From contig JASBTQ010000032.1 in NCBI GenBank assembly GCA_030148335.1, forward strand, positions 186,001 through 250,000: a stretch of DNA of 64,000 nt. Direction: 5' to 3'. This stretch comes from Allomuricauda sp. (GTDB lineage Bacteria; Bacteroidota; Bacteroidia; Flavobacteriales; Flavobacteriaceae). Within the stretch, counting starts at the first letter, position 1. Every line of letters begins with the position of its first letter. This document shows, one piece after another, positions 1 through 64,000 of this stretch. The position numbers and the translations under genes were made by a program. The notes under the pieces are model-generated. The model saw only the letters and a program-made list of their open reading frames with translations, was not told the DNA's origin and ran no database searches.

Positions 1-502
1 AAGCCAACCCATATGAGGTTGTTGTCCATTCACCAACCCCATCTACGGTCAAAAATGCACTTTTGGGAAATGGAGAGGTGTAAAAAGCACTGGCTGCATG
101 GGATAAATGGTGCTCTGGAAATACAATGGAAATTTTTTGTGCATGTGGTCCGCCGATTTTTTTCAGTTGTTTTCGGATTACCTGCTTTGTAAAGAGTTTT
201 TCCTTCAACCAAACGGGCATTGCCATGGCAAATGAACGAAAGCCTTTGGGTGCAAATGCGTAGTAGGTTTCCAGAAGCCGTTCAAATTTTAGGAAGGGCT
301 TATCATAGAATGCTACGTAATCGAGGTCTTCAAGGGCATATCCAGATTCGGTCAGGCAAAATTGAATGGCTTCCGCAGGAAAGGAAGCATCATTTTTTAT
401 CCTTGAAAACCGTTCTTCCTGGGCGGCATACCTTACTTCGCCATCCACAATTAGTGCAGCGGCAGCGTCGTGATAGTAGGCAGATATTCCAAGTATCTTC
501 AT
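1..502 (-). CDS. Carbamoyltransferase, NodU/CmcH family (3' end outside window)
   Basis: This minus-strand reading frame is open from an ATG at 502 to the left edge, giving 167 codons of the N-terminal part. The protein opens with MKILGISAYYHDAAAAL, the hallmark start of the NodU/CmcH O-carbamoyltransferase family, and later carries HHLSHAASAF followed by a TVDGVGEW segment, the conserved metal and nucleotide-binding motifs of the N-terminal Kae1-like domain. The family moves a carbamoyl group from carbamoyl phosphate to a hydroxyl of a sugar or antibiotic. In flavobacteria such genes often sit in polysaccharide or glycolipid loci, but the neighbours are off the edge. An in-frame ATG at 520 would add six residues; 502 is preferred because it matches the family start. 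The gene is separated from the SusD gene by a hairpin terminator. Confidence 0.88.
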   Translation of the reverse strand, partial: MKILGISAYYHDAAAALIVDGEVRYAAQEERFSRIKNDASFPAEAIQFCLTESGYALEDLDYVAFYDKPFLKFERLLETYYAFAPKGFRSFAMAMPVWLKEKLFTKQVIRKQLKKIGGPHAQKISIVFPEHHLSHAASAFYTSPFPKSAFLTVDGVGEWTTTSYGLA

Positions 503-589
503 CCAAATAAAGGTATTCATTATAAAAAGAAGGGCTTTGGCCAAGGGATTAAATTTTACGGGCCGTTCGTTGGCCGTTGCCCTCCATAA

Positions 590-624
590 TCAAAGAAGGC
601 TGTCTTTTGGGACAGCCTCCTTCT
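590..624 (-). terminator. Rho-independent terminator downstream of SusD gene
   Basis: Read on the minus strand, an AGGCTGTC / GACAGCCT stem with a CCAAAA loop is followed by TCTTT. It lies about 60 bases past the stop of the SusD gene, so it should end the SusC-SusD transcript. A 12-mer, TTTGAGTTAGTT on the minus strand (640-651), lies between the stop and the hairpin and recurs before the hairpin near 19,070. Confidence 0.7.
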
Positions 625-682
625 TTACGCAACTAAAATAACTAACTCAAACTAATTATATGAAATTTACTCAATTACTATT

Positions 683-2626
683 CTAATATCCAGGATTTTG
701 GTATGTGGCTTTTTCGGCATCGGTCATATCCAAATTGTCTATTTGACCTTGCGGTATAGGCCTTAAGTAATGATAAGGCTGGATTTCCCGTGATATGGTA
801 GTCGCAGGGCCATGATCTGTTGCAATGATACTTGCGACAATTTCAAATGATCCAGCAATTTCACTCCATTTTTGGGTACGTACCAGATCATACCATCTGA
901 CACTTTCACCAAAATACTCACGTGAACGCTCAGCCAAGATATAATCGATATCAATGGTCATGGGAGTGGCAGCCACCATTGCGGCACTGTTGTCTTCAAT
1001 CCGCTCCTCTTGCTCTCCATTGTCAAATCGCCATTTACCCGCACGGGCACGAATCACATTTATCAAATCCCTAGCACTCATTGTTCCGGATGCACCTTTT
1101 ACGGCAGCTTCAGCAGCAATAAAGTAGAACTCCGAAAACTTGGCTATGGGATAAGGGCGCGTATTTGGTACATTGGGCTGGCCCAGACCTCCTTCGTTAT
1201 CGGTGCGGTAGGGTCCTGTCTTCCATAAACCGGGATAGAACCTTCTATTGAATTCGTTTAAATTGATCACATAATCTGCTCTTCCTGGTAATACTCCGCC
1301 ACCAATATTGGCACCGTTTATGGGCGCTCCATTGTCTTCATACACCACAGCCGGATCATATTCATCCAAAAATGAGATGACAGCGTCGCCCGGTTCTATT
1401 TCCAAGCCGTTGGCACCAGTCAATGATGGGGTAGGATCGCCTCCTTGGTCCCAATTGCCTCGATAGCTGGTCGTAAAAGTACCATCGTAACGCGAATCTA
1501 TATCCTTATCGGTAAAGTTCTCAGTCAAAGCGTTGATGGTAGGTGCCATACGGGTCCATGGTCTACCAAGGCTCTGAACAGATTGCCGTTGCACTGCAGG
1601 AACACCATCGACACTGATGGTGGTGTAATTGGATGTCGCCATCCAAACTGCGGTGTTGGCACTGTTGGAAGTGGTGCCCCAACCTGTTACCGGCGCACCA
1701 TTGAATTGTTCGTTATCCTGGGTACGGTCGGCATACAACATCATCTCCGCGTGTCGATCATTAGAGCCTTCGTGAACATCATAAAAATACTCCAACAAGC
1801 CGTAAGGGCCAGGGTTTTGAATACCATCCATGGCCAAATCGTATGCCTCTTGAAAATAAAATGAAGCACCGTTGCCATCAGGATCGTTTCTTGGAGTTTC
1901 GGGGTATGTGGGAATCCCTTCTGGATTCTCCAACCACCAACCATAGGTCAAATACGCCTTGGCCAAAATGAGTCTGGCCACATTTTTGGTTACCGTACCG
2001 GTCAATCTCGGATTTTCAGGTAAATCGTTAACGGCCGTAACCAAATCGGGAAAAATGACTTTTGAATATACTTCAGGAACTGTGTTTCGTGTTGAAGTCC
2101 TCACCGCAGACCTATTGAATGCAAGTTCTCCAGACCCCAGATCCAATGGTACGCCTCCATAGGTCTGTACCAATAAGAAGTAATAAAATGCCCTGAAAAA
2201 TCGTACTTCGGCAACAAGGGCAGGGTCCAATCCTACAGCTTCTGCATTTTCCAAAATACCATTGGCTGTGTTTATTGCTGGGAAACTCGAAAACCATACC
2301 CCAGCAGTTGCACCTTCATCTGATATGATCTGTCCTTCACCAGACAAGTCCACGTTTTTAAAATCACCCGTTGCAGACTCTGCCCAAGTATAATGGTCCG
2401 TACCGTTTTCCGTAGCGTTAAAGAAGCCGTTGTTCCCATAAATGTCCCTCATGGTTTCATATAAGAACACCACTCCGCCCTGAACTCCAGTCTCTGACTG
2501 GAAAAAATCAGGGGTAAATTGTCCTCTAGGGTTCTCTTCTATAATTTCCTTTGTACAGGCGCCCAATAAAAAGGCAACAGAAAGAACCGTAATCACTTTA
2601 GCTTTAAAATTAATTTTCACAGTCAT
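683..2626 (-). CDS. SusD/RagB family glycan-binding outer-membrane lipoprotein
   Basis: A 647-residue protein with a lipoprotein signal ending in LLGAC (Cys 24) and the SusD/RagB architecture: an N-terminal TPR-like half (FFRAFYYFLLVQTYGGVPL) and a C-terminal half with the typical AERSREYFGESVRWYDLVRT segment. SusD proteins sit on the cell surface over the SusC barrel and capture oligosaccharides. The gene starts four bases after the SusC stop, so the two are one operon. It belongs to the RagB/PF07980-like branch, unlike the second SusD at 15907, so the two pairs probably bind different ligands. The ligand itself cannot be told from sequence; the divergent GH43 gene suggests a xylan- or arabinan-type oligosaccharide. 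Confidence 0.93.
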   Translation of the reverse strand: MTVKINFKAKVITVLSVAFLLGACTKEIIEENPRGQFTPDFFQSETGVQGGVVFLYETMRDIYGNNGFFNATENGTDHYTWAESATGDFKNVDLSGEGQIISDEGATAGVWFSSFPAINTANGILENAEAVGLDPALVAEVRFFRAFYYFLLVQTYGGVPLDLGSGELAFNRSAVRTSTRNTVPEVYSKVIFPDLVTAVNDLPENPRLTGTVTKNVARLILAKAYLTYGWWLENPEGIPTYPETPRNDPDGNGASFYFQEAYDLAMDGIQNPGPYGLLEYFYDVHEGSNDRHAEMMLYADRTQDNEQFNGAPVTGWGTTSNSANTAVWMATSNYTTISVDGVPAVQRQSVQSLGRPWTRMAPTINALTENFTDKDIDSRYDGTFTTSYRGNWDQGGDPTPSLTGANGLEIEPGDAVISFLDEYDPAVVYEDNGAPINGANIGGGVLPGRADYVINLNEFNRRFYPGLWKTGPYRTDNEGGLGQPNVPNTRPYPIAKFSEFYFIAAEAAVKGASGTMSARDLINVIRARAGKWRFDNGEQEERIEDNSAAMVAATPMTIDIDYILAERSREYFGESVRWYDLVRTQKWSEIAGSFEIVASIIATDHGPATTISREIQPYHYLRPIPQGQIDNLDMTDAEKATYQNPGY

Positions 2627-2630
2627 TTTT

Positions 2631-5600
2631 TTAGAAAGTTACATTTAATCCAAATAAATAATTTCGTGTAGATGGTACGTTGGTACCAATAGTCGGGATA
2701 TTACCGGAAATAAGACCTGCTGTATTTATATCCGCATTTTGCCGAACTCCGTCGTTGTTCACCCCAGAATTTGTTATTTCTGGATCCAGTCCCGATGCAT
2801 CATTGAAATCGGAGAATAGTACAAATGGGTTTTGTACTGTGGCATATATGTATAAATTTTTGGCTCCCATTGCCTTGATCACATTGGGGTCAAATCTATA
2901 GCCCAAGGTCATGGCACGTACTTTCAGGTAAGAGCCATCAAAATATCCCAAGGTACTACCATATTTTGGACGGTCTCCCCCTATGCCCCCTGGTGCAGGA
3001 TATTTGGCATCTGTGTTGGTTGGGGTCCAATATTCCACGTTAAGGTTGTTTCCCCTACCATTTAGCCTCATGGTGTTACCGTTATTATTGTGTAGGGTGC
3101 TTACCAAAATGCCTCCACTCTGAAAGGAACCCACCATGTTGAAATCAAAATTCTTGTAAGCCAAACGAGTATTGAACCCACCTCGGAAATCTGGAGTTGG
3201 ATCTATAACTACCCTGTCATCCGCATTGATTTGTCGAACCGGAGAACCATCCGGATTAAACTCCCCGGTATATCGCACCCGGATCATACCCAGATTACCG
3301 CCTGGTTCATATTGTTCTAGAAATTCAGCTCCTTCATCATCGGCATTCCACAATCCCAATCGTTCATGATCATAGATAACGCTAAGGGGTTGGCCTACGA
3401 ACCAAAGGTTACCTATATCTTCTTGTTGACCTGATGCCAATTCCACAATCTCATTTCTGTTGGTATAGAAGTTAACACCCACATCCCAGGTAAAATCCGA
3501 AGTTTGGATTGGGGTGGCATTCAGTGCCACTTCCACACCATTGCCCTTTGTTTTCCCTACATTACTGGTTACGTTGCTTACACCAGAAGTACTTGGTAGG
3601 CCGAGGTTAAGGAGTATATTGTTAGTCTCGGTCTGATAATATTCCACTGTTCCAGAAAGACGATTATTGAACAGTCCAAAATCAATACCGTAATTATAGG
3701 TTTGCGAAAACTCCCATTTTAAATTTGGGTTGGGCAATTGGGTCACCACAAAACCATTTGAAAAGGTATCACCAAAATTATATGCAGGATTGGTACCACC
3801 ACCGTTTAATCGTCCTTGAACCGAAAAGGGATCAATGGCCTGATTGGAGGTTTCTCCATAGCCCGCCCTTAATTTTAATTGGTTGATCGCGTCAACATTA
3901 TCCATAAAGGCTTCATTGGCAATGTTCCACCCTACAGATACCGCAGGATAAGTATACCACTTGTTCCCGGGAGACAATCGGGAAGACCCGTCTGATCGGA
4001 TGGTAGCGGTAAGCAAGTAACGGTTGTCATATTCATACAACACTCTTCCCATCAAAGATAACAACCCCCATTCTATATAACCGGTATCGTAATCCATTAC
4101 ATCTTCCAATAAGGCTGAATCCGTATTGTACCATAAATCGTTTTCGTCCGGTATATTTTGAACCCGGATGAAGGAATTATCAAAATCATTTCCTTGAGCC
4201 GAGAAAAGCCCCACAAAATTCACTTTGTGCTTATTGGCAAAGATGCGGTCGAAAATCAATTGGTTCTCAACTACATAGTCCCGTGTAAGACTGGTACCGT
4301 AACTGGCCGAGTTAGGTTGATCCGGATTAAAACTAAAGACACCCTGGCCCGTAAAATCACCATCCCTGCTCGACCGTAGGTTAAGACCTATGTTAAGGCG
4401 GTACTTAAGGCCTTCAACAATAAAGGGCATTTTAAGTTCACCGTAAATGTTGTTATAGGTACCGAAGTCCAATTGTTCGTTTGCTCTTCGTTTTCCAATT
4501 CGGTTGATCTCATTTCGTGTAGGGATAAATACTTGGTCTTGACCATCCGTAAGCCTAACAGATTCCAAAAAGTTTCCATTTTCGTCATAAGGACTTAAAA
4601 GAGGAGATGCGGTATACACCCCGGCTGGCCCCACTATACTATTGGTAATACTATAGTTCATCACTGAGTTTACCCCATAGCGAAATAATTTGCCCACCTC
4701 TTGGTCCAATGAGAAACGCAGGGAATACCTTTGGAAAGAATCGCCAGGAACAGGAGAAGTCTCTTTAAAATAGCCCAAACCAACATTGTAGGTACCATTT
4801 TCAGTACCCCCTTGTACAGTGATATCATGCGCTGTTTGCATCGATGATCCAAACAATAAATCTTGCCAATCGGTATCATTATCAACACTTTCATCATTTC
4901 CTGTAGGCGTTCCGGTGCCATTGGCAGCGGCAATCTCACGTAATTCCAATAGTTGGGCCGTATTCATTACTGGCAACTTGGCAAATACTTCCTTGGTGCC
5001 ATAATAGGAATTGTAAGTGAATTGTGCCTTTTGCCCCTTTGTGCCTGACTTTGTTGTGATGATGATTACCCCGTTTGCACCTCTGGACCCATAAATTGCA
5101 GTGGCCGAAGCATCCTTTAAGATATCCAAACTCTCAATGTCGTTTTGGTTGATGTCACTCAGCCCCCCAGAAAAGGGAATACCATTTAATACAATAAGTG
5201 GGTCGTTGGAGGCTGTAAGCGAGCGTACACCACGAATTTGAATTTGTGGCGCAGCTCCCGGCCGCGTACTGGTAGAGGCAATGTTTACACCAGCGGCACG
5301 TCCCACAAGGGCTTGTGTGAAATTGGCGCTTTGTACCTCGTTCAGGCTTTCGCCTTTAATGGAAACCACCGAACCCGTTACGGACTCCCTTCTTTGCGTT
5401 CCATACCCAATCACTACAACTTCATCCAATTGCTGGGTGTCTTCTGCCAATTGGACACTTACTGTGGATCGGCCATTGATCGCAACCGTTTGTGTTACGA
5501 ATCCAAGATAGCGGAACTCCAAGCTTGCATTGGAAGCCGCCTCAATCACGTAGTTCCCGTCAAAATCTGTTGTTGTTCCATTGGTTGTGTTTTGCACGAT

Positions 5601-5780
5601 GATGCTAACCCCCGGAATAGGCGCGCCCGAAGTATCGGTGACGGAACCGGATACCTGTATGGTATTCTGGGCTAGCACAGTAGTGGTGGAAAGCACGAAC
5701 AGCAAAAGGCTTGTCAAGTACAAAAACAAAGGTGTTGCCCCCCTGTCATCTGTGTGAACAGTTAATGGTTGTTTAGTCAT
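2631..5780 (-). CDS. SusC/RagA family TonB-dependent outer-membrane transporter
   Basis: A 1049-residue SusC-type receptor. It has a cleaved signal peptide (about residues 1-38), a CarboxypepD_reg-like domain (about 40-120, VSGSVTDTSGAPIPGVSI), a TonB-box region (DEVVVIGYG), a plug domain (about 130-245, with QIQIRGVRSL and DASATAIYGSRGANGVI) and a long C-terminal beta-barrel ending in GLNVTF. It imports oligosaccharides through the outer membrane with its SusD partner encoded directly downstream. It lacks the STN domain found in the second SusC (12390), so it is not expected to be sensed through FecR; control is more likely at the palindrome in the divergent promoter region (5880-5895). Confidence 0.95.
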   Translation of the reverse strand: MTKQPLTVHTDDRGATPLFLYLTSLLLFVLSTTTVLAQNTIQVSGSVTDTSGAPIPGVSIIVQNTTNGTTTDFDGNYVIEAASNASLEFRYLGFVTQTVAINGRSTVSVQLAEDTQQLDEVVVIGYGTQRRESVTGSVVSIKGESLNEVQSANFTQALVGRAAGVNIASTSTRPGAAPQIQIRGVRSLTASNDPLIVLNGIPFSGGLSDINQNDIESLDILKDASATAIYGSRGANGVIIITTKSGTKGQKAQFTYNSYYGTKEVFAKLPVMNTAQLLELREIAAANGTGTPTGNDESVDNDTDWQDLLFGSSMQTAHDITVQGGTENGTYNVGLGYFKETSPVPGDSFQRYSLRFSLDQEVGKLFRYGVNSVMNYSITNSIVGPAGVYTASPLLSPYDENGNFLESVRLTDGQDQVFIPTRNEINRIGKRRANEQLDFGTYNNIYGELKMPFIVEGLKYRLNIGLNLRSSRDGDFTGQGVFSFNPDQPNSASYGTSLTRDYVVENQLIFDRIFANKHKVNFVGLFSAQGNDFDNSFIRVQNIPDENDLWYNTDSALLEDVMDYDTGYIEWGLLSLMGRVLYEYDNRYLLTATIRSDGSSRLSPGNKWYTYPAVSVGWNIANEAFMDNVDAINQLKLRAGYGETSNQAIDPFSVQGRLNGGGTNPAYNFGDTFSNGFVVTQLPNPNLKWEFSQTYNYGIDFGLFNNRLSGTVEYYQTETNNILLNLGLPSTSGVSNVTSNVGKTKGNGVEVALNATPIQTSDFTWDVGVNFYTNRNEIVELASGQQEDIGNLWFVGQPLSVIYDHERLGLWNADDEGAEFLEQYEPGGNLGMIRVRYTGEFNPDGSPVRQINADDRVVIDPTPDFRGGFNTRLAYKNFDFNMVGSFQSGGILVSTLHNNNGNTMRLNGRGNNLNVEYWTPTNTDAKYPAPGGIGGDRPKYGSTLGYFDGSYLKVRAMTLGYRFDPNVIKAMGAKNLYIYATVQNPFVLFSDFNDASGLDPEITNSGVNNDGVRQNADINTAGLISGNIPTIGTNVPSTRNYLFGLNVTF

Positions 5781-5879
5781 GTTACTAAGTTTTTATTTTG
5801 TTTAGTTAATTCGTTCCATTATGACAAAAAAGTGTACATAATATTTAGAATGTGATAAATATACACATTATATTTGTTG

Positions 5880-5895
5880 ACGCAATCGGTTGCGT
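5880..5895. promoter_or_regulatory. LacI/GalR-type operator candidate between SusC and GH43 genes
   Basis: ACGCAATCGGTTGCGT is a palindrome with 14 of 16 positions matched and a central CG, the typical form of LacI-family operators. It lies about 100 bases upstream of the SusC start and 160 upstream of the GH43 start, in the divergent promoter region. No LacI-family regulator gene is in the window. Confidence 0.5.
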
Positions 5896-5930
5896 AAAAA
5901 AATTTAAAATTGAGCTGAAAAATATTTGAT

Positions 5931-5950
5931 AAGCCCTATAAGTAGGGCTT
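5931..5950. promoter_or_regulatory. Perfect 8-bp inverted repeat upstream of GH43 gene
   Basis: AAGCCCTA and TAGGGCTT flank a four-base spacer (TAAG). The hairpin has no T-run on either side, so it is more likely an operator or leader structure than a terminator. It lies between the LacI-type palindrome and the GH43 start. Confidence 0.35.
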
Positions 5951-6054
5951 AAACTATGGATATACAACTGAATAGGTTCCTTAAAAAGGCTAAGCAAACG
6001 ATTGCTATACCATATTAATGTGTATTTTTAACATTTAAATCCATACATTATCCT

Positions 6055-7194
6055 ATGAAAAACACAACTTTCACCTGCAAAAACAGTCTAACTGGATTTT
6101 ATCTTCCAGGTATTTTGTCATTTTCACTGCTTTTGGCCACCTCCTGTAAGCAACAAAAGAAAATGCCCGATGGGGTCGCTACGAATGATGGCATTGTGGC
6201 GGATACTATCGGGAAAAACCCTGATGTCATATATACACTGAGTTCCAAATTATATACCGCCGACCCTTCGGCCCATGTTTTTGAAGGGAAACTATATGTG
6301 TATCCCTCCCACGATTTTGAGTCAGGTATTCCGGAAGATGATCTGGGCAGTCACTTCAATATGGAGGATTACCATGTGTTTTCCATGGATAGTGTAGGGG
6401 GAGAGGTGACAGACCATGGATTGGCACTGCATATTGATGATGTGCCTTGGGCCGGAAGACAAATGTGGGCCCCCGATGCCGCCGAAAAGGAAGGGGAATA
6501 CTTTTTATATTTTCCAGTGAAGGACAAAAAAGATGTCTTTCACATTGGTGTGGCCAAAAGTGACTCACCAGCAGGTCCTTTCAAGGCGTTGGATCTCCCT
6601 ATCGAGGGAAGCTATAGTATGGATCCAGCCGTTTTTGAAGATACCGATGGCAAATATTATATGTACTTTGGCGGTATTTGGGGTGGTCAACTCCAGAGAT
6701 GGAGAAATAATAAATACCATGGCGAAGATACCTATCCCGCAGATGATGCTCCTGCACTTTCCCCCAAAGTTGCCCTGTTGGCCGATGACATGGCCAGCTT
6801 TGCCGAGGAACCCAAGGATGTGATGATACTTGATGAAAACGGGGACCCCATTACCACAGGAGATAACAATCGAAGATTTTTTGAGGCCGCCTGGGTACAT
6901 CGATATAAGGACAAATATTATCTCTCCTATTCCACAGGGGACACCCATAAAATTGTGTATGCCATAGGGGACAGTCCTTATGGTCCGTTCACGTATCAAG
7001 GTGTGATCCTTGATCCCGTATTGGGTTGGACCAACCATCATTCCATTGTGGAATATCAGGGCAAGTGGTGGTTGTTTTTCCATGATAGCTCCATGTCGGG
7101 TGGAAAGACACATTTGAGAAGTGTGAAAATGACTGAGCTTACCCATAAAGCGGACGGGACCATAATCAGAATAAATGCTTTAGAGGGTAAATAA
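6055..7194 (+). CDS. GH43-family glycoside hydrolase, lipoprotein
   Basis: A 379-residue five-bladed beta-propeller glycosidase of family GH43, whose members are mainly beta-xylosidases and alpha-L-arabinofuranosidases. The lipoprotein signal ends in LATSC (Cys 31), placing it in the periplasm or on the outer membrane. The family's three acidic residues are visible: base Asp 70 (TADPSAHVF), pKa-modulating Asp 190 (SMDPAVF) and acid Glu 277 (FFEAAWVH). Family features APDAAEKEGEYFLYF and SPYGPFTYQG are also present. It is divergent from the SusC-SusD operon, so it probably trims the oligosaccharides that pair imports. The released sugar could feed the oxidative pathway encoded further right. 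Subfamily and exact linkage specificity are not determined. Confidence 0.9.
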   Translation: MKNTTFTCKNSLTGFYLPGILSFSLLLATSCKQQKKMPDGVATNDGIVADTIGKNPDVIYTLSSKLYTADPSAHVFEGKLYVYPSHDFESGIPEDDLGSHFNMEDYHVFSMDSVGGEVTDHGLALHIDDVPWAGRQMWAPDAAEKEGEYFLYFPVKDKKDVFHIGVAKSDSPAGPFKALDLPIEGSYSMDPAVFEDTDGKYYMYFGGIWGGQLQRWRNNKYHGEDTYPADDAPALSPKVALLADDMASFAEEPKDVMILDENGDPITTGDNNRRFFEAAWVHRYKDKYYLSYSTGDTHKIVYAIGDSPYGPFTYQGVILDPVLGWTNHHSIVEYQGKWWLFFHDSSMSGGKTHLRSVKMTELTHKADGTIIRINALEGK

Positions 7195-7197
7195 AAA

Positions 7198-7218
7198 TAT
7201 GCTCACCGAATAGGTGAC
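7198..7218. repeat. 21-nt hairpin element, copy A (identical copy at 37799-37819)
   Basis: The core is TCACC-GAATA-GGTGA with identical flanks in both copies. Read on the minus strand the hairpin is followed by GCATATTTTTATTT, so it can serve as the 3' end of the semialdehyde dehydrogenase transcript (stop at 7312). On the plus strand it follows the GH43 stop and is followed by ATTTTATAAA, so it may work in both directions. Confidence 0.6.
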
Positions 7219-7311
7219 ATTTTATAAAGGAGGAGCTGTTTACCCTTCCCTTCCATCGCAACTAGTTCAAAATCTCTTGTGAGTCCGGTATGCTATGCCG
7301 CTTTTTTCTGG

Positions 7312-8895
7312 TCAGATGGCACTTGAGGTAAATGTACTGTTCACTTTTCTCAGGATTCCCAAAGGATTGTCGTTTTGTAATTCGGCCGGTAGCATGGATT
7401 GTGGCCAATTTTGGAAACAGACTGGGCGTACCCATCGAATTATGGCCGAGGTCCCCACCGAAGAGAACCTACTGTCCGTGGTTGCAGGGAAGGGGCCACC
7501 GTGAAATATGGACGGACAGACCTCGACACCAGTGGGAACACTGTTGAAAATTATTCGACCCACCTTATTTTTCAGGGCATCCACTACCTTTTCATATTTT
7601 TTTATCTCCGATTCGTCACCCAATATTGTTCCGGTAAGTTGACCTTCCAAACTATGAAGGATATTGGTGAGTTCCTCCTCATCTGTACATTGGACAACAA
7701 GGGACAACGGTCCAAAAACCTCTTGATGCATTACGGGGTTCTCCAAAAAATCCTTTCCGCTTACTGCAAGTAGTTGCTGTCTTCCATAATTTGGTGGCAA
7801 TTCCTTCCCAAACTCTGCCACGACGGATACTTTTTTGTGGCTAGAGATTTCTTTTCGTCCCTTTTCATAGTTTTCATATATGTTGGGATGCAACATACTC
7901 GATGGATTCAAAAGCGACAATTGCTCACCCAATGTGGAAACAAAATCGTCCAAAGCCTTTCCTTTAAGTCCGATCAGCAAACCGGGATTGGTACAGAATT
8001 GGCCAGCCCCCAACGTAATGGAGTTGGCATATAGAGAGGCCCAATGATCCTTTTTTCCTTCTAAGGCAGAGGGAAGCAGAATAACGGGATTCACACTCCC
8101 CATTTCAGCGAAAACAGGTATGGGTTCCTCCCGTTGTGTACCCAAATTATAAAGTGCCGTTCCACCGCGGATGCTTCCGGTAAAACCTACGCCCTTTACT
8201 TTTGGGTGGGTAACCAATCTTTTTCCGACTTCGAACCCACTGCTGTTCAAGTTTGAAAAAACCCCATCGGGCATTCCTGTTCTTTCTGCGGCCTTTATAA
8301 TGGCCGACGCGACAAGTTCGCCGGTTCCGGCATGCATTGGGTGGCTCTTTACAATGACAGGGCACCCCGCTGCCAGGGCACTTGCCGTATCACCCCCGGC
8401 AGTAGAAAAGGCGAAAGGAAAATTACTGGACCCAAAAACTACTATGGGGCCAATCGGGAACAACATTTTTCGTATGTCTTCTTTAGGTATGGGTGCACGT
8501 TCGGGAAGTGCGGTGTCTATGGTCGCATCGACCCAGGAACCTTCTTCGAGCAATGCGGCAAATGCATTGAGTTGTCCCATCGTACGGCCTCGTTCTCCCA
8601 AGGCACGACCTTCGGGAAGCCCAGATTCCTGCATATAGGTCTCAATCAACTCATCGCCCAAATTCCCAATTTCTTCGGCAACGGCCCTTAGAAAACTTGC
8701 TTTTTTGACACCTGAAAATTGTTTGTACTCCTGAAATGCCCGCTCCGCCAAATCAACTGCTTCGTCAATTTCCGCCGAGGAGGCTTCATAAAAAGTCCAA
8801 GCCGTATTTTGGTTGCTTTTTGGATTAAAGGTGTGGAATGTTATTTCGCCGTTCGCCGATACTTTTGAACCGATATGGTTTTTTCCTGATATCAT
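7312..8895 (-). CDS. Alpha-ketoglutaric semialdehyde (2,5-dioxovalerate) dehydrogenase
   Basis: A 527-residue aldehyde dehydrogenase of the NADP-type KGSADH subgroup. Visible motifs are the substrate/cofactor segment SNFPFAFSTAGGDTASALA (about 157-175), FTGSIRGG, catalytic Glu 264 (FAEMGSVNP) and catalytic Cys 301 (GAGQFCTNPG). It oxidises 2-oxoglutarate semialdehyde to 2-oxoglutarate, the last step of non-phosphorylative pentose and hexarate breakdown. No signal peptide is present, so it is cytoplasmic. The gene follows the 2-keto-3-deoxy-pentonate dehydratase-like gene in the same direction with a 52-base gap, so the two make consecutive steps of one pathway. Subgroup assignment is by recognition of the sequence pattern, not by alignment. 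Confidence 0.88.
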   Translation of the reverse strand: MISGKNHIGSKVSANGEITFHTFNPKSNQNTAWTFYEASSAEIDEAVDLAERAFQEYKQFSGVKKASFLRAVAEEIGNLGDELIETYMQESGLPEGRALGERGRTMGQLNAFAALLEEGSWVDATIDTALPERAPIPKEDIRKMLFPIGPIVVFGSSNFPFAFSTAGGDTASALAAGCPVIVKSHPMHAGTGELVASAIIKAAERTGMPDGVFSNLNSSGFEVGKRLVTHPKVKGVGFTGSIRGGTALYNLGTQREEPIPVFAEMGSVNPVILLPSALEGKKDHWASLYANSITLGAGQFCTNPGLLIGLKGKALDDFVSTLGEQLSLLNPSSMLHPNIYENYEKGRKEISSHKKVSVVAEFGKELPPNYGRQQLLAVSGKDFLENPVMHQEVFGPLSLVVQCTDEEELTNILHSLEGQLTGTILGDESEIKKYEKVVDALKNKVGRIIFNSVPTGVEVCPSIFHGGPFPATTDSRFSSVGTSAIIRWVRPVCFQNWPQSMLPAELQNDNPLGILRKVNSTFTSSAI

Positions 8896-8947
8896 TTTTT
8901 AATTTTTTTCTTATTGATTAGCATAGGATATTTTAACATACTCTCCA

Positions 8948-10141
8948 TTATTTCTTTTTTTGTACCCTTTTTAAAGAGTAGTCGACAAAAGCATTGATTC
9001 CGAAATTCCAATTAGGAACCTTATCTGCTGAGTTGACCCAATTCACCAGCATGCCCAGTTTAGGTGATTCAATGATCACCCTGTCCTGTGGTTTATGGGT
9101 GAACCCCATATCTTTTTCATTTCTATCCAAAGTTGGGGCGAACATGGTTCCACAAAAAAGAATGAACCCATCGGGATATTGATGGTTGTCGTTGATTACT
9201 TGTTTTACCAATTCTTCGGGCGACCTGCTTATTTCTCCCATGTCACTCGCATCTTTTAATTCAAAACCATCGGTCCCGGTAATGGTTAAGGATACCTTGG
9301 CAGTTTTTACATCGTCCAATGAAAAAGAGTCATCGAACATTCTGAACAGGGGACCAACGGCACAAGATCCATTTTGGTCCTTTGCTTCTCCCAACAATAA
9401 GGCACTTCTGCCCTCATAATCCCGTAAATTCACGTCATTGCCCAAAGTTGCCCCCACTATTTTGCCTGAATTGGTGACCACCAATACTATTTCAGGTTCT
9501 GGATTGTTCCATTTGGAATCACTGAGCACGCCTACCTCCGCACCAAACCCCACCGATGAAAAAGGTTGGCTTTTGGTGAACACTTCTGCATTGGGGCCAA
9601 TACCCACTTCCAGGTACTGGGACCAAATCCCCCTTTTCTTTAGTTCATCCTTTAAACTAACGGCCTGTGGTGAGCCCGGTACGATGTTGTTCAGGCTTTC
9701 GCCGATGACGGTGGTGATCTCGTCCCTGAGTTGCATGGCCAATTGGGGTTCCCCTTTTGCCCTCTCCTCAATTACTCTTTCCAATAGGCTTTTTATAAAA
9801 GTGACCCCGCAGGCCTTTACGGCTTGGGTGTCGTTAGGGGAGAGGAAATAGGGCTTGGCATGATTTTTCTGATAATAAATTGAATTTTCCAAAATATCTT
9901 CAAAAGGGCCCACTTTTGTAATATTTGGATCGTTTACATCCAATATTTCTTTGTAATTGCCTGAATTGATCAGTTCCCCTGTAGATTTGAAATGATAGGA
10001 TAGATCATATACCCATTCCTTATGGACCCAAACTACATGGGGCCCTTCAATATTATTGTAGGCTCTTTCACGTGGTATGTGGCATCTTCCTATCCAAACA
10101 CCTTCATCTGTAATGGAACGGTTCATCAAGAGGTCTTTCAT
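8948..10141 (-). CDS. FAH-family 2-keto-3-deoxy-pentonate (KDA) dehydratase-like protein
   Basis: A 397-residue cytoplasmic protein of the fumarylacetoacetate hydrolase superfamily. The metal-binding E-x-E is seen at 215-217 (PEPEIVLVV), with the downstream acidic ligand at about 236 (GNDVNLRDYEG). The length and start (TDEGVWIGRCHIP) resemble the AraD1-type group that dehydrates 2-keto-3-deoxy-arabonate or -xylonate to alpha-ketoglutaric semialdehyde. The co-directional semialdehyde dehydrogenase just downstream supports this strongly, because its substrate would be this enzyme's product. The natural stereochemistry (L-arabinose or D-xylose derived) is unknown. Hydrolase activity on other acylpyruvates is the main alternative. 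Confidence 0.82.
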   Translation of the reverse strand: MKDLLMNRSITDEGVWIGRCHIPRERAYNNIEGPHVVWVHKEWVYDLSYHFKSTGELINSGNYKEILDVNDPNITKVGPFEDILENSIYYQKNHAKPYFLSPNDTQAVKACGVTFIKSLLERVIEERAKGEPQLAMQLRDEITTVIGESLNNIVPGSPQAVSLKDELKKRGIWSQYLEVGIGPNAEVFTKSQPFSSVGFGAEVGVLSDSKWNNPEPEIVLVVTNSGKIVGATLGNDVNLRDYEGRSALLLGEAKDQNGSCAVGPLFRMFDDSFSLDDVKTAKVSLTITGTDGFELKDASDMGEISRSPEELVKQVINDNHQYPDGFILFCGTMFAPTLDRNEKDMGFTHKPQDRVIIESPKLGMLVNWVNSADKVPNWNFGINAFVDYSLKRVQKKK

Positions 10142-10486
10142 TGTACTATTTGGTTTAAATGACTGAATATTGTATTCTTTCTATTTTCTGCTCTATCATT
10201 ACATATCGGAACCAATGGCATGTTTCGCACCTAAATTCCCATTTCCCACTCAACTATAAGTTTTATGCTCCTTAGGCTTTAAAGCAACTACAAAACCTGC
10301 CAATTGCTAAATCGGCAATACAGATGTTGTTACTTGTAATTTTCACATTTTTTTTGCATAGATAACAACAATTTGATAAATTGCTGTTATATTAAGTGTA
10401 AAACTTACAATTAATTATAACATATTTAAATTCTTTTCCCCCACTATAGATCAAGCTTTTAGACAAGTTCAACAATTATTACGGAA
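10142..10486. promoter_or_regulatory. Divergent promoter region (dehydratase / ECF sigma factor)
   Basis: No gene is seen in these 345 bases. The part nearest the sigma factor is very AT-rich and contains the long dyad at 10362-10390. Promoters for both the minus-strand pathway operon and the plus-strand sigma-FecR operon must lie here; no confident TTG/TAnnTTTG pair could be fixed by eye. Confidence 0.5.
10362..10390. promoter_or_regulatory. 29-bp dyad, operator candidate
   Basis: ATAACAACAATTT and AAATTGCTGTTAT are 13-base arms with one mismatch around a GAT centre. The site lies about 100 bases upstream of the sigma factor start and 220 upstream of the FAH-family gene. The regulator that would bind it is not identified. 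Confidence 0.45.
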
Positions 10487-10984
10487 ATGATAAATGCTAA
10501 AATTTTGGAGAAAATGTTTCTTGAACATTACCAAGAATGGTGTTTGTTATCCTATAGCTATGTGCATGATCTGGATGATGCGGAAGATGTGGTACAGGCC
10601 ATTTTCATTAAACTGTTACAGAAAGAGGAGCATGGCTCCATTGGTAGTTTAAAACCTTACATCAGTAAAGCTGTAAGAAATGAAAGTTTGAAAAAAATCA
10701 AAAGTAAGCAAAGAACTTTCACTATTCCCCATTCCACTACCCACGTACCCTCCTATGAGAACGAGTTGATACAGTCAGAGATTTCCGAAACGATTTTCAG
10801 GGAACTGGAATCTTTGCCTGCACAGAACAGAAAGGTATTTGAACTTTGCGTCATGGAAGGGATCAAGTATGAGGGCGCGGCAGAAATCATGGGTGTAACG
10901 GTCAATACAGTAAAGTATCATTTGAAAAAATCCTTCAAGATGCTTCGTTTAAATTTGAGAAATATACATTTATGGATATTGTAG
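10487..10984 (+). CDS. ECF-family RNA polymerase sigma factor (FecI/RpoE-like)
   Basis: A 165-residue sigma factor with region 2 (about 10-75, including HDLDDAEDVVQAIFIKLL) and region 4 (about 105-155, LPAQNRKVFELCVMEGIKYEGAAEIMGVTVNTVKYHL), the HTH that reads the -35 element. It is followed by a FecR anti-sigma factor and an STN-containing SusC. This is the standard trans-envelope signalling order in Bacteroidota: ligand binding to the transporter releases the sigma factor, which turns on the SusC-SusD operon. It probably controls the 12390 transporter genes and possibly the exported enzymes after them. Confidence 0.93.
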   Translation: MINAKILEKMFLEHYQEWCLLSYSYVHDLDDAEDVVQAIFIKLLQKEEHGSIGSLKPYISKAVRNESLKKIKSKQRTFTIPHSTTHVPSYENELIQSEISETIFRELESLPAQNRKVFELCVMEGIKYEGAAEIMGVTVNTVKYHLKKSFKMLRLNLRNIHLWIL

Positions 10985-11099
10985 AATGCCATATTCATAA
11001 AAAAGAATATAAAAATTTAAGATTTTCACTACCCGCTTTTTACTTTTTCAGGTCTTATAGATAGGTGATACGTTATCATCGCTATAAACAAAGACCAAA

Positions 11100-12263
11100 T
11101 TGATCGTAAAAATTATCCTTAAAAAATTAAAAGGGCACTTAAGCGAAGAGGAAGAAATTCTATTTGAAAAGTGGTTGGCCGAAGATGATGAAAATCCTTT
11201 TACCTTTCAAAGGCTCTCAAATTTACAGGGCAAATCGAAGGAATTTCAGGATATACATCACCTTGATCCACAAAGGGCTTGGAAAATAATCCAACGCGAG
11301 CTTCACCCAAATAAACCAAACAGACGCCCCGCGGCGACTTCTCATATAAAGTTTATACGCTATGCGGCGGTTTTTGTGGGCATTGTAGGCCTATCCCTTC
11401 TATATAGGGCATTTTATGCGGAAGAACAGGTGGAGATAGCACTTGACCCAACAGCCATCAGGTTGGAACTGGGAAATGGTGAAACCCGAATCCTCTCCCA
11501 ATCCGGCTCCACGGAGATCGTAACAAAGGATGGCAATGTGTTGGGCAGCAAAGCTGACGGTGTGGTGGACTATTCCCAAAACAATGTTGATGAAAATGAT
11601 GTTGAGGTATATAATACGCTCCATATCCCCAATGGGAAAAAATTCAAGATTGTGTTGTCAGACGGAACTACTGTCAATCTTAATGCCGGTTCCACCTTGG
11701 AGTATCCGGTAAAATTCATCAAAGGAAAACATAGAAAAGTGACCTTGATCGGTGAGGCATTCTTTGATGTTACAAAAGATGAAAAGAGTCCATTCATTGT
11801 CACTTCCCGTTCATTGGACATACGTGTTCTGGGCACCAAATTCAATGTAACGTCCTATCCCGAGGATGTAGACCAGAAGACGGTATTGGTCGAAGGAGCT
11901 GTTAGGCTTTATGAATCGGGAGGGATGTATGATCAGGACAATTCTACATTACTTGCCCCGGGGGATATGGCCTCATGGGAAGGTGACAACAATAAAGTAA
12001 GCGTAGAACAGGTCGATACCGAATTATATACCAGTTGGATGCAAGGAAAACTCGTTCTCAAGGGAATGAAGTTCAAGGATATAGAAAAAAGGCTTGAAAG
12101 ACACTATGGGGTGTCCATACAGAACAAGAACAAAGAATTAGAGGATAGGGTGTTCACTGCCACTTTTGATGTGGAAACCATTGAAGAGGTGCTCAACACT
12201 TTCGTGTCCGAAACAAGTTTTGACTATGTAATAGAAAACGATCAAATAACCATTTTAGAATAA
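11100..12263 (+). CDS. FecR-family anti-sigma factor
   Basis: A 387-residue inner-membrane anti-sigma factor. The N-terminal cytoplasmic segment (about 1-75, GHLSEEEEILFEKWL) should hold the sigma factor. One transmembrane helix follows (about 81-103, IRYAAVFVGIVGLSLLYRAF), then the periplasmic FecR domain (about 175-270, GEAFFDVTKDEKSPFIV, VLGTKFNV) and a C-terminal DUF4974-type domain. The reading frame begins with TTG at 11100. An in-frame TAA lies five codons upstream and no ATG precedes the conserved N-terminus, so TTG is the best start. The gene lies 115 bases after the sigma factor and should pass the signal from the STN domain of the SusC at 12390. Confidence 0.92.
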   Translation: MIVKIILKKLKGHLSEEEEILFEKWLAEDDENPFTFQRLSNLQGKSKEFQDIHHLDPQRAWKIIQRELHPNKPNRRPAATSHIKFIRYAAVFVGIVGLSLLYRAFYAEEQVEIALDPTAIRLELGNGETRILSQSGSTEIVTKDGNVLGSKADGVVDYSQNNVDENDVEVYNTLHIPNGKKFKIVLSDGTTVNLNAGSTLEYPVKFIKGKHRKVTLIGEAFFDVTKDEKSPFIVTSRSLDIRVLGTKFNVTSYPEDVDQKTVLVEGAVRLYESGGMYDQDNSTLLAPGDMASWEGDNNKVSVEQVDTELYTSWMQGKLVLKGMKFKDIEKRLERHYGVSIQNKNKELEDRVFTATFDVETIEEVLNTFVSETSFDYVIENDQITILE

Positions 12264-12309
12264 ATAACCAAAAACCAGTTACACGCCTATGAAATAAAAG
12301 CACAAAAAA

Positions 12310-12340
12310 AATCGGGAAATGCGGCAACATCTTCCCGATT
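12310..12340. promoter_or_regulatory. Hairpin between FecR and SusC genes
   Basis: AATCGGGAA and TTCCCGATT form a nine-base stem around a 13-base loop, about 50 bases upstream of the SusC start. On the plus strand it is preceded by a run of A and not followed by T, so it is not a classical plus-strand terminator. On the minus strand it is followed by eight T. It may be a leader structure of the SusC mRNA or a block against antisense transcription. Confidence 0.4.
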
Positions 12341-12389
12341 GAGATCATTAACTCAAAAAAATTAAGTTAACTAAAAACATTACAAAGGT

Positions 12390-15300
12390 ATGAAAAATTA
12401 CATCAAGAGCACTCTGCCTTGTTTAACAAACAACTTGTCGCTAACGGTGAAACTAACTGCACTTTTCTTGACAGTTTCCTTTTTTTCGACATATGCAAAT
12501 TCCTACTCCCAAAAGACCAAACTCAGTTTGGATATGGAAAATGTGGAAATCATGCAAGTGTTCGAACAGATTGAGTCTGTTTCAGAATTCAAGTTCTTTT
12601 ATGACAACAAAAAAGTAAATGCTCACAGAAAGGTCTCCATCAACGTAGACAAAAAATCGATCACAGAAATACTGGATCAACTTTTCCAGGGAACCAATAT
12701 CACTTATGTCTTTATCAAACAACAAATTATTTTAAAGACCAAGAACGCAATCGATGGCGTTCCCATGGAAGCAGGTCGTCCCCCATTCCCTGATGTCGAG
12801 CCCCAAGCTACAATATCAGGAAAGATCACAGATTCCAATGGCGTGCCGATACCAGGGGCTTCCGTGATCGAAAAAGGCACGACCAATGGTGTGGCTGCCA
12901 ACTTTGACGGGGTGTACCAGATAACGGTCCAGAATTCCAATGCTGTTTTGTTGGTCAGCTCCATCGGGTTTACAAGAAAGGAAATTCCTGTTGGTGGGGC
13001 CACAACCCTTGATATCGTTTTGCAGGAAGATACCCAGAACTTGAACGAAGTAGTGGTAACGGCCCTGGGAATCAAGCAAGAGACCAAAAAATTGGGGTAT
13101 TCCATTGCCCAAGTGGATGCCGAAGAGGTGAACGTGAACAGGTCCTCCAACTTTATGAATACCCTTCAAGGTAAGGTGGCCGGTGTCAATATAGCATCTT
13201 TGAGTTCAGGTCCCGGTGGGTCATCAAAGGTCAGGATACGTGGGCAATCATCCATTTCTGGAACCAACAACCCTTTGATAGTGGTAAACGGTGTTCCCAT
13301 TGACAATACAAGTTTTGGAACCAGCCCCGGCAGTACAAGTACAGAAGTGGGCACCAATAGTGCCGGTGTCTTTTCCGACGGAGGCGATGGTTTTTCCAGT
13401 ATCAATCCGGATGATATAGAAAGTATGACCATTCTAAAGGGTGCCACTGGAGCCGCACTTTATGGATCCAGGGCAAAAGATGGTGTTATCATGATCACCA
13501 CGAAGTCCCGTGGGCGTCAACAGGGAATAGGTGTCACCTACAACCTTAACGTTATGGACCACACGCCTTTGGATTTTACAGATTATCAGTATGAATATGG
13601 ACAGGGCGAATTTGGAGTAAGGCCAACATCTGTCAATCCCACATCGGGACAATGGTCTTTCGGGGAGCGTTTTCAGCCTGGAATGACACAGGTTCTTTTT
13701 GACGGTGTGGAAGTTCCCTATGTTCCGGTATATGATAGGATAAAGAAATTCTACAGGAACGGAACCGATATTACCAACTCCATATCCATTTCAAGTGGGT
13801 CGGAAAAGGGAGGTTTCAACCTTTCCCTTTCCAATTTGGGCAGTAAGGGCATAACCCCGAACAACGAATTCAACAGGAAGACCGTAAACCTTGGTGCAAA
13901 CTATGACCTGTCAGACAAGCTCAGTATTGAGACCCATATCAATTATTCCTATGAGAAAAATGTGAACCCACCCAACGTGGGGGAACAGGACAATACCATT
14001 CCTGTGGCCCTTTTCAACATGGCCAACTCCATGCCTTTGGACCTCTTGGATGAGAAAAAGTTCAATGCTGATGGCAACGAATTTGTGTACAGTAGATTTA
14101 GAAACCGTACCAACCCATATTTCACACTTTCCGAACAGTTCAACGAGATACGAAGGGATAGGATATTTGGTAATGTTGCGGCACGATATAAAATTCTTTC
14201 GTGGCTCACCGGACAGATCAGGGTAGGGCAGGATTATTGGTCCCGTTCCCAGGAATTCAACGGATTTCCTACAGGACAGGCTTCCCGCCAAGCTGCTCCC
14301 GAACCATTCTTCAATGGTACCTACACCCAAACTGCTAGAAGATATAGAGAGACCAACGTGGACTTTTTGTTTTCCGGTGATTTTGATCTTTCAGAAGACC
14401 TTGGACTGGGATTCAACATTGGGGGCAATCAATTGAGAAGGAGGCAAGAGCTTAACCAGGTGGATGTTACCGATTTTGTGATCAGGGATTTGTACACCGT
14501 ACAAAACGGTAGGGTAAAGAACCCGACCTTTTCCATGTCCGAAAGAGGCATAAACTCCTTGTACGGAGCTGTTGACCTATCCTATAAGGATACCTATTTC
14601 TTAAGTGGAACGGCCCGTAACGATTGGTTCTCCACACTTGCCAAAGAGAATAGGAGTATCCTGTATCCTTCAATTTCCGGGAGTGTTCTATTCTCCAATT
14701 GGACCGGGGATGGTGCAGAATGGCTCACCCTGGGCAAACTAAGGGCCGCTTATGCCGAAGTGGGCAGCGATACGGACGTGAGTCCTTATTCCGATGCATT
14801 GTTCTACGACATCAATGCCAACTTTTTCCCAGGACCCGATGGAGCGCCCAATCCAGTCGCCGGGGCCAATACATCCATACTTCCCAACCCTGATCTTCGC
14901 CCCATGCGTGTAAAGGAAACGGAAATAGGCCTCGATCTAAGAATGTTCGATAACCGGGTAGGGTTGGATGTGGCCGTATATCGCAAGACCACGATAGATC
15001 AGATCATACCAGCTCAGATTTCCAATTCTTCAGGATTTATAAGCCAGTTGATCAACAGTGGTGAAAGTAGGAGTGACGGTATTGAAATGCTGTTGAACCT
15101 GACACCGATCCGCAATGATGATCTACGATGGGATTTTAGTTTCAATGCATCCTACAATAAAACCAAAGTGATCAGCCTCCTTAGCGATGAGGAAGGAGAG
15201 AGTATTTTGGTAGGTAACCACGTGTTCAACGGTTATCTCTACCAAGTAGTGGGTAAGGAAATTGGTCAATTGGCTGGTTTCGGATACAAGTTCGATGACC

Positions 15301-15896
15301 AAGGAAGACAAATATTTGCCAATGATGGAAGGCCTTTGAGGTCAGATGAAATCAAATTCTTTGGAAGTGCACTGCCCAATTGGGTTGGAGGTATTACCAA
15401 CACGGTGCGCTACAAGGATTTCAACGTATCCTTTCTGATTGACTTTAAATTGGGAGGTAAGATGATTTCCGGAACCAACTTCAATGCCGTTAGACACGGT
15501 CTCCATAAAATGACCCTTCCCGGAAGGGATACCGGGGTCATCGGAGAAGGGGTGAACCAAGCAGGAGAACCCAATACGGTTGCAACAGAACCCCAGACCT
15601 ATTGGGAAGTGGTGCGCTCACAGCAATTGATAGAACCCATCGTGTACAATTCCGGGTTCTGGAAATTGAGGCAGATTACCGTGGGCTATGATTTCCAAAA
15701 GTTCATTCCAGAGAACTCCTTTGTGCAAGGGGTTACCCTCAGCCTGATTGCAAACAATGTGGCGATACTCAAAAAATGGGTTCCCAACATTGATCCCGAC
15801 TCCTTTGCCTATAGCTCGGACAACGTTTCTGGACTGGAATCCACTGGTGTGCCAACTACAAGAAGTATCGGGTGTAACCTAAACATCAAATTCTAA
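12390..15896 (+). CDS. SusC/RagA TonB-dependent transporter with STN signalling domain
   Basis: An 1168-residue SusC. After the signal peptide (about 1-40) comes an STN domain (about 50-110, MENVEIMQVFEQIESVSEFKFF is its first helix region), which contacts FecR. A CarboxypepD_reg-like domain (about 140-215, ISGKITDSNGVPIPGASV), a TonB box (LNEVVVTALG), a plug (about 235-370, VRIRGQSSISG and GATGAALYGSRAKDGVI) and a C-terminal barrel ending in LNIKF follow. With the SusD-like lipoprotein 10 bases downstream it forms a surface uptake complex. The STN domain and the sigma/FecR pair upstream show that this transporter also senses its ligand, which sets it apart from the pair at 683-5780. Confidence 0.95.
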   Translation: MKNYIKSTLPCLTNNLSLTVKLTALFLTVSFFSTYANSYSQKTKLSLDMENVEIMQVFEQIESVSEFKFFYDNKKVNAHRKVSINVDKKSITEILDQLFQGTNITYVFIKQQIILKTKNAIDGVPMEAGRPPFPDVEPQATISGKITDSNGVPIPGASVIEKGTTNGVAANFDGVYQITVQNSNAVLLVSSIGFTRKEIPVGGATTLDIVLQEDTQNLNEVVVTALGIKQETKKLGYSIAQVDAEEVNVNRSSNFMNTLQGKVAGVNIASLSSGPGGSSKVRIRGQSSISGTNNPLIVVNGVPIDNTSFGTSPGSTSTEVGTNSAGVFSDGGDGFSSINPDDIESMTILKGATGAALYGSRAKDGVIMITTKSRGRQQGIGVTYNLNVMDHTPLDFTDYQYEYGQGEFGVRPTSVNPTSGQWSFGERFQPGMTQVLFDGVEVPYVPVYDRIKKFYRNGTDITNSISISSGSEKGGFNLSLSNLGSKGITPNNEFNRKTVNLGANYDLSDKLSIETHINYSYEKNVNPPNVGEQDNTIPVALFNMANSMPLDLLDEKKFNADGNEFVYSRFRNRTNPYFTLSEQFNEIRRDRIFGNVAARYKILSWLTGQIRVGQDYWSRSQEFNGFPTGQASRQAAPEPFFNGTYTQTARRYRETNVDFLFSGDFDLSEDLGLGFNIGGNQLRRRQELNQVDVTDFVIRDLYTVQNGRVKNPTFSMSERGINSLYGAVDLSYKDTYFLSGTARNDWFSTLAKENRSILYPSISGSVLFSNWTGDGAEWLTLGKLRAAYAEVGSDTDVSPYSDALFYDINANFFPGPDGAPNPVAGANTSILPNPDLRPMRVKETEIGLDLRMFDNRVGLDVAVYRKTTIDQIIPAQISNSSGFISQLINSGESRSDGIEMLLNLTPIRNDDLRWDFSFNASYNKTKVISLLSDEEGESILVGNHVFNGYLYQVVGKEIGQLAGFGYKFDDQGRQIFANDGRPLRSDEIKFFGSALPNWVGGITNTVRYKDFNVSFLIDFKLGGKMISGTNFNAVRHGLHKMTLPGRDTGVIGEGVNQAGEPNTVATEPQTYWEVVRSQQLIEPIVYNSGFWKLRQITVGYDFQKFIPENSFVQGVTLSLIANNVAILKKWVPNIDPDSFAYSSDNVSGLESTGVPTTRSIGCNLNIKF

Positions 15897-15906
15897 ACAA
15901 GACATC

Positions 15907-17442
15907 ATGAAAAATATAGGGAATAAAATCATAATTTTTGTAATCCTGATAGGTCTATTGGGGTGCGAAAAGAATTTTGATGAACTCAATACCAATACCG
16001 TTGACCCCACAAGCGAAAGCATAGACCCTGTCTTCTTGTTGAACAATGCAATAGTCGGGCTCTCCTTTCCAAGTGGTACCAATATCTACTATGATGAGGC
16101 CATTGTACAGCAGATAGTCACACCGAACTCGGGATTTGTGGCCGGGGCCAACTATAATCAGGATAACCGGAACAATACTGGAAACCAGTGGGATACATAT
16201 TATGAAAACGTCATAAAACATACCAGTGACGTTATTTTTCAGCTGAGCACTCAAGAATCGGACCGTACCAATTTATTGCAGATGGCCCGTATCTTGGAAG
16301 CTTATGCTTTTATGGTGTTGACCGATGAATATGGGGAAATTCCCTACTTTGAGGCAGGTAAGGGCTTGTCGGAGCAGGTGGTTTTGCCCAACTATGACCC
16401 TCAGGAACAGATCTATCCGGATCTGATCACGGAATTGACAGAAGCACGGGATGCCCTGAGTGATGCTGCCCCAGCTGAAAACGGGGAGGCCATGTACGCA
16501 GGAAATCTGGATCAGTGGAGAAAATTGGCCAACTCCCTCTTGGTCAGGATCGGGATGCGACTTTCCAATGTAGATGCCTCCTTGGCAGAACAGACCGTTC
16601 AAAGTGGTTTTGATGGAGGGGTGATGGAGTCTAATGACGATAATTTTGTGGTGCGCCATGATACCAATTTCACCAACCCATACAGCTTTACCTTTAATGG
16701 AACAGAAGCCAATAACTTTTATTTGACGGACGTGTTTGTAGACTACCTGTATGGAAGCAATGACCCACGGTTGGCCTCATTGGCCATCAGATATGTGGGT
16801 GCCGCATCAGGACCGGACCAAGTGGTGGACATCGCCTCAAAGGACCCCGATGATCAGATAGGGATGCCCATGGGGTATGACAACAGTACCATTGGCACTG
16901 TGGTGGCCAATGAAGGACTCGCCAGTTTCTACGACTTTTCCCAGTTGGATCGGTTCACATATGGTGCCCAATCCTCACCCATGTTCCTCTGTACCTATGC
17001 ACAGACCCAATTATTGTTGGCAGAAGCAGCGGTCAATGGTTGGGTATCGGGTGATGCGGCCGAATATTACGAGAATGGAATACGCGGACATATGGAGCAG
17101 GTGGCTGCCTATGGGGAAAGTGTGGCCATTGCCGGGACGGATATTGATACTTATATAGCCGCCAATCCATTGGATATGGGCAATGCTATTGAGGAAATCA
17201 ACACACAATATTGGGTGGCTTCCTTTTTGAACGGACCAGAGCTGTTCGCCAATTTTAGAAGGTCTGGCTATCCAGATCTGACACCCAATCCCTATCCCGC
17301 CCAGGATATCACCGGTGATTTCATAAATAGGTTGACCTATCCCCCTGACGAAATAGCAGTAAATCAGGAAAACCTTCAAGAGGCGGTTTCCAGAATGGGC
17401 CCCGACAATTTGGATACGAAGGTTTGGTGGGATGTAGATTAA
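15907..17442 (+). CDS. SusD-like outer-membrane lipoprotein (SusD-like_2 type)
   Basis: A 511-residue lipoprotein with lipobox LLGC (Cys 20). The opening FDELNTNTVDPT and the long TPR-like region match the SusD-like_2 (PF12771) branch rather than the RagB branch of the protein at 683-2626. It should bind ligand at the cell surface over the SusC encoded 10 bases upstream. It is followed after 33 bases by the Tat-exported dehydratase gene, so uptake and periplasmic breakdown look co-transcribed. Confidence 0.92.
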   Translation: MKNIGNKIIIFVILIGLLGCEKNFDELNTNTVDPTSESIDPVFLLNNAIVGLSFPSGTNIYYDEAIVQQIVTPNSGFVAGANYNQDNRNNTGNQWDTYYENVIKHTSDVIFQLSTQESDRTNLLQMARILEAYAFMVLTDEYGEIPYFEAGKGLSEQVVLPNYDPQEQIYPDLITELTEARDALSDAAPAENGEAMYAGNLDQWRKLANSLLVRIGMRLSNVDASLAEQTVQSGFDGGVMESNDDNFVVRHDTNFTNPYSFTFNGTEANNFYLTDVFVDYLYGSNDPRLASLAIRYVGAASGPDQVVDIASKDPDDQIGMPMGYDNSTIGTVVANEGLASFYDFSQLDRFTYGAQSSPMFLCTYAQTQLLLAEAAVNGWVSGDAAEYYENGIRGHMEQVAAYGESVAIAGTDIDTYIAANPLDMGNAIEEINTQYWVASFLNGPELFANFRRSGYPDLTPNPYPAQDITGDFINRLTYPPDEIAVNQENLQEAVSRMGPDNLDTKVWWDVD

Positions 17443-17475
17443 TTGATAACCAAGATCATTACATAAAAATAAAGC

Positions 17476-18975
17476 ATGAAATCAGTATTAAAACAGATCA
17501 TTGCCAAGAACAAGCAAGAAGAAAAAGACCTTGGGTTGGCCAGGCAGGCAGAAATGGAAAACCCAAAAACTACCGACGACAGAAGAAACTTTCTGAAAAA
17601 GACGGCCTTGGGTGGCATTGCAATGACCGGAATGATGGGGCTGGGCATAGAGGATACCATAGCACAGACCACTTCCAAGGTCAGCCGTATGTCCGCACCT
17701 TCGGAACTCAAGATTACCGACATGAGGTATGCCCTTACCAATGTGATGGGAGGCACGGCCATAATCAAGATAGAGACCAATCAAGGTATTTACGGTCTTG
17801 GAGAGGTAAGGGACGCGGCGGACGTGCGTTATGCACTTTTTCTTAAAAGCCGGATTTTGGGCAAAAACCCTTGCAATGTCGAAAAGATATTCAAGAGCAT
17901 AAAACAATTCGGAGGACCTGCCAGGCAAGCCGGAGGAGTCTGTGCTGTTGAAATGGCACTTTGGGATATTTGCGGTAAGGCATACAATGTGCCCGCTTGG
18001 CAATTGCTTGGGGGAAGATATAGGGACAAAGTAAGGCTCTATGCAGATACCCCCGAAGCATCCTCTCCTGAAGAGCAAAAACGACTGATAGATTTCAGGG
18101 TAAACGAACAGGGATACACTTGGCTGAAAATGGATGTTTCCATTGGCGAGCTAAGGGGCAAGCCCAATACTGTGGTCAATGGAAAGTTCTGGGAAAACGA
18201 TAAAGGAGTTTTGGCCCAATGGGGCGATCGGAGCAATCCGATGTCCTACGCGAACACTATGCACCCCTTTACCCAGATACAGATCACCGAAAAAGGACTT
18301 GAGGAACTGCAGCGGGTAGTAGAGGACGTTCGGAACATGGTAGGTTATGAAATTCCGATTTCAACCGATCATTATGGACATTTTGACCTCAATAACGGGA
18401 TACGCTTGGCAAAAGCCCTTGACAAATACAGGTTGGCTTGGTTCGAGGACATGGTGCCCTGGCAGTACAATGAGCAATGGAGGACCATAACCGATACCAT
18501 TGAGACACCCACGACGACAGGTGAGGATATCCATTTCTTGGAGAACTTTAAGCCTCTCATTCATAACAGGTCAGTTGATATCATCCACCCAGACTTGGCA
18601 TCATCAGGCGGTCTTTTGGAAACAAAAAGAATCGGCGACTATGCCGAGGAATATGGTATTGCCATGGCCATGCACCAAGCTGGCACACCTGTCTCCTTCA
18701 TGGCCAATGTGCATTGTGCGGCTGCGACCCAAAACTTTTTGGCCCTGGAGCATCATTCAGTGGATGTGCCTTGGTGGGAAAGCTTGGTAAAAACGGTTGG
18801 TGGTTTTAAGATGATCGACAAAGGTTTTGCCACCGTTCCGCTTACCGCACCAGGTTTGGGGATAGAGTTGGATGAAGAAGTGGTGAAGGAACATTTGCAT
18901 CCTTCGGATAAAACATTCTTTAAATCCACTGAGGAATGGAATGAGCTTCGTTCCCATGACAGGAGCTATAGTTGA
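17476..18975 (+). CDS. Tat-exported enolase-superfamily sugar-acid dehydratase (first copy)
   Basis: A 499-residue member of the mandelate racemase/muconate lactonising group. A twin-arginine motif DRRNFLKK (Arg 36-37) precedes a hydrophobic stretch, so the enzyme is expected in the periplasm, which is unusual for this superfamily. Candidate active-site residues are Lys 218 (LKMD), metal ligands Asp 298, Glu 324 and Glu 350, and the His-Asp dyad Asp 373 (HPDLASSGG) and His 400 (MHQAGTP), a mandelate racemase-type layout as used by aldonate dehydratases. After Asp 298 it reads DHYGH, where the second copy reads DMHGR. The 35-residue segment before the arginines is long for a Tat n-region; an in-frame ATG at 17554 would shorten it. 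Exact aldonate substrate unknown. Confidence 0.85.
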   Translation: MKSVLKQIIAKNKQEEKDLGLARQAEMENPKTTDDRRNFLKKTALGGIAMTGMMGLGIEDTIAQTTSKVSRMSAPSELKITDMRYALTNVMGGTAIIKIETNQGIYGLGEVRDAADVRYALFLKSRILGKNPCNVEKIFKSIKQFGGPARQAGGVCAVEMALWDICGKAYNVPAWQLLGGRYRDKVRLYADTPEASSPEEQKRLIDFRVNEQGYTWLKMDVSIGELRGKPNTVVNGKFWENDKGVLAQWGDRSNPMSYANTMHPFTQIQITEKGLEELQRVVEDVRNMVGYEIPISTDHYGHFDLNNGIRLAKALDKYRLAWFEDMVPWQYNEQWRTITDTIETPTTTGEDIHFLENFKPLIHNRSVDIIHPDLASSGGLLETKRIGDYAEEYGIAMAMHQAGTPVSFMANVHCAAATQNFLALEHHSVDVPWWESLVKTVGGFKMIDKGFATVPLTAPGLGIELDEEVVKEHLHPSDKTFFKSTEEWNELRSHDRSYS

Positions 18976-19067
18976 CAATAGGATAACATTCTTCCAAATA
19001 AAGGTGGTGTTCCATTGCGATCGCCCCTTTATTTGGGAGTAAGATTTTGAGTTAGTTTAGTTTGAGT

Positions 19068-19110
19068 TTGATAGGAGGACTCCCGTTTTTAACGGGGGTT
19101 TCCTATCTCA
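19068..19110 (+). terminator. Hairpin after first dehydratase gene
   Basis: An outer stem GATAGGA / TCCTATC (19070-19076, 19101-19107) encloses an inner stem CCCGTT / AACGGG (19082-19087, 19091-19096). TTTGAGTTAGTT (19046-19057) precedes it, the same 12-mer found before the terminator at 590-624. It probably ends or attenuates the SusC-SusD-dehydratase transcript before the next gene. Confidence 0.6.
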
Positions 19111-19174
19111 CTTAATCCATTGGAAAATTAGTATGGATCATCCCGTATGTAAGGAAAAATTAAAAAATACAGAA

Positions 19175-20113
19175 ATGAGAAATTTAAGGATAGTATTGGT
19201 GCTAAGTTGTTTTCTTGGGTTTTTTTATGCCAGATCGCAAGGAGTAACGGCCTCACCAGAATATATTAAGGAACTGACCTCCAACTGGACCGGTGAGCGT
19301 TTTGCCGACGGAAGGCCAAAAGTTTCCGATGCCCTATTGCAAAGAATGAAAAAAATCCAAATAGAGGAAGCTTGGGGCTTTTTAAGAAGAAAGGGATATA
19401 ACAATCAATATGAAGGGGAATGGGAAATAATCCATCCAGAAAATGCCATGACCGGTAGGGTGGTAACCGCACAATATATGCCCCTTAGACCGGACTATCA
19501 ACAATTGGTGAAACTTAAAGGAGCACAAGAGAAACGTGACACCATCGGTGGTAGTAACTCATGGCCCATTCAACAATTGGTGCCTGGGGATGTTTATGTG
19601 GCAGATGGCTACGGAAGAATCATCGATGGCACCCTGATCGGCTCCAATTTAGGGAATGCCATCTATACCAATTCCAAAAACGGGGTAATTTTTGACGGTG
19701 GCGTAAGGGATGTAGCAGGTCTTTTGGACATTGAGGGATTCAATGGATGGTACAAAGGTGCAGACCCTTCTTATTTACAGGAAGAAATGTTGACCAGTAT
19801 CAACATGCCCATCCGTGTTGGAAGGGCAATCGTATTACCCGGTGATGTGGTTTTGGCGAACCAACATGGAACCATTTTCATTCCTTCCCATTTGGCTTCG
19901 GAATTGGTGCTTTCCTCTGAAATAGTGGGCCTTCGCGATCTTTTTGGATTTCAAAGGTTACGGGAAAAAAAATATACGGCAGGACAGATAGATACCAAAT
20001 GGACAAAAGAGATCAATGCAGATTTTGAAAATTGGCTAAAGGAATATCCAGATAGCAAGCTGCCCATGACCAGAAAGGAACTTAATGATTATATGGCATC
20101 CAAAAAAGATTAG
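19175..20113 (+). CDS. Exported RraA-family protein, altered aldolase motif (first copy)
   Basis: A 312-residue protein with a Sec signal peptide (about 1-22) and the RraA/class II pyruvate aldolase fold: GDVYVADGYGRI, GNAIYTNSKNGVIFDGGVRDVAGL and PGDVVLANQHGTIFIP. RraA-like enzymes cleave 4-hydroxy-2-oxo acids to pyruvate or decarboxylate oxaloacetate when they keep a D-x20-R-D motif. Here Arg 178-Asp 179 is kept but the first Asp is Ser 157 (IGSNLG), so activity may be lost or changed. The copy at 23085 keeps Asp. The start at 19175 is chosen because it begins the signal peptide; an upstream ATG at 19133 would place 14 polar residues in front of it. It is the first gene after the hairpin at 19070. 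Confidence 0.8.
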   Translation: MRNLRIVLVLSCFLGFFYARSQGVTASPEYIKELTSNWTGERFADGRPKVSDALLQRMKKIQIEEAWGFLRRKGYNNQYEGEWEIIHPENAMTGRVVTAQYMPLRPDYQQLVKLKGAQEKRDTIGGSNSWPIQQLVPGDVYVADGYGRIIDGTLIGSNLGNAIYTNSKNGVIFDGGVRDVAGLLDIEGFNGWYKGADPSYLQEEMLTSINMPIRVGRAIVLPGDVVLANQHGTIFIPSHLASELVLSSEIVGLRDLFGFQRLREKKYTAGQIDTKWTKEINADFENWLKEYPDSKLPMTRKELNDYMASKKD

Positions 20114-20138
20114 ATCCTGTCACCATAAAACCAAACGA

Positions 20139-20612
20139 ATGAAAAATTACCTTTTAAAATATTCCCCTAAATTTTTGATGACCACAAAACCCTTTTTTTT
20201 GGGGATACTTCTCTGTTTCTCTACAGTTTTAATAGCTCAAAAGAATGATGCCGAAGTCAACAAAATCGATGGTGCCGTAAGCCAGCTATACAAGGCCATG
20301 GTCGATGGGAATAAAGATAGATTGGAAGAATTGACCATGGACGGGCTAACCTATGGCCACTCCAGCGGTAAAATAGAGAATAAAACGGAATATGTGGACG
20401 GTGTCTTGCATGGTGGATTTCAATTTTCGTCGATAACCCCGGCAGATCAAACCATTTCAATTTCGGGGAAAACAGGTATGGTACGCCATATTTTTAAGGG
20501 CGAAGGCACCAATAATGGCACATCGGCGACAGTCAAAATAGGTTGCCTATTGGTGTTTCAAAAAGAAGGTGGGCAATGGAAATTATTGGCAAGACAGGCA
20601 TATAAACTTTAA
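20139..20612 (+). CDS. Secreted NTF2-like (DUF4440-type) protein
   Basis: A 157-residue protein with an N-terminal signal peptide (about 1-34, FFLGILLCFSTVLIAQ) and an NTF2/SnoaL-like cone fold pattern: KIDGAVSQLYKAMVDGNKDRLEELTMDGLTYGHSSG at the start of the mature protein and a final strand GQWKLLARQAYKL. Family members are small enzymes or ligand-binding proteins, often isomerases or cyclases. Its place between an RraA-type gene and the BASS transporter suggests a role in handling the keto-acid intermediates, but the reaction is unknown. The ATG at 20139 is chosen over one at 20085, which lies inside the previous gene. Confidence 0.75.
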   Translation: MKNYLLKYSPKFLMTTKPFFLGILLCFSTVLIAQKNDAEVNKIDGAVSQLYKAMVDGNKDRLEELTMDGLTYGHSSGKIENKTEYVDGVLHGGFQFSSITPADQTISISGKTGMVRHIFKGEGTNNGTSATVKIGCLLVFQKEGGQWKLLARQAYKL

Positions 20613-20623
20613 TTCCTTCTATT

Positions 20624-21730
20624 TTGAAAAATATCACAATATATTCAATAGCACTGGGATTGGCGGCATTGCTGTTCCTGATAATTATTGGGATGGCCAT
20701 CATGGGCCATATTGATCAGGCCGGACTATTCACCCTTGGATTTTTTGCTTTGTTGGCCTTCGGGTTCAACGGGTACGAAAAAATGAAGGGATTGATATTC
20801 ACCACAATGATCTTCGCAGGGGTAACGGCAGCGCTGTATTACCCTACTTACTTTACCCATATGGGTGATTTTAAATTCACCGTGCTGATTATTCCCTTGA
20901 TACAGATCATCATGTTCGGTATGGGAACCACGATGAGCATCAAAGATTTTGCTGCCGTATTCCAATCACCAAAAGGGGTGATGATCGGAGTTTCGGCACA
21001 ACTGATCGTAATGCCCCTAATGGGTTATTTTTTGGCACAGATCAGTAACTTTCCACCGGAAATAGCAGCGGGGATAGTACTCATAGGTTGCTCCCCCAGT
21101 GGGGTGGCCTCCAACGTCATGGCTTTTTTGGCCAACGCCAATGTTGCACTTTCGATAACCATTACTTCCATTGCCACACTTTTGGCACCATTTCTTACGC
21201 CTTTGATGATGAAGTTGTTTGCCGGGGAGTTCATCGAAATAGATGTGTTGGCCATGATGTGGAGTATCGTAAAAATGATCATTATACCTATCGGGGCGGG
21301 CTTGCTCTTTAATAAACTATTTGGCAATAGTTCCAAATGGTTGGGTAGGGCAATGCCCTTGATATCCATGTTGGCCATTGGTCTTATCATCACCATTATC
21401 ACTGCAGCAGGAAGGAACAGCCTTTTGGAAATTGGTGGCATATTGATGCTCTTGGTATTGGCCCATAATCTTTTTGGGTATTTACTGGGCTATTGGTATG
21501 CCAAGTTCTTTGGGATGTCCGAAAAAGACGCCAGAACCATCGCAATTGAAGTGGGAATGCAAAATGGGGGATTGGCATCAGGTATAGCGAACAGCTTGGG
21601 CAAAATTGCCACCATGGGGCTGGCACCGGCCGTATTTGGCCCTTTGATGAATATAACAGGCTCTATTTTAGCTTCTTACTGGCATGGAAAGCCTACTGTG
21701 GAAAAGCCGGAAACTGTAATGACCAATTAA
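20624..21730 (+). CDS. Bile acid:sodium symporter (BASS/SBF) family transporter
   Basis: A 368-residue inner-membrane protein with about ten hydrophobic helices. The family's sodium-site signatures are visible: GCSPSGVASNVMAFLANAN (about 155-173) and IEVGMQNGGLASG (about 308-320). BASS proteins import organic anions with sodium; relatives carry pyruvate, pantothenate, 2-keto acids or sulfonates. Set among exported dehydratase and aldolase genes, it is the obvious candidate to bring the acidic product of the periplasmic steps into the cytoplasm. The start is TTG at 20624, just after the preceding stop, and no ATG fits the N-terminus better. The transported acid is an inference from context. 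Confidence 0.88.
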   Translation: MKNITIYSIALGLAALLFLIIIGMAIMGHIDQAGLFTLGFFALLAFGFNGYEKMKGLIFTTMIFAGVTAALYYPTYFTHMGDFKFTVLIIPLIQIIMFGMGTTMSIKDFAAVFQSPKGVMIGVSAQLIVMPLMGYFLAQISNFPPEIAAGIVLIGCSPSGVASNVMAFLANANVALSITITSIATLLAPFLTPLMMKLFAGEFIEIDVLAMMWSIVKMIIIPIGAGLLFNKLFGNSSKWLGRAMPLISMLAIGLIITIITAAGRNSLLEIGGILMLLVLAHNLFGYLLGYWYAKFFGMSEKDARTIAIEVGMQNGGLASGIANSLGKIATMGLAPAVFGPLMNITGSILASYWHGKPTVEKPETVMTN

Positions 21731-21774
21731 AAAATCAATAATCCATCATCCATTAAATCAAAAATAAGAAACGT

Positions 21775-23058
21775 ATGAAAAATTCAAGAAGATCTTTTAT
21801 ATCCAAATCCATCGTGGCCAGCGCGGGATTGGGAATGGTATCCTCAGTAGCATTTGGTTCGGAATACCAGGAAGCCATGGATAAAAACCCGAAACTATCC
21901 GCACCATCGGACCTGAAAATCACAGACGTTAAATGTGGTTATATTAAACGCGGAAGTAGCTTATTTGTCAAAATATATACCAACCAAGGAATTTATGGTT
22001 GTGGCGAAGGTGTTGATGCCGTTAACGGCACCTACCATCTTGTCCAAATGTTTGGAAGAAGATTGCGGGGCCAAAGTCCGTTCAATGTCCACAAGATTTT
22101 TGAGGATATGCGAAGGGGAGGGCATTTCGGTGGGGCACAATCCGGAATGTACGTGGCCGTAATCTCCGCCATAGAGACTGCCTTGTGGGATTTGTCAGGG
22201 AAAGCCCTTGATCTTCCCGTGTATCAGTTGCTTGGGGGAAAATTTCGGGATAAAGTGAGGGTGTACTGTGATACCGCTCTGTACCGTGTCGAGTTTCCTT
22301 CCCCAGATGATTTTGCCACCGCAGCCAAGGACGCCATCAGTAATTGGGGCTTCAATGCATTGAAATTCGACTTGGATTATGCAAGTGACCCTGATAAATA
22401 TGATCGCTATAATTGGACGGCCAGTCCCGGTGAAATCATAAGAATGTACGATCAGCTTGCTGCAGTGAGGGAAGCTGTGGGTCCAAAAATAGACCTTTGT
22501 GTGGATATGCACGGGCGTTACGATCATGTAACCGCCCAGACCATCGCCAAAAAAGTGGAGGACCTTAACCTGACCTGGTTGGAAGAGCCGATTCCGGCAG
22601 AAAATTTTGATGCGTTCAAAACCCTTGCGGAAGAAACCAGCACACCCATTTCGGCAGGAGAAAATGTATATCTGGGCCACGGATTCAAACAATTGTTGGA
22701 TAATGGGGTGGACATAATCATGCCCGATCTGCAAAAATGTGGCGGACTTGGGGAAGGACAACGCATTGCGAACCTCGCCAATCTATACTACGTTCCCTTT
22801 TCGCCCCACATGGTGGCTTCTTTCTTGGGGGCCATGGCCTGTGCCCATGTGTGCGTCACAGTGCCCAATTTCCATTTGATGGAATGGCAATCCTATTTCC
22901 ACACAGATCCAATGTTCAAGGAAATTGTTACCTACGATGAAGGGGATTGGGTAAAGGACAGTTTTGTGACCGTTTCCAACAAACCCGGCATTGGAGTGGA
23001 CATAAACGAAGAGGCCATGAAGAAATATGCACCGGAAGGTGTGCCATTTTTTGAATGA
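21775..23058 (+). CDS. Tat-exported enolase-superfamily sugar-acid dehydratase (second copy)
   Basis: A 427-residue enzyme with a short clear Tat signal (SRRSFISKS, Arg 5-6) and enolase-superfamily residues Lys 197 (LKFDLD), Asp 244 and His 246 (VDMHGRYD), Glu 270 (WLEEP), Glu 296 (AGENV), Asp 318 (MPDLQKCGG) and His 345 (SPHMVAS). The D-x-H plus distal His-Asp layout is that of D-galactonate-type and related aldonate dehydratases, which give 2-keto-3-deoxy acids. It is a distant paralogue of the enzyme at 17476 (shared opening SAPSDLKITD, TNQGIYG, ALWD.SGKA, YQLLGG). Its stop overlaps an ATG (ATGA) at 23055, so it is coupled to the following RraA-type gene. Substrate undetermined. Confidence 0.88.
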   Translation: MKNSRRSFISKSIVASAGLGMVSSVAFGSEYQEAMDKNPKLSAPSDLKITDVKCGYIKRGSSLFVKIYTNQGIYGCGEGVDAVNGTYHLVQMFGRRLRGQSPFNVHKIFEDMRRGGHFGGAQSGMYVAVISAIETALWDLSGKALDLPVYQLLGGKFRDKVRVYCDTALYRVEFPSPDDFATAAKDAISNWGFNALKFDLDYASDPDKYDRYNWTASPGEIIRMYDQLAAVREAVGPKIDLCVDMHGRYDHVTAQTIAKKVEDLNLTWLEEPIPAENFDAFKTLAEETSTPISAGENVYLGHGFKQLLDNGVDIIMPDLQKCGGLGEGQRIANLANLYYVPFSPHMVASFLGAMACAHVCVTVPNFHLMEWQSYFHTDPMFKEIVTYDEGDWVKDSFVTVSNKPGIGVDINEEAMKKYAPEGVPFFE

Positions 23059-23084
23059 TCAATAACAAATCAAACCATACTATT

Positions 23085-24020
23085 ATGTCGAGAAAAACAT
23101 ATATGTTGTTAATGGTCCTTGCAAGTCTGACAACCCAAATGATGGCTCAGCAGATCAGCAAGGAAGAACTTATTTTTTTGACCCCTGAATGGAAAGGGGA
23201 ACGTTTTGAAGATGGCAGGCCCAAGGTGTCCGATGCGCTATTGGAGAGGATAAAATCCGTTAGTGTTGAAGAGGCATGGGCGGTCATGAAAAATGAAGGG
23301 TATCGTTATCAAATTGCGGAGGACTGGAAATTGATCAATCCAGATAGTGTCTTGGTCGGGCGTGCGGTCACGGCAACCTTTATGCCAGGTCGTCCCGATG
23401 TTTGGAAAGCTATTGATGACCGTGGAAAGGCCCAGGGAAAACGAGGGCAGAACACCTGGCCCGTGGATATTTTGGTCAAGGGCGATGTGTATGTGGCCGA
23501 CCAATTTGGTGCTGATAGGGATGGCCCAACCATTGGGGACAATGTCGGCAACGCCATTTTTGCAAAATCGGGCAACGGAATTGTTTATGATGGTGCTCTC
23601 AGGGATGTTGAAGGACTCATGGAAATAGGAGGTTTTACCTCTTTTTATACGAGTTATGATGCTTCACACCATAATCCTCCCGGAGATCTGAATACCATGC
23701 TCATCGGTATCAATCAACCAACTAGGATCAGAACCGTCACTGTAATGCCCGGGGATGTGGTTTTGGGCAAAATGGGAGTAGTAACCTTTATACCCCCACA
23801 TTTGGCGGAGAAGGTGGCCACAACTTCCGAAGTTGTCCGTTTACGCGATATGTTCGGACACCAACGTATCAAGGAAGGCGTCTATACGGCCGGACAAATC
23901 GATACGCGATGGGCCGAAGAAATCGAAAAGGATTTTAGCAAATGGCTCAACGAACACATTGACGAACTTCCTGTTTCCCGAGAGCAAATCCAAGAAATTT
24001 TGAAGAAAAGAACTTGGTAA
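23085..24020 (+). CDS. Exported RraA-family aldolase candidate, intact motif (second copy)
   Basis: A 311-residue protein with a Sec signal peptide ending near MMAQQ (about 1-22). The D-x20-R-D motif linked with class II pyruvate aldolase and oxaloacetate decarboxylase activity is intact: Asp 152 (IGDNVGN), Arg 173 and Asp 174 (ALRDVEGL). It is therefore the better aldolase candidate of the two copies and may cleave a 2-keto-3-deoxy-aldonate into pyruvate and an aldehyde in the periplasm. Both copies share an N-terminal WKGERFEDGRPKVSDALL-type block absent from cytoplasmic RraA. An ATG at 23055 overlaps the previous stop but would place ten polar residues before the signal, so 23085 is preferred. 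Confidence 0.83.
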   Translation: MSRKTYMLLMVLASLTTQMMAQQISKEELIFLTPEWKGERFEDGRPKVSDALLERIKSVSVEEAWAVMKNEGYRYQIAEDWKLINPDSVLVGRAVTATFMPGRPDVWKAIDDRGKAQGKRGQNTWPVDILVKGDVYVADQFGADRDGPTIGDNVGNAIFAKSGNGIVYDGALRDVEGLMEIGGFTSFYTSYDASHHNPPGDLNTMLIGINQPTRIRTVTVMPGDVVLGKMGVVTFIPPHLAEKVATTSEVVRLRDMFGHQRIKEGVYTAGQIDTRWAEEIEKDFSKWLNEHIDELPVSREQIQEILKKRTW

Positions 24021-24107
24021 ACTAAAATTACTTTGACAACTACCATTGTTCGGCGGAAAGTAAGAAATACGCTTCCGCTTGGCAGAATGGACTTTTCATC
24101 TATAACA

Positions 24108-26360
24108 ATGTCAAATATTAAATTCACGGTTACATCTTGGTGCACCTTGATGGTAGGGTTAGTTTTAGTCCTTATAACAGGATGCCAGACCCCTTCAAAG
24201 GAAATTTCTGGGCACACCACGTGGTCACACTACGGAGGTAGTCCCGATCAATCCAAATTCTTTGAGACGCCCAGCATCACAAAGTCCAATGTTGGGGAAA
24301 TGGAATTGTTATGGAGTTATCCTTCCGGGGATGATCGATTTTATTTTTTCAACCCCATCATTGCGGACAGTACCATGTACGTTCTCGGGAAAAATAGCTC
24401 CCTTATTGCCATTAGTGCCAAAACGGGTGAAGAACTTTGGATACATACAGATTTGCCGGGAATTACTCGAAGGGGTATCAATTATTGGGAAAGTAAGGAC
24501 AAAAAAAACAAGAGATTACTCTTCACGCTGAACAATTCCCTTCAGGCCATTGATGCAGTTACCGGAAAATCCATTATGGATTTTGGCACCAATGGCTATG
24601 TGGACCTTCGCGAAGGTTTGGATCGGGACCCAACCTCCATAACACGGATACAGCCCATGATGCCCGGTGTTATCTACGATGACCTTTTAATATTGGGGTC
24701 TGCCCCGGGAGAAAACTATTTTTCGCCACCTGGTCACGTCAGGGCCTACAACGTGATCACGGGTAAACTGGAGTGGATCTTTCACACCATACCCCATCCA
24801 GGTGAATATGGGTATGAAACTTGGCCGAAGGATGCTTATAAATATGTCGGAGGCGCTAATGTATGGAGCGAAATATCGGTGGATACCGAACGTGGAATTG
24901 CCTATTTGCCCATCGGTTCGCCAACCTATGATTATTATGGAGCCGATCGGTTGGGCAGTAACCTTTTTGCCAATTCGTTGGTGGCCCTTGATGCAAAAAC
25001 AGGGGAGAGGTTCTGGCACTACCAAACGGTACACCATGATCTTTGGGACTATGATCTGTCCCCGGCCCCACAATTGCTCACAGTGGACAAAGATGGTAAA
25101 AAGGTGGATGCAGTGGCCATTGCCACCAAACATGGTTTCGTTTTTGTGTTTGATCGGGTAACCGGGGAGCCTATTTTCCCCATCGAGGAAAAACCGTTTC
25201 CCAAAAGCGAAATGCCAGGGGAAGAATCTTGGCCTACACAGCCTATACCTTCCCTTCCGAGTTTTACGAGACATGAAGTTACAGCCAAGAACCTGAATCC
25301 CTACTTTTCGGATAGTCTTCGGCAAGCTTGGCTCAAAAGATTGGATACCACCAAATCAGGGCTGTACGTGCCGCCATCGGACAAATATGAAACCATCATG
25401 ATGCCAGGGGCCTTGGGCGGAGCAAATTATGGCAATACCGCTGGCGATCCCCAAAATGGCATGCTATACATCCTGACCCAGGAATATGCTTCCATCTATC
25501 GATTGAACAAGGTGGAACCGCCAAAAAATGAGCTTACGGAAAACGATATTGATAGGGTAAAATCCCTTTATGGCTCTTCGTGTATTGCCTGTCATGGTCC
25601 AAATATGGAGGGTGGGGCAGGCCCGTCCCTAAAGAATCTGGGGCATCATATGTTCTACGAGGATTTTAGGAATACGGTAATCAATGGAAAAGGTGTAATG
25701 CCCGGTCTGGTGCATGTGGATGAAGCTTCCTTGAAAGCCTTGTTCCAGTACATTGGGGGTGACCCTGAACGTAGAAGTTTTGGCCGCGGTGGACAGCAAG
25801 GGGAACCCATAGATGGCCCTGTTGTGGCTTCGGGAGGAGTGATTGTACCACCTGATGCGCAAAGAGGTGCCCCAATGCAGGAATATCCACAAGACGTGGA
25901 ACATCCAGAAACCAGATATACCACAGATTATGGTCTGGAATGGCCCGGTTTGATCGATCCACCTTGGTCATCTATCATTGCATATGACCTGAACGAGGGA
26001 ACTATAAAGTGGCGCCGACCTGTAGGGGTCGATTCACTCTACGTACAGGGTGATGAAACCAAAGGGGCTCCCAATGGCACGCAGCGGAAAGGCATGGTCA
26101 TTACCTCAACGGGTATTGTGTTTGCTACGGCAAAAGGAGGTAAGGTTTATGCTTTTGATTCTGAGGATGGGACTGTGCTATGGGAAACTACGCTGAGTCA
26201 TGAGACCAATGCACAACCTAGCATATTTACCTTGGATGGCAAGGAATATTTGGTGATCAATGCCACTTCCGATTTCAGAAGCGATAGTTACGACCACTCC
26301 AAGAAACCCGGGGCAGTCGCAAAAGGCTATCTGGTTTATGGCATACCGGACAAAAAATAG
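24108..26360 (+). CDS. PQQ-dependent dehydrogenase with inserted cytochrome c domain, lipoprotein
   Basis: A 750-residue quinoprotein with a lipoprotein signal (LITGC, Cys 26). The beta-propeller shows repeats such as AKTGEELW, VITGKLEW and AKTGERFWHYQTVHHDLWDYDL, the last being the family hallmark. A class I cytochrome c domain is inserted late in the propeller (about 473-550) with haem motif CIACH (Cys 492, Cys 495, His 496) and probable Met 531. It should oxidise an aldose (or alcohol) to a lactone and pass electrons through its own haem to the respiratory chain, all in the periplasm. It is the likely first enzyme of the oxidative route. The ATG at 24108 is chosen because the lipobox then falls at a normal distance; a TTG at 24033 is further upstream. 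PQQ synthesis genes are not in the window. Confidence 0.9.
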   Translation: MSNIKFTVTSWCTLMVGLVLVLITGCQTPSKEISGHTTWSHYGGSPDQSKFFETPSITKSNVGEMELLWSYPSGDDRFYFFNPIIADSTMYVLGKNSSLIAISAKTGEELWIHTDLPGITRRGINYWESKDKKNKRLLFTLNNSLQAIDAVTGKSIMDFGTNGYVDLREGLDRDPTSITRIQPMMPGVIYDDLLILGSAPGENYFSPPGHVRAYNVITGKLEWIFHTIPHPGEYGYETWPKDAYKYVGGANVWSEISVDTERGIAYLPIGSPTYDYYGADRLGSNLFANSLVALDAKTGERFWHYQTVHHDLWDYDLSPAPQLLTVDKDGKKVDAVAIATKHGFVFVFDRVTGEPIFPIEEKPFPKSEMPGEESWPTQPIPSLPSFTRHEVTAKNLNPYFSDSLRQAWLKRLDTTKSGLYVPPSDKYETIMMPGALGGANYGNTAGDPQNGMLYILTQEYASIYRLNKVEPPKNELTENDIDRVKSLYGSSCIACHGPNMEGGAGPSLKNLGHHMFYEDFRNTVINGKGVMPGLVHVDEASLKALFQYIGGDPERRSFGRGGQQGEPIDGPVVASGGVIVPPDAQRGAPMQEYPQDVEHPETRYTTDYGLEWPGLIDPPWSSIIAYDLNEGTIKWRRPVGVDSLYVQGDETKGAPNGTQRKGMVITSTGIVFATAKGGKVYAFDSEDGTVLWETTLSHETNAQPSIFTLDGKEYLVINATSDFRSDSYDHSKKPGAVAKGYLVYGIPDKK

Positions 26361-26386
26361 TTGAAACACTATACAAAAACAATATT

Positions 26387-27601
26387 ATGAAACCAGTACT
26401 CAGTTTTTTGTTCTGTCTGATGGGCAGCATCTGTATGGCCCAAAACCTCAATGAAAGAGTGGTTCGCAATGATCCTTCTTCATATCGGGAACTGCCCAAT
26501 GTGCATGCAGGTGCCGGAAAAATGGGTTTTACCCAATTGATTGGACGAAATGATATGGCCACAAATTTCCTGTACCTACACTCTGGGGCCATTCAGCCCA
26601 AATCGGGCATTGGTCACCACTTCCACCATTCCATTGAAGAAATGTATGTTATTTTGGATGGAGAGGCTGAATTCACCATTAATGGAAGAACTTCTATAAT
26701 AAAAGGACCGGCCTTGGTTCCCTGTAAACTTGGAGATTCCCATGGCATTTATAATGCATCTGGAAAACCGCTCAAATGGCTGAATTTTGCCGTAAGTGAA
26801 GTCAAGTCACAAGGAGATGCATTTGATTTGGGGGATGATCTCGCCAAAACAAAAAAAGATGTTGTCCCGACATTCGTTTCTTCCCGATTGGACACGGATA
26901 AACTGAAACAAGACAACGATGTTTATAGTGGAAAAGGAGTTTTGTATGGAAGGATTTTTAGTCCAGAAGTTTTTAGAACGGATTGGAACTATGTGGATCA
27001 CTTGGTAATTCCACCCGGCAGTTCAACAGAAAAACACCAGTTGGAAGGTGTTGAAGAAGTATATTATGTCATCAACGGGAACGGATTGGTGACAGTTGGT
27101 TCCGAGACGGCCAAGATTCAAAAGGATGATTCGTTCCATGCTGGTTTGGGAGAAGAAATATCTTGGTCAAGTAGTGGAAATGAAAATCTTGAAATACTTG
27201 TAATTGGCATTGCGGCTTCAAAAGATAGGGGGCTGGCGATTGCCAAACCTTTGGAAACACCCAAGGCCATGGTCCTACAAATGGATTTTGTGGTGGAAAA
27301 GGAAAATGCAAAGGCTTTTGAAGAAATGTACTATTCCATCTACGTTCCTGCCATGGTTGTACAAGACGGGTATCTCAGTTCAAAATTACTTCGGCTTTTT
27401 CCAGATGATTTGGCCAAGGAAATACAGGCAGAGCCTACTCAGTTCAACTATCAGATCCAAATCTCCTTTGATACGGAGGAAAACCGCAGAAAGTGGGTAG
27501 CTAGTGATCAACACCAAATTGCTTGGCCAGCAGCTTCAGGACTTGCCAAGGAATTCAAATGGCGTGGATATGATGTTATGGGCGACGATGTGCAGCATTA
27601 G
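26387..27601 (+). CDS. Secreted bicupin protein
   Basis: A 404-residue protein with a signal peptide (about 1-19, SFLFCLMGSICMAQ) and two cupin domains. The first (about 55-145) has the full metal motif HHFHHSIEEMYVILDGEAEF and a later H (GDSHGIY). The second (about 200-280) has EKHQLEGVEEVYYVINGNG. The C-terminal 110 residues look like a ferredoxin-like dimeric domain (FVVEKENAKAFEEMYYSIYVPAM). Cupins in sugar-acid loci include isomerases, lactone-handling enzymes and dioxygenases; the reaction is not known. It is 26 bases after the PQQ dehydrogenase and converges on the cupin/SMP-30 gene, leaving 17 bases between stops. Confidence 0.8.
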   Translation: MKPVLSFLFCLMGSICMAQNLNERVVRNDPSSYRELPNVHAGAGKMGFTQLIGRNDMATNFLYLHSGAIQPKSGIGHHFHHSIEEMYVILDGEAEFTINGRTSIIKGPALVPCKLGDSHGIYNASGKPLKWLNFAVSEVKSQGDAFDLGDDLAKTKKDVVPTFVSSRLDTDKLKQDNDVYSGKGVLYGRIFSPEVFRTDWNYVDHLVIPPGSSTEKHQLEGVEEVYYVINGNGLVTVGSETAKIQKDDSFHAGLGEEISWSSSGNENLEILVIGIAASKDRGLAIAKPLETPKAMVLQMDFVVEKENAKAFEEMYYSIYVPAMVVQDGYLSSKLLRLFPDDLAKEIQAEPTQFNYQIQISFDTEENRRKWVASDQHQIAWPAASGLAKEFKWRGYDVMGDDVQH

Positions 27602-27618
27602 ACATTATCATCGACACT

Positions 27619-29550
27619 TTACAGATAATTGACATACCCTTTTCTATTGGTGCGAATCTTGTACACCTTATCATAACTGACCATGTAGAGCGTTTTCATA
27701 TCCTCATCCCCAAAACCCAAACTTACCGGAAATGATGGTAGATTGATGATGCCGACAAAAGAACCTTTGGAATCAAAAATCTGGACCCCAAAATAAGTGG
27801 CCACATAAATATTTCCCCTAGTGTCAATGGCCATCCCGTCCGCGCTGGAGGATTTTCCTTTGCGGTCCAAAACGTTGCCAGTCAAACGCAGTTCTGCAAA
27901 TTTCCGACCGTTTGAAATGGTACCGTCCTCGTTCACATCATAGGCCCAAACAAAATTATCCTTGGAACTGTTTACCGGATACCAAGATTCGTCATCGTAA
28001 CAATTATTGATGTAGAGCGTTTTCCCGTCGGGAGTCAATAAAATTCCATTGGGCATGGCAAATTCATTGGGTTCCACCAAGCGGGTCACCTTTTTTTCAG
28101 GGGAAATATAATAAACGGCCCTGCCCGGTTGGAATTTTTCCGTTTCCATCGTAAACTGGGGATCCGTGAAATAGATGCCGCCCTTGGTATCGGTGATAAT
28201 GTCGTTAGGGCCGTCTATGGACTTCCCATCATAAGAATCGACAACAACTTGAACAACTTTTCCGGATGTGGTCATTTCAACTATTCGGTGCCCAATCATG
28301 TCACAGACCAATAAATTGCCATTTTTATAGGGATACAATCCGTTCGCCTGCATTTTACCTTCCATAATATTTTGGTATGTTCCATTAGGTTCCAATGCCA
28401 CAATGGAACTCCTTTTGGGGTCGGCGTTCCAGTTTTGGTCGAAGTACATGTTGGAAAAATAGAGTTTTCCGTCCATCCACTTGGGGCCTTCACTAAAGGT
28501 CAGTTGCGGTTTTGTTTTGGAACCATCAATGACCAATTCTGGCCGTGCGTTCTTTGGTATGATTTCATGATATCTTTCGAGTGACGTTTGTTGCTTGGTC
28601 AGGTAATCTTCCCGAACGGGCCAAAAAATATCAAGGGCATCAAAGCCCAATTCACCTGCTACACCGGAATGTACCACGTTTCCTGGAACAAGGACTATAT
28701 CCTGAGGTTCCAACTCCATCTCTTGATCCAGAACGGTTTGCTTTAGGGTCCCTCTCAACAGAACAGTGATTTGCTCTTCCGGATGAATATGCGCTTTTGA
28801 TTTGGTATTGGGATCCGCAGAAATAAAACTTAGCTGCATGCCTCCTGCGGAAATCAATCTTGCATAGATTCCCTCAGCAAGCTGCGTAAACTGAATATCG
28901 TTAAGGTCATAAACCTTATTGGGCACAATGGTCGGTTCCTTATTGGTAATCCTTTCGTGATTTTCAGAAGAAATTCCAGAAACACCTAATTTTTCCAGAT
29001 AATCCAGCCTTTTTGGGCTATAAATTTCCATTAACTTGGCTCCGGTATCTCCAGCAACAATTTCACTTTGGCTTTCTTTTTCTTGATAAATAAAATCATT
29101 TCTCGGTGTGCCGCTATGGGTGCCATCCGGTTCTTCCCGTTCCCTTGCCATCATTTCATGCTTGTTGCCATTGCCAAACAACTCAATGGATCCCTCAGTC
29201 ACAATCAGAAATCTATCCGCAGGTAAGTTTTCTTTTGGGATGTTGGAATTGGGTTCCAGTTCCAATACACTGACCAGATTCCCATTTCCCCAGAAAATTT
29301 TGGATATGATGCCAGGATATAATTGCACACTTTCCAAATTTTGGAGATTTGTGGATGTTCCTACCTCCAAATTGGGCCTTATTTCTGTAGATGGCAATCC
29401 TGGCAGTTCTCTGACCTGGAGTCCGTATTGCTTTATTAATTCGTTATTTCGCTCCTCCCATTCCGGTTTGGAAGAGGAATTGCAACCACAGATTAAAATA
29501 AATAGAAATAACGTGGAAGCAACTTTAAGACTAAAAGAAATACCTTTCAT
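27619..29550 (-). CDS. Cupin/SMP-30 gluconolactonase-like lipoprotein
   Basis: A 643-residue lipoprotein (lipobox ILICGC, Cys near 23). The N-terminal part carries two cupin-like barrels (about 70-130 and 240-320, the second with KAHIHPEEQITVLLRG). The C-terminal 300 residues are an SMP-30/gluconolactonase propeller: FSEGPKWMDGKLYFSN, IDGPNDI, PNGILLTPDGKTLYIN and SADGMAIDTRGNIYVA, whose acidic residues bind the catalytic metal. It should hydrolyse the aldonolactone made by the PQQ dehydrogenase, in the periplasm. Fusion of cupins to the lactonase is unusual and is echoed by the separate bicupin next door. It is the last gene of a minus-strand esterase operon. Confidence 0.85.
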   Translation of the reverse strand: MKGISFSLKVASTLFLFILICGCNSSSKPEWEERNNELIKQYGLQVRELPGLPSTEIRPNLEVGTSTNLQNLESVQLYPGIISKIFWGNGNLVSVLELEPNSNIPKENLPADRFLIVTEGSIELFGNGNKHEMMAREREEPDGTHSGTPRNDFIYQEKESQSEIVAGDTGAKLMEIYSPKRLDYLEKLGVSGISSENHERITNKEPTIVPNKVYDLNDIQFTQLAEGIYARLISAGGMQLSFISADPNTKSKAHIHPEEQITVLLRGTLKQTVLDQEMELEPQDIVLVPGNVVHSGVAGELGFDALDIFWPVREDYLTKQQTSLERYHEIIPKNARPELVIDGSKTKPQLTFSEGPKWMDGKLYFSNMYFDQNWNADPKRSSIVALEPNGTYQNIMEGKMQANGLYPYKNGNLLVCDMIGHRIVEMTTSGKVVQVVVDSYDGKSIDGPNDIITDTKGGIYFTDPQFTMETEKFQPGRAVYYISPEKKVTRLVEPNEFAMPNGILLTPDGKTLYINNCYDDESWYPVNSSKDNFVWAYDVNEDGTISNGRKFAELRLTGNVLDRKGKSSSADGMAIDTRGNIYVATYFGVQIFDSKGSFVGIINLPSFPVSLGFGDEDMKTLYMVSYDKVYKIRTNRKGYVNYL

Positions 29551-29615
29551 ACTGTTTTAATTTTCAGTGTTCGTTTTCAACAATGACCGTTTTAATGAAT
29601 TTTTGTTTGGATTTA

Positions 29616-32393
<2,778 letters not shown>

Positions 32394-32496
32394 TCAGTTC
32401 CAAAAGTGCACTTGCAAATCTGCCAACGCCGTGGAAAATATGCCCACAGAAACCATATCTTCCAAAATTTGTAAGATCTTTTTCATTGGCATTTAA

Positions 32497-33684
32497 TCAA
32501 TCACGCCAAAGGTTGGGCAAGAACCTATAATATAAGAGGTGACGCCAGGTGGACCAGTCATGTCCACCGTTTCCACCTACATAATATTCGTGTTCTATAT
32601 CATGGTTGGTCAGCGCATCGCGCAGCCCCTGAACCCTTGCGTTGAAAAAACCTTCCGCTTCCTTGGTGCCCTGCCCCACAAAAAGATAATCTACCTTATT
32701 ATTTATTTCTGGGTCATTTAAAAACTGGGATAAAGTGGTTTCAGTAGTGGTGTCCCCAGCACTAAGAATACCAAAATTAGCAAAGAGATCTAGAGATCTA
32801 AAGCCAACGAACATACTATGGCGCCCACCCATGGACAGTCCCGATATTGCCCTTCCATCTGGGTTTTGGATGGTGCTGTAATTTTCATCCACCACGGGAA
32901 TGACGTGGTTTCTGAGCTCCTTTTCAAAAATGTCGAAAGTGAGTTCGGAATGCCGTGGATGGTTCCGGTGAATCACTTGGTTATTGGGGATGGCAATGAT
33001 CATGGGCTTGGCCTTGTTTTCTGCCAATAAGTTATCCATGATGAAATTAACCCTGCCATCATACACCCAATTGGAGGGCAGTTCACCACTTCCACCCAAT
33101 AAATAGAGTACGGGATATTTTTTATGGGAATCATAACCGGGCGATGTGTACACGTACAGTTCGCGTTCTCCTTTGGTGACATCCGAATGATAAATGTGAC
33201 GGGTAACGTTTCCGTGCGGGACGTTTTTTGCATCATAGTACGCTGGCCCATCGCCATGAACAATCAATTCACTGTAGGGAGGCATGGCCGTAAATGCCGC
33301 ATATGTATTGCTGGGGTCTGCCATTTGTACGCCGTCCACCCGAACATGGTAGGCATACATATCGGGAGGAAGCGGGCCAATGGTCAAGGTCCAAACACCC
33401 TCTTCGCCTTTTGTAAAAGGGATGGGTTCCCTTCCTTTTCCCTGAGCGGTATTGATGGCTCCGGGATTCAATTCCACTTTTTGTGCCTCTGGTGCTTTCA
33501 CCCGAAATGTAACGGTTTGGTCATCATGCACTTCAGGGGAATTTATCGGCGCACTAAAGGGTATAAGCCCTTCGGTATTCTCCTGTGGATTATAGTCCAG
33601 GTTCACATTGGCCTGCTGACCAAAACAGAGAGCTGATACAAATAGAAATGCCAAGGTGACATTAAACGAACTTGCAATTTTCAT
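32497..33684 (-). CDS. Secreted CE1-type (feruloyl esterase-like) esterase
   Basis: A 395-residue esterase with a signal peptide (about 1-23), an N-terminal Ig-like/CBM48-type domain (about 50-135, VTFRVKAPEAQKVEL) and a C-terminal alpha/beta hydrolase of the esterase D/CE1 type with YPVLYLLGGSGE (oxyanion region), nucleophile GLSMGG and GGHDWSTWRHLLY (His). It resembles the third domain of the neighbouring three-domain esterase and the gene at 33705. Family activities include feruloyl and acetyl xylan esterase; which ester is cut is not resolvable here. The three esterase genes are co-directional with short gaps, so they are probably one transcript. Confidence 0.88.
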   Translation of the reverse strand: MKIASSFNVTLAFLFVSALCFGQQANVNLDYNPQENTEGLIPFSAPINSPEVHDDQTVTFRVKAPEAQKVELNPGAINTAQGKGREPIPFTKGEEGVWTLTIGPLPPDMYAYHVRVDGVQMADPSNTYAAFTAMPPYSELIVHGDGPAYYDAKNVPHGNVTRHIYHSDVTKGERELYVYTSPGYDSHKKYPVLYLLGGSGELPSNWVYDGRVNFIMDNLLAENKAKPMIIAIPNNQVIHRNHPRHSELTFDIFEKELRNHVIPVVDENYSTIQNPDGRAISGLSMGGRHSMFVGFRSLDLFANFGILSAGDTTTETTLSQFLNDPEINNKVDYLFVGQGTKEAEGFFNARVQGLRDALTNHDIEHEYYVGGNGGHDWSTWRHLLYYRFLPNLWRD

Positions 33685-33704
33685 GGTACTTTCTTTAGCC
33701 TGAT

Positions 33705-35168
<1,464 letters not shown>

Positions 35169-37631
35169 ATGAAATGGTCATTTTATTTGATTTTCTTCTG
35201 CCTTCCGATTTCTTTTTTTGGGCAACAGTCCAATGATTTAAAACTGTGGTACGACGAACCCTCAGGGGATACGTGGGAAAATGCACTGCCCTTGGGCAAT
35301 GGTCGTTTGGGAGCCATGGTCTATGGCAATTTGGAGACTGAAATATTCCAGCTAAACGAACATACGGTTTGGAGCGGAAGTCCAAATAGAAACGACAATC
35401 CGAATGCACTTGAAGCCCTTCCCAAAGTCCGGGAACTCATTTTTAAGGGGGAATATAAAGCGGCAGAACAATTGGCCAACGACAAGATTATTACCAAAAA
35501 ATCGCACGGACAAATGTTTCAGCCCGTAGGAAATCTGGAACTGATCTTCCCCGACCATACGGAATACCAAGATTATTACAGGGAGTTGGATATCAGCAAT
35601 GCGGTCAGCAAAATATCCTACAAAGTCAATGGCATCACCTACACAAGGGAAGCTTTTGTGTCGTTGACTGATAGACTTTTGGTCATTCGCCTTACTGCCG
35701 ACCAGCCAGGCAACATTAGTTTTACAGCCAATCTTACCACTCCCCATGCCAAATCAAAAATAGAGACCAATCCAGGGAGCCAAATCTCTCTTTGGGGCAG
35801 AACAAGTGACCATGAAGGTGTTGAGGGCAAAGTGGAATTCAACGCCTTAATGGGACTAAAGGCCCAAAATGGAAGAACCAGTCAAACAGATACCTCAATT
35901 ACAGTGAAACATGCGGACGAAGCTATATTGATGGTTTCGATTGCCAGCAACTTCAATTCCTACCAAGATTTGAGCGGTGATGAAATGCAACGCGCAAGAG
36001 GTTTTTTGGATGCAGGTATTGATAAGGAATATGCCCTTTTAAAATCCGACCACATTAAAAAATACCAAGAACTGTTCAACAGGGTCGTTTTGGACTTTGG
36101 AAAAACAGAAGCTTCCAAACGGCCCACGGATGAACGTCTGGCCAATTTCAGGAATACGCAAGACCCATCATTTGTTGCATTATATTTTCAATACGGGAGA
36201 TATTTGCTCATCTCCTCATCCCAACCGGGAGGACAACCTGCAAACCTCCAAGGGATATGGAACCAAAGCATGAACCCCGCATGGGACAGTAAATACACCA
36301 TCAACATCAATGCGGAAATGAACTACTGGCCTGCGGAGCGGACCAATCTTTCCGAACTTCACGAACCCTTTCTCAAAATGGTCGAAGAACTCTCTGAAAC
36401 TGGTCGGGAAACGGCCAAGACCATGTACGGTGCACGAGGTTGGATGGCCCATCACAACACCGATATTTGGAGGATTACCGGACCCATAGATGGTGCCTTT
36501 TGGGGCATCTGGAACGGTGGGGGAGCATGGACCAGTCAGCATCTTTGGGAACACTATTTGTACACTGGGGATACCACTTTCTTAAAAACAGCCCTGCCTA
36601 TTTTAAAAGGAGCCGCTGAGTTTTATACAGATTTTCTGGTGCAGCATCCCAAGTATCCTTATTTGGTCATAGCCCCAGGAAATTCCCCCGAAAACGCCCC
36701 AGAGGCACATGAAGGGTCGTCCATAACCGCTGGGTCTACCATGGACAACCAATTGGTTTTAGATGTATTCAACACCTATATTCAGGCCACGGAAGTTTTG
36801 GGAAAAGAGAGTGCTTTCATCGACTCGCTAAAAGTATTGCGGAGCAAATTGCCCCCAATGCAGATTGGCAAACACAACCAATTGCAGGAATGGTTGGACG
36901 ATGTGGACTCACCAGAGGACAATCATCGCCATATTTCCCATTTGTACGGTCTTTTCCCCTCCAACCAGATTTCTCCATATCGCACACCCAAACTGTTTGC
37001 CGCCGCAAGGAACACTTTATTGCAGAGAGGGGATATTTCCACGGGATGGAGCATGGGCTGGAAAGTGAATTGGTGGGCTAAAATGCAGGACGGGAATCAC
37101 GCCTACAAGCTCATTAAAGACCAATTGACCCCGGTTGGGATCAATCAAGGTGGCGGGGGGACCTATAACAACTTGTTCGATGCCCATCCTCCATTCCAAA
37201 TCGATGGGAACTTTGGATGCACCGCTGGAATTGCTGAAATGCTATTACAAAGTTCGGATGGCGCGGTTCATTTGCTTCCGGCCGTTCCCGATGCACTCGA
37301 TACCGGATACATAGGCGGATTAAAGGCCAGAGGAGGGTTTGAAGTGGTAGCTATGGAATGGAAAAACAAGAAACTCGTGGCCGCTTCAATAAAATCAAAT
37401 TTAGGAGGCAATTTGAGACTAAGGGTTCCCAATGAAATTGAATATATCGGAACGGGAAAGTTAAAAATAGCACAAGGGGACAATCCGAATAAGTTTTTTG
37501 CTGTCAGTAAAGTGATAGACCCAATAATATCTGGGAATTCTTCCATTGAAGAATTAATTTTACCTAAAACGTTGCTATACGATATAGAAACGGAAAAAGG
37601 TAAGATGTATACTTTTAGCGTAAAGGAATAA
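35169..37631 (+). CDS. GH95-family alpha-L-fucosidase / alpha-L-galactosidase, secreted
   Basis: An 820-residue enzyme with a signal peptide (about 1-18) and the GH95 plan: N-terminal beta domain ([27 protein letters not shown]), an (alpha/alpha)6 barrel, and a C-terminal beta domain. Catalytic-site motifs are Asn 379/Asn 381 (NINAEMNYW), probable acid Glu 508 (SPENAPE) and Asp 679 ([11 protein letters not shown]). Family members invert alpha-L-fucosides or alpha-L-galactosides. The residue two before the first Asn is Thr 377, whereas as I recall characterised 1,2-fucosidases have His there and an L-galactose-active relative has Thr. The ATG at 35169 begins the signal; a TTG at 35118 is an alternative. 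It diverges from the esterase operon. Confidence 0.92.
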
Positions 37632-37655
37632 AAGGGTACACTTCTGTTGACAAGC

Positions 37656-37676
37656 GCATTGGCATTTAACCAATGC
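37656..37676. terminator. Weak hairpin after GH95 gene
   Basis: GCATTGG and CCAATGC pair around a seven-base loop 25 bases after the GH95 stop. There is no T-run (TCAAAAAATATT follows), so termination efficiency is doubtful. Confidence 0.3.
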
Positions 37677-37798
37677 TCAAAAAATATTCATGTCTAAGTC
37701 CCCTAATCTTCTCCCAACTTTTGCGCATGAATTGGACGACACCAGAACCTATCTCTGAAAACCCCAGTAAATATAGGTTTTTGGTCTTATCAAAAATG

Positions 37799-37819
37799 TA
37801 TGCTCACCGAATAGGTGAC
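37799..37819. repeat. 21-nt hairpin element, copy B (identical copy at 7198-7218)
   Basis: Same 21 bases as copy A, core TCACC-GAATA-GGTGA. On the minus strand it lies 51 bases after the stop of the HipT-like gene and is followed by GCATACATTTTT, so in both places it sits at the 3' end of a minus-strand transcript and could act as a terminator. Confidence 0.6.
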
Positions 37820-37869
37820 TATTCACAAATGAAGGTGCCGGTTAAATAAGGATGTATTTAATTCAGGGC

Positions 37870-38808
37870 CTATTTGATTTGATTTGCCCTTTCCTCAATT
37901 AAAGTATTGAATTTCTTTTTTTGTACTTCTTTTAAAAAACTTTCATCAATTATGGAAGGCCATTTTTTTGCTCCACCTAAAATTCTGCCCCAAAGGTTTT
38001 CGATGGCTTTTTGAGGAATTCGTGCTTTGGTCATTGCCATATTGAAATCTGCTTTTGAAATCTGCCTTTTTTTACCGTTCAATGTCAAGGCCAATTCCTC
38101 AGGATCATCAGGCATCAATAATTGAGCTGAAATCATATCGTAAGCAGGGGCTAGGGAGTAAGATTTTTCATTCTTTGCAATAAGAGAAAAGTTTTTCAAA
38201 TGCATATCATTATTTCCAATCAAAAATGAAACAATGACCTGTTCGTAAAATCGTACTACATCAAACAATGGATTTTGTGAGTAAGCTATAATGGCCTTGG
38301 CAATCTGCTCGTAAGAACCTCTGTATTTGTGTTCTGTAAGACGTTCAGTGAATTGGCATGCATCTTCCATGGCAAATTTGTTACCCTTTGCATCCCGATC
38401 TATTCTTCTGGTCAGATAGGCCAAATGCCCATCTTTTAGTGGAATTAACAAAAAAGGTACCGTGTCAATGCCACATGTCTGTGCCAACAACATCGATAAT
38501 GCCTCCGTCTCCGGCATTTGAGGATATTCGGAGAAGGGCGGTTTTAAAATATATCTGCCATTTAATGCGCCAACAATGGTCAATCTGGAATTGTTTTCTT
38601 GGGTAAAGCCCAACGAAAGTTTGGGTTGAACCCCGGTTACAATGACACGTTGGGCCACGTTTTCTTTGGCCAGTTCTTCAATTTGTGAAAGTTCATAATC
38701 CAATTCAAATACTGGTGTGTCTTCTTGCCAAAAAGACTTTAGGCAATTTAGGTGATATAGTTCCTCTTCCGAGGAAAGTGGTTTTTGACAGGCTAGACAG
38801 TTGCTCAT
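37870..38808 (-). CDS. HipT-like serine/threonine kinase toxin (HipA C-terminal domain)
   Basis: A 312-residue HipA-fold kinase lacking the N-terminal subdomain, which is encoded separately upstream. The first 25 residues carry CxxC and HxxC (CLAC, HLNC), a possible zinc knuckle. Kinase features are the loop GVQPKLSLGF, ATP-site Lys in YILKPP, catalytic NNDMHLKNFS (Asp and Asn) and PAYDMI (metal-binding Asp). HipT toxins phosphorylate a tRNA synthetase and stop growth. Its ATG overlaps the stop of the HipS gene in an ATGA, so translation is coupled; an ATG at 38838 would add ten residues. It is the third gene of a HipBST-type operon. The target protein is not predictable. Confidence 0.88.
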   Translation of the reverse strand: MSNCLACQKPLSSEEELYHLNCLKSFWQEDTPVFELDYELSQIEELAKENVAQRVIVTGVQPKLSLGFTQENNSRLTIVGALNGRYILKPPFSEYPQMPETEALSMLLAQTCGIDTVPFLLIPLKDGHLAYLTRRIDRDAKGNKFAMEDACQFTERLTEHKYRGSYEQIAKAIIAYSQNPLFDVVRFYEQVIVSFLIGNNDMHLKNFSLIAKNEKSYSLAPAYDMISAQLLMPDDPEELALTLNGKKRQISKADFNMAMTKARIPQKAIENLWGRILGGAKKWPSIIDESFLKEVQKKKFNTLIEERANQIK

Positions 38809-39122
38809 TTTTCCAATACACTTATGTTGCCGATACAATCCTTACAAGTGGCCAATAAAAGCCCCATTCGGTCACGGGGATTTAGTTTCCAATTCTTATG
38901 TGCAATATCCAATAGCCAGCCTTCGGGTATCAATCCATCAAAAAAAGGAAACAAAAAATCTGAATGAAATGGTTTCTCTTGTAGGGGCAATGTCAGGGAT
39001 ACAGCAACGGGATTTTCTGATTTCAGATAGTTTTGGGAATAGTTAAAGTGATACCCTTCTTCATCCTCCATAAGGATTCCTCCCAAATTATTATTCACCC
39101 AAATTTCTCCTTGTCGCATCAC
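38805..39122 (-). CDS. HipS-like antitoxin (HipA N-terminal subdomain)
   Basis: A 105-residue stand-alone HipA N-terminal domain (Couple_hipA type): WVNNNLGGILMEDEEGYHFNYSQNYL, VSLTLPLQEKPFHSDFLFPFFDGLIPEG and LLATCKDCIGNISVLEK. In full-length HipA this part is fused to the kinase; in HipBST systems the free HipS protein is the main antitoxin of HipT. The gene overlaps the HipB gene upstream by about 30 bases and the HipT gene by four bases, so the three are a tightly coupled unit. ATGs at 39122 and 39119 are both possible. Confidence 0.88.
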   Translation of the reverse strand: MMRQGEIWVNNNLGGILMEDEEGYHFNYSQNYLKSENPVAVSLTLPLQEKPFHSDFLFPFFDGLIPEGWLLDIAHKNWKLNPRDRMGLLLATCKDCIGNISVLEK

Positions 39123-39333
39123 TTATAGGTGTCGGGGTTAACTCATGTCCAAAAAATAAAAGTACTTGGTTGATCTTATCCGTCATCAAGTTAGGTTTTC
39201 CTTGCTCCAATTCACGGACAAATCGAAGCCCGACTCCAGTGGTATCTGAAAGTTCAACTTGGGTCAAGCTGAGTGCTTTACGTCTTTTCCTGATAAATTG
39301 AGCTATGGGATTATTTCTATTCCAATCTTCCAT
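39091..39333 (-). CDS. HipB-like HTH antitoxin/autorepressor
   Basis: An 80-residue XRE-family DNA-binding protein. The HTH spans about residues 18-55 (LSLTQVELSDTTGVGLRFVRELEQGKPN), as in the Y4mF/HipB family. As first gene of the operon, with three matching palindromes directly upstream, it should repress its own transcription together with the HipS-HipT proteins. The nearest palindrome begins four bases before the start codon, so binding there would also block the promoter or ribosome. Confidence 0.9.
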   Translation of the reverse strand: MEDWNRNNPIAQFIRKRRKALSLTQVELSDTTGVGLRFVRELEQGKPNLMTDKINQVLLFFGHELTPTPISDATRRNLGE

Positions 39334-39336
39334 TGT

Positions 39337-39354
39337 TATACCTTATCGGGTGCA
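39337..39354. promoter_or_regulatory. HipB operator candidate O1 (degenerate)
   Basis: TATACCTTATCGGGTGCA matches the two stronger sites upstream in its left half and in GGGT, but the right arm ends GCA rather than ATA. It begins four bases upstream of the HipB start codon. Confidence 0.55.
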
Positions 39355-39376
39355 ATATAAGTAAAATAATTCAAAT

Positions 39377-39394
39377 TATACCTTTTAGGGTATA
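39377..39394. promoter_or_regulatory. HipB operator candidate O2
   Basis: TATACCTTTTAGGGTATA has TATACC and GGTATA arms with a six-base spacer, like HipB sites in general layout. It starts exactly 40 bases from O1 and 40 from O3. Confidence 0.7.
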
Positions 39395-39416
39395 ATAAAT
39401 ATTGTTTTATGATAAT

Positions 39417-39434
39417 TATACCTTAAAGGGTATA
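39417..39434. promoter_or_regulatory. HipB operator candidate O3
   Basis: TATACCTTAAAGGGTATA, arms TATACC and GGTATA. It is the farthest of three sites with starts at 39337, 39377 and 39417. Confidence 0.7.
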
Positions 39435-40075
39435 AAAACAAAAATGCTTTCTAAGTTGTTTCTATTTTGCTCATTCAAAGAAGTAGCTGATATGGAGAGA
39501 TTCTAACTGATAAATTTTGAATGATTTTGGTACAATATGTTCAACCTGAAAAAGCGCAAAATGTATAGCGAAAGGATAGCACCCTAAAGCAATGCTGTAC
39601 TGCATAAAAAACTTATAATCAATTGATTAAAAGTGTTTTTTGGTTTTGAGTTTTTACGAAATTGGGTCAAAAGCTTTGGGAATCCCTATAAACACTGAAA
39701 AAGTTTGTTGCAAAAAATAATACTTGATGTTATTGGTTGCAATTTAAAGCTCCAACCAATGCTTCTTAAAATTTGTGGCTGTTTGTTGGGATTTGAGTAA
39801 TGCCCAACTAGTTTGAACCTTAGCAAGTGCGCCCTATTTCGATTTTACGTAACGTTTTGCTACCAGCACGCTATAAAACCGAAACAGGATTCAGCGCAGG
39901 TTAGTTATGGTAAGATTTGGAGGAATTCTTGAAATACGGGCTATGGATAACTTTCGCAAATATATTTTTTGATTATAGATTATAAAGAAATCGATACCTT
40001 TTTTGATTTTTAAAATGGGTATGATTTGGTGCCTTTTAAATTGATTTTAATTGAAGATAAATGAAACCAAATAAA
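39435..40075. other. AT-rich stretch without a recognisable gene
   Basis: About 640 bases between the hip operators and the tmRNA terminator. All six frames are broken by stops and no RNA gene was recognised. A less AT-rich patch at about 39,820-39,920 (GCGCCCTATTTCG, CCAGCACGC) differs from its surroundings and may be a remnant of a rearranged segment. The 3' side of the tmRNA gene is a common integration site, but no integrase or direct repeat was found. Confidence 0.4.
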
Positions 40076-40110
40076 ATAAAAAAACCTGTAAATCAGTAAT
40101 TTACAGGTTC
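40076..40110 (-). terminator. Rho-independent terminator of tmRNA gene
   Basis: On the minus strand AACCTGTAAAT and ATTTACAGGTT form a perfect 11-base stem with a five-base loop, followed by a T-rich run. It lies 28 bases past the tmRNA 3' end. Confidence 0.85.
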
Positions 40111-40136
40111 ATTGTTTTGTTTTGGTGGTGTTTTAG

Positions 40137-40533
40137 TGGAGCCGGAGGGATTCGAACCCTCGTCCAAACAAGCAATAACCATGCTTTCTACATGCTTAGT
40201 ATCTGCTTCATTTTCGATGCATGCCTGACCAGATACGGCCTAACATACACTTAGCTTCTTTAGGTTTTAGAGGTGCCGCCAAAGCGAGCGGACACCCTTG
40301 TGTTGACTTTTTTGGTGCCCCTAAAAAGGTCGCCGTCAACAAGGGCTACCAAGGGACATCTCGCTTCCCTACCTTGTAGGGACGAGGCCAATCTTACTGT
40401 GATTCAGATTAAGCGGCAAGAGCGTAATTATTTTCGCCAATTAAAAGTGTGAAACATGAGATTAACGAGCTGTATCCCAGCGCTCGGCATGCTTACATCG
40501 CCATTGGTCTTGCTGTCAAAACCGGTCGGCCCC
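40137..40533 (-). ncRNA. ssrA: Transfer-messenger RNA (tmRNA)
   Basis: A 397-base tmRNA. The 5' end GGGGCCGACCGG pairs with 3' CGGCTCC to form the seven-base acceptor stem (one G-U), with A as discriminator; CCA is not encoded. The T-arm reads GGACGAGGGTTCGAATCCCTCC. The resume frame is at 40409-40438 and encodes GENNYALAA plus TAA, a typical Bacteroidota tag ending in LAA. It rescues stalled ribosomes and tags the unfinished proteins for proteolysis. Transcription is leftward toward the hip operon, with a strong hairpin terminator between them. Confidence 0.97.
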
Positions 40534-40539
40534 ATAATG

Positions 40540-40705
40540 AGATGTCATTCCTGCGAAGGCAGGAATCTCCCACTTTTTTCTCAAAGAACTTAGCTCGTAC
40601 AGAGCATAGTACAACTGTGGGCGTTTCCCCCGAACCTTCGGGGGTCGGGCTATCGGCTGTATCTTTTTCTGTTTCTCGACTTCGCTCGATAAGCAGAAAA
40701 AGGAT
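40540..40705. repeat. Mosaic of three palindromic repeat units upstream of tmRNA
   Basis: Three hairpins in a row: ATTCCTGC-GAAG-GCAGGAAT (40547-40566), CCCCCGAA-CC-TTCGGGGG (40627-40644) and CTTTTTCTG ... CAGAAAAAG (40663-40702) with an inner TCGACTTCGCTCGA. The units resemble short palindromes scattered through flavobacterial genomes. The open frames across this region are chance. Confidence 0.55.
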
Positions 40706-40821
40706 GTCGCCTCTATCCCTAACGCGGTCGGCAAAGGTAACGCATATCCATCAAACCATAAAAAGTTTGCTTACCCTACCTTTTCCCCTTATTTTGGTCA
40801 ATAATTATACCAGACCCATTT

Positions 40822-42027
40822 ATGAAGTTCGGAATCATCAGGGAGCGCAAAAATCCGCCAGACCGGAGGGTGGTGCTGTCCCCAGAAGCATGTCAAAATA
40901 TCCTTTCCCATTTCCCCAAAGCCGAAATTTTGGTCGAATCATCGCCCATTCGTGTGTTCTCGGACCGAGAATATGTCGATAAAGACCTGCAAGTGGTTAC
41001 CAATATGGACGACTGCGATGTCCTTCTCGGCGTAAAGGAAGTCCCCGTCGACGAATTGATTCCCAACAAAAAGTACTTCTTCTTTTCCCATACCATTAAA
41101 AAACAGCCCTACAACCGCAATTTGCTTCGGGCCATCTTGGAAAAGAACATCGAACTCTACGACCATGAGGTCATCACCAACCCCAAGGGCCAGCGATTGG
41201 TAGCTTTTGGGCGATATGCGGGTATTGTGGGTGCCTACAACGGCTTTAGGGCGTACGGGTTAAAACATGGCCTGTTCCAAATGCCCAAAGCGGAGACGCT
41301 GAAGGACCAACAGGCCCTGATCGCGGAGCTCAAGAAAATAAAATTGCCCCATATTAAAATATTGCTCACAGGAAGGGGCAGGGTAGGCAACGGGGCCAAG
41401 GAAATGCTCGATGCCATGGGGTTGAAGAAGGTAGGGGTGGATGATTATCTGAAAAAAGCCTTCCAGGAACCCGTTTATTGCCAGATAGATGCCTCGGAGT
41501 ACAACAAGCGAAAGGACGGTGTTCGAGGGAACAAGGCCGATTTCTTTAAAAACCCACAAGAGTACAAATCCAATTTCTTCCGCTTTGCCGAGGTGACCGA
41601 TTTTTATATTGCAGGACATTTTTATGGAGATGGAGCTCCCTATTTGTACACTCGGGAGGATGTCAAACACCCGGATTTCAACATAAGCGTGGTGGCCGAT
41701 ATCAGTTGTGATATTGATGGTCCGGTGGCCACGACCCTAAGGGCATCCACCATTGCGGATCCCATCTATGGTTATGACCCCATGACGGAGACCGAAACAG
41801 ATTTCATGAGAAAGGGGGCCATAGCGGTCATGGCCGTGGACAATCTTCCCTGCGAATTGCCCCGTGATGCCAGCAATGGATTTGGAGAGGCCTTTTCCAA
41901 ATATGTCGTCCCCGCTTTCTTTGACAACGATGTAGATGGGATCTTGGAGCGGGCCCGGATGACCCAAAATGGCAAGCTCACCGAACGCTTTGCCTACCTT
42001 CAGGCTTATGTGGATGGTAGGGAGTGA
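40822..42027 (+). CDS. Saccharopine dehydrogenase-like / AlaDH-PNT-fold NAD(P) oxidoreductase
   Basis: A 401-residue protein with the alanine dehydrogenase/transhydrogenase N-terminal fold (MKFGIIRERKNPPDRRVVLSPE, YFFFSHTIKKQ) and a Rossmann segment ILLTGRGRVGNGAKEML (about 181-197). The opening and the SHTIKKQ motif match lysine-forming saccharopine dehydrogenase and related enzymes of Bacteroidota. The reaction would join or split lysine and 2-oxoglutarate with NAD(P); other amino-acid dehydrogenase activities are possible. No signal peptide, so cytoplasmic. The start is right after the repeat mosaic, and the long frame beginning at 40449 in another phase is not a gene. Confidence 0.8.
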   Translation: MKFGIIRERKNPPDRRVVLSPEACQNILSHFPKAEILVESSPIRVFSDREYVDKDLQVVTNMDDCDVLLGVKEVPVDELIPNKKYFFFSHTIKKQPYNRNLLRAILEKNIELYDHEVITNPKGQRLVAFGRYAGIVGAYNGFRAYGLKHGLFQMPKAETLKDQQALIAELKKIKLPHIKILLTGRGRVGNGAKEMLDAMGLKKVGVDDYLKKAFQEPVYCQIDASEYNKRKDGVRGNKADFFKNPQEYKSNFFRFAEVTDFYIAGHFYGDGAPYLYTREDVKHPDFNISVVADISCDIDGPVATTLRASTIADPIYGYDPMTETETDFMRKGAIAVMAVDNLPCELPRDASNGFGEAFSKYVVPAFFDNDVDGILERARMTQNGKLTERFAYLQAYVDGRE

Positions 42028-42067
42028 TCGGCCCTTGGTCGATTTGCATTGTTTTTTTGTTAATGAT

Positions 42068-42385
42068 ATGTTATTTATCTGTATCTTGTTTGTCCTATTA
42101 TTCGGAACAGTGAATTTCAACTGGGTATATTCAGGGAATACCGACTCGGCCATGAAAAGGGCCTGTATCGATTTGGAGTACAGCCTCAGGCCAAGGATCA
42201 CCAAGTTTTTGTTGACCAGGGTAGATGGGGAATGCTGCGGCGATTTTTCATGCTATCATTTCGATGTGGATGTAAAACGCAACTGGGTCTGGATTTCTGA
42301 AAAGACCCCTAAGGAATGCATCAAGAAAATATTGCCCGATTTTGACATCGAGATCAACGGTGCCCCTATTCCATCCGTCGCTTGA
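42068..42385 (+). CDS. Small hypothetical protein with N-terminal hydrophobic segment
   Basis: A 105-residue frame between the oxidoreductase and the convergent PHP gene. From the ATG at 42068 it begins with a hydrophobic segment (FICILFVLLFGTVNF), which could be a signal or an anchor, followed by a polar part with paired cysteines (ECCGDFSCYHF) and aromatic-rich CDVKRNW-like text. No family is recognised. A later ATG at 42150 would remove the hydrophobic segment. It fills the gap exactly to the neighbour's stop, which favours a real gene, but the evidence is modest. Confidence 0.5.
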   Translation: MLFICILFVLLFGTVNFNWVYSGNTDSAMKRACIDLEYSLRPRITKFLLTRVDGECCGDFSCYHFDVDVKRNWVWISEKTPKECIKKILPDFDIEINGAPIPSVA

Positions 42386-43507
42386 TCATTCCTCTACTTT
42401 GATTTCCCATTCAATAACAGGTTGCACCTTTGGTGCCACATAAGCGCCCAACGCCTTTAGTGTTAAGGTCAAGTCGTCTTTCCTTTCCAAGGTTTTGATG
42501 TTGATGGTCTTCGTTTCGCCAGCAGGAACGGTAAAAACAGGGGAGCTGGAATAAAAAGTATAGGGCATCTGGTTCTCAAAGATGAGGTCGCTGCTGGAGA
42601 GATTTTTTAAGGTCACTTCCAGAATAGAGGTCTTGTTGATGTATTGGGCCTTTTCAACTTGGATGCATGCCTGTAACAGCGGGACCAAATTTTCCTTCTT
42701 TCCCACCAAAAGTGAATTGAAAACGGCCACCGTTCTTCCGGCAAACAATGCTTCTTTTAAGGATTCCGGTGTTTTTTCCTTGGCAAAGACCAAGGTAATC
42801 GGGCGATCATGCCCTTTTTCCGCATAGTCCCAATCAATAAGGCCATGGATGTCGCTATTGCCCATGATGGTCAGATTCTGCTCCAGGGCCAACGCCAACG
42901 ATTCTTCCGCATAATCCCCCATATTGATGACCTCGATACCGTGCAGTTCGCCATTTTGGATACGTTCTTTTTGAAAATCACTCAAAATAGGGTTGCCCGT
43001 GGGAGATTGGGGGTGCCATGCTGGGTGGTTCCAAAACACAAAGGCATTTTGGCGTTTTGCTTCGGCAAAGGAGTCTTCGGCCTCGTCGTTCAACAATTTG
43101 TTCGCATCCTGTATAAAAATGGCATTACTGTGCCCCATCGGTGCCTGCCGCGTGATTTCCGAACCATGCACGACCAATAGGTCGTGGTCCTTGGCTTCTT
43201 GCAGGGCAATTTCATAGGACCTGTTCCGGTCGGGGTGGGGAATATCTTCCTTGTGTGGCTGATATTCAATATGTTCCGTGAGTGAAATAACGTCCAGATT
43301 GTCCCGCAGCGCCTCCATGACCCGAATGGTGGGCCACACATTACCATCGGAAAAGACGGTATGCTGGTGCAGGTCGGTCTTTAAGGTTTTAAATCCCGAT
43401 ACATCAGGGAAAGCAAGGGGTCTGGCACTTTGGTGGGTATGCTTTTGCGCAAATATCGGGGAAATGGTCAGTAAGCAGATCAATAGGGGTAGAGGTTGGA
43501 ACTTCAT
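42386..43507 (-). CDS. Secreted PHP-domain phosphoesterase-like protein (Sb-PDE type)
   Basis: A 373-residue protein with a signal peptide (about 1-20) and a PHP metallo-phosphoesterase domain: DLHQHTVFSDG (first metal motif), SLTEHIEY, HGSEITRQ, FWNHPAWHP and GNSDIHG. A C-terminal beta-sandwich of about 90 residues follows. The arrangement matches Sb-PDE-like phosphodiesterases of Bacteroidota; the substrate is unknown. The ATG at 43507 starts the signal peptide; the frame runs 31 codons further upstream without one. Confidence 0.82.
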   Translation of the reverse strand: MKFQPLPLLICLLTISPIFAQKHTHQSARPLAFPDVSGFKTLKTDLHQHTVFSDGNVWPTIRVMEALRDNLDVISLTEHIEYQPHKEDIPHPDRNRSYEIALQEAKDHDLLVVHGSEITRQAPMGHSNAIFIQDANKLLNDEAEDSFAEAKRQNAFVFWNHPAWHPQSPTGNPILSDFQKERIQNGELHGIEVINMGDYAEESLALALEQNLTIMGNSDIHGLIDWDYAEKGHDRPITLVFAKEKTPESLKEALFAGRTVAVFNSLLVGKKENLVPLLQACIQVEKAQYINKTSILEVTLKNLSSSDLIFENQMPYTFYSSSPVFTVPAGETKTINIKTLERKDDLTLTLKALGAYVAPKVQPVIEWEIKVEE

Positions 43508-43715
43508 GGCAGTGGTTTTGTTAAAATTAGTGAACTGCGGGCAATGTTTCAACTTCCTTTGGTGGATTTTACAAACTGATAACCTAAAAGTAGGATACAC
43601 TTAGTCTTCTGACCGTTCTTCCGTGTGCATCACAATTAATAAATATTTAAGGTTTTCAAAAGTGCAGATAAACAAATTCCTCACTAGGTTTGTCGGTTGA
43701 AAAAAACGGTATCTC

Positions 43716-44174
43716 GTGCACAAAGATTTGATCATAGCGGCACTTTGGAGCCTGTCCCCTTTTGGAGAGGCCAAAGTGGGCATACCCTACGGCATCTACC
43801 AGGGCGTGAACGAATATCTGGTGTTCATTGCCTGCTTTTTGGCCAATGTGCTCGTATTTCCGATCATGATGATCTTTTTGGAGCACATCAACAAGTATTT
43901 GGTCAAGTGGAGGTTCTATAAAAGATCGGCGGTCTATGTGGGGCAGCGGGCCAAAAAAGGCTCAGGCGGCAAGGTCCAGAAGTACGGATTTCTAGGTATA
44001 GTACTCTTCGTAATGGTCCCTTTGCCTGGAACGGGAGTGTATGCGGGAAGTATTGCTGCCTATCTTTTCAAGATGAAAAAAAGGCAGGCCTTCGCAGCCA
44101 ATACAATCGGGATTTTCCTTTCTTCGGTAATTGTTTGGGTGACCACCTTGTTATCCATGGAAGGTGTCCAATAG
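43716..44174 (+). CDS. Small multi-drug export family membrane protein (PF06695 type)
   Basis: A 152-residue inner-membrane protein with three to four hydrophobic helices and the family signature VMVPLPGTGVYAGSIAAYLF (about 99-118) plus an early acidic SPFGEAKVGIPYGI. The start is GTG at 43716. The family name comes from a claimed export role that is not well proven. The motif pair E-x-K...PLPGTG is also seen in SNARE-associated (DedA-like) proteins, so a lipid-linked function is possible. Confidence 0.78.
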   Translation: MHKDLIIAALWSLSPFGEAKVGIPYGIYQGVNEYLVFIACFLANVLVFPIMMIFLEHINKYLVKWRFYKRSAVYVGQRAKKGSGGKVQKYGFLGIVLFVMVPLPGTGVYAGSIAAYLFKMKKRQAFAANTIGIFLSSVIVWVTTLLSMEGVQ

Positions 44175-44277
44175 CAAATCACCCGATTCATTTTTAGTTT
44201 TTTTAATGCCTCGTTACACTTGGATTTGTTTATTTTGCTTTCGATCAATGAAAGTTTCTCAACGCTAAAACACACCT

Positions 44278-45144
44278 ATGGCTTCTGGTTTTTTTGCAGT
44301 ATTGGACGATATTTCTGCCCTAATGGACGATGTGGCGTCCATGAGCAAGATTGCAACCAAAAAAACAGCGGGAATATTGGGCGATGATTTGGCAGTGAAT
44401 GCCGAGAAAGCGACCGGTTTTGTGTCCAACCGGGAAATACCTGTACTATGGGCCATTACCAAAGGTTCCTTTTTGAACAAATTGATCATTCTCCCCATTG
44501 CATTTTTATTGAGTGCCTATCTTCCTACCGCGATAACCATCATACTTTTGTTGGGAGGGGTGTATCTTGCCTATGAAGGTGCAGAAAAGGTCTATGAGTT
44601 CTTTTTTCCCCATAAGGAAGAATATGCAGAGGAAACTGCTACTGTTCCTGAAGAAGATTTGCCCGCATTGGAGAAGACCAAGGTGAAGCAGGCCATTATC
44701 ACGGATTTTATCCTTTCCATAGAAATTGTCATCATCGCATTGAGCACCGTGGTCAACGAACCTTTGGCTACACGCATAGTTGTGGTGTCGGTAGTGGCCC
44801 TCTTGGCCACTGTAGGCGTATATGGCATTGTGGCTTTGATCGTTCGGATGGACGATTATGGGTACAAACTGATCCGACTGAACGATAGGGACGATAGCTT
44901 CTCGGACAAGGTGGGCATGGTATTGGTCAATGCACTGCCCAAAATCATCAAGGCCCTCTCTATTGTGGGTACCTTGGCCCTTCTATTGGTATCTGGCGGC
45001 ATATTCAACCATAACATTGAATACCTCCATCATTTATTTCCTCAATTTCCATCCATGCTGAAGGATTTTTTGGTAGGCTTGGTAGTGGGCCTTCTGGCCC
45101 TTTTGCTGATGAAGTTGGTGAAAAAGATTTTCAAGGGGAAATAA
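44278..45144 (+). CDS. DUF808 family inner-membrane protein (YedI-like)
   Basis: A 288-residue membrane protein starting MASGFFAVLDDISALMDDVASMSK, the hallmark of the DUF808/YedI family, with TKKTAGILGDDLAVNAEKATGF next and about six hydrophobic helices. It is a conserved bacterial protein of unknown function. It converges with creD across a hairpin. Confidence 0.9.
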   Translation: MASGFFAVLDDISALMDDVASMSKIATKKTAGILGDDLAVNAEKATGFVSNREIPVLWAITKGSFLNKLIILPIAFLLSAYLPTAITIILLLGGVYLAYEGAEKVYEFFFPHKEEYAEETATVPEEDLPALEKTKVKQAIITDFILSIEIVIIALSTVVNEPLATRIVVVSVVALLATVGVYGIVALIVRMDDYGYKLIRLNDRDDSFSDKVGMVLVNALPKIIKALSIVGTLALLLVSGGIFNHNIEYLHHLFPQFPSMLKDFLVGLVVGLLALLLMKLVKKIFKGK

Positions 45145-45177
45145 GTCAATTTTAAAGGCAACCTTTTTAGATAATGC

Positions 45178-45205
45178 ACACTGCTCCGGAAAACCAGAGC
45201 AGTGT
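45178..45205. terminator. Hairpin between convergent DUF808 and creD genes
   Basis: ACACTGCTC and GAGCAGTGT form a nine-base stem around a ten-base loop, 33 bases after the DUF808 stop and just after the creD stop. T-runs are weak on both sides. Confidence 0.5.
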
Positions 45206-45212
45206 ACGTTCC

Positions 45213-46565
45213 TTAATCTTCCAACTGTCCCGACCAATCAATTTTTCTCGAAGTGTACATGATGGTGGCCAGAATCACAAACAGTCCTATGCTGCCTACC
45301 AAAAGGGCGTAATCTTCCAGTTGTATGATCACAAAGATGAAGGAGTAGAGCCCCAACATGGACCCCAAAACCAGTAAAGTGAATTTCCGGTTCTTGAGAA
45401 TGGACCTGGAATATATGGTGATCAAAGACACAATGGCACCACCGGAAACTACATAGGCAAAAAGGTAGTTTTTGTGCTCTGAAATGGATATCAACAGGGT
45501 GTAAAAAAGGACCAAGGCCAAACCTATCATCAAATATTGAAAGGGATGAATGGAAATCTTGCTGCTAATTTGGATCAGAAGGAAAACCAATAGTGTGAGG
45601 CCAATGATCATAAACCCATATTTACTGGTGCGCGAGGTTTTCTGGTAATCGTCCACAGGAACCAAGAACTCGGTGCCAAAGGCAAACTCCGTTAAATCGG
45701 GAAGGTGGTCAAAAAAGGATTGTCCAAACCTTCTATTGGTTTCCAAAACCTTCCACCGGGCCTCAAATCCGTTCTTTGAAATTTTCTTTCCTTCCGTGTC
45801 AGGTAAAAAATTTCCATTAAAACTAGGGGAGTGCCAGTTGGACTTCATCGCCACTATGGTCTCCTTGCCAATGGGGACATATTGCAAACGATTACTGCCA
45901 TTTATGGTAATATTGGATTCAAAATCCAATGTGCTGTTTTGAATTTCTTCCAGATCGAGAATAAAATCGGATTCAAGTGTGTTCATGTAGGCATTATCGA
46001 ACTTCGGTTTTAGATCGTACCGTTGATTGTTGAGGTTGATGGCCACCGTATTGCGGATGCCCTTCAAGTTGCTTACCTGATACACGATTGTCGCCTTGTC
46101 CCAAAGTATGTCCTCTTCCCCAACCTCCATTTCTTTAAAACTGGGATTGGAGAAAGTTCCCTTTAGGTCCGAATTTGAAGTGTATACCACAGATTTGTAT
46201 ATGCCACGTTCCAAAGGTTGTGTGGTGACATTGGAATTTATATGTAGTTCATCAGGGAAGAAATACGCCTCATGCCTTACCGCTTTTTCTGTTTTGAGAA
46301 AGGTCTTGGTCTTTTCATCAAATACCTTTTCTTCTACATATTGATGATAGGGAACCTTCAAAATGGGGCCATTGATGATGACTTCCTCGCCCCATTTGCT
46401 GTTGATTTCCGAGATCACTTCCTGCTGCCGATGTCCGCGTTCGCGTATAAGGTCGTCCACAAAGCCCAAGGGGACCAATAAAATAAGGATCAGGAATCCT
46501 ACCGTGATCATTTTTGCGGAGATGGAGTTTTTTAGCCAATTGCCGATGCGTTTTTGTAGTGTCAT
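45213..46565 (-). CDS. creD: CreD family inner-membrane protein
   Basis: A 450-residue CreD protein: one N-terminal transmembrane helix (about 18-38, MITVGFLILILLVPLGFV), a large periplasmic domain with GEEVIINGPILKVPY and FNGNFLPD, and five C-terminal helices. In enterobacteria creD belongs to the CreBC regulon and affects envelope integrity. Here no CreBC is nearby. Instead it follows a winged-helix regulator and a small membrane protein, and an ACTTTG-N5-CAAAGT site lies 17 bases before its start, matching the site before those genes. Confidence 0.92.
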   Translation of the reverse strand: MTLQKRIGNWLKNSISAKMITVGFLILILLVPLGFVDDLIRERGHRQQEVISEINSKWGEEVIINGPILKVPYHQYVEEKVFDEKTKTFLKTEKAVRHEAYFFPDELHINSNVTTQPLERGIYKSVVYTSNSDLKGTFSNPSFKEMEVGEEDILWDKATIVYQVSNLKGIRNTVAINLNNQRYDLKPKFDNAYMNTLESDFILDLEEIQNSTLDFESNITINGSNRLQYVPIGKETIVAMKSNWHSPSFNGNFLPDTEGKKISKNGFEARWKVLETNRRFGQSFFDHLPDLTEFAFGTEFLVPVDDYQKTSRTSKYGFMIIGLTLLVFLLIQISSKISIHPFQYLMIGLALVLFYTLLISISEHKNYLFAYVVSGGAIVSLITIYSRSILKNRKFTLLVLGSMLGLYSFIFVIIQLEDYALLVGSIGLFVILATIMYTSRKIDWSGQLED

Positions 46566-46582
46566 AAATATAAAATTAAAGT

Positions 46583-46599
46583 ACTTTGAAAAACAAAGT
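46583..46599. promoter_or_regulatory. Operator candidate before creD
   Basis: ACTTTGAAAAACAAAGT, arms ACTTTG and CAAAGT. It shares the arms, spacing and the preceding TAAAGT... context with the site at 47530-47546. Confidence 0.65.
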
Positions 46600-46614
46600 G
46601 AATTGATAAAAAAA

Positions 46615-46911
46615 TTATTTAGGGTTTCTGATCAGATCTTCCAAGGCATCAATATGTTTTTTAAAGGCTTGTTTGCCCAAAGGGGTAATGAAGTATTTGG
46701 TATTGGGTTTTTTGCCAATAAAAGCTTTTTCAACTTTGATGTATTCCGCATTTTCCAAGGTCTTGGTATGGCTTGCCAAATTACCGTCCGTAACATCCAA
46801 GAGTTCCTTGAGCCGATTGAAATCAACATCGTCATTGACCATCAAGATGGACATAATGCCCAACCGGATGCGGTGATCAAAAAGTTTGTTGATATTATCA
46901 ATGAGCCCCAT
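46615..46911 (-). CDS. Winged-helix transcriptional regulator
   Basis: A 98-residue regulator with a winged helix of the small ArsR/MarR-like kind found in Bacteroidota: RLGIMSILMVNDDVDFNRLKELLDVTDGNLASHTKTLENAEYIKVEK, then a beta wing with GKKPNTKYFITPLGK. It is one base after the stop of the membrane-protein gene and 50 bases before the creD start. It is the likely repressor acting at the two ACTTTG-N5-CAAAGT sites. The signal is unknown. Confidence 0.88.
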   Translation of the reverse strand: MGLIDNINKLFDHRIRLGIMSILMVNDDVDFNRLKELLDVTDGNLASHTKTLENAEYIKVEKAFIGKKPNTKYFITPLGKQAFKKHIDALEDLIRNPK

Positions 46912-46912
46912 A

Positions 46913-47521
46913 CTACTTCCTATCTTCCTTAAAATGCATTATTGTTCCATAAACAATGTGCAAGACACCAAATCCAAGTACCCAAAACCAGAATCCATAG
47001 CCGGGAAATGCAGCACAGATCAATCCTAAAACAATTTGGCTGTAGCCAAGGTATTGGACGGTGCCAATGGTGTATTTTGAAGCGTTGACGAGTGCCAGAC
47101 CGTAGAAGATGAGCATCAGGGAGGCTGTGAGCCCATAATGCCTGCTATGCAGTTTTATCAAGATATAGATGCCGCCCGTCACCATGGGTACAAAAAAGTT
47201 GATCAGCAGTCTTTTGGTGGTTTCATCCCAAATTTTCTCATTGTTCCGTTTGGCCTTTCTGGTGGTCAATAAATAGGCTGTCACAAAACTGAGCACCGCG
47301 ACCAAGATCAAGATTCCGATGATTGATTTGAACTTTAGACTATCAACGGTCAGTACTTCATAGTCATTGGGCAAAAGAAACATGTAAGCTACCGTAGCCC
47401 CAGTAATGGCGTAGATTCCTGCCAGAATACCCGATAGCCCTGTGAGCGATATGAAACGAGACGAACGACTCATCATGTCTTTGATCTGGGAAATGTCGTC
47501 CAAGTATTTTTTTGAATCCAT
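46913..47521 (-). CDS. Hypothetical membrane protein co-transcribed with regulator
   Basis: A 202-residue protein with a polar N-terminus (KKYLDDISQIKDMMSRSSRFISLTG) and five to six hydrophobic segments. It begins eight bases downstream of the 47530 operator and ends one base before the regulator. Homologues in this same place next to such regulators are familiar in flavobacteria; the function is unknown, perhaps envelope stress together with CreD. Confidence 0.82.
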   Translation of the reverse strand: MDSKKYLDDISQIKDMMSRSSRFISLTGLSGILAGIYAITGATVAYMFLLPNDYEVLTVDSLKFKSIIGILILVAVLSFVTAYLLTTRKAKRNNEKIWDETTKRLLINFFVPMVTGGIYILIKLHSRHYGLTASLMLIFYGLALVNASKYTIGTVQYLGYSQIVLGLICAAFPGYGFWFWVLGFGVLHIVYGTIMHFKEDRK

Positions 47522-47529
47522 CGTAAAGT

Positions 47530-47546
47530 ACTTTGAAATTCAAAGT
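47530..47546. promoter_or_regulatory. Operator candidate before membrane-protein/regulator operon
   Basis: ACTTTGAAATTCAAAGT is a perfect 17-base palindrome. It lies between two divergent genes, so it could also affect the DUF1801 gene at 47602. Confidence 0.7.
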
Positions 47547-47601
47547 TAAAATAAAAATTGAATAAAAATAATTTTTTTGGATAATGGGCTATTTTTATCC
47601 C

Positions 47602-47970
47602 ATGAACCCGGCCGAAGAATATATCTTACATCAGAAAGAACCTTTTAGGAGCATTTTGATGCACTTAAAGGCTGTCATCGAAGCAGTAGTGCCCAAGGTG
47701 GATATGAAATACAAATGGGGTATCCCTTGCTTTTATGTGGACAAACAGCCCATTTGCTATTTGAATGTTTCCCAAAAGAAGAGATATGTGGATATCGCCT
47801 TTTGGAGTTCGGCCCACTTGACCCTTCATTTGGATAAGATGGCCACGGAGAACAGAAAAGTGGTCAAATCGCTACGTTACCTTACCTTGGAGGAAATCGA
47901 CGATGCCGTTCTTGTTGATGTGTTGAAGGAAGCCTACTCACTTCGGGACAAAGGGTTTTATAAAAACTAA
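47602..47970 (+). CDS. DUF1801 domain protein
   Basis: A 122-residue protein with the DUF1801/YdhG-like pattern: MHLKAVIEAVVPKVDMKYKWGIPCFYVDKQPICYL and KRYVDIAFWSSAHL. Small cytoplasmic proteins of this fold have unknown biochemical role. The ATG at 47602 (MNPAEEYI) fits the family; one at 47584 would add six residues. Its stop overlaps the PepSY gene end by four bases on the other strand. Confidence 0.82.
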   Translation: MNPAEEYILHQKEPFRSILMHLKAVIEAVVPKVDMKYKWGIPCFYVDKQPICYLNVSQKKRYVDIAFWSSAHLTLHLDKMATENRKVVKSLRYLTLEEIDDAVLVDVLKEAYSLRDKGFYKN

Positions 47971-49568
47971 CCTTTGCTCGGCACAAATTCACCCTTTTTG
48001 GGTTTCAACTTAAAAAAAGCGATCCAAAGCGTGGTCAGGCCAAGGAACAACCAGAGTAGGTCCACCAAGAGTATATGGTACTGATCGTTGGAAATGGAGG
48101 ACCATATCCAATTCCCAGAAGCCACACCGTTGGCAATGGGTATCAAAAGCCCCAGCATACCACCTGTGATCAAAGTCCATTTGTTGGTAAAGGCAATGTT
48201 CTTTTTGAAGATAAAAAAGAGGGAGGCCACCAACCAGATAGGGAAATAGGTACGGTACATGAAGGCCATGTCCACATGACTGGCAAACTTCACAATGATA
48301 AATTCCAGGGCGGTCACGGGGTACATGGAAAGGCAGATCGCCATATAGATGTTGGCCACTTGATGGTTGAACTTTCGTCGTTTTTCAGGGATGTTCTTTT
48401 TGTCCCGTGCCACCAACCAGATCATGATCCCGGATAGGATCACAAAGCAGGAAACCAATCCAAGCACAAAGGATATGACCCGTAAACCATAGCCTCCATA
48501 ATCGCCAAAGTGCAAACGGAACATCATGTTCTTGACGCCGTCCAGATAAGAATCGTTGGTCAGGGGCACCTTTTCTTCCACTATGGAACCATCTGCAACT
48601 TTGTATATCCGATGGCCCAGACCATTCAATTTGGTGCCACGGCCCAAATACCCACTGATGGCAGCATGCATGTTTTGGTCTCCATAGTTGAAGATGTGGG
48701 CCTCCGTGACCCTAAAATCGGGCCATTCCTCCTTAAGGTCCGCAACAAGGGGGTCTATGCTGATGGGTCCTTCAAGCTTTTCGTTGTAAAAAGCATATTC
48801 GGGATGGTTGTACTCCAAATCTTCATACAGTTTATTCTGGTCACCATCGTAAAATCCCATTACCACAGGAAGTATCAAGATGCCTTTCAATAGGAAGAAG
48901 GCTCCTGTAACGGCATATACAAACTGAAAAGGAAAACCTATCACGCCAAGTGCCGTGTGGGCATCTGTCCAAATTGTCTTGATCTTCGCCCATGGCCTAA
49001 ACGTATAAAAATTGGAAATGATCTTGTCCCAATGCACCAAAATCCCCGTGATGATGGCGAAAAGGAAAAAGAAGGCCACAAAACCGGACAAATATCTACC
49101 ATAAGGGTAGGGAATTTGGTCCAGAAAGTGCAGGCGATAGAGAAATTCGCCCAAGTGGTACGAACCGCGGTAATCCCCGGTGCTCTTATCTTCCGTGTCC
49201 ACGTAGAAGAACACACGTGCCTTGTCCTCCTCTTTGGCCAGGGAATCCTTTGAGGCGGTCAGGCTGACGGATATGTTCCGTTCGTTGAAATAGTGGTAGA
49301 GCTCCACATCCCTGCCATACAGGTTGTGGTCTTTGGAAAGGTCGTTCAAATAGCCATCAACACTACCGGGAATCTCATCGGCCAAGGAAACATTGTGCCC
49401 CCGTTGCCAGTTGGTGATCTCATCCCGGAAAAAGGAAAACGAGCCTGCAAAGAAAATCACATATAGGCCCACACTGATCACGATACCGCTGACCGTGTGC
49501 GTATGGAACAAAATATTATAGATTCGGTTTCCCATAAGGTCAGATGATTGGATGGGTTTGGTTGCCAA
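47967..49568 (-). CDS. PepSY-associated transmembrane protein (iron uptake cassette)
   Basis: A 533-residue inner-membrane protein with an N-terminal helix (HTHTVSGIVISVGLYVIFFAGSFSFFRDE), PepSY_TM core motifs (RLHFLDQIPYPYGRYLSGFVAFFFLFAIITGILVHWDKI, WTDAHTALGVIGFPFQFVYAVTGAFF) and further helices at the C-terminus. Conserved His residues could bind haem. In siderophore loci these proteins are thought to reduce ferric complexes in the periplasm. It is the last gene of the receptor operon and overlaps the previous gene by 29 bases. Confidence 0.88.
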   Translation of the reverse strand: MATKPIQSSDLMGNRIYNILFHTHTVSGIVISVGLYVIFFAGSFSFFRDEITNWQRGHNVSLADEIPGSVDGYLNDLSKDHNLYGRDVELYHYFNERNISVSLTASKDSLAKEEDKARVFFYVDTEDKSTGDYRGSYHLGEFLYRLHFLDQIPYPYGRYLSGFVAFFFLFAIITGILVHWDKIISNFYTFRPWAKIKTIWTDAHTALGVIGFPFQFVYAVTGAFFLLKGILILPVVMGFYDGDQNKLYEDLEYNHPEYAFYNEKLEGPISIDPLVADLKEEWPDFRVTEAHIFNYGDQNMHAAISGYLGRGTKLNGLGHRIYKVADGSIVEEKVPLTNDSYLDGVKNMMFRLHFGDYGGYGLRVISFVLGLVSCFVILSGIMIWLVARDKKNIPEKRRKFNHQVANIYMAICLSMYPVTALEFIIVKFASHVDMAFMYRTYFPIWLVASLFFIFKKNIAFTNKWTLITGGMLGLLIPIANGVASGNWIWSSISNDQYHILLVDLLWLFLGLTTLWIAFFKLKPKKGEFVPSKG

Positions 49569-49839
49569 AGTAAAAAATGACCCCGAGCAAAAGTGAGGTC
49601 AACAAATAAATACCCCAGGTTTTCCAGCCATTTTTCCCCAGAAATCCCACGACCATCAAAATGGCCCATAAAATAAAAGCGGAAAAGGTGCTGGTGATGA
49701 TTACGGTCACATGGTTGAACCAACTGGCCAAGGCCATGTGAAACAGTACGGAGACCATAAGACCACCCAAAATGGCTGCCGTGATCTTGGCAAACCGTTG
49801 CCAAGGCGATGGGGTCAGGTATTTTTTGTTGGCTGGCAT
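49540..49839 (-). CDS. DUF3649-like small membrane protein
   Basis: A 99-residue protein with three hydrophobic segments. The first part WQRFAKITAAILGGLMVSVLFHMAL resembles DUF3649 proteins, which precede PepSY_TM genes in siderophore loci of Proteobacteria. Its 3' end overlaps the PepSY gene, and it starts three bases after the stop of the DUF3325-like gene. The assignment rests on pattern and gene order. Confidence 0.75.
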   Translation of the reverse strand: MPANKKYLTPSPWQRFAKITAAILGGLMVSVLFHMALASWFNHVTVIITSTFSAFILWAILMVVGFLGKNGWKTWGIYLLTSLLLGVIFYFGNQTHPII

Positions 49840-49842
49840 AAA

Positions 49843-50175
49843 CTAGAACAAAACAATTTCGCAGATGATGGATACAACAAGGGCCAAGGTCAGAAACCTA
49901 GGGTTCAGTATTCGCAAAGGGGCCAGTAAGATGACCAGACTGGCAATGGTCATCAGGATGACAAAATAAGTGAACGTCCCGGAAGCCGCGCCCCAATAAA
50001 TACAGCTCAGCCCCAATGAAATGATCAAAAGAGCCAAGCCGGAATATTTGGAGATCTTTGCATGTCCACCAATCCATTTTTCAAGACCGAGATTACCTGC
50101 CATGGCCATCTTTTGGGATGTGCCGTACAAAAGGTAAAAACCTATAAAAATGAGCAATGTGATTGCAGTGGCCAT
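49843..50175 (-). CDS. DUF3325-like small membrane protein
   Basis: A 110-residue protein with about four hydrophobic segments and little else. Size, hydrophobicity and its place between the receptor side and the DUF3649-like/PepSY genes match DUF3325 proteins of siderophore cassettes. The function is unknown; an accessory role in ferric reduction or transport is likely. Confidence 0.7.
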   Translation of the reverse strand: MATAITLLIFIGFYLLYGTSQKMAMAGNLGLEKWIGGHAKISKYSGLALLIISLGLSCIYWGAASGTFTYFVILMTIASLVILLAPLRILNPRFLTLALVVSIICEIVLF

Positions 50176-50188
50176 GTGGGTATCCGTT

Positions 50189-50905
50189 TTATTTTATGCA
50201 ATAGGTGGCACAGTGCCAAATGAACTGGTAATCTTCACCGTTGTAGGTTCCGGGAACCTCTTCCTTGGTCGTGGTCTCCACAATGTATTTGGTCTCCCAA
50301 GGCAAACCAAAAGTAACTTGGCCATTATCATCGGTATAAAGAGTCTTTGACCAAAGGTCGGCCACATAAACCTGAAGCTCGTTTTTGGCCAAAGGTTGTC
50401 CTTTGTACAGGACTTGAAGCTTGATTTCTTCCCCATCGTGGGCCAATTGTTTTACCACAATGCCATCTGGATTGGCTGCCTGGGTATCGGCATCGGTGTT
50501 TCCAACCTGTACCTTGGCTGTGGAGTGGTAATGTGTTTTGAAGATGCCAAAATCATATTGGGTATAATCGATCACATTGATTTCATTGTTGTTGAGAGCT
50601 GCGGTATAGACCCCATCTTGGGAAGGGGTAAAATAGGCCACATAATGGTCTTCCTTGGCTTCGGTGCTGAGTTCTGTTTTGGATCCATCAGGAGCAATGA
50701 GCCATAGCTTGAATTTGGACACCAAGGGAAATGCCTCTCCTTCCACTTGTTCGATCACACCATAGGTGTATTCCCCATAATGGACACGGATTTCATGCTT
50801 TTCGCCCAATTTGCCGCTGCCTTTGGTCTCTAACCAGAGGTAGTGCGCTTGCGCCGTCATGGCTCCAAAAAGACCGATAAATAGGAATAAAATCTTGTTT
50901 TTCAT
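50189..50905 (-). CDS. DUF4198 periplasmic protein
   Basis: A 238-residue protein with a signal peptide ending AMTAQAHYLWLE. The His right after the cleavage site (AHYLWLE) is typical of DUF4198, a metal-uptake associated periplasmic domain. The C-terminal part has an Ig/transthyretin-like repeat (VLYKGQPLAKNELQVYV, TDDNGQVTFGLPWE). It lies between the siderophore receptor and the small membrane proteins, so a role in metal-complex handling is likely. It ends with two Cys and His (WHCATYC), perhaps a metal site. Confidence 0.85.
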   Translation of the reverse strand: MKNKILFLFIGLFGAMTAQAHYLWLETKGSGKLGEKHEIRVHYGEYTYGVIEQVEGEAFPLVSKFKLWLIAPDGSKTELSTEAKEDHYVAYFTPSQDGVYTAALNNNEINVIDYTQYDFGIFKTHYHSTAKVQVGNTDADTQAANPDGIVVKQLAHDGEEIKLQVLYKGQPLAKNELQVYVADLWSKTLYTDDNGQVTFGLPWETKYIVETTTKEEVPGTYNGEDYQFIWHCATYCIK

Positions 50906-50962
50906 GATGTTTATGTTTTAAGGCCCACACTATCGCATGGGCCTTTGGTGAATTTTTACTGA

Positions 50963-53299
50963 TTAAAAGGTGTAGGCCACGGTGATCCTTCCGTTGATGC
51001 CCGGTTCCGATTGCCAGTATAGGTATGAGCCATAGTTGGCCCCGGAGTACAGGTATTCATCCAAAATGTTGTTGATGTTCAATTGTACCCTGAAGTTGCT
51101 GTTCTTCCAGGATAGTGCACCATCCAACCTGAAATAATCGGGCAGATCGGATTGGTTGTCGGCAGCCCATGCCCAAGTGGAACGGTCTACTTGGTATTGG
51201 TAGCCCAATGAAGCACCAAATCCTTTCAAAGATGAGGTTTGGGCAAAATTATAGTTCAGCCACCCATTGGTCACGTGCTTGGCGTGTCCGGCCACCCGCG
51301 TGCCCACCCTGTCAGGATTGGTGTCCTTTGTCACTTCGACCTTGGTGTTCGCATAGTTCAAAACCACATTGAGTTCAGGGGTCACCTGTCCCTGTAGGTC
51401 AAACTCGATACCTTTTGATTGCACCTCGCCCAAATAGATGGAATAGTTGGGGTTTTCAGGGTCTCCGGTCAAAATATTCTCCTTGGTGATCTGGAAGGCA
51501 CCCAATGAAGTCCTCAACCTACCATCAAAGAATGTCTTTTTGATACCTCCCTCGATGTCGTTGGCATCCACAGGATCGTTCAAAGGCTCCAAATCAGCAC
51601 TGATACCTGCCTGTGGCAAGAAGGATTGGTCGTAAAGTCCATAAATGGCCAAGTCGGGCAATATGTCCACACTAAGGCCCACACGGGGTGTGACCACATT
51701 ATCGTGCTCGGTTTTGCCTTGGGTATAAAGATTGGTGTAACGTCCGGCGAGGGTCAGACGAATCTTGTCTTCCAAGAAACCGATTTCATCTTGAAGGTAG
51801 TAGCCTCGGACGGTATTGGCACTATATGGGCGTCCACCATTGCGATATTGTACGTTCACGGATCGGTCAAACTCTGGGATAGCTACCCCATAGACAGGAT
51901 TGTATATATTGAAGGGTGTAGCGGTATCCACGGGAAGGGTGACCGAGAAATCTGCCCAATAAGCCTTTTCACTGAAATCCAAGCCACCTAGGATCTTGTG
52001 GGAAACATTCCCCGTTTGGAAGGCTCCATTGATATACAATTGTGCATATTTGCCCACCGACAATGCATCCCATTGTGATATTGTTCTTACTACATCTCCC
52101 GTATCACTATCCAGTCCTGCAATCCATGCAGAGTTTCCAACTTGATCATATCGCAGATAGGCCAATTGTCCTTCTACGCTCCAGTTATCCGAAAACTCGT
52201 GTTTGGCGTTCAAGAAAAAAGTGACTTCTTGGATATCGGTCTTGGGGTAGTTGGTATCCACAAAATTGAAATCGCGGGGCAGACTGCCATAACCATCTGC
52301 TACCGGGGCAAAAATGTAGGCCGATCCTAAAAAGGATTCCGCATCCTGAAGGTTCATTTCGGCGGTGATGGAGGTCTTGTCGCTAAATTTGTAAGTTAGG
52401 GCAGGGGCGAATCCAAATCGGTCCGTCTGCTCATTGCCACGGTGACTGTCAGTGGTTTGATACATAGCATTGAAGCGATAAAGCAGTTTTCCGTCGCTGG
52501 ATGCTTTTCCACCCACGTCCACGGTGCCGCGGTAAAAGTCAAAACTTCCTGCGGAAAAAGAGGCGTTGGCAATAAACTGCTCTGTCGGTTTTTTGGTGAC
52601 CACATTATAGAAACCACCGGGTTCGCCAGCAGACATCATAAAGCCAGCAGGACCTTTCACGAACTCGATGCGCTCCACGGTGTTCATATCTTCGGCCAAT
52701 GGTCCCCAACTGTCCTGAACGTTCACGCCGTTTCGGAATGCCGGTAGGCGGAAACCACGCATGTTGATCCGGGCAAATTGACCCCAGTGCTCCAGCATGG
52801 TGACCCCACTGACGTTACGGGTAAGTCCATCCATAATGGTCGTGACCTGTTGGTCCTGGAGAAGCTCACTGCTGATCACCTGTATGTTCTGGGGAAGCTT
52901 TACCAGTTCCGTTTTTAGCCTCAAAGAGGTTGAAGGCTGTTTTTCGATATACTTGTTTTGATGCCCCTCAACGATCACTTCGTTGAGTTGTTCCTGTCTT
53001 TCAGACAGCACGACCAAGGGTGCATTTGTGTTGCTATTGGCCCTGACCGTTACTGAAGCGGTCTGAGTAGTGTACCCGATCATGGAAAACGTGAGGGTGT
53101 ACGATCCCGGGGCAAGGTCTTCAATTTGGTAATTTCCCGAGTTGTCGGAGGTTGTTCCAAGACTGGTGTTGGAAAGGGCAATGTTCACATTGGCCAAAGA
53201 ATTGTTTCGTTGGTCGGTCACTTTGCCAGAAATACTGCCGGTTTGGGCAAGCGAAGTGTAGAATGTGACAAAGCCGAGGATGAGTAGTATATTCTTCAT
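50963..53299 (-). CDS. TonB-dependent siderophore receptor
   Basis: A 778-residue receptor with signal peptide (about 1-18), a CarboxypepD_reg-like domain (about 20-105, ISGKVTDQRNNSLANVNIALSN), a TonB-box region (LNEVIVEGH), a plug (about 130-230, LPQNIQVISSELLQDQQ, NMRGFRLPAFRNG, VKGPAGFMMSAGEPGGFYNVVTKKP) and a barrel ending RITVAYTF. The plug motifs match FhuA/FoxA-type siderophore receptors, not SusC. The ATG at 53299 starts the signal; one at 53368 is upstream of the Fur-like site and unlikely. Downstream genes form an iron-uptake operon. Confidence 0.92.
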   Translation of the reverse strand: MKNILLILGFVTFYTSLAQTGSISGKVTDQRNNSLANVNIALSNTSLGTTSDNSGNYQIEDLAPGSYTLTFSMIGYTTQTASVTVRANSNTNAPLVVLSERQEQLNEVIVEGHQNKYIEKQPSTSLRLKTELVKLPQNIQVISSELLQDQQVTTIMDGLTRNVSGVTMLEHWGQFARINMRGFRLPAFRNGVNVQDSWGPLAEDMNTVERIEFVKGPAGFMMSAGEPGGFYNVVTKKPTEQFIANASFSAGSFDFYRGTVDVGGKASSDGKLLYRFNAMYQTTDSHRGNEQTDRFGFAPALTYKFSDKTSITAEMNLQDAESFLGSAYIFAPVADGYGSLPRDFNFVDTNYPKTDIQEVTFFLNAKHEFSDNWSVEGQLAYLRYDQVGNSAWIAGLDSDTGDVVRTISQWDALSVGKYAQLYINGAFQTGNVSHKILGGLDFSEKAYWADFSVTLPVDTATPFNIYNPVYGVAIPEFDRSVNVQYRNGGRPYSANTVRGYYLQDEIGFLEDKIRLTLAGRYTNLYTQGKTEHDNVVTPRVGLSVDILPDLAIYGLYDQSFLPQAGISADLEPLNDPVDANDIEGGIKKTFFDGRLRTSLGAFQITKENILTGDPENPNYSIYLGEVQSKGIEFDLQGQVTPELNVVLNYANTKVEVTKDTNPDRVGTRVAGHAKHVTNGWLNYNFAQTSSLKGFGASLGYQYQVDRSTWAWAADNQSDLPDYFRLDGALSWKNSNFRVQLNINNILDEYLYSGANYGSYLYWQSEPGINGRITVAYTF

Positions 53300-53305
53300 T
53301 TTATT

Positions 53306-53324
53306 ATTTATAATAGGTCTAAAT
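53306..53324. promoter_or_regulatory. Fur-like box 1 before siderophore receptor
   Basis: ATTTATAATAGGTCTAAAT, whose reverse complement matches the box at 53374 in 17 of 19 bases. It lies seven bases from the receptor start codon. Confidence 0.55.
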
Positions 53325-53373
53325 AAATTTTCGATTGCAAATGTAAATCCCAACACTTGTCTGTGCAAAAAAT

Positions 53374-53392
53374 ATTTAGACTAATTATAAAT
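53374..53392. promoter_or_regulatory. Fur-like box 2 before siderophore receptor
   Basis: ATTTAGACTAATTATAAAT, partly palindromic (ATTTA ... TAAAT). It lies 68 bases from box 1 and in inverted orientation, so it may flank the receptor promoter. Confidence 0.55.
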
Positions 53393-53464
53393 AAAATGTG
53401 AAAAATTTTGTAAAACCCTGTTGATTAGGTTTTTGCAATATGGATTTTATTTAAAAATCACCGT

Positions 53465-54283
53465 TTATAGTGAGTTGATGGTAGTTCTGATCGCTGTCAG
53501 ATCGGTCAGTAGTTTTTCCAATAAACTTAGGTCCAACATGTTGGCGCCATCACTTTTGGCATTGGCTGGATCAAAATGGGTTTCCATGAAGAGTCCGTCC
53601 ACACCAGCGGCAATACCTGCCCTGGACATGGTGCCTATCAAAGCGGGTCTTCCACCCGTTACACCCGAAGATTGATTGGGCTGTTGCAAAGAATGGGTCA
53701 CATCCAGAACCACTGGGGCATATTGTTTCATGGTTGGAATACCCCGAAAATCCACGATCATGTCCTGATAACCGAACATGGTACCGCGATCGGTAATGAT
53801 AGCTTGCTCGTTCCCGGTTTCGGTCACTTTGGTCACGGCATGCTTCATGCTTTCCGGGCTCATAAACTGTCCTTTCTTCAAGTTGACGGCCTTTCCAGTT
53901 TCAGCCGCGGCGACCACCAAATCAGTTTGGCGTACCAAAAAAGCAGGAATTTGGAGTACATCCACATATTCGGCGGCCATGGCGGCATCCGAAATTTCAT
54001 GGATGTCGGTAACGGTGGGTACCCCGAAGGTGTCAGAGACTTTTTTGAGGATTTTCAATGCCTTTTCATCACCAATGCCTGTAAACGAATCGATGCGGCT
54101 ACGGTTGGCCTTTTTAAAACTTCCTTTGAACACGTAGGGAATCTGCAACTTGTCCGTAATGGAGACCACCGTTTCGGCAATTCGCATGGCCATATCTTCA
54201 CCTTCAATGGCACAAGGTCCTGCCAAAAGAAAAAAATTGTTGCTGTCCGTATGTTTTATCTGGGGTATTTTGGTGATATCCAT
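53465..54283 (-). CDS. kdsA: 3-deoxy-D-manno-octulosonate 8-phosphate synthase
   Basis: A 272-residue KDO8P synthase. It joins phosphoenolpyruvate and arabinose 5-phosphate to make KDO8P for LPS inner core. Visible motifs: LLAGPCAIE, FKGSFKKANRSR, GVPTVTDIHE, GYQDMIVDFRGIP, DVTHSLQQPN and METHFDP. The KANRS (Asn) is the residue of the metal-independent class. Length is normal. It is divergent from the hypothetical gene at 54359 and downstream in orientation of nothing in the window, so probably single. Confidence 0.96.
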   Translation of the reverse strand: MDITKIPQIKHTDSNNFFLLAGPCAIEGEDMAMRIAETVVSITDKLQIPYVFKGSFKKANRSRIDSFTGIGDEKALKILKKVSDTFGVPTVTDIHEISDAAMAAEYVDVLQIPAFLVRQTDLVVAAAETGKAVNLKKGQFMSPESMKHAVTKVTETGNEQAIITDRGTMFGYQDMIVDFRGIPTMKQYAPVVLDVTHSLQQPNQSSGVTGGRPALIGTMSRAGIAAGVDGLFMETHFDPANAKSDGANMLDLSLLEKLLTDLTAIRTTINSL

Positions 54284-54358
54284 TTCTTAAAGTTTGCACA
54301 AATATACTACATAAGCTTGGTAACCTTTTTAGATTTATTGCCAACAAAACCATCTACC

Positions 54359-54943
54359 ATGTTTCGAAAACTACTCATTTTTTCCATACTGATCATAAGT
54401 TGTTTTGGAGCTTTTGCCCAGTTTCAAGAGCGGGGAAACACCTTTGACCTCGTTAATCTGGAACGTCATCAAGTCCGGTTCGACCTGCTCAGTCCGGGTT
54501 TCAGTTACGAATTGGGATTGTTCAGGAACCAAAGCATCTCTACCGGATTGGGCTTGGCTACGGCCACGTATGAAGAAGGCTATGCATTTGGGTTGACCAT
54601 GAACAACCGATATCGCTATTACCATAATTTCCAGAGACGGATTGACATGGATAAGAATGTTTCCGGGAATTCGGGCAACTACATCGCTGCGGCGCAGGCC
54701 ATTTTCTTTTCCCAACTACGGGTGTCTACCAACATTGAGGGACCGAAGGATTTCAACCTTGGTTTTTATGGGATGGTCTATGGCATCCAAAGGACGTATA
54801 AGAACGGTTTCAATTTCAATGCGGAACTGGGAGCTGGATTCTACAAAGGCGATGGCGTTCCCGATGGGTATGGCCCGTTGATCCATTTTACCTTCGGATG
54901 GGTCGCCACTAAACGAAAATCCCGGGAACCCGTATTCGATTAG
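54359..54943 (+). CDS. Secreted hypothetical protein, tandem paralogue 1
   Basis: A 194-residue protein with a signal peptide (about 1-20, ILIISCFGAFAQ) and a beta-rich mature part of alternating aromatic residues (FDLLSPGFSYELGLF, RYYHNFQRR, SGNSGNYIAA, MVYGIQRTYKNGFNF, GAGFYKGDG), suggesting a small outer-membrane barrel or surface-layer beta protein. The neighbour at 55027 shares the NxRYYHNF, GNSGNYIA and VYGIQR blocks. The function is unknown. Confidence 0.78.
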   Translation: MFRKLLIFSILIISCFGAFAQFQERGNTFDLVNLERHQVRFDLLSPGFSYELGLFRNQSISTGLGLATATYEEGYAFGLTMNNRYRYYHNFQRRIDMDKNVSGNSGNYIAAAQAIFFSQLRVSTNIEGPKDFNLGFYGMVYGIQRTYKNGFNFNAELGAGFYKGDGVPDGYGPLIHFTFGWVATKRKSREPVFD

Positions 54944-55026
54944 TGGTTGATGCTGTCCAATATATCTTTCCCTTTAGATACTATTTTGAAAAAGTAGCTG
55001 TTATAAGATGACCAAATTGACCTACT

Positions 55027-55590
55027 ATGCGCCGTTTGCTTTCTTTGGCGATGCTGTTCTCCGGAATGTTGGGCCATGCCCAATATGGCAAAAACTGTGA
55101 GATACGACAGATCAAACTCAACATCTTCAACCCTGGACTTGAATATGAAATGGGCGTGGGGGTGAACAGCACCTTGGACTTCAGGGTGGCATGGCAGGTG
55201 GCGTTGGAACCTGCACATACCGAACCTCTTGACCCTGAGAACCTGGATTTCTTCCCGGCCATTACGGCCCAGTACCGCTATTACCACAATTTTGATGGAC
55301 GCTACCACCGCAGAAGGTCCATTTATGGAAACTCTGGGAATTATATCGCTCCCACCGCGGCCCTTTTTTCACCGGGCGAACGTACAGTGGAAGGAAAACT
55401 GGTCGATGGAGTACACGGGTATGGGGGTCTAGTTTATGGCATCCAGCGTAGCTATAATTCTGGGCTCAGCTTTTCCATTGATGCCGGTGCGGGCTATTAT
55501 GCGGGCCCATTCAAAGGGGCCATCCATCCCGTGGTGAACCTCAGTATTGGTTTCATCATCAGCGAAAAGCGATGGTGCGTGGGACTTTAA
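55027..55590 (+). CDS. Secreted hypothetical protein, tandem paralogue 2
   Basis: A 187-residue protein with a signal peptide ending GMLGHAQ and the same beta-rich design as the protein at 54359: LNIFNPGLEYEMGVG, QYRYYHNFDGR, YGNSGNYIAP, GLVYGIQRSYNSGLSF, GAGYYAGP. The two genes are 83 bases apart in the same direction and probably arose by duplication. A porin-like fold of eight strands is a guess. Confidence 0.78.
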   Translation: MRRLLSLAMLFSGMLGHAQYGKNCEIRQIKLNIFNPGLEYEMGVGVNSTLDFRVAWQVALEPAHTEPLDPENLDFFPAITAQYRYYHNFDGRYHRRRSIYGNSGNYIAPTAALFSPGERTVEGKLVDGVHGYGGLVYGIQRSYNSGLSFSIDAGAGYYAGPFKGAIHPVVNLSIGFIISEKRWCVGL

Positions 55591-55687
55591 AACTCAAACC
55601 CGCACAAAATCAATAAGATAAAAATAACATTTGGATATGCGGACAAGCCGAAAATAGCAGTATCTTTGCGCGCTTAAAAATTAGGTT

Positions 55688-57487
55688 ATGTCCAAAATCA
55701 AGAATATTGCAATCATTGCCCACGTTGACCACGGTAAGACTACCTTGGTGGATAAAATCATGTACCATTGCCAATTGTTCCGTGACAACGAGAACAAGGG
55801 CGATCTGATATTGGACAACAACGACCTGGAACGGGAACGCGGGATCACCATTGTCTCCAAGAACGTTTCCGTGGTGTACAAGGATACCAAAATAAACATT
55901 ATAGACACCCCCGGGCACGCCGATTTCGGTGGCGAAGTGGAGCGTGTACTCAATATGGCCGATGGGGTCCTGTTGTTGGTGGATGCCTTTGAAGGTCCCA
56001 TGCCGCAGACCCGTTTCGTACTGCAAAAAGCCATCGACCTTGGTCTGAAGCCCTGTGTGGTCATCAACAAGGTGGACAAAGAAAATTGTACGCCCGAGGA
56101 AGTCCACGAAAAAGTGTTCGATCTCATGTTCGAACTTGGGGCAGAGGAGTGGCAGTTGGATTTCCCAACCGTTTATGGTTCCGCAAAGAACAACTGGATG
56201 GGCGAGGATTGGAAAGTGCCTACCCAGAACATCGAACCACTTTTGGACATGGTCATTGCGCATGTGCCAGAGTTCAAACCAGAACAAGGTACCACACAAA
56301 TGTTGATCACTTCTTTGGATTACTCTTCCTTTACGGGCCGTATCGCCATTGGAAGGTTGCAAAGGGGCACACTTAAGGAAGGACAGAACATTTCCTTGGT
56401 AAAAAGGGATGGAAAGATCATCAAGACCAAAGTGAAGGAACTCTTCACATTTGAAGGTCTGGGACGCCAAAAAGTGCAAGAGGTGGTAGCAGGTGATATC
56501 TGTGCCATAGTGGGGATGGAAGGTTTTGAAATCGGCGACACCGTGGCCGATTTTGAAAATCCCGAGCAATTGAAGACCATTGCCATTGACGAGCCTACCA
56601 TGAGCATGCTGTTCACCATCAACGACAGCCCATTTTTTGGAAAGGATGGAAAATTTGTGACTTCAAGGCACATCAAGGAACGTTTGGAAAAAGAACTGGA
56701 AAAGAACTTGGCCCTTAGGGTACAGGAAACCGGTAGTGCCGATAAATTTATGGTCTTTGGCCGTGGGGTATTGCACCTTTCGGTATTGATAGAGACCATG
56801 CGAAGGGAAGGCTATGAGCTGCAAATCGGTCAGCCACAGGTAATCATCAAAGAGATTGATGGTGTAAAATGTGAGCCGGTTGAGCATTTGACGATTGACC
56901 TACCAGAAGAGGTGTCAGGAAAGGCCGTGGAAATGGTATCGATGCGAAAAGGGGAGATGACCAGCATGGAAGCCAAAGGTTCCCGAATGCTGTGTGAGTT
57001 CCTTATCCCGTCCCGAGGCATCATTGGTTTACGTAACCAACTGTTGACCGCAACGGCAGGTGAGGCCATCATGGCGCACCGCTTTTTGGAATACCAACCC
57101 TTGAAAGGGGACATTCCACAGCGATTGAACGGTTCGTTGGTGTCCATGGAAAATGGAACTGCCATTCCTTACTCGATTGACAAGCTTCAAGAAAGGGGCA
57201 AATTCTTTATTGATCCGGGAGAGGATATCTATGAAGGTCAGGTGATCGGGGAAAATTCCCGTGGCGATGATATGACGGTGAACGTGACCAAGACCAAAAA
57301 ACTGTCCAACGTCCGTTCTTCAGGAGCGGATGAAAAGGCAAAGATTGTACCTGCCATCAAGTTTTCCTTGGAAGAGGCACTCGAATATATCCAAAAGGAT
57401 GAATACGTCGAAGTGACCCCAAAACATCTTAGGATCCGAAAAATTTACCTGAAAGAGGTAGATAGAAAGCGAAACAAGGTAGTTTAA
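55688..57487 (+). CDS. typA: Ribosome-associated GTPase TypA/BipA
   Basis: A 599-residue translational GTPase. G motifs are [10 protein letters not shown] (G1), RGITI (G2), DTPGH (G3), NKVD (G4) and SAK (G5 region, YGSAKNNW). Elongation factor-like domains follow, and the C-terminus carries the family segment [16 protein letters not shown]. TypA binds 70S ribosomes under stress and helps ribosome assembly at low temperature. Its last codon overlaps the convergent ROK kinase gene by four bases. Confidence 0.97.
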
Positions 57488-58248
57488 CCCTTGGTCAGAT
57501 GCCCGTGGTGCTGCTCCCTTAGGCAGGCCACGGCCGCACCTATGATTCCGGCGTGGTTCATCAGTTCCGCTTTTACCACTGGGGTCTCTATGTTGATGAG
57601 GTGATTGAACTCGTCCCAGTCTTTTGAGGTGCCACCCCCAACGATGATAAGGTCGGGACTTACAATCAGCTCGACGAAATTCAAGAACTTATTGAAGCGT
57701 TTGCCCCATTTTTCAAAGTTCAGGTCTTCCCTGTCCTTGGCCGAGGCAGCGGCCCAACTTTCAATTTTTTTGTGCTTTTTATAAGGGATTTGTCCTAATT
57801 CAAAATTCGGGATGAGCACTCCATTGAAAAAGGCACCACTTCCAAGCCCGGTACCGATGGTGATCATGATCACCAGTCCGTTTTTTCCTTTTCCCACACC
57901 GTAGTTCATAGAGGCATATCCGGCAGCATCGGCATCGTTCAGTACTGTAAATTCCTGTCCCGTGACTTCTGTGAAGAGTTCATCGATGTTCACGCCCACC
58001 CAACTTTTGTGAAGGTTTCCCGGGGACAAGCACACGCCATTTTTTACAATGGAAGGAAAACCACAGCCCACTGGACCAGTATAATTGAAATGCTCCACAA
58101 TTTGGGCCACCACTTCGGCCATGGCCTGGGGCTTTTTGGATTTTGGGGTAGGGATACGGAAACGTTCGGTCAGCATTTCGCCGGTTTCAGCATTCACTAG
58201 GGCGCCTTTGATGCCGCTTCCTCCAATATCGATACCAAGAATTTCCAT
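57484..58248 (-). CDS. ppgK: ROK-family (polyphosphate) glucokinase
   Basis: A 254-residue ROK kinase: [19 protein letters not shown] (ATP/polyP-binding start), [23 protein letters not shown] and [11 protein letters not shown] (phosphate loop), and the C-terminal [12 protein letters not shown]. The short length and the sequence [10 protein letters not shown] match polyphosphate/ATP glucokinases of the PpgK type. It phosphorylates glucose to glucose 6-phosphate. Start at 58248 is chosen because the family begins here; 37 more codons upstream are open. The stop overlaps typA. Confidence 0.85.
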
Positions 58249-58333
58249 AAATGGCAGTGTGTTTTGTTTGGACAAAGAAACAAAAACTTTTTGGGAAAGG
58301 GGATTTAGTCGGTATCTAATCCGAAAATCAGGA

Positions 58334-59017
58334 TCATACTGCTTTTTGGACCACCTCAAAAACCTTGCTTCCGTCGCATTTTAAGGTTTTGTGGGGGTAT
58401 TTCAGGATCAGCGCATAGTCGTGGGTGGCCATGATGATGGTACGCCCATTTTGGTTGATGTCCTGTAGTACTTTCATGACCTCTACACTGGTCTGTGGGT
58501 CCAAATTTCCCGTAGGTTCGTCGGCAAGGATGAGCTCCGGATCGTTCAGCAGGGCACGGGCTATGGCAATCCGTTGCTGTTCCCCGCCCGAAAGTTCGTG
58601 GGGAAACTTGAAACCTTTGGTTTTCATGCCCACCTTGTCCAAAACCGCCTCAATTTTTTCGTCCATTTTGGTGGTGTCCGTCCATCCAGTGGCCTTCAGG
58701 ACAAAACGAAGGTTGTTGTTCACATTGCGGTCGGGCAGTAACTTGAAATCCTGGAAAACGATGCCCAACTTCCTACGTAGAAAGGGAATGTCCTTTTCTT
58801 TAAGGGTTTTGAGGTCAAAGTCCACCACTTGTCCGGCACCTTGCCTCAGGGGAAGATCGGCATAGAGGGTCTTCATAAAACTGCTTTTCCCACTCCCGGT
58901 CTTTCCTATCACATACACAAACTCGCCTTTTTTGACTTCAAGGTCGATGTGGTTCAGTACTAGGTTCTCATCTTGGAATACGGCAACGTCCTCTAATTTT
59001 ACGATGGTCTCGGGCAT
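58334..59017 (-). CDS. ftsE: Cell-division ABC transporter ATP-binding protein FtsE
   Basis: A 227-residue ABC ATPase with Walker [11 protein letters not shown]-loop [16 protein letters not shown] (the FtsE-typical segment), signature [15 protein letters not shown] and Walker [13 protein letters not shown]. It works with FtsX to drive peptidoglycan hydrolases at the septum. ftsX is not adjacent, as is common in Bacteroidota. The gene ends 85 bases from the ROK kinase start. Confidence 0.93.
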
Positions 59018-59113
59018 AATTTGAATTCAAAAGCAGTACAAAAGTATTTGAAATTAAGCGATCGGAATCAAAATTTAAGGTTAAAGCCCATTTTTTTCAA
59101 GAAATGGGACAGG

Positions 59114-60211
59114 TCAAGCTTTCCAGATTCTGGTGTCCAGGTTCAGGTCTTCCACGATGCCAATGGCGTTCGAGATGTTTTCGACGAATAGATCGAACGC
59201 ATTCGAGGTGATGAGGTTCTTGTTCTGTGGAAGACAAAAAAAACCATCGGGATGTTGGATGGCCAGGTACAGTTTATCGTTATTGAACGATAGCATGATG
59301 GGTCTTTCCATTTTTCTTTTCAAGGCCACAATCCGTTCCATAAAAGCTGTGGAGAGAATGTATCGTGCCTCGACCTGATCGGTGCCATATACGACAAACT
59401 CATTTTCAAACTCCGTATGTTCAAGGTTGATGAGCTGTTTTCGATGGAGTTTAAGGGATTGTATGGTCTTGGCAAGATAACCGACCCTTTTTTCGAGCTT
59501 GTCCGGCAGGACTATGGTGTTTCCTTTGATCTTTTTGTTGAAATCCAAAATGGCGAACATACCAAAGAAACTATAGCCCACCTGATCTACAGAGTGGTTT
59601 TTGGAAAACCAGGGACGAATGTAGTTATAGGCAAAATACAGATGGGTAAGGAATGGGATGTACATGAAATAGGACCCAAAAAAGCTTTGGTTGATGATCT
59701 TTACATCGCCCATAACAATAGAAGTGTCCCCAATCGTTCCCGAAGCAAGACCATGACCCATATTATATACTTTTTGCTGCTTGTTCTTATTGCCCGGCAC
59801 TTGGGAATAAGTAGGGATTAATTGGCTGTCGATGATCTGCGCAGGTGTGATCTGTTTTTGGGGACTGTACTTGAGGCCTGAGACCAATTGGCGTAATACA
59901 GGTTGCAGAATTTCACCTTCAACTTTCTTGTATTGGACTCCAATACGGTTCGCTTTGATCATGAATAGGAAATAGAATGCCCAATACAAGATTAAGAGTA
60001 TTTGGAAGATCACTCCTGAATTGTTCCGGGATACTTCGGTAATCCACTGATTGTTGAAATAGGTGATCATGGGCAGGAAAAAGATGCCCAAGACGAATGT
60101 GAGTATGAACAAATTGCTGCCCGTTTTATAAAAACGATTTTTTTTCCTAAGCCTTTCTGCTTCATGAAGCAGGGGCAAAAACTCCTTTCGAATGCCTTGA
60201 ATGTTTACCAT
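59114..60211 (-). CDS. DUF3137 membrane protein
   Basis: A 365-residue protein with two N-terminal transmembrane helices (about 30-52 and 65-87) and a cytoplasmic DUF3137 domain whose mark is HTEFENEFVVYGTDQVEARYILSTAFMERI. A third hydrophobic stretch around 175-195 is possible. It is 12 bases after the lemA gene, and this pair is widespread in bacteria; the joint function is not known. Confidence 0.88.
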   Translation of the reverse strand: MVNIQGIRKEFLPLLHEAERLRKKNRFYKTGSNLFILTFVLGIFFLPMITYFNNQWITEVSRNNSGVIFQILLILYWAFYFLFMIKANRIGVQYKKVEGEILQPVLRQLVSGLKYSPQKQITPAQIIDSQLIPTYSQVPGNKNKQQKVYNMGHGLASGTIGDTSIVMGDVKIINQSFFGSYFMYIPFLTHLYFAYNYIRPWFSKNHSVDQVGYSFFGMFAILDFNKKIKGNTIVLPDKLEKRVGYLAKTIQSLKLHRKQLINLEHTEFENEFVVYGTDQVEARYILSTAFMERIVALKRKMERPIMLSFNNDKLYLAIQHPDGFFCLPQNKNLITSNAFDLFVENISNAIGIVEDLNLDTRIWKA

Positions 60212-60223
60212 AACAGAATTTTG

Positions 60224-60772
60224 CTAGAAGGAGACTTCCGGTACTTTTTTCTCTTCTTCGGCCTCAATGGTGAACAACATTTTCCGGGAATACCCCATCA
60301 TTTTGCCCATGATATTGGAAGGAAACATTTCCAAGGCATTGTTGTGGGCATTCACGGTCGCATTGTAGGCCCTTCGCGCCGCTGACAATTGTTCTTCCAC
60401 CTCATTGAGACTGGCCTGGAGCATGAGGAAGTTTTGGCTTGACTTGAGTTCTGGATAGGCTTCTGCCCTTATTTGTAGATTTCCCAGGAGCATCCCCAAC
60501 TGGCTTTCCCATTTGAATCGGTCATTGGTCTGCCCTTTTTCGGAAATGATCTTTTCCCGTAGCTGGGTGATTTCCGTCAGGGTTGCCCGTTCATGCTCCA
60601 TGTATCCTTTGACGGTATTTACAAGACGGGGAATCAAGTCCGTCCTTTTTTTGAGCATCACATCAATACTACTGTAGGCTTCGTGTACCTTGTTCTTTTT
60701 TGAGATAAGGTTGTTGAAGAGAAAAATACTAAAGAGCAACAGGGCTCCAAAAATGATGATGGCGTAGGTCAT
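60224..60772 (-). CDS. lemA: LemA family protein
   Basis: A 182-residue protein with one N-terminal transmembrane helix (about 3-25) and a coiled helical domain with NLISKKNKVHEAYSSIDVMLKKRTDLIPRLVNTVKGY, the LemA signature, and AYPELKSSQNFLMLQASLNEVEEQLSAARRAYN. LemA proteins have an unclear role at the envelope. Followed by DUF3137, probably in one operon. Confidence 0.93.
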   Translation of the reverse strand: MTYAIIIFGALLLFSIFLFNNLISKKNKVHEAYSSIDVMLKKRTDLIPRLVNTVKGYMEHERATLTEITQLREKIISEKGQTNDRFKWESQLGMLLGNLQIRAEAYPELKSSQNFLMLQASLNEVEEQLSAARRAYNATVNAHNNALEMFPSNIMGKMMGYSRKMLFTIEAEEEKKVPEVSF

Positions 60773-61103
60773 TTGTTCCTTGTGTTAGAATTAAAATTTA
60801 GATGTTGAAAATGTATCGATGGCAGGCTGAAGAGGTTGCTGCCCAAAATCGGTACGGTGGGGTTATGGAATGTTTGGGCCAAAAAACAATGGTTGCCCCC
60901 AATGGAGGTTTCATTTCGGCAACATTGTTATTTTTGATGACCAAAAGCTCTAGAGGTCATTGAGCCTTTCGGAATAAAAGTAATCATTATTGCAAATATT
61001 TTGAACCTTGCCCATTGAAAATTGGACATATTGCACAGCAAACATACTTTGGCCTTAATTTTGACGTTATGAGTAAAGTCAGTCGAGAACAGCGTAGAAC
61101 ACT
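60773..61103. other. Intergenic region before TPR gene
   Basis: About 330 bases between the divergent lemA and TPR genes, so it must hold both promoters. No gene, strong hairpin or repeat was recognised. Confidence 0.5.
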
Positions 61104-64000
61104 ATGAATCGAAAAAACCTCTTTGTGTTCCCCATTTTTTTGGGGACCTTTTTTGTGCTCACCGCACAGGAAACCGAAATCTATACCCACGAAAACAAAG
61201 CCTATCAAGATGCCCTGGCCCTGTACAACGACCAGCAGTACCAGGCCGCACAGTCCATTTTCCAAACCGTAAAGGCAAATACAAAGGATGGAGAAACGGA
61301 GGCCAATAGTGCCTACTATGCCGCAAATGCCGCCATACGCTTGAACCAGCGCGGAGCGGACAAAATGATGGAGGACTTTGTGGAACGTTATCCCACATCG
61401 ACCAAGCGGAATTCCGCCATTTTGGATGTGGCCGATTATTATTTTGAGACGGGAAAATACCCATTTGCCCTCAAATGGTACAAAAAGGTGGATGAATCCT
61501 CCATGTCCTATGCGGATAGGGACCGGTTCAACTTCAACAACGGCTATGCCCTTTATGCCTCCAACAGACCCGCCGATGCCGAAAAGTATCTGAGCAAGGT
61601 GACCACCTCCCAAAAATATGGATCCCAGGCCAAGTATTATCTGGGGTATATTGCCTATGAACAGGACGACTACAACCAGGCCAGTGCCCGTTTTGACCAG
61701 ATCACGGATCCAGAGCTGCTCAATGAGAAGCTGTCCTATTACCAGGCCGATCTCAATTTTAAACTGGGCAAGTTCGAGGAGGCCATCGCCATGGCAGAAA
61801 AGCAGCTGCCCAAATCGGATCGGCAGGAAGTTTCCGAACTCAACAAGATCATTGGTGAGAGTTATTTCAACCTGGAGCAATATGGAAAGGCCATTCCCTA
61901 TCTGGAAGGTTACAAGGGCAAACGGGGCAAGTTCAACAACACCGATTACTATTTGCTGGGGTATAGCCACTACAAGCAAGGGGACTACCAAAATGCCATC
62001 CAACAGTTCAACAAGATTATTGGGGGATCCAACAATGTGTCGCAGAACGCATACTATCATTTGGCGGAATGCTATTTGAAGCTGGACAAGAAATCCGAAG
62101 CGCTCAATGCTTTCCGAAATGCCTCGCAGATGGATTTCAGTCCAGAGATCCAGAAAGATGCCATGCTCAACTACGCCAGGCTGAGCTACGAAATAGGAAA
62201 TGCTTACGAACCTGTTCCACAAGTCTTGACCAACTATTTGGAGAAATATCCAAAGGATGAAAATCAAATGGAGATACAAGAACTTTTGGTGGATTCGTAC
62301 ATCACTTCCCGAAATTTTGAAGGGGCCATGCAGCTTTTGGAGAAGAACAAGAACTACGCGAGCAAGGAAACCTACCAAAAGGTGGCCTATTATCACGGAG
62401 TGGAACTTTTTATTGATGGCGATTATGAAGCGGCCCTGGAAAGCTTTTCCAAATCCCTGAAAAGTGCCGAAAACGCAACTTTTGAGGCCAGGGCTCTATA
62501 TTGGAAAGCAGAATCAGCGTATCGGTTGAACCGTTTTCAAGATGCCTTGGTCGATTTTGTGAAATTCCAACAACTTCCCGCATCCAAAGCATTGCCCGAA
62601 TATGAAGAGCTGGACTATAATCTGGGCTATTGTTACTTCAAACTGAAGGATTACAATAATGCGATAGCCTATTTCAAAAACGTGGTCAATTCCAATGCCC
62701 TTGATGAAGACCGAAAGAACGATGGGTACCTCCGTTTGGGGGACAGCTACTTCGTGACCAGCAGATATCAGTTGGCCATGAACGCTTACGACGCATCTTC
62801 CAAGTTGAACGGACCGGAAAGGGACTATGCTGCGTTTCAAAAAACATTGAGCAACGGATTTTTGGGCAACAACTCGGCCAAGATCGAGGGACTGAACGAA
62901 TTTTTGGAGCGTTATCCCACCTCTTCGCTGCGCGATGATGCCCTTTTTGAATTGGGCAATTCCTATATCAAAGACAATCAGGAGAATTTGGGACTACGCA
63001 CCTATGACCGTCTTGTAGCCGAATATGCAAAGAGCAAGTTTGCCCCCCAAGGCATGTTGCGCCAGGGCCTTGTGCACTACAATGCCAGTAGAAATCAGCA
63101 GGCTTTGGACAAGTTGAAGGAAGTGGTACAGAAATATCCGAACACCCAAGAGGCCAAACAAGCGGTGGCCACGGCCAAATTGGTCTATGTGGACGAAGGC
63201 AGGGTAAGCGAATATGCGGCATGGGCCAGAAACCTGGATTTTGTGGAGGTGACCGATTCCGAACTGGACAATGCCACTTTTGAATCGGCGGAAAGAAAAC
63301 AGATAGAGGGCAAGACCGATGTGGCCATCAAGGGCTACGAAGACTATTTGAAACAGTTCCCGAACGGTCTCCATTCAGGTAGTGCCAATTTTGCTTTGGC
63401 CCAACTGTATTTTGGTAAAGGACAAAAAGACAAGGCCCTACCGAAATACAAAGCCGTGGCCGATGGCGGGAACGGCGAATATACCGAACAAGCGTTGACC
63501 CGTGTCTGTGAGATCTATGTGGAAAAACAGGATTATCAAAGTGCCATTCCCTATCTGAAGCGATTGGAAACTACGGCCGATATTTCCGAGAACAGGACCT
63601 TTGCCCAATCCAATTTGATGAAGGGATATTATGGACAGAAGGATTATGGGCAAACCATAGCCTATGCCGAAAAAGTATTGAAGGCCCCCAAAATTGATGA
63701 TAGGATCAAGAGCGATGCGCAGATCATGATCGCGCGCTCTGCCATCGCCACTGAAAATGAAGCACTGGCCAAGACCGCCTATCAGAATGTGAAGAAAATC
63801 GCAACAGGAGAATTGGCTGCCGAAGCTTGGTACTACGATGCGTATTTCAAGAACAAGGAAGGTGATTTTGAAGCCTCCAACACATCGGTACAGAAATTGG
63901 CAAAAGATTATGCGGCCTACAAAACATGGGCCGGAAAGGGGTTGGTGATCATGGCCAAAAATTTCTACAAATTGGGTGATGCCTTCCAGGCCACCTACAT
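61104..64000 (+). CDS. Large secreted tetratricopeptide-repeat protein (3' end outside window)
   Basis: An ATG at 61104 opens a frame that stays open to the right edge (965 codons), so the protein is longer than 965 residues. A signal peptide (about 1-22, FVFPIFLGTFFVLTAQ) is followed by many TPR-like repeats of the form A.YYLGYIAYEQDDYNQASARF, SHYKQGDYQNAIQQFNKII and YFKLKDYNNAIAYFKNV. The pattern matches the large TPR proteins found in flavobacteria and the periplasmic CpoB/BamD type of helical scaffold. Specific partners are unknown. Long antisense frames across it (for example 60987-62396) are shadows of its codon bias. Confidence 0.9.
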   Translation, partial: MNRKNLFVFPIFLGTFFVLTAQETEIYTHENKAYQDALALYNDQQYQAAQSIFQTVKANTKDGETEANSAYYAANAAIRLNQRGADKMMEDFVERYPTSTKRNSAILDVADYYFETGKYPFALKWYKKVDESSMSYADRDRFNFNNGYALYASNRPADAEKYLSKVTTSQKYGSQAKYYLGYIAYEQDDYNQASARFDQITDPELLNEKLSYYQADLNFKLGKFEEAIAMAEKQLPKSDRQEVSELNKIIGESYFNLEQYGKAIPYLEGYKGKRGKFNNTDYYLLGYSHYKQGDYQNAIQQFNKIIGGSNNVSQNAYYHLAECYLKLDKKSEALNAFRNASQMDFSPEIQKDAMLNYARLSYEIGNAYEPVPQVLTNYLEKYPKDENQMEIQELLVDSYITSRNFEGAMQLLEKNKNYASKETYQKVAYYHGVELFIDGDYEAALESFSKSLKSAENATFEARALYWKAESAYRLNRFQDALVDFVKFQQLPASKALPEYEELDYNLGYCYFKLKDYNNAIAYFKNVVNSNALDEDRKNDGYLRLGDSYFVTSRYQLAMNAYDASSKLNGPERDYAAFQKTLSNGFLGNNSAKIEGLNEFLERYPTSSLRDDALFELGNSYIKDNQENLGLRTYDRLVAEYAKSKFAPQGMLRQGLVHYNASRNQQALDKLKEVVQKYPNTQEAKQAVATAKLVYVDEGRVSEYAAWARNLDFVEVTDSELDNATFESAERKQIEGKTDVAIKGYEDYLKQFPNGLHSGSANFALAQLYFGKGQKDKALPKYKAVADGGNGEYTEQALTRVCEIYVEKQDYQSAIPYLKRLETTADISENRTFAQSNLMKGYYGQKDYGQTIAYAEKVLKAPKIDDRIKSDAQIMIARSAIATENEALAKTAYQNVKKIATGELAAEAWYYDAYFKNKEGDFEASNTSVQKLAKDYAAYKTWAGKGLVIMAKNFYKLGDAFQATY

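Follow-up and report, generated by a model that had tools for sequence, protein, structure and literature searches.

The locus considered here raises the question of why enzymes proposed for sugar oxidation and for the dehydration of the acid, a step placed in the cytoplasm in textbook routes, bear export signals, and where in the cell a sugar would then be committed to breakdown. The window analysed comprises 64,000 nucleotides of an Allomuricauda sp. contig, and all the genes named in a preliminary description of this DNA were found where it had placed them (ORFs, Pfam):

7312..8895, minus strand: KGSA-dehydrogenase-like aldehyde dehydrogenase (Pfam Aldedh; no export signal seen)
8948..10141, minus strand: FAH-family protein, possible 2-keto-3-deoxy-pentonate dehydratase (phmmer against PDB; no export signal seen)
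10487-10984: sigma factor, upstream of the SusC/SusD pair
11100-12263: FecR, upstream of the SusC/SusD pair
12390..17442, plus strand: SusC/SusD pair opening the run, for uptake across the outer membrane (Pfam)
17476..18975, plus strand: MR1, a putative sugar-acid dehydratase of the enolase superfamily, Tat-exported (Pfam MR_MLE N and C domains)
19133..20113, plus strand: RraA1, Sec-exported RraA-fold protein (Pfam RraA-like; motif)
20085..20612, plus strand: DUF4440/SnoaL-like protein, Sec-exported (Pfam)
20624..21730, plus strand: BASS carrier, proposed 2-keto-3-deoxy acid importer (Pfam SBF)
21775..23058, plus strand: MR2, a putative sugar-acid dehydratase of the enolase superfamily, Tat-exported (Pfam MR_MLE N and C domains)
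23055..24020, plus strand: RraA2, Sec-exported RraA-fold protein, D..R-D retained (Pfam RraA-like; motif)
24033..26360, plus strand: lipoprotein combining a PQQ dehydrogenase and a cytochrome c domain (PF01011, E 1.7e-155; Cytochrome_CBB3; CxxCH)
26387..27601, plus strand: Sec-exported protein with two cupin stretches (Pfam Cupin_2)
27619..29550, minus strand: cupin and SMP-30/gluconolactonase lipoprotein (Pfam SGL, E 1e-35)

SusC, SusD and the genes from MR1 through the two-cupin protein form a single co-directional run with inter-ORF gaps of -29 to 157 nt; judged by eye, RraA1 and the PQQ dehydrogenase probably start later than listed, at about 19175 and 24108, respectively. In an NCBIfam scan of the window proteins none reached a curated cut-off.

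From the export signals, catalytic residues, gene pairing and neighbours, which are established from the sequence, we infer every reaction, substrate and transport step of a route that, taken as a whole with BASS import and a cytoplasmic finish, is considered probable. The run would be an operon for polysaccharide utilisation, with oxidation and dehydration of the monosaccharide both taking place in the periplasm. Sugar delivered by SusC/D and secreted glycosidases/esterases would be converted from aldose to lactone by the PQQ-haem lipoprotein, with electrons passing to the respiratory chain, and the lactone opened by the cupin/SGL lipoprotein. The Tat-exported MR1 and MR2 would dehydrate aldonates of different stereochemical classes to the 2-keto-3-deoxy acid and, since dehydration removes the C2/C3 stereocentres, the two could share one carrier. 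The partner RraA may act on this acid through metal-enolate chemistry before BASS, a carrier of the sodium type, imports it. In the cytoplasm, hexonates would be finished by KDG kinase and KDPG aldolase, and pentonates would yield 2-oxoglutarate through FAH dehydratase and KGSA dehydrogenase.

The signal sequences noted in the preliminary description can be read directly and are kept in relatives. MR1 has a Tat-type start, DRRNFLKKTALGG, containing DRRNFLKKT, as does MR2, SRRSFISKSIVASAG; a twin-arginine motif, a hydrophobic stretch and a TatC gene in the genome are all present. Sec-type starts were read in RraA1, RraA2, the DUF4440 protein and the cupin protein, and lipoboxes in the PQQ dehydrogenase (ITGC) and the cupin-SGL protein (ICGC). 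A home-made signal rule with Tat and Sec versions, applied after removal of duplicates, scored Tat-type starts in 81/82 MR2-like and 44/47 MR1-like proteins, and Sec-type starts in 94/98 RraA2-like and 51/52 RraA1-like proteins. Among families expected in the cytoplasm, used as controls with duplicates kept, the Sec rule was positive in FAH 0/16, UxuA 0/12, KDPG aldolase 0/9, KGSADH 1/11 and KDG kinase 1/9, and the Tat rule in none. SDR proteins were positive by the Sec rule in 12 of 20 cases, so this rule by itself gives false positives on Rossmann proteins. Such miscalls, in a reading that rests on sequence, could mean that the block is cytoplasmic in effect or serves no joint pathway, an explanation that is barely credible given the conserved twin-arginine starts, the contrast with MR and RraA relatives that do occur without signals (L076, L094) and gene pairing that extends across Bacteroidota and into Acidobacteriota. 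As judged from the sequences, the export signals are not due to chance. A cytoplasmic placement of dehydratases and RraA proteins by signal prediction had been named as what would refute the earlier proposal; the prediction gave export, and the dehydratase step appears not to be cytoplasmic.

Both MR1 and MR2 present the enolase-superfamily hallmarks, three metal-binding acids and His/Lys catalytic residues, with roles that we assign on the assumption that they follow the superfamily. Among relatives of 380-560 aa kept at 45% identity, D298, E324, E350, H400, E425 and K218 of MR1 are invariant in 47/47 (46 without duplicates), and D244, E270, E296, H345, E370 and K197 of MR2 in 81/81 (76 without duplicates). 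The closest PDB match of both is 2qq6, labelled just mandelate racemase-like protein. It is proposed that MR1 and MR2 are aldonate dehydratases giving the 2-keto-3-deoxy acid.

A search of other Bacteroidota for the block with its signal peptides, suggested in the preliminary description, recovered paired modules with conserved signals, MR1-RraA1(-DUF4440)-BASS and MR2-RraA2(-BASS). A same-strand MR adjoins RraA in 74 of 78 loci on named contigs, a count conditional on RraA, by similarity to which most loci were chosen; some of the 78 end at contig edges, and neighbours were counted within about 10 kb. Without duplicates, the subfamilies pair as RraA2-MR2 (78) and RraA1-MR1 (41), with 5 discordant; a further 13 rows are RraA1-MR2, in 12 of which RraA1 sits between MR2 and MR1. 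MR1 occurs in 22/299 family genomes, all within the 32/299 that have RraA; the gap between the two genes is at most 274 nt in 18 of the 22, and in the remaining four (G018, G211, G217, G231) MR1 is not adjacent to the listed RraA. Relatives retain the order SusC-SusD-MR1-RraA1, DUF4440 relatives occur in 13/40 family loci, and the pairing reaches Acidobacteriota (L177, L179, L180).

The other components are less constant. A BASS gene is present in 39 of the 78 named-contig loci and lacking in 39; the nearest curated NCBIfam model of the window carrier is PanS, at 234.8 bits, below its cut-off of 400 bits. With a PQQ gene found in just 3/78 loci, the PQQ/cupin/SGL set is an accessory that accompanies the block occasionally and lies outside the core; a cupin follows PQQ in L102, L104 and L114. 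PqqC gave no match in this genome, which is 84% complete, nor in the control genomes.

Cytoplasmic endings adjoin both modules. Module 1 operons continue into KDG kinase and KDPG aldolase in 6/40 family loci (L034, L035, L041-L044), and in L105 the same genes follow RraA2-MR2-BASS; the KDG kinase of the relatives scores below the NCBIfam cut-off. Neither gene was found near the block within the window, and the genome's own copies lie on contig C42 in an apparent hexuronate cluster. FAH and KGSADH are located near module 2 in 8/78 loci. L109 and L176 share the order RraA2-MR2-BASS-FAH-KGSADH-IlvD-GntP, where IlvD is of the L-arabinonate dehydratase type and GntP a gluconate permease; L114 has SusC-SusD-RraA2-MR2-BASS-(PF06439)-PQQ-cupin-SGL-FAH, with KGSADH on the opposite strand. 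These orders support the earlier proposal of an exported sequence from aldose through lactone and aldonate to 2-keto-3-deoxy acid, followed by BASS and FAH/KGSADH; its aldol cleavage by RraA was not supported. The FAH protein of L109 matches 2q18, a 2-keto-3-deoxy-D-arabinonate dehydratase, at E 1.8e-44. The window FAH (397 aa) belongs to a different subfamily from those of the conserved loci (276-298 aa), its phmmer PDB matches including 9kkt, an FAH family protein (E 5.9e-103), and 2q18 (E 2.6e-22), and the window aldehyde dehydrogenase has 2,5-dioxovalerate dehydrogenase as top NCBIfam model; the two homologues are thus present near the block by similarity, below curated cut-offs. A link of the window FAH to the block is presumed; the close relative L102 starts inside SusC. 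In L144, BASS-RraA2-MR2-FAH-KGSADH is followed two genes beyond by araB, araD and araA, and in Pricia antarctica (L104) alpha-L-arabinofuranosidase-araB-araD-araA-SSF symporter-MR2-RraA2-PQQ-cupin are co-directional, with 262 nt ahead of MR2. The pentonates of module 2 would most likely derive from L-arabinose.

The exported enzymes could act on other acids (aldarates, anhydro-galactonates or ascorbate-type lactones), which would leave the compartment right and the aldonate reading wrong. The enolase superfamily has such enzymes, the PDB matches of the MRs include 3,6-anhydrogalactonate cycloisomerase, the cupins lack an assigned role, and UxuA and mannonate oxidoreductase adjoin several loci and point to uronates. 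Against this, the remaining neighbours are aldonate/pentose genes, namely IlvD of the L-arabinonate-dehydratase type (11/120), FGGY gluconokinase-like (16/120), GntP-like (7/120) and araBDA (2/120), in a set of 120 loci that includes three contigs twice. These genes point to aldonates as substrates, and the other-acid reading is given a poor chance.

The role of the RraA proteins was assessed through a motif that presumably corresponds to the one named D-X20-R-D for the RraA aldolase. Its R-D pair is invariant in 151/151 proteins without duplicates, and its first position, placed 21 residues before the Arg by alignment to 3noj, is Asp in 115/151 and Ser in 25/151. RraA2 has the Asp; in RraA1 and its flavobacterial clade, Ser takes the place of the HMG aldolase Asp that precedes the R-D pair. 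This pair is R123/D124 in the HMG/CHA aldolase 3noj (PMC5065237). The predicted model of RraA2 (pLDDT 89.2) gave 5x15 as top structural match (Z 24.1) and a Z of 21.3 with 3noj, a class II pyruvate aldolase of RraA fold; fold and R-D pair are alike, whereas identity in the structural alignment is 17-18%, RraA1 lacks the preceding Asp and the RraA proteins here are exported. The resemblance would suit a class II aldolase role in the periplasm, in which the acid is cleaved to pyruvate plus an aldehyde and BASS imports the pyruvate, as would the position of RraA in DgaE-type operons, where the aldolase DgaF is expected. DgaF acts as aldolase in the DgaE-type route. Cleavage, however, would leave KDG kinase/KDPG aldolase or FAH/KGSADH, which need the uncleaved acid, without a task in the same operons; for this reason, and since RraA1 lacks the aldolase Asp, it is not supported, and the pyruvate-import scheme seems unlikely. 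FlDet, the only flavobacterial RraA enzyme for which a study was found, works as a dehydratase/decarboxylase and not as an aldolase, and did not act on KDG (PMC8563752).

FlDet, from the oxidative DEHU pathway FlRed-FlDet-FlDeg of Flavobacterium UMI-01, has 237 residues, a native N-terminus Met-Thr-Thr without evident signal peptide and KDGR as only substrate, and its gene lies beside that of a KGSA dehydrogenase (PMC8563752). The present loci resemble this pathway in combining an RraA-family enzyme, here predicted to act on a 2-keto-3-deoxy sugar acid, with KGSA dehydrogenase. RraA1 and RraA2 could be exported FlDet-like enzymes converting the acid to alpha-ketoglutaric semialdehyde (aldarates being also decarboxylated), which BASS would import for KGSADH. 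KGSADH occurs in 10/78 loci, and five cytoplasmic RraAs, which stand in for FlDet and are similar to it at its published N-terminus, have Ser at the motif position, as does RraA1. These presumed relatives are just 22-26% identical to RraA1/RraA2, which unlike FlDet are predicted to be exported; moreover, eight of the ten KGSADH loci already have a FAH dehydratase relative, and operons with KDG kinase are a misfit, so this scheme is deemed improbable. For the RraA step of the preferred route, tautomer or epimer adjustment with no net cleavage is a tentative first choice, short of an even chance; periplasmic aldol cleavage is possible if doubtful, an FlDet-like second dehydration distinctly unlikely, and any other role has a slight chance.

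The Weimberg-type pentose pathway consists of aldose dehydrogenase, lactonase, aldonate dehydratase, 2-keto-3-deoxy-pentonate dehydratase and KGSADH. The proposed steps follow the same chemical order and the genes beside module 2 are similar to those for its cytoplasmic enzymes, but here the putative dehydrogenase, lactonase and dehydratase bear export signals, dehydration, which the textbook places inside the cell, is predicted in the periplasm, the acid would enter only once dehydrated, the putative dehydratase comes from the enolase superfamily and RraA is added. Semi-phosphorylative Entner-Doudoroff and De Ley-Doudoroff routes pass through KDG; six family loci have the matching KDG kinase and KDPG aldolase downstream of module 1, with the difference that KDG would form outside and be imported by BASS. 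In the quinate/shikimate route a PQQ quinate dehydrogenase is followed by a periplasmic dehydratase; PQQ oxidation and dehydration beyond the cytoplasm would be shared, whereas substrates and protein families differ. A search of the open-access literature found no description of the present exported-enzyme arrangement.

These loci may belong to a general periplasmic keto-deoxy-acid platform of Bacteroidota and some Acidobacteriota, in which several exported front ends, exported RraA and BASS lead to different cytoplasmic endings; its chances are put at about even. Tat enolase-superfamily dehydratases would serve aldonates, and a Tat ammonia lyase with RidA amino-sugar acids. If true, this would be an undescribed compartment of central sugar catabolism, where periplasmic PQQ enzymes take electrons, sugars are trapped as acids before entry and widespread polysaccharide degraders commit them to oxidative breakdown before the inner membrane is crossed; the sugars concerned seem to be plant or algal, in a conserved Bacteroidota enzyme set. 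Flux models of marine and soil Bacteroidota would change, many exported proteins named merely 'RraA family' or 'mandelate racemase' would be accounted for, a BASS subgroup would gain a substrate and the role of exported RraA enzymes would become a defined, testable question. In six family loci (L049-L054), amidohydrolase, BASS, RraA, RidA and a Tat-type DgaE of the ammonia lyase family lie in one run, whose route would be an independent, exported convergence also ending in a 2-keto-3-deoxy acid; five of the six add a sorbosone-type PQQ/cytochrome c protein.

The genes named in the preliminary description are all present in the window, as confirmed by gene calls and Pfam. Those encoding SusC, SusD, MR1, RraA1, a DUF4440 protein, a BASS carrier, MR2, RraA2, a PQQ dehydrogenase and a cupin protein form a co-directional run with inter-ORF gaps of -29 to 157 nt, in which two modules, MR1-RraA1(-DUF4440)-BASS and MR2-RraA2(-BASS), can be distinguished:

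17476-18975, MR1, mandelate racemase-like (MR) enolase-superfamily protein, proposed sugar-acid dehydratase
19133-20113, RraA1, RraA-fold protein
20085-20612, exported DUF4440/SnoaL-like protein, recurrently found between RraA1 and BASS
20624-21730, BASS carrier
21775-23058, MR2, second proposed dehydratase of the MR type
23055-24020, RraA2, second RraA-fold protein
26387-27601, exported cupin protein, 3' of the PQQ dehydrogenase also in loci L102, L104 and L114

The export signals previously claimed were upheld, the twin-arginine starts of MR1 and MR2 being visible directly in the sequence. Sec-type starts on RraA1, RraA2, the DUF4440 protein and the cupin, and lipoboxes on the PQQ protein and on the cupin protein with an SMP-30/gluconolactonase domain (cupin-SGL), were likewise read in the window. 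The genome (3.44 Mb, 84% complete), that of a flavobacterium which its matches place near Allomuricauda and Pricia, encodes TatC and two RraA-family genes were found in it, RraA1 and RraA2. PqqC was found neither in it nor in any control genome, so this negative carries no weight; its PF03070 match may be TenA. None of the 10 window proteins scanned reached a curated function cut-off (NCBIfam). Based on sequence inference, which underlies the whole reading, the block is predicted to be a real, conserved, exported sugar-acid route. The window pair of FAH (the family including 2-keto-3-deoxy-pentonate dehydratase) and α-ketoglutaric semialdehyde dehydrogenase (KGSADH) is tied to this block by distance only.

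Of 299 family genomes, 32 contain RraA1 relatives, and exported-type RraA occurs in at least 24 of 395 phylum genomes (E 1e-50, at most five candidates scored per genome). In a named-record collection the patterns hit at least 594 stretches, of which 498 coded for a relative; 80 loci were kept, belonging (class names are ours) to Flavobacteriia, Sphingobacteriia, Chitinophagia, Cytophagia and Saprospiria, together with Acidobacteriota at 54-64% identity. The preliminary description had proposed searching other Bacteroidota for the same block, and the MR-RraA pairing is conserved in the loci kept: a same-strand MR directly adjoins RraA in 74 of 78 loci (RraA was uncalled in L175 and L178). The exceptions are L139, L151, L167 and L169, of which two lie on short contigs (about 8 kb at most). 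Pairing follows subfamily, with 78 RraA2-MR2 and 41 RraA1-MR1 pairs and 5 discordant cases after removal of duplicates; among the 13 RraA1-MR2 rows, 12 correspond to an RraA1 that has MR2 on one side and MR1 on the other. A search starting from MR1 instead gave a match in 22 of the 299 family genomes, all of them among the 32 with RraA (hypergeometric figure 5e-26, kinship ignored); MR1 and RraA are separated by 274 nt or less in 18 of these genomes and not in the other 4. The Acidobacteriota contigs L177, L179 and L180 carry MR-RraA pairs with 44-46% identity to MR2 and 54-57% to RraA2, suggesting transfer or great age. L112, which bears the actinobacterial name Williamsia sp., carries SusC/SusD and the BASS-RraA2-MR2 block, so that its bin has probably been misnamed or is a mixture. 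Among the open-access papers listed in the literature searches, none dealt with exported MR/RraA routes.

Export signals were counted with a home-made rule whose limits we set and which has known false positives; signal and motif counts omit proteins truncated at a locus edge. The Tat rule missed three MR1-like proteins (mis-called starts in L034 and L118; L119_6, a remote MR without a signal) and one MR2-like protein, a broken ORF in L167. Three contigs are duplicates (L106 of L066, L152 of L071, L156 of L065), a few proteins of L129, L132, L148 and L157 duplicate others, and signals, motif and pairing were recounted without them. The possibility that the block is signal-free or unrelated was rejected in view of the conserved signals and gene pairing. 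In contrast to the exported pairs, L076 (2180-3340 with 1441-2136) and L094 (3-1163 with 1369-2064) hold MR-RraA pairs without signal peptides (MR-like 386 aa, RraA 231 aa), and thus the partnership is wider than export.

The metal-binding acids, His and Lys are invariant in 47/47 relatives of MR1 (46 without duplicates) and 81/81 of MR2 (76 without duplicates), 45% identity being the threshold for keeping a relative. In RraA, an R-D pair is invariant in 151/151 non-duplicate sequences; in the class II pyruvate aldolase HMG/CHA aldolase, which has the RraA fold, this pair is described as steadying the enolate and binding metal (PMC5065237). The predicted RraA2 structure (pLDDT 89.2) aligned over 198 residues with 5x15 (Z 24.1, rmsd 1.9) and with HMG/CHA aldolase 3noj (Z 21.3, rmsd 2.3, 198 aligned), and among the families listed every match with Z >14 had the RraA/HMG aldolase fold. 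At the site 21 residues N-terminal to this Arg, 115 of the same 151 sequences have Asp, 25 have Ser and 11 have Ala; the residue is Ser in the window RraA1, as in the cytoplasmic RraAs taken for FlDet-like, and Asp in RraA2. Since Asp is kept by many RraA1-type MR1 partners outside the flavobacterial clade (21 of the 41 RraA1-MR1 pairs, in a count with some duplicates), the Ser of RraA1 looks derived. A role of RraA as RNase E regulator was rejected on account of its predicted export and its pairing with MR.

Aldol cleavage, which had been put forward for the RraA proteins, is disfavoured because cytoplasmic enzymes for the uncleaved acid sit in the same operons, where a kinase/aldolase or dehydratase/dehydrogenase pair would idle; RraA2 may nevertheless be an aldolase. 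Tentatively, a non-cleaving enolate chemistry is ranked first for RraA. According to PMC8563752, FlDet, an RraA-family enzyme of Flavobacterium UMI-01, converts 2-keto-3-deoxy-glucarate to alpha-ketoglutaric semialdehyde and does not act on 2-keto-3-deoxy-gluconate (KDG).

Module 1 operons continue with KDG kinase and KDPG aldolase in 6 of 40 family loci (L034, L035, L041-L044); in L035, which was scanned, KDPG aldolase, UxuA and mannonate oxidoreductase scored above NCBIfam cut-offs and KDG kinase below. Module 1 would fit hexonates, and the adjoining UxuA would also allow uronates. The KGSADH genes beside MR1 in L033 and L034 were left out of the pathway count, the L034 copy adjoining an apparent hydroxyproline cluster whose names were guessed from N-termini.

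FAH and KGSADH lie within the locus of module 2 in 8 of 78 loci. The Mucilaginibacter loci L109 and L176 carry the run RraA2-MR2-BASS-FAH-KGSADH-IlvD-GntP; the L109 FAH matches the Sulfolobus-type 2-keto-3-deoxy-D-arabinonate dehydratase 2q18 (1.8e-44), and its IlvD reached 842.9 bits with the L-arabinonate dehydratase model, whose cut-off is 882, and passed that of a dihydroxy-acid dehydratase subfamily. In L144, BASS-RraA2-MR2-FAH-KGSADH is followed, two genes further on, by araB, araD and araA, and in Pricia antarctica DSM 23421 (L104) MR2-RraA2-PQQ-cupin comes immediately after genes for an alpha-L-arabinofuranosidase, araB, araD, araA and a sodium:solute symporter gene. An L-arabinose isomerase relative also sits on the contig of the window block. 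Taken together, these findings on module 2 make L-arabinose our best guess for its substrate source. The MR2-to-cupin, cupin-SGL (on the opposite strand) and esterase genes of L104 are 73-93% identical to the window, and the SusC-to-esterase block of Allomuricauda aurea (L102) 77-95%. The PQQ front end is occasional, attached in 3 of 78 loci. Within an MR2-RraA2-BASS-PQQ run, L114 encodes a 3-keto-disaccharide hydrolase (PF06439, 11206-11790) with a 48% identical counterpart in L064 (8149-8748), hinting at a link to 3-keto-sugar routes.

Six further family loci (L049-L054) encode in one run an amidohydrolase, BASS, RraA, RidA-like proteins (one twin-arginine, one lipoprotein) and a Tat DgaE-family ammonia-lyase, with a sorbosone-type PQQ/cytochrome c protein in 5 of the 6. 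By the home-made rule, duplicates not removed, Tat starts were found in 16/16 DgaE-like proteins and Sec export-type starts in 13/14 amidohydrolases, 11/11 sorbosone-type and 13/15 RidA-like proteins; the strict Tat motif fits 2 of 15 RidA proteins, twin arginine being present in those inspected. This operon is a possible periplasmic amino-sugar acid route, in which oxidation, deacetylation and deamination would turn a GlcNAc-type sugar into KDG before it enters the cytoplasm. That RraA and BASS are common to these loci and the window system supports the view that both may act on a 2-keto-3-deoxy acid.

Beyond the block, 29616-34820 and 35118-37631 hold a GH95 gene and three genes of esterase type, all with Sec-type starts. 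Two of the three were assigned by Pfam, one of them through a SASA domain, and the third (33705-34820) by resemblance alone. Together with a GH43 gene at 6055-7194, these genes are plausible partners in hemicellulose or pectin depolymerisation. A tmRNA gene with the tag GENNYALAA is found at 40136-40533 on the minus strand.
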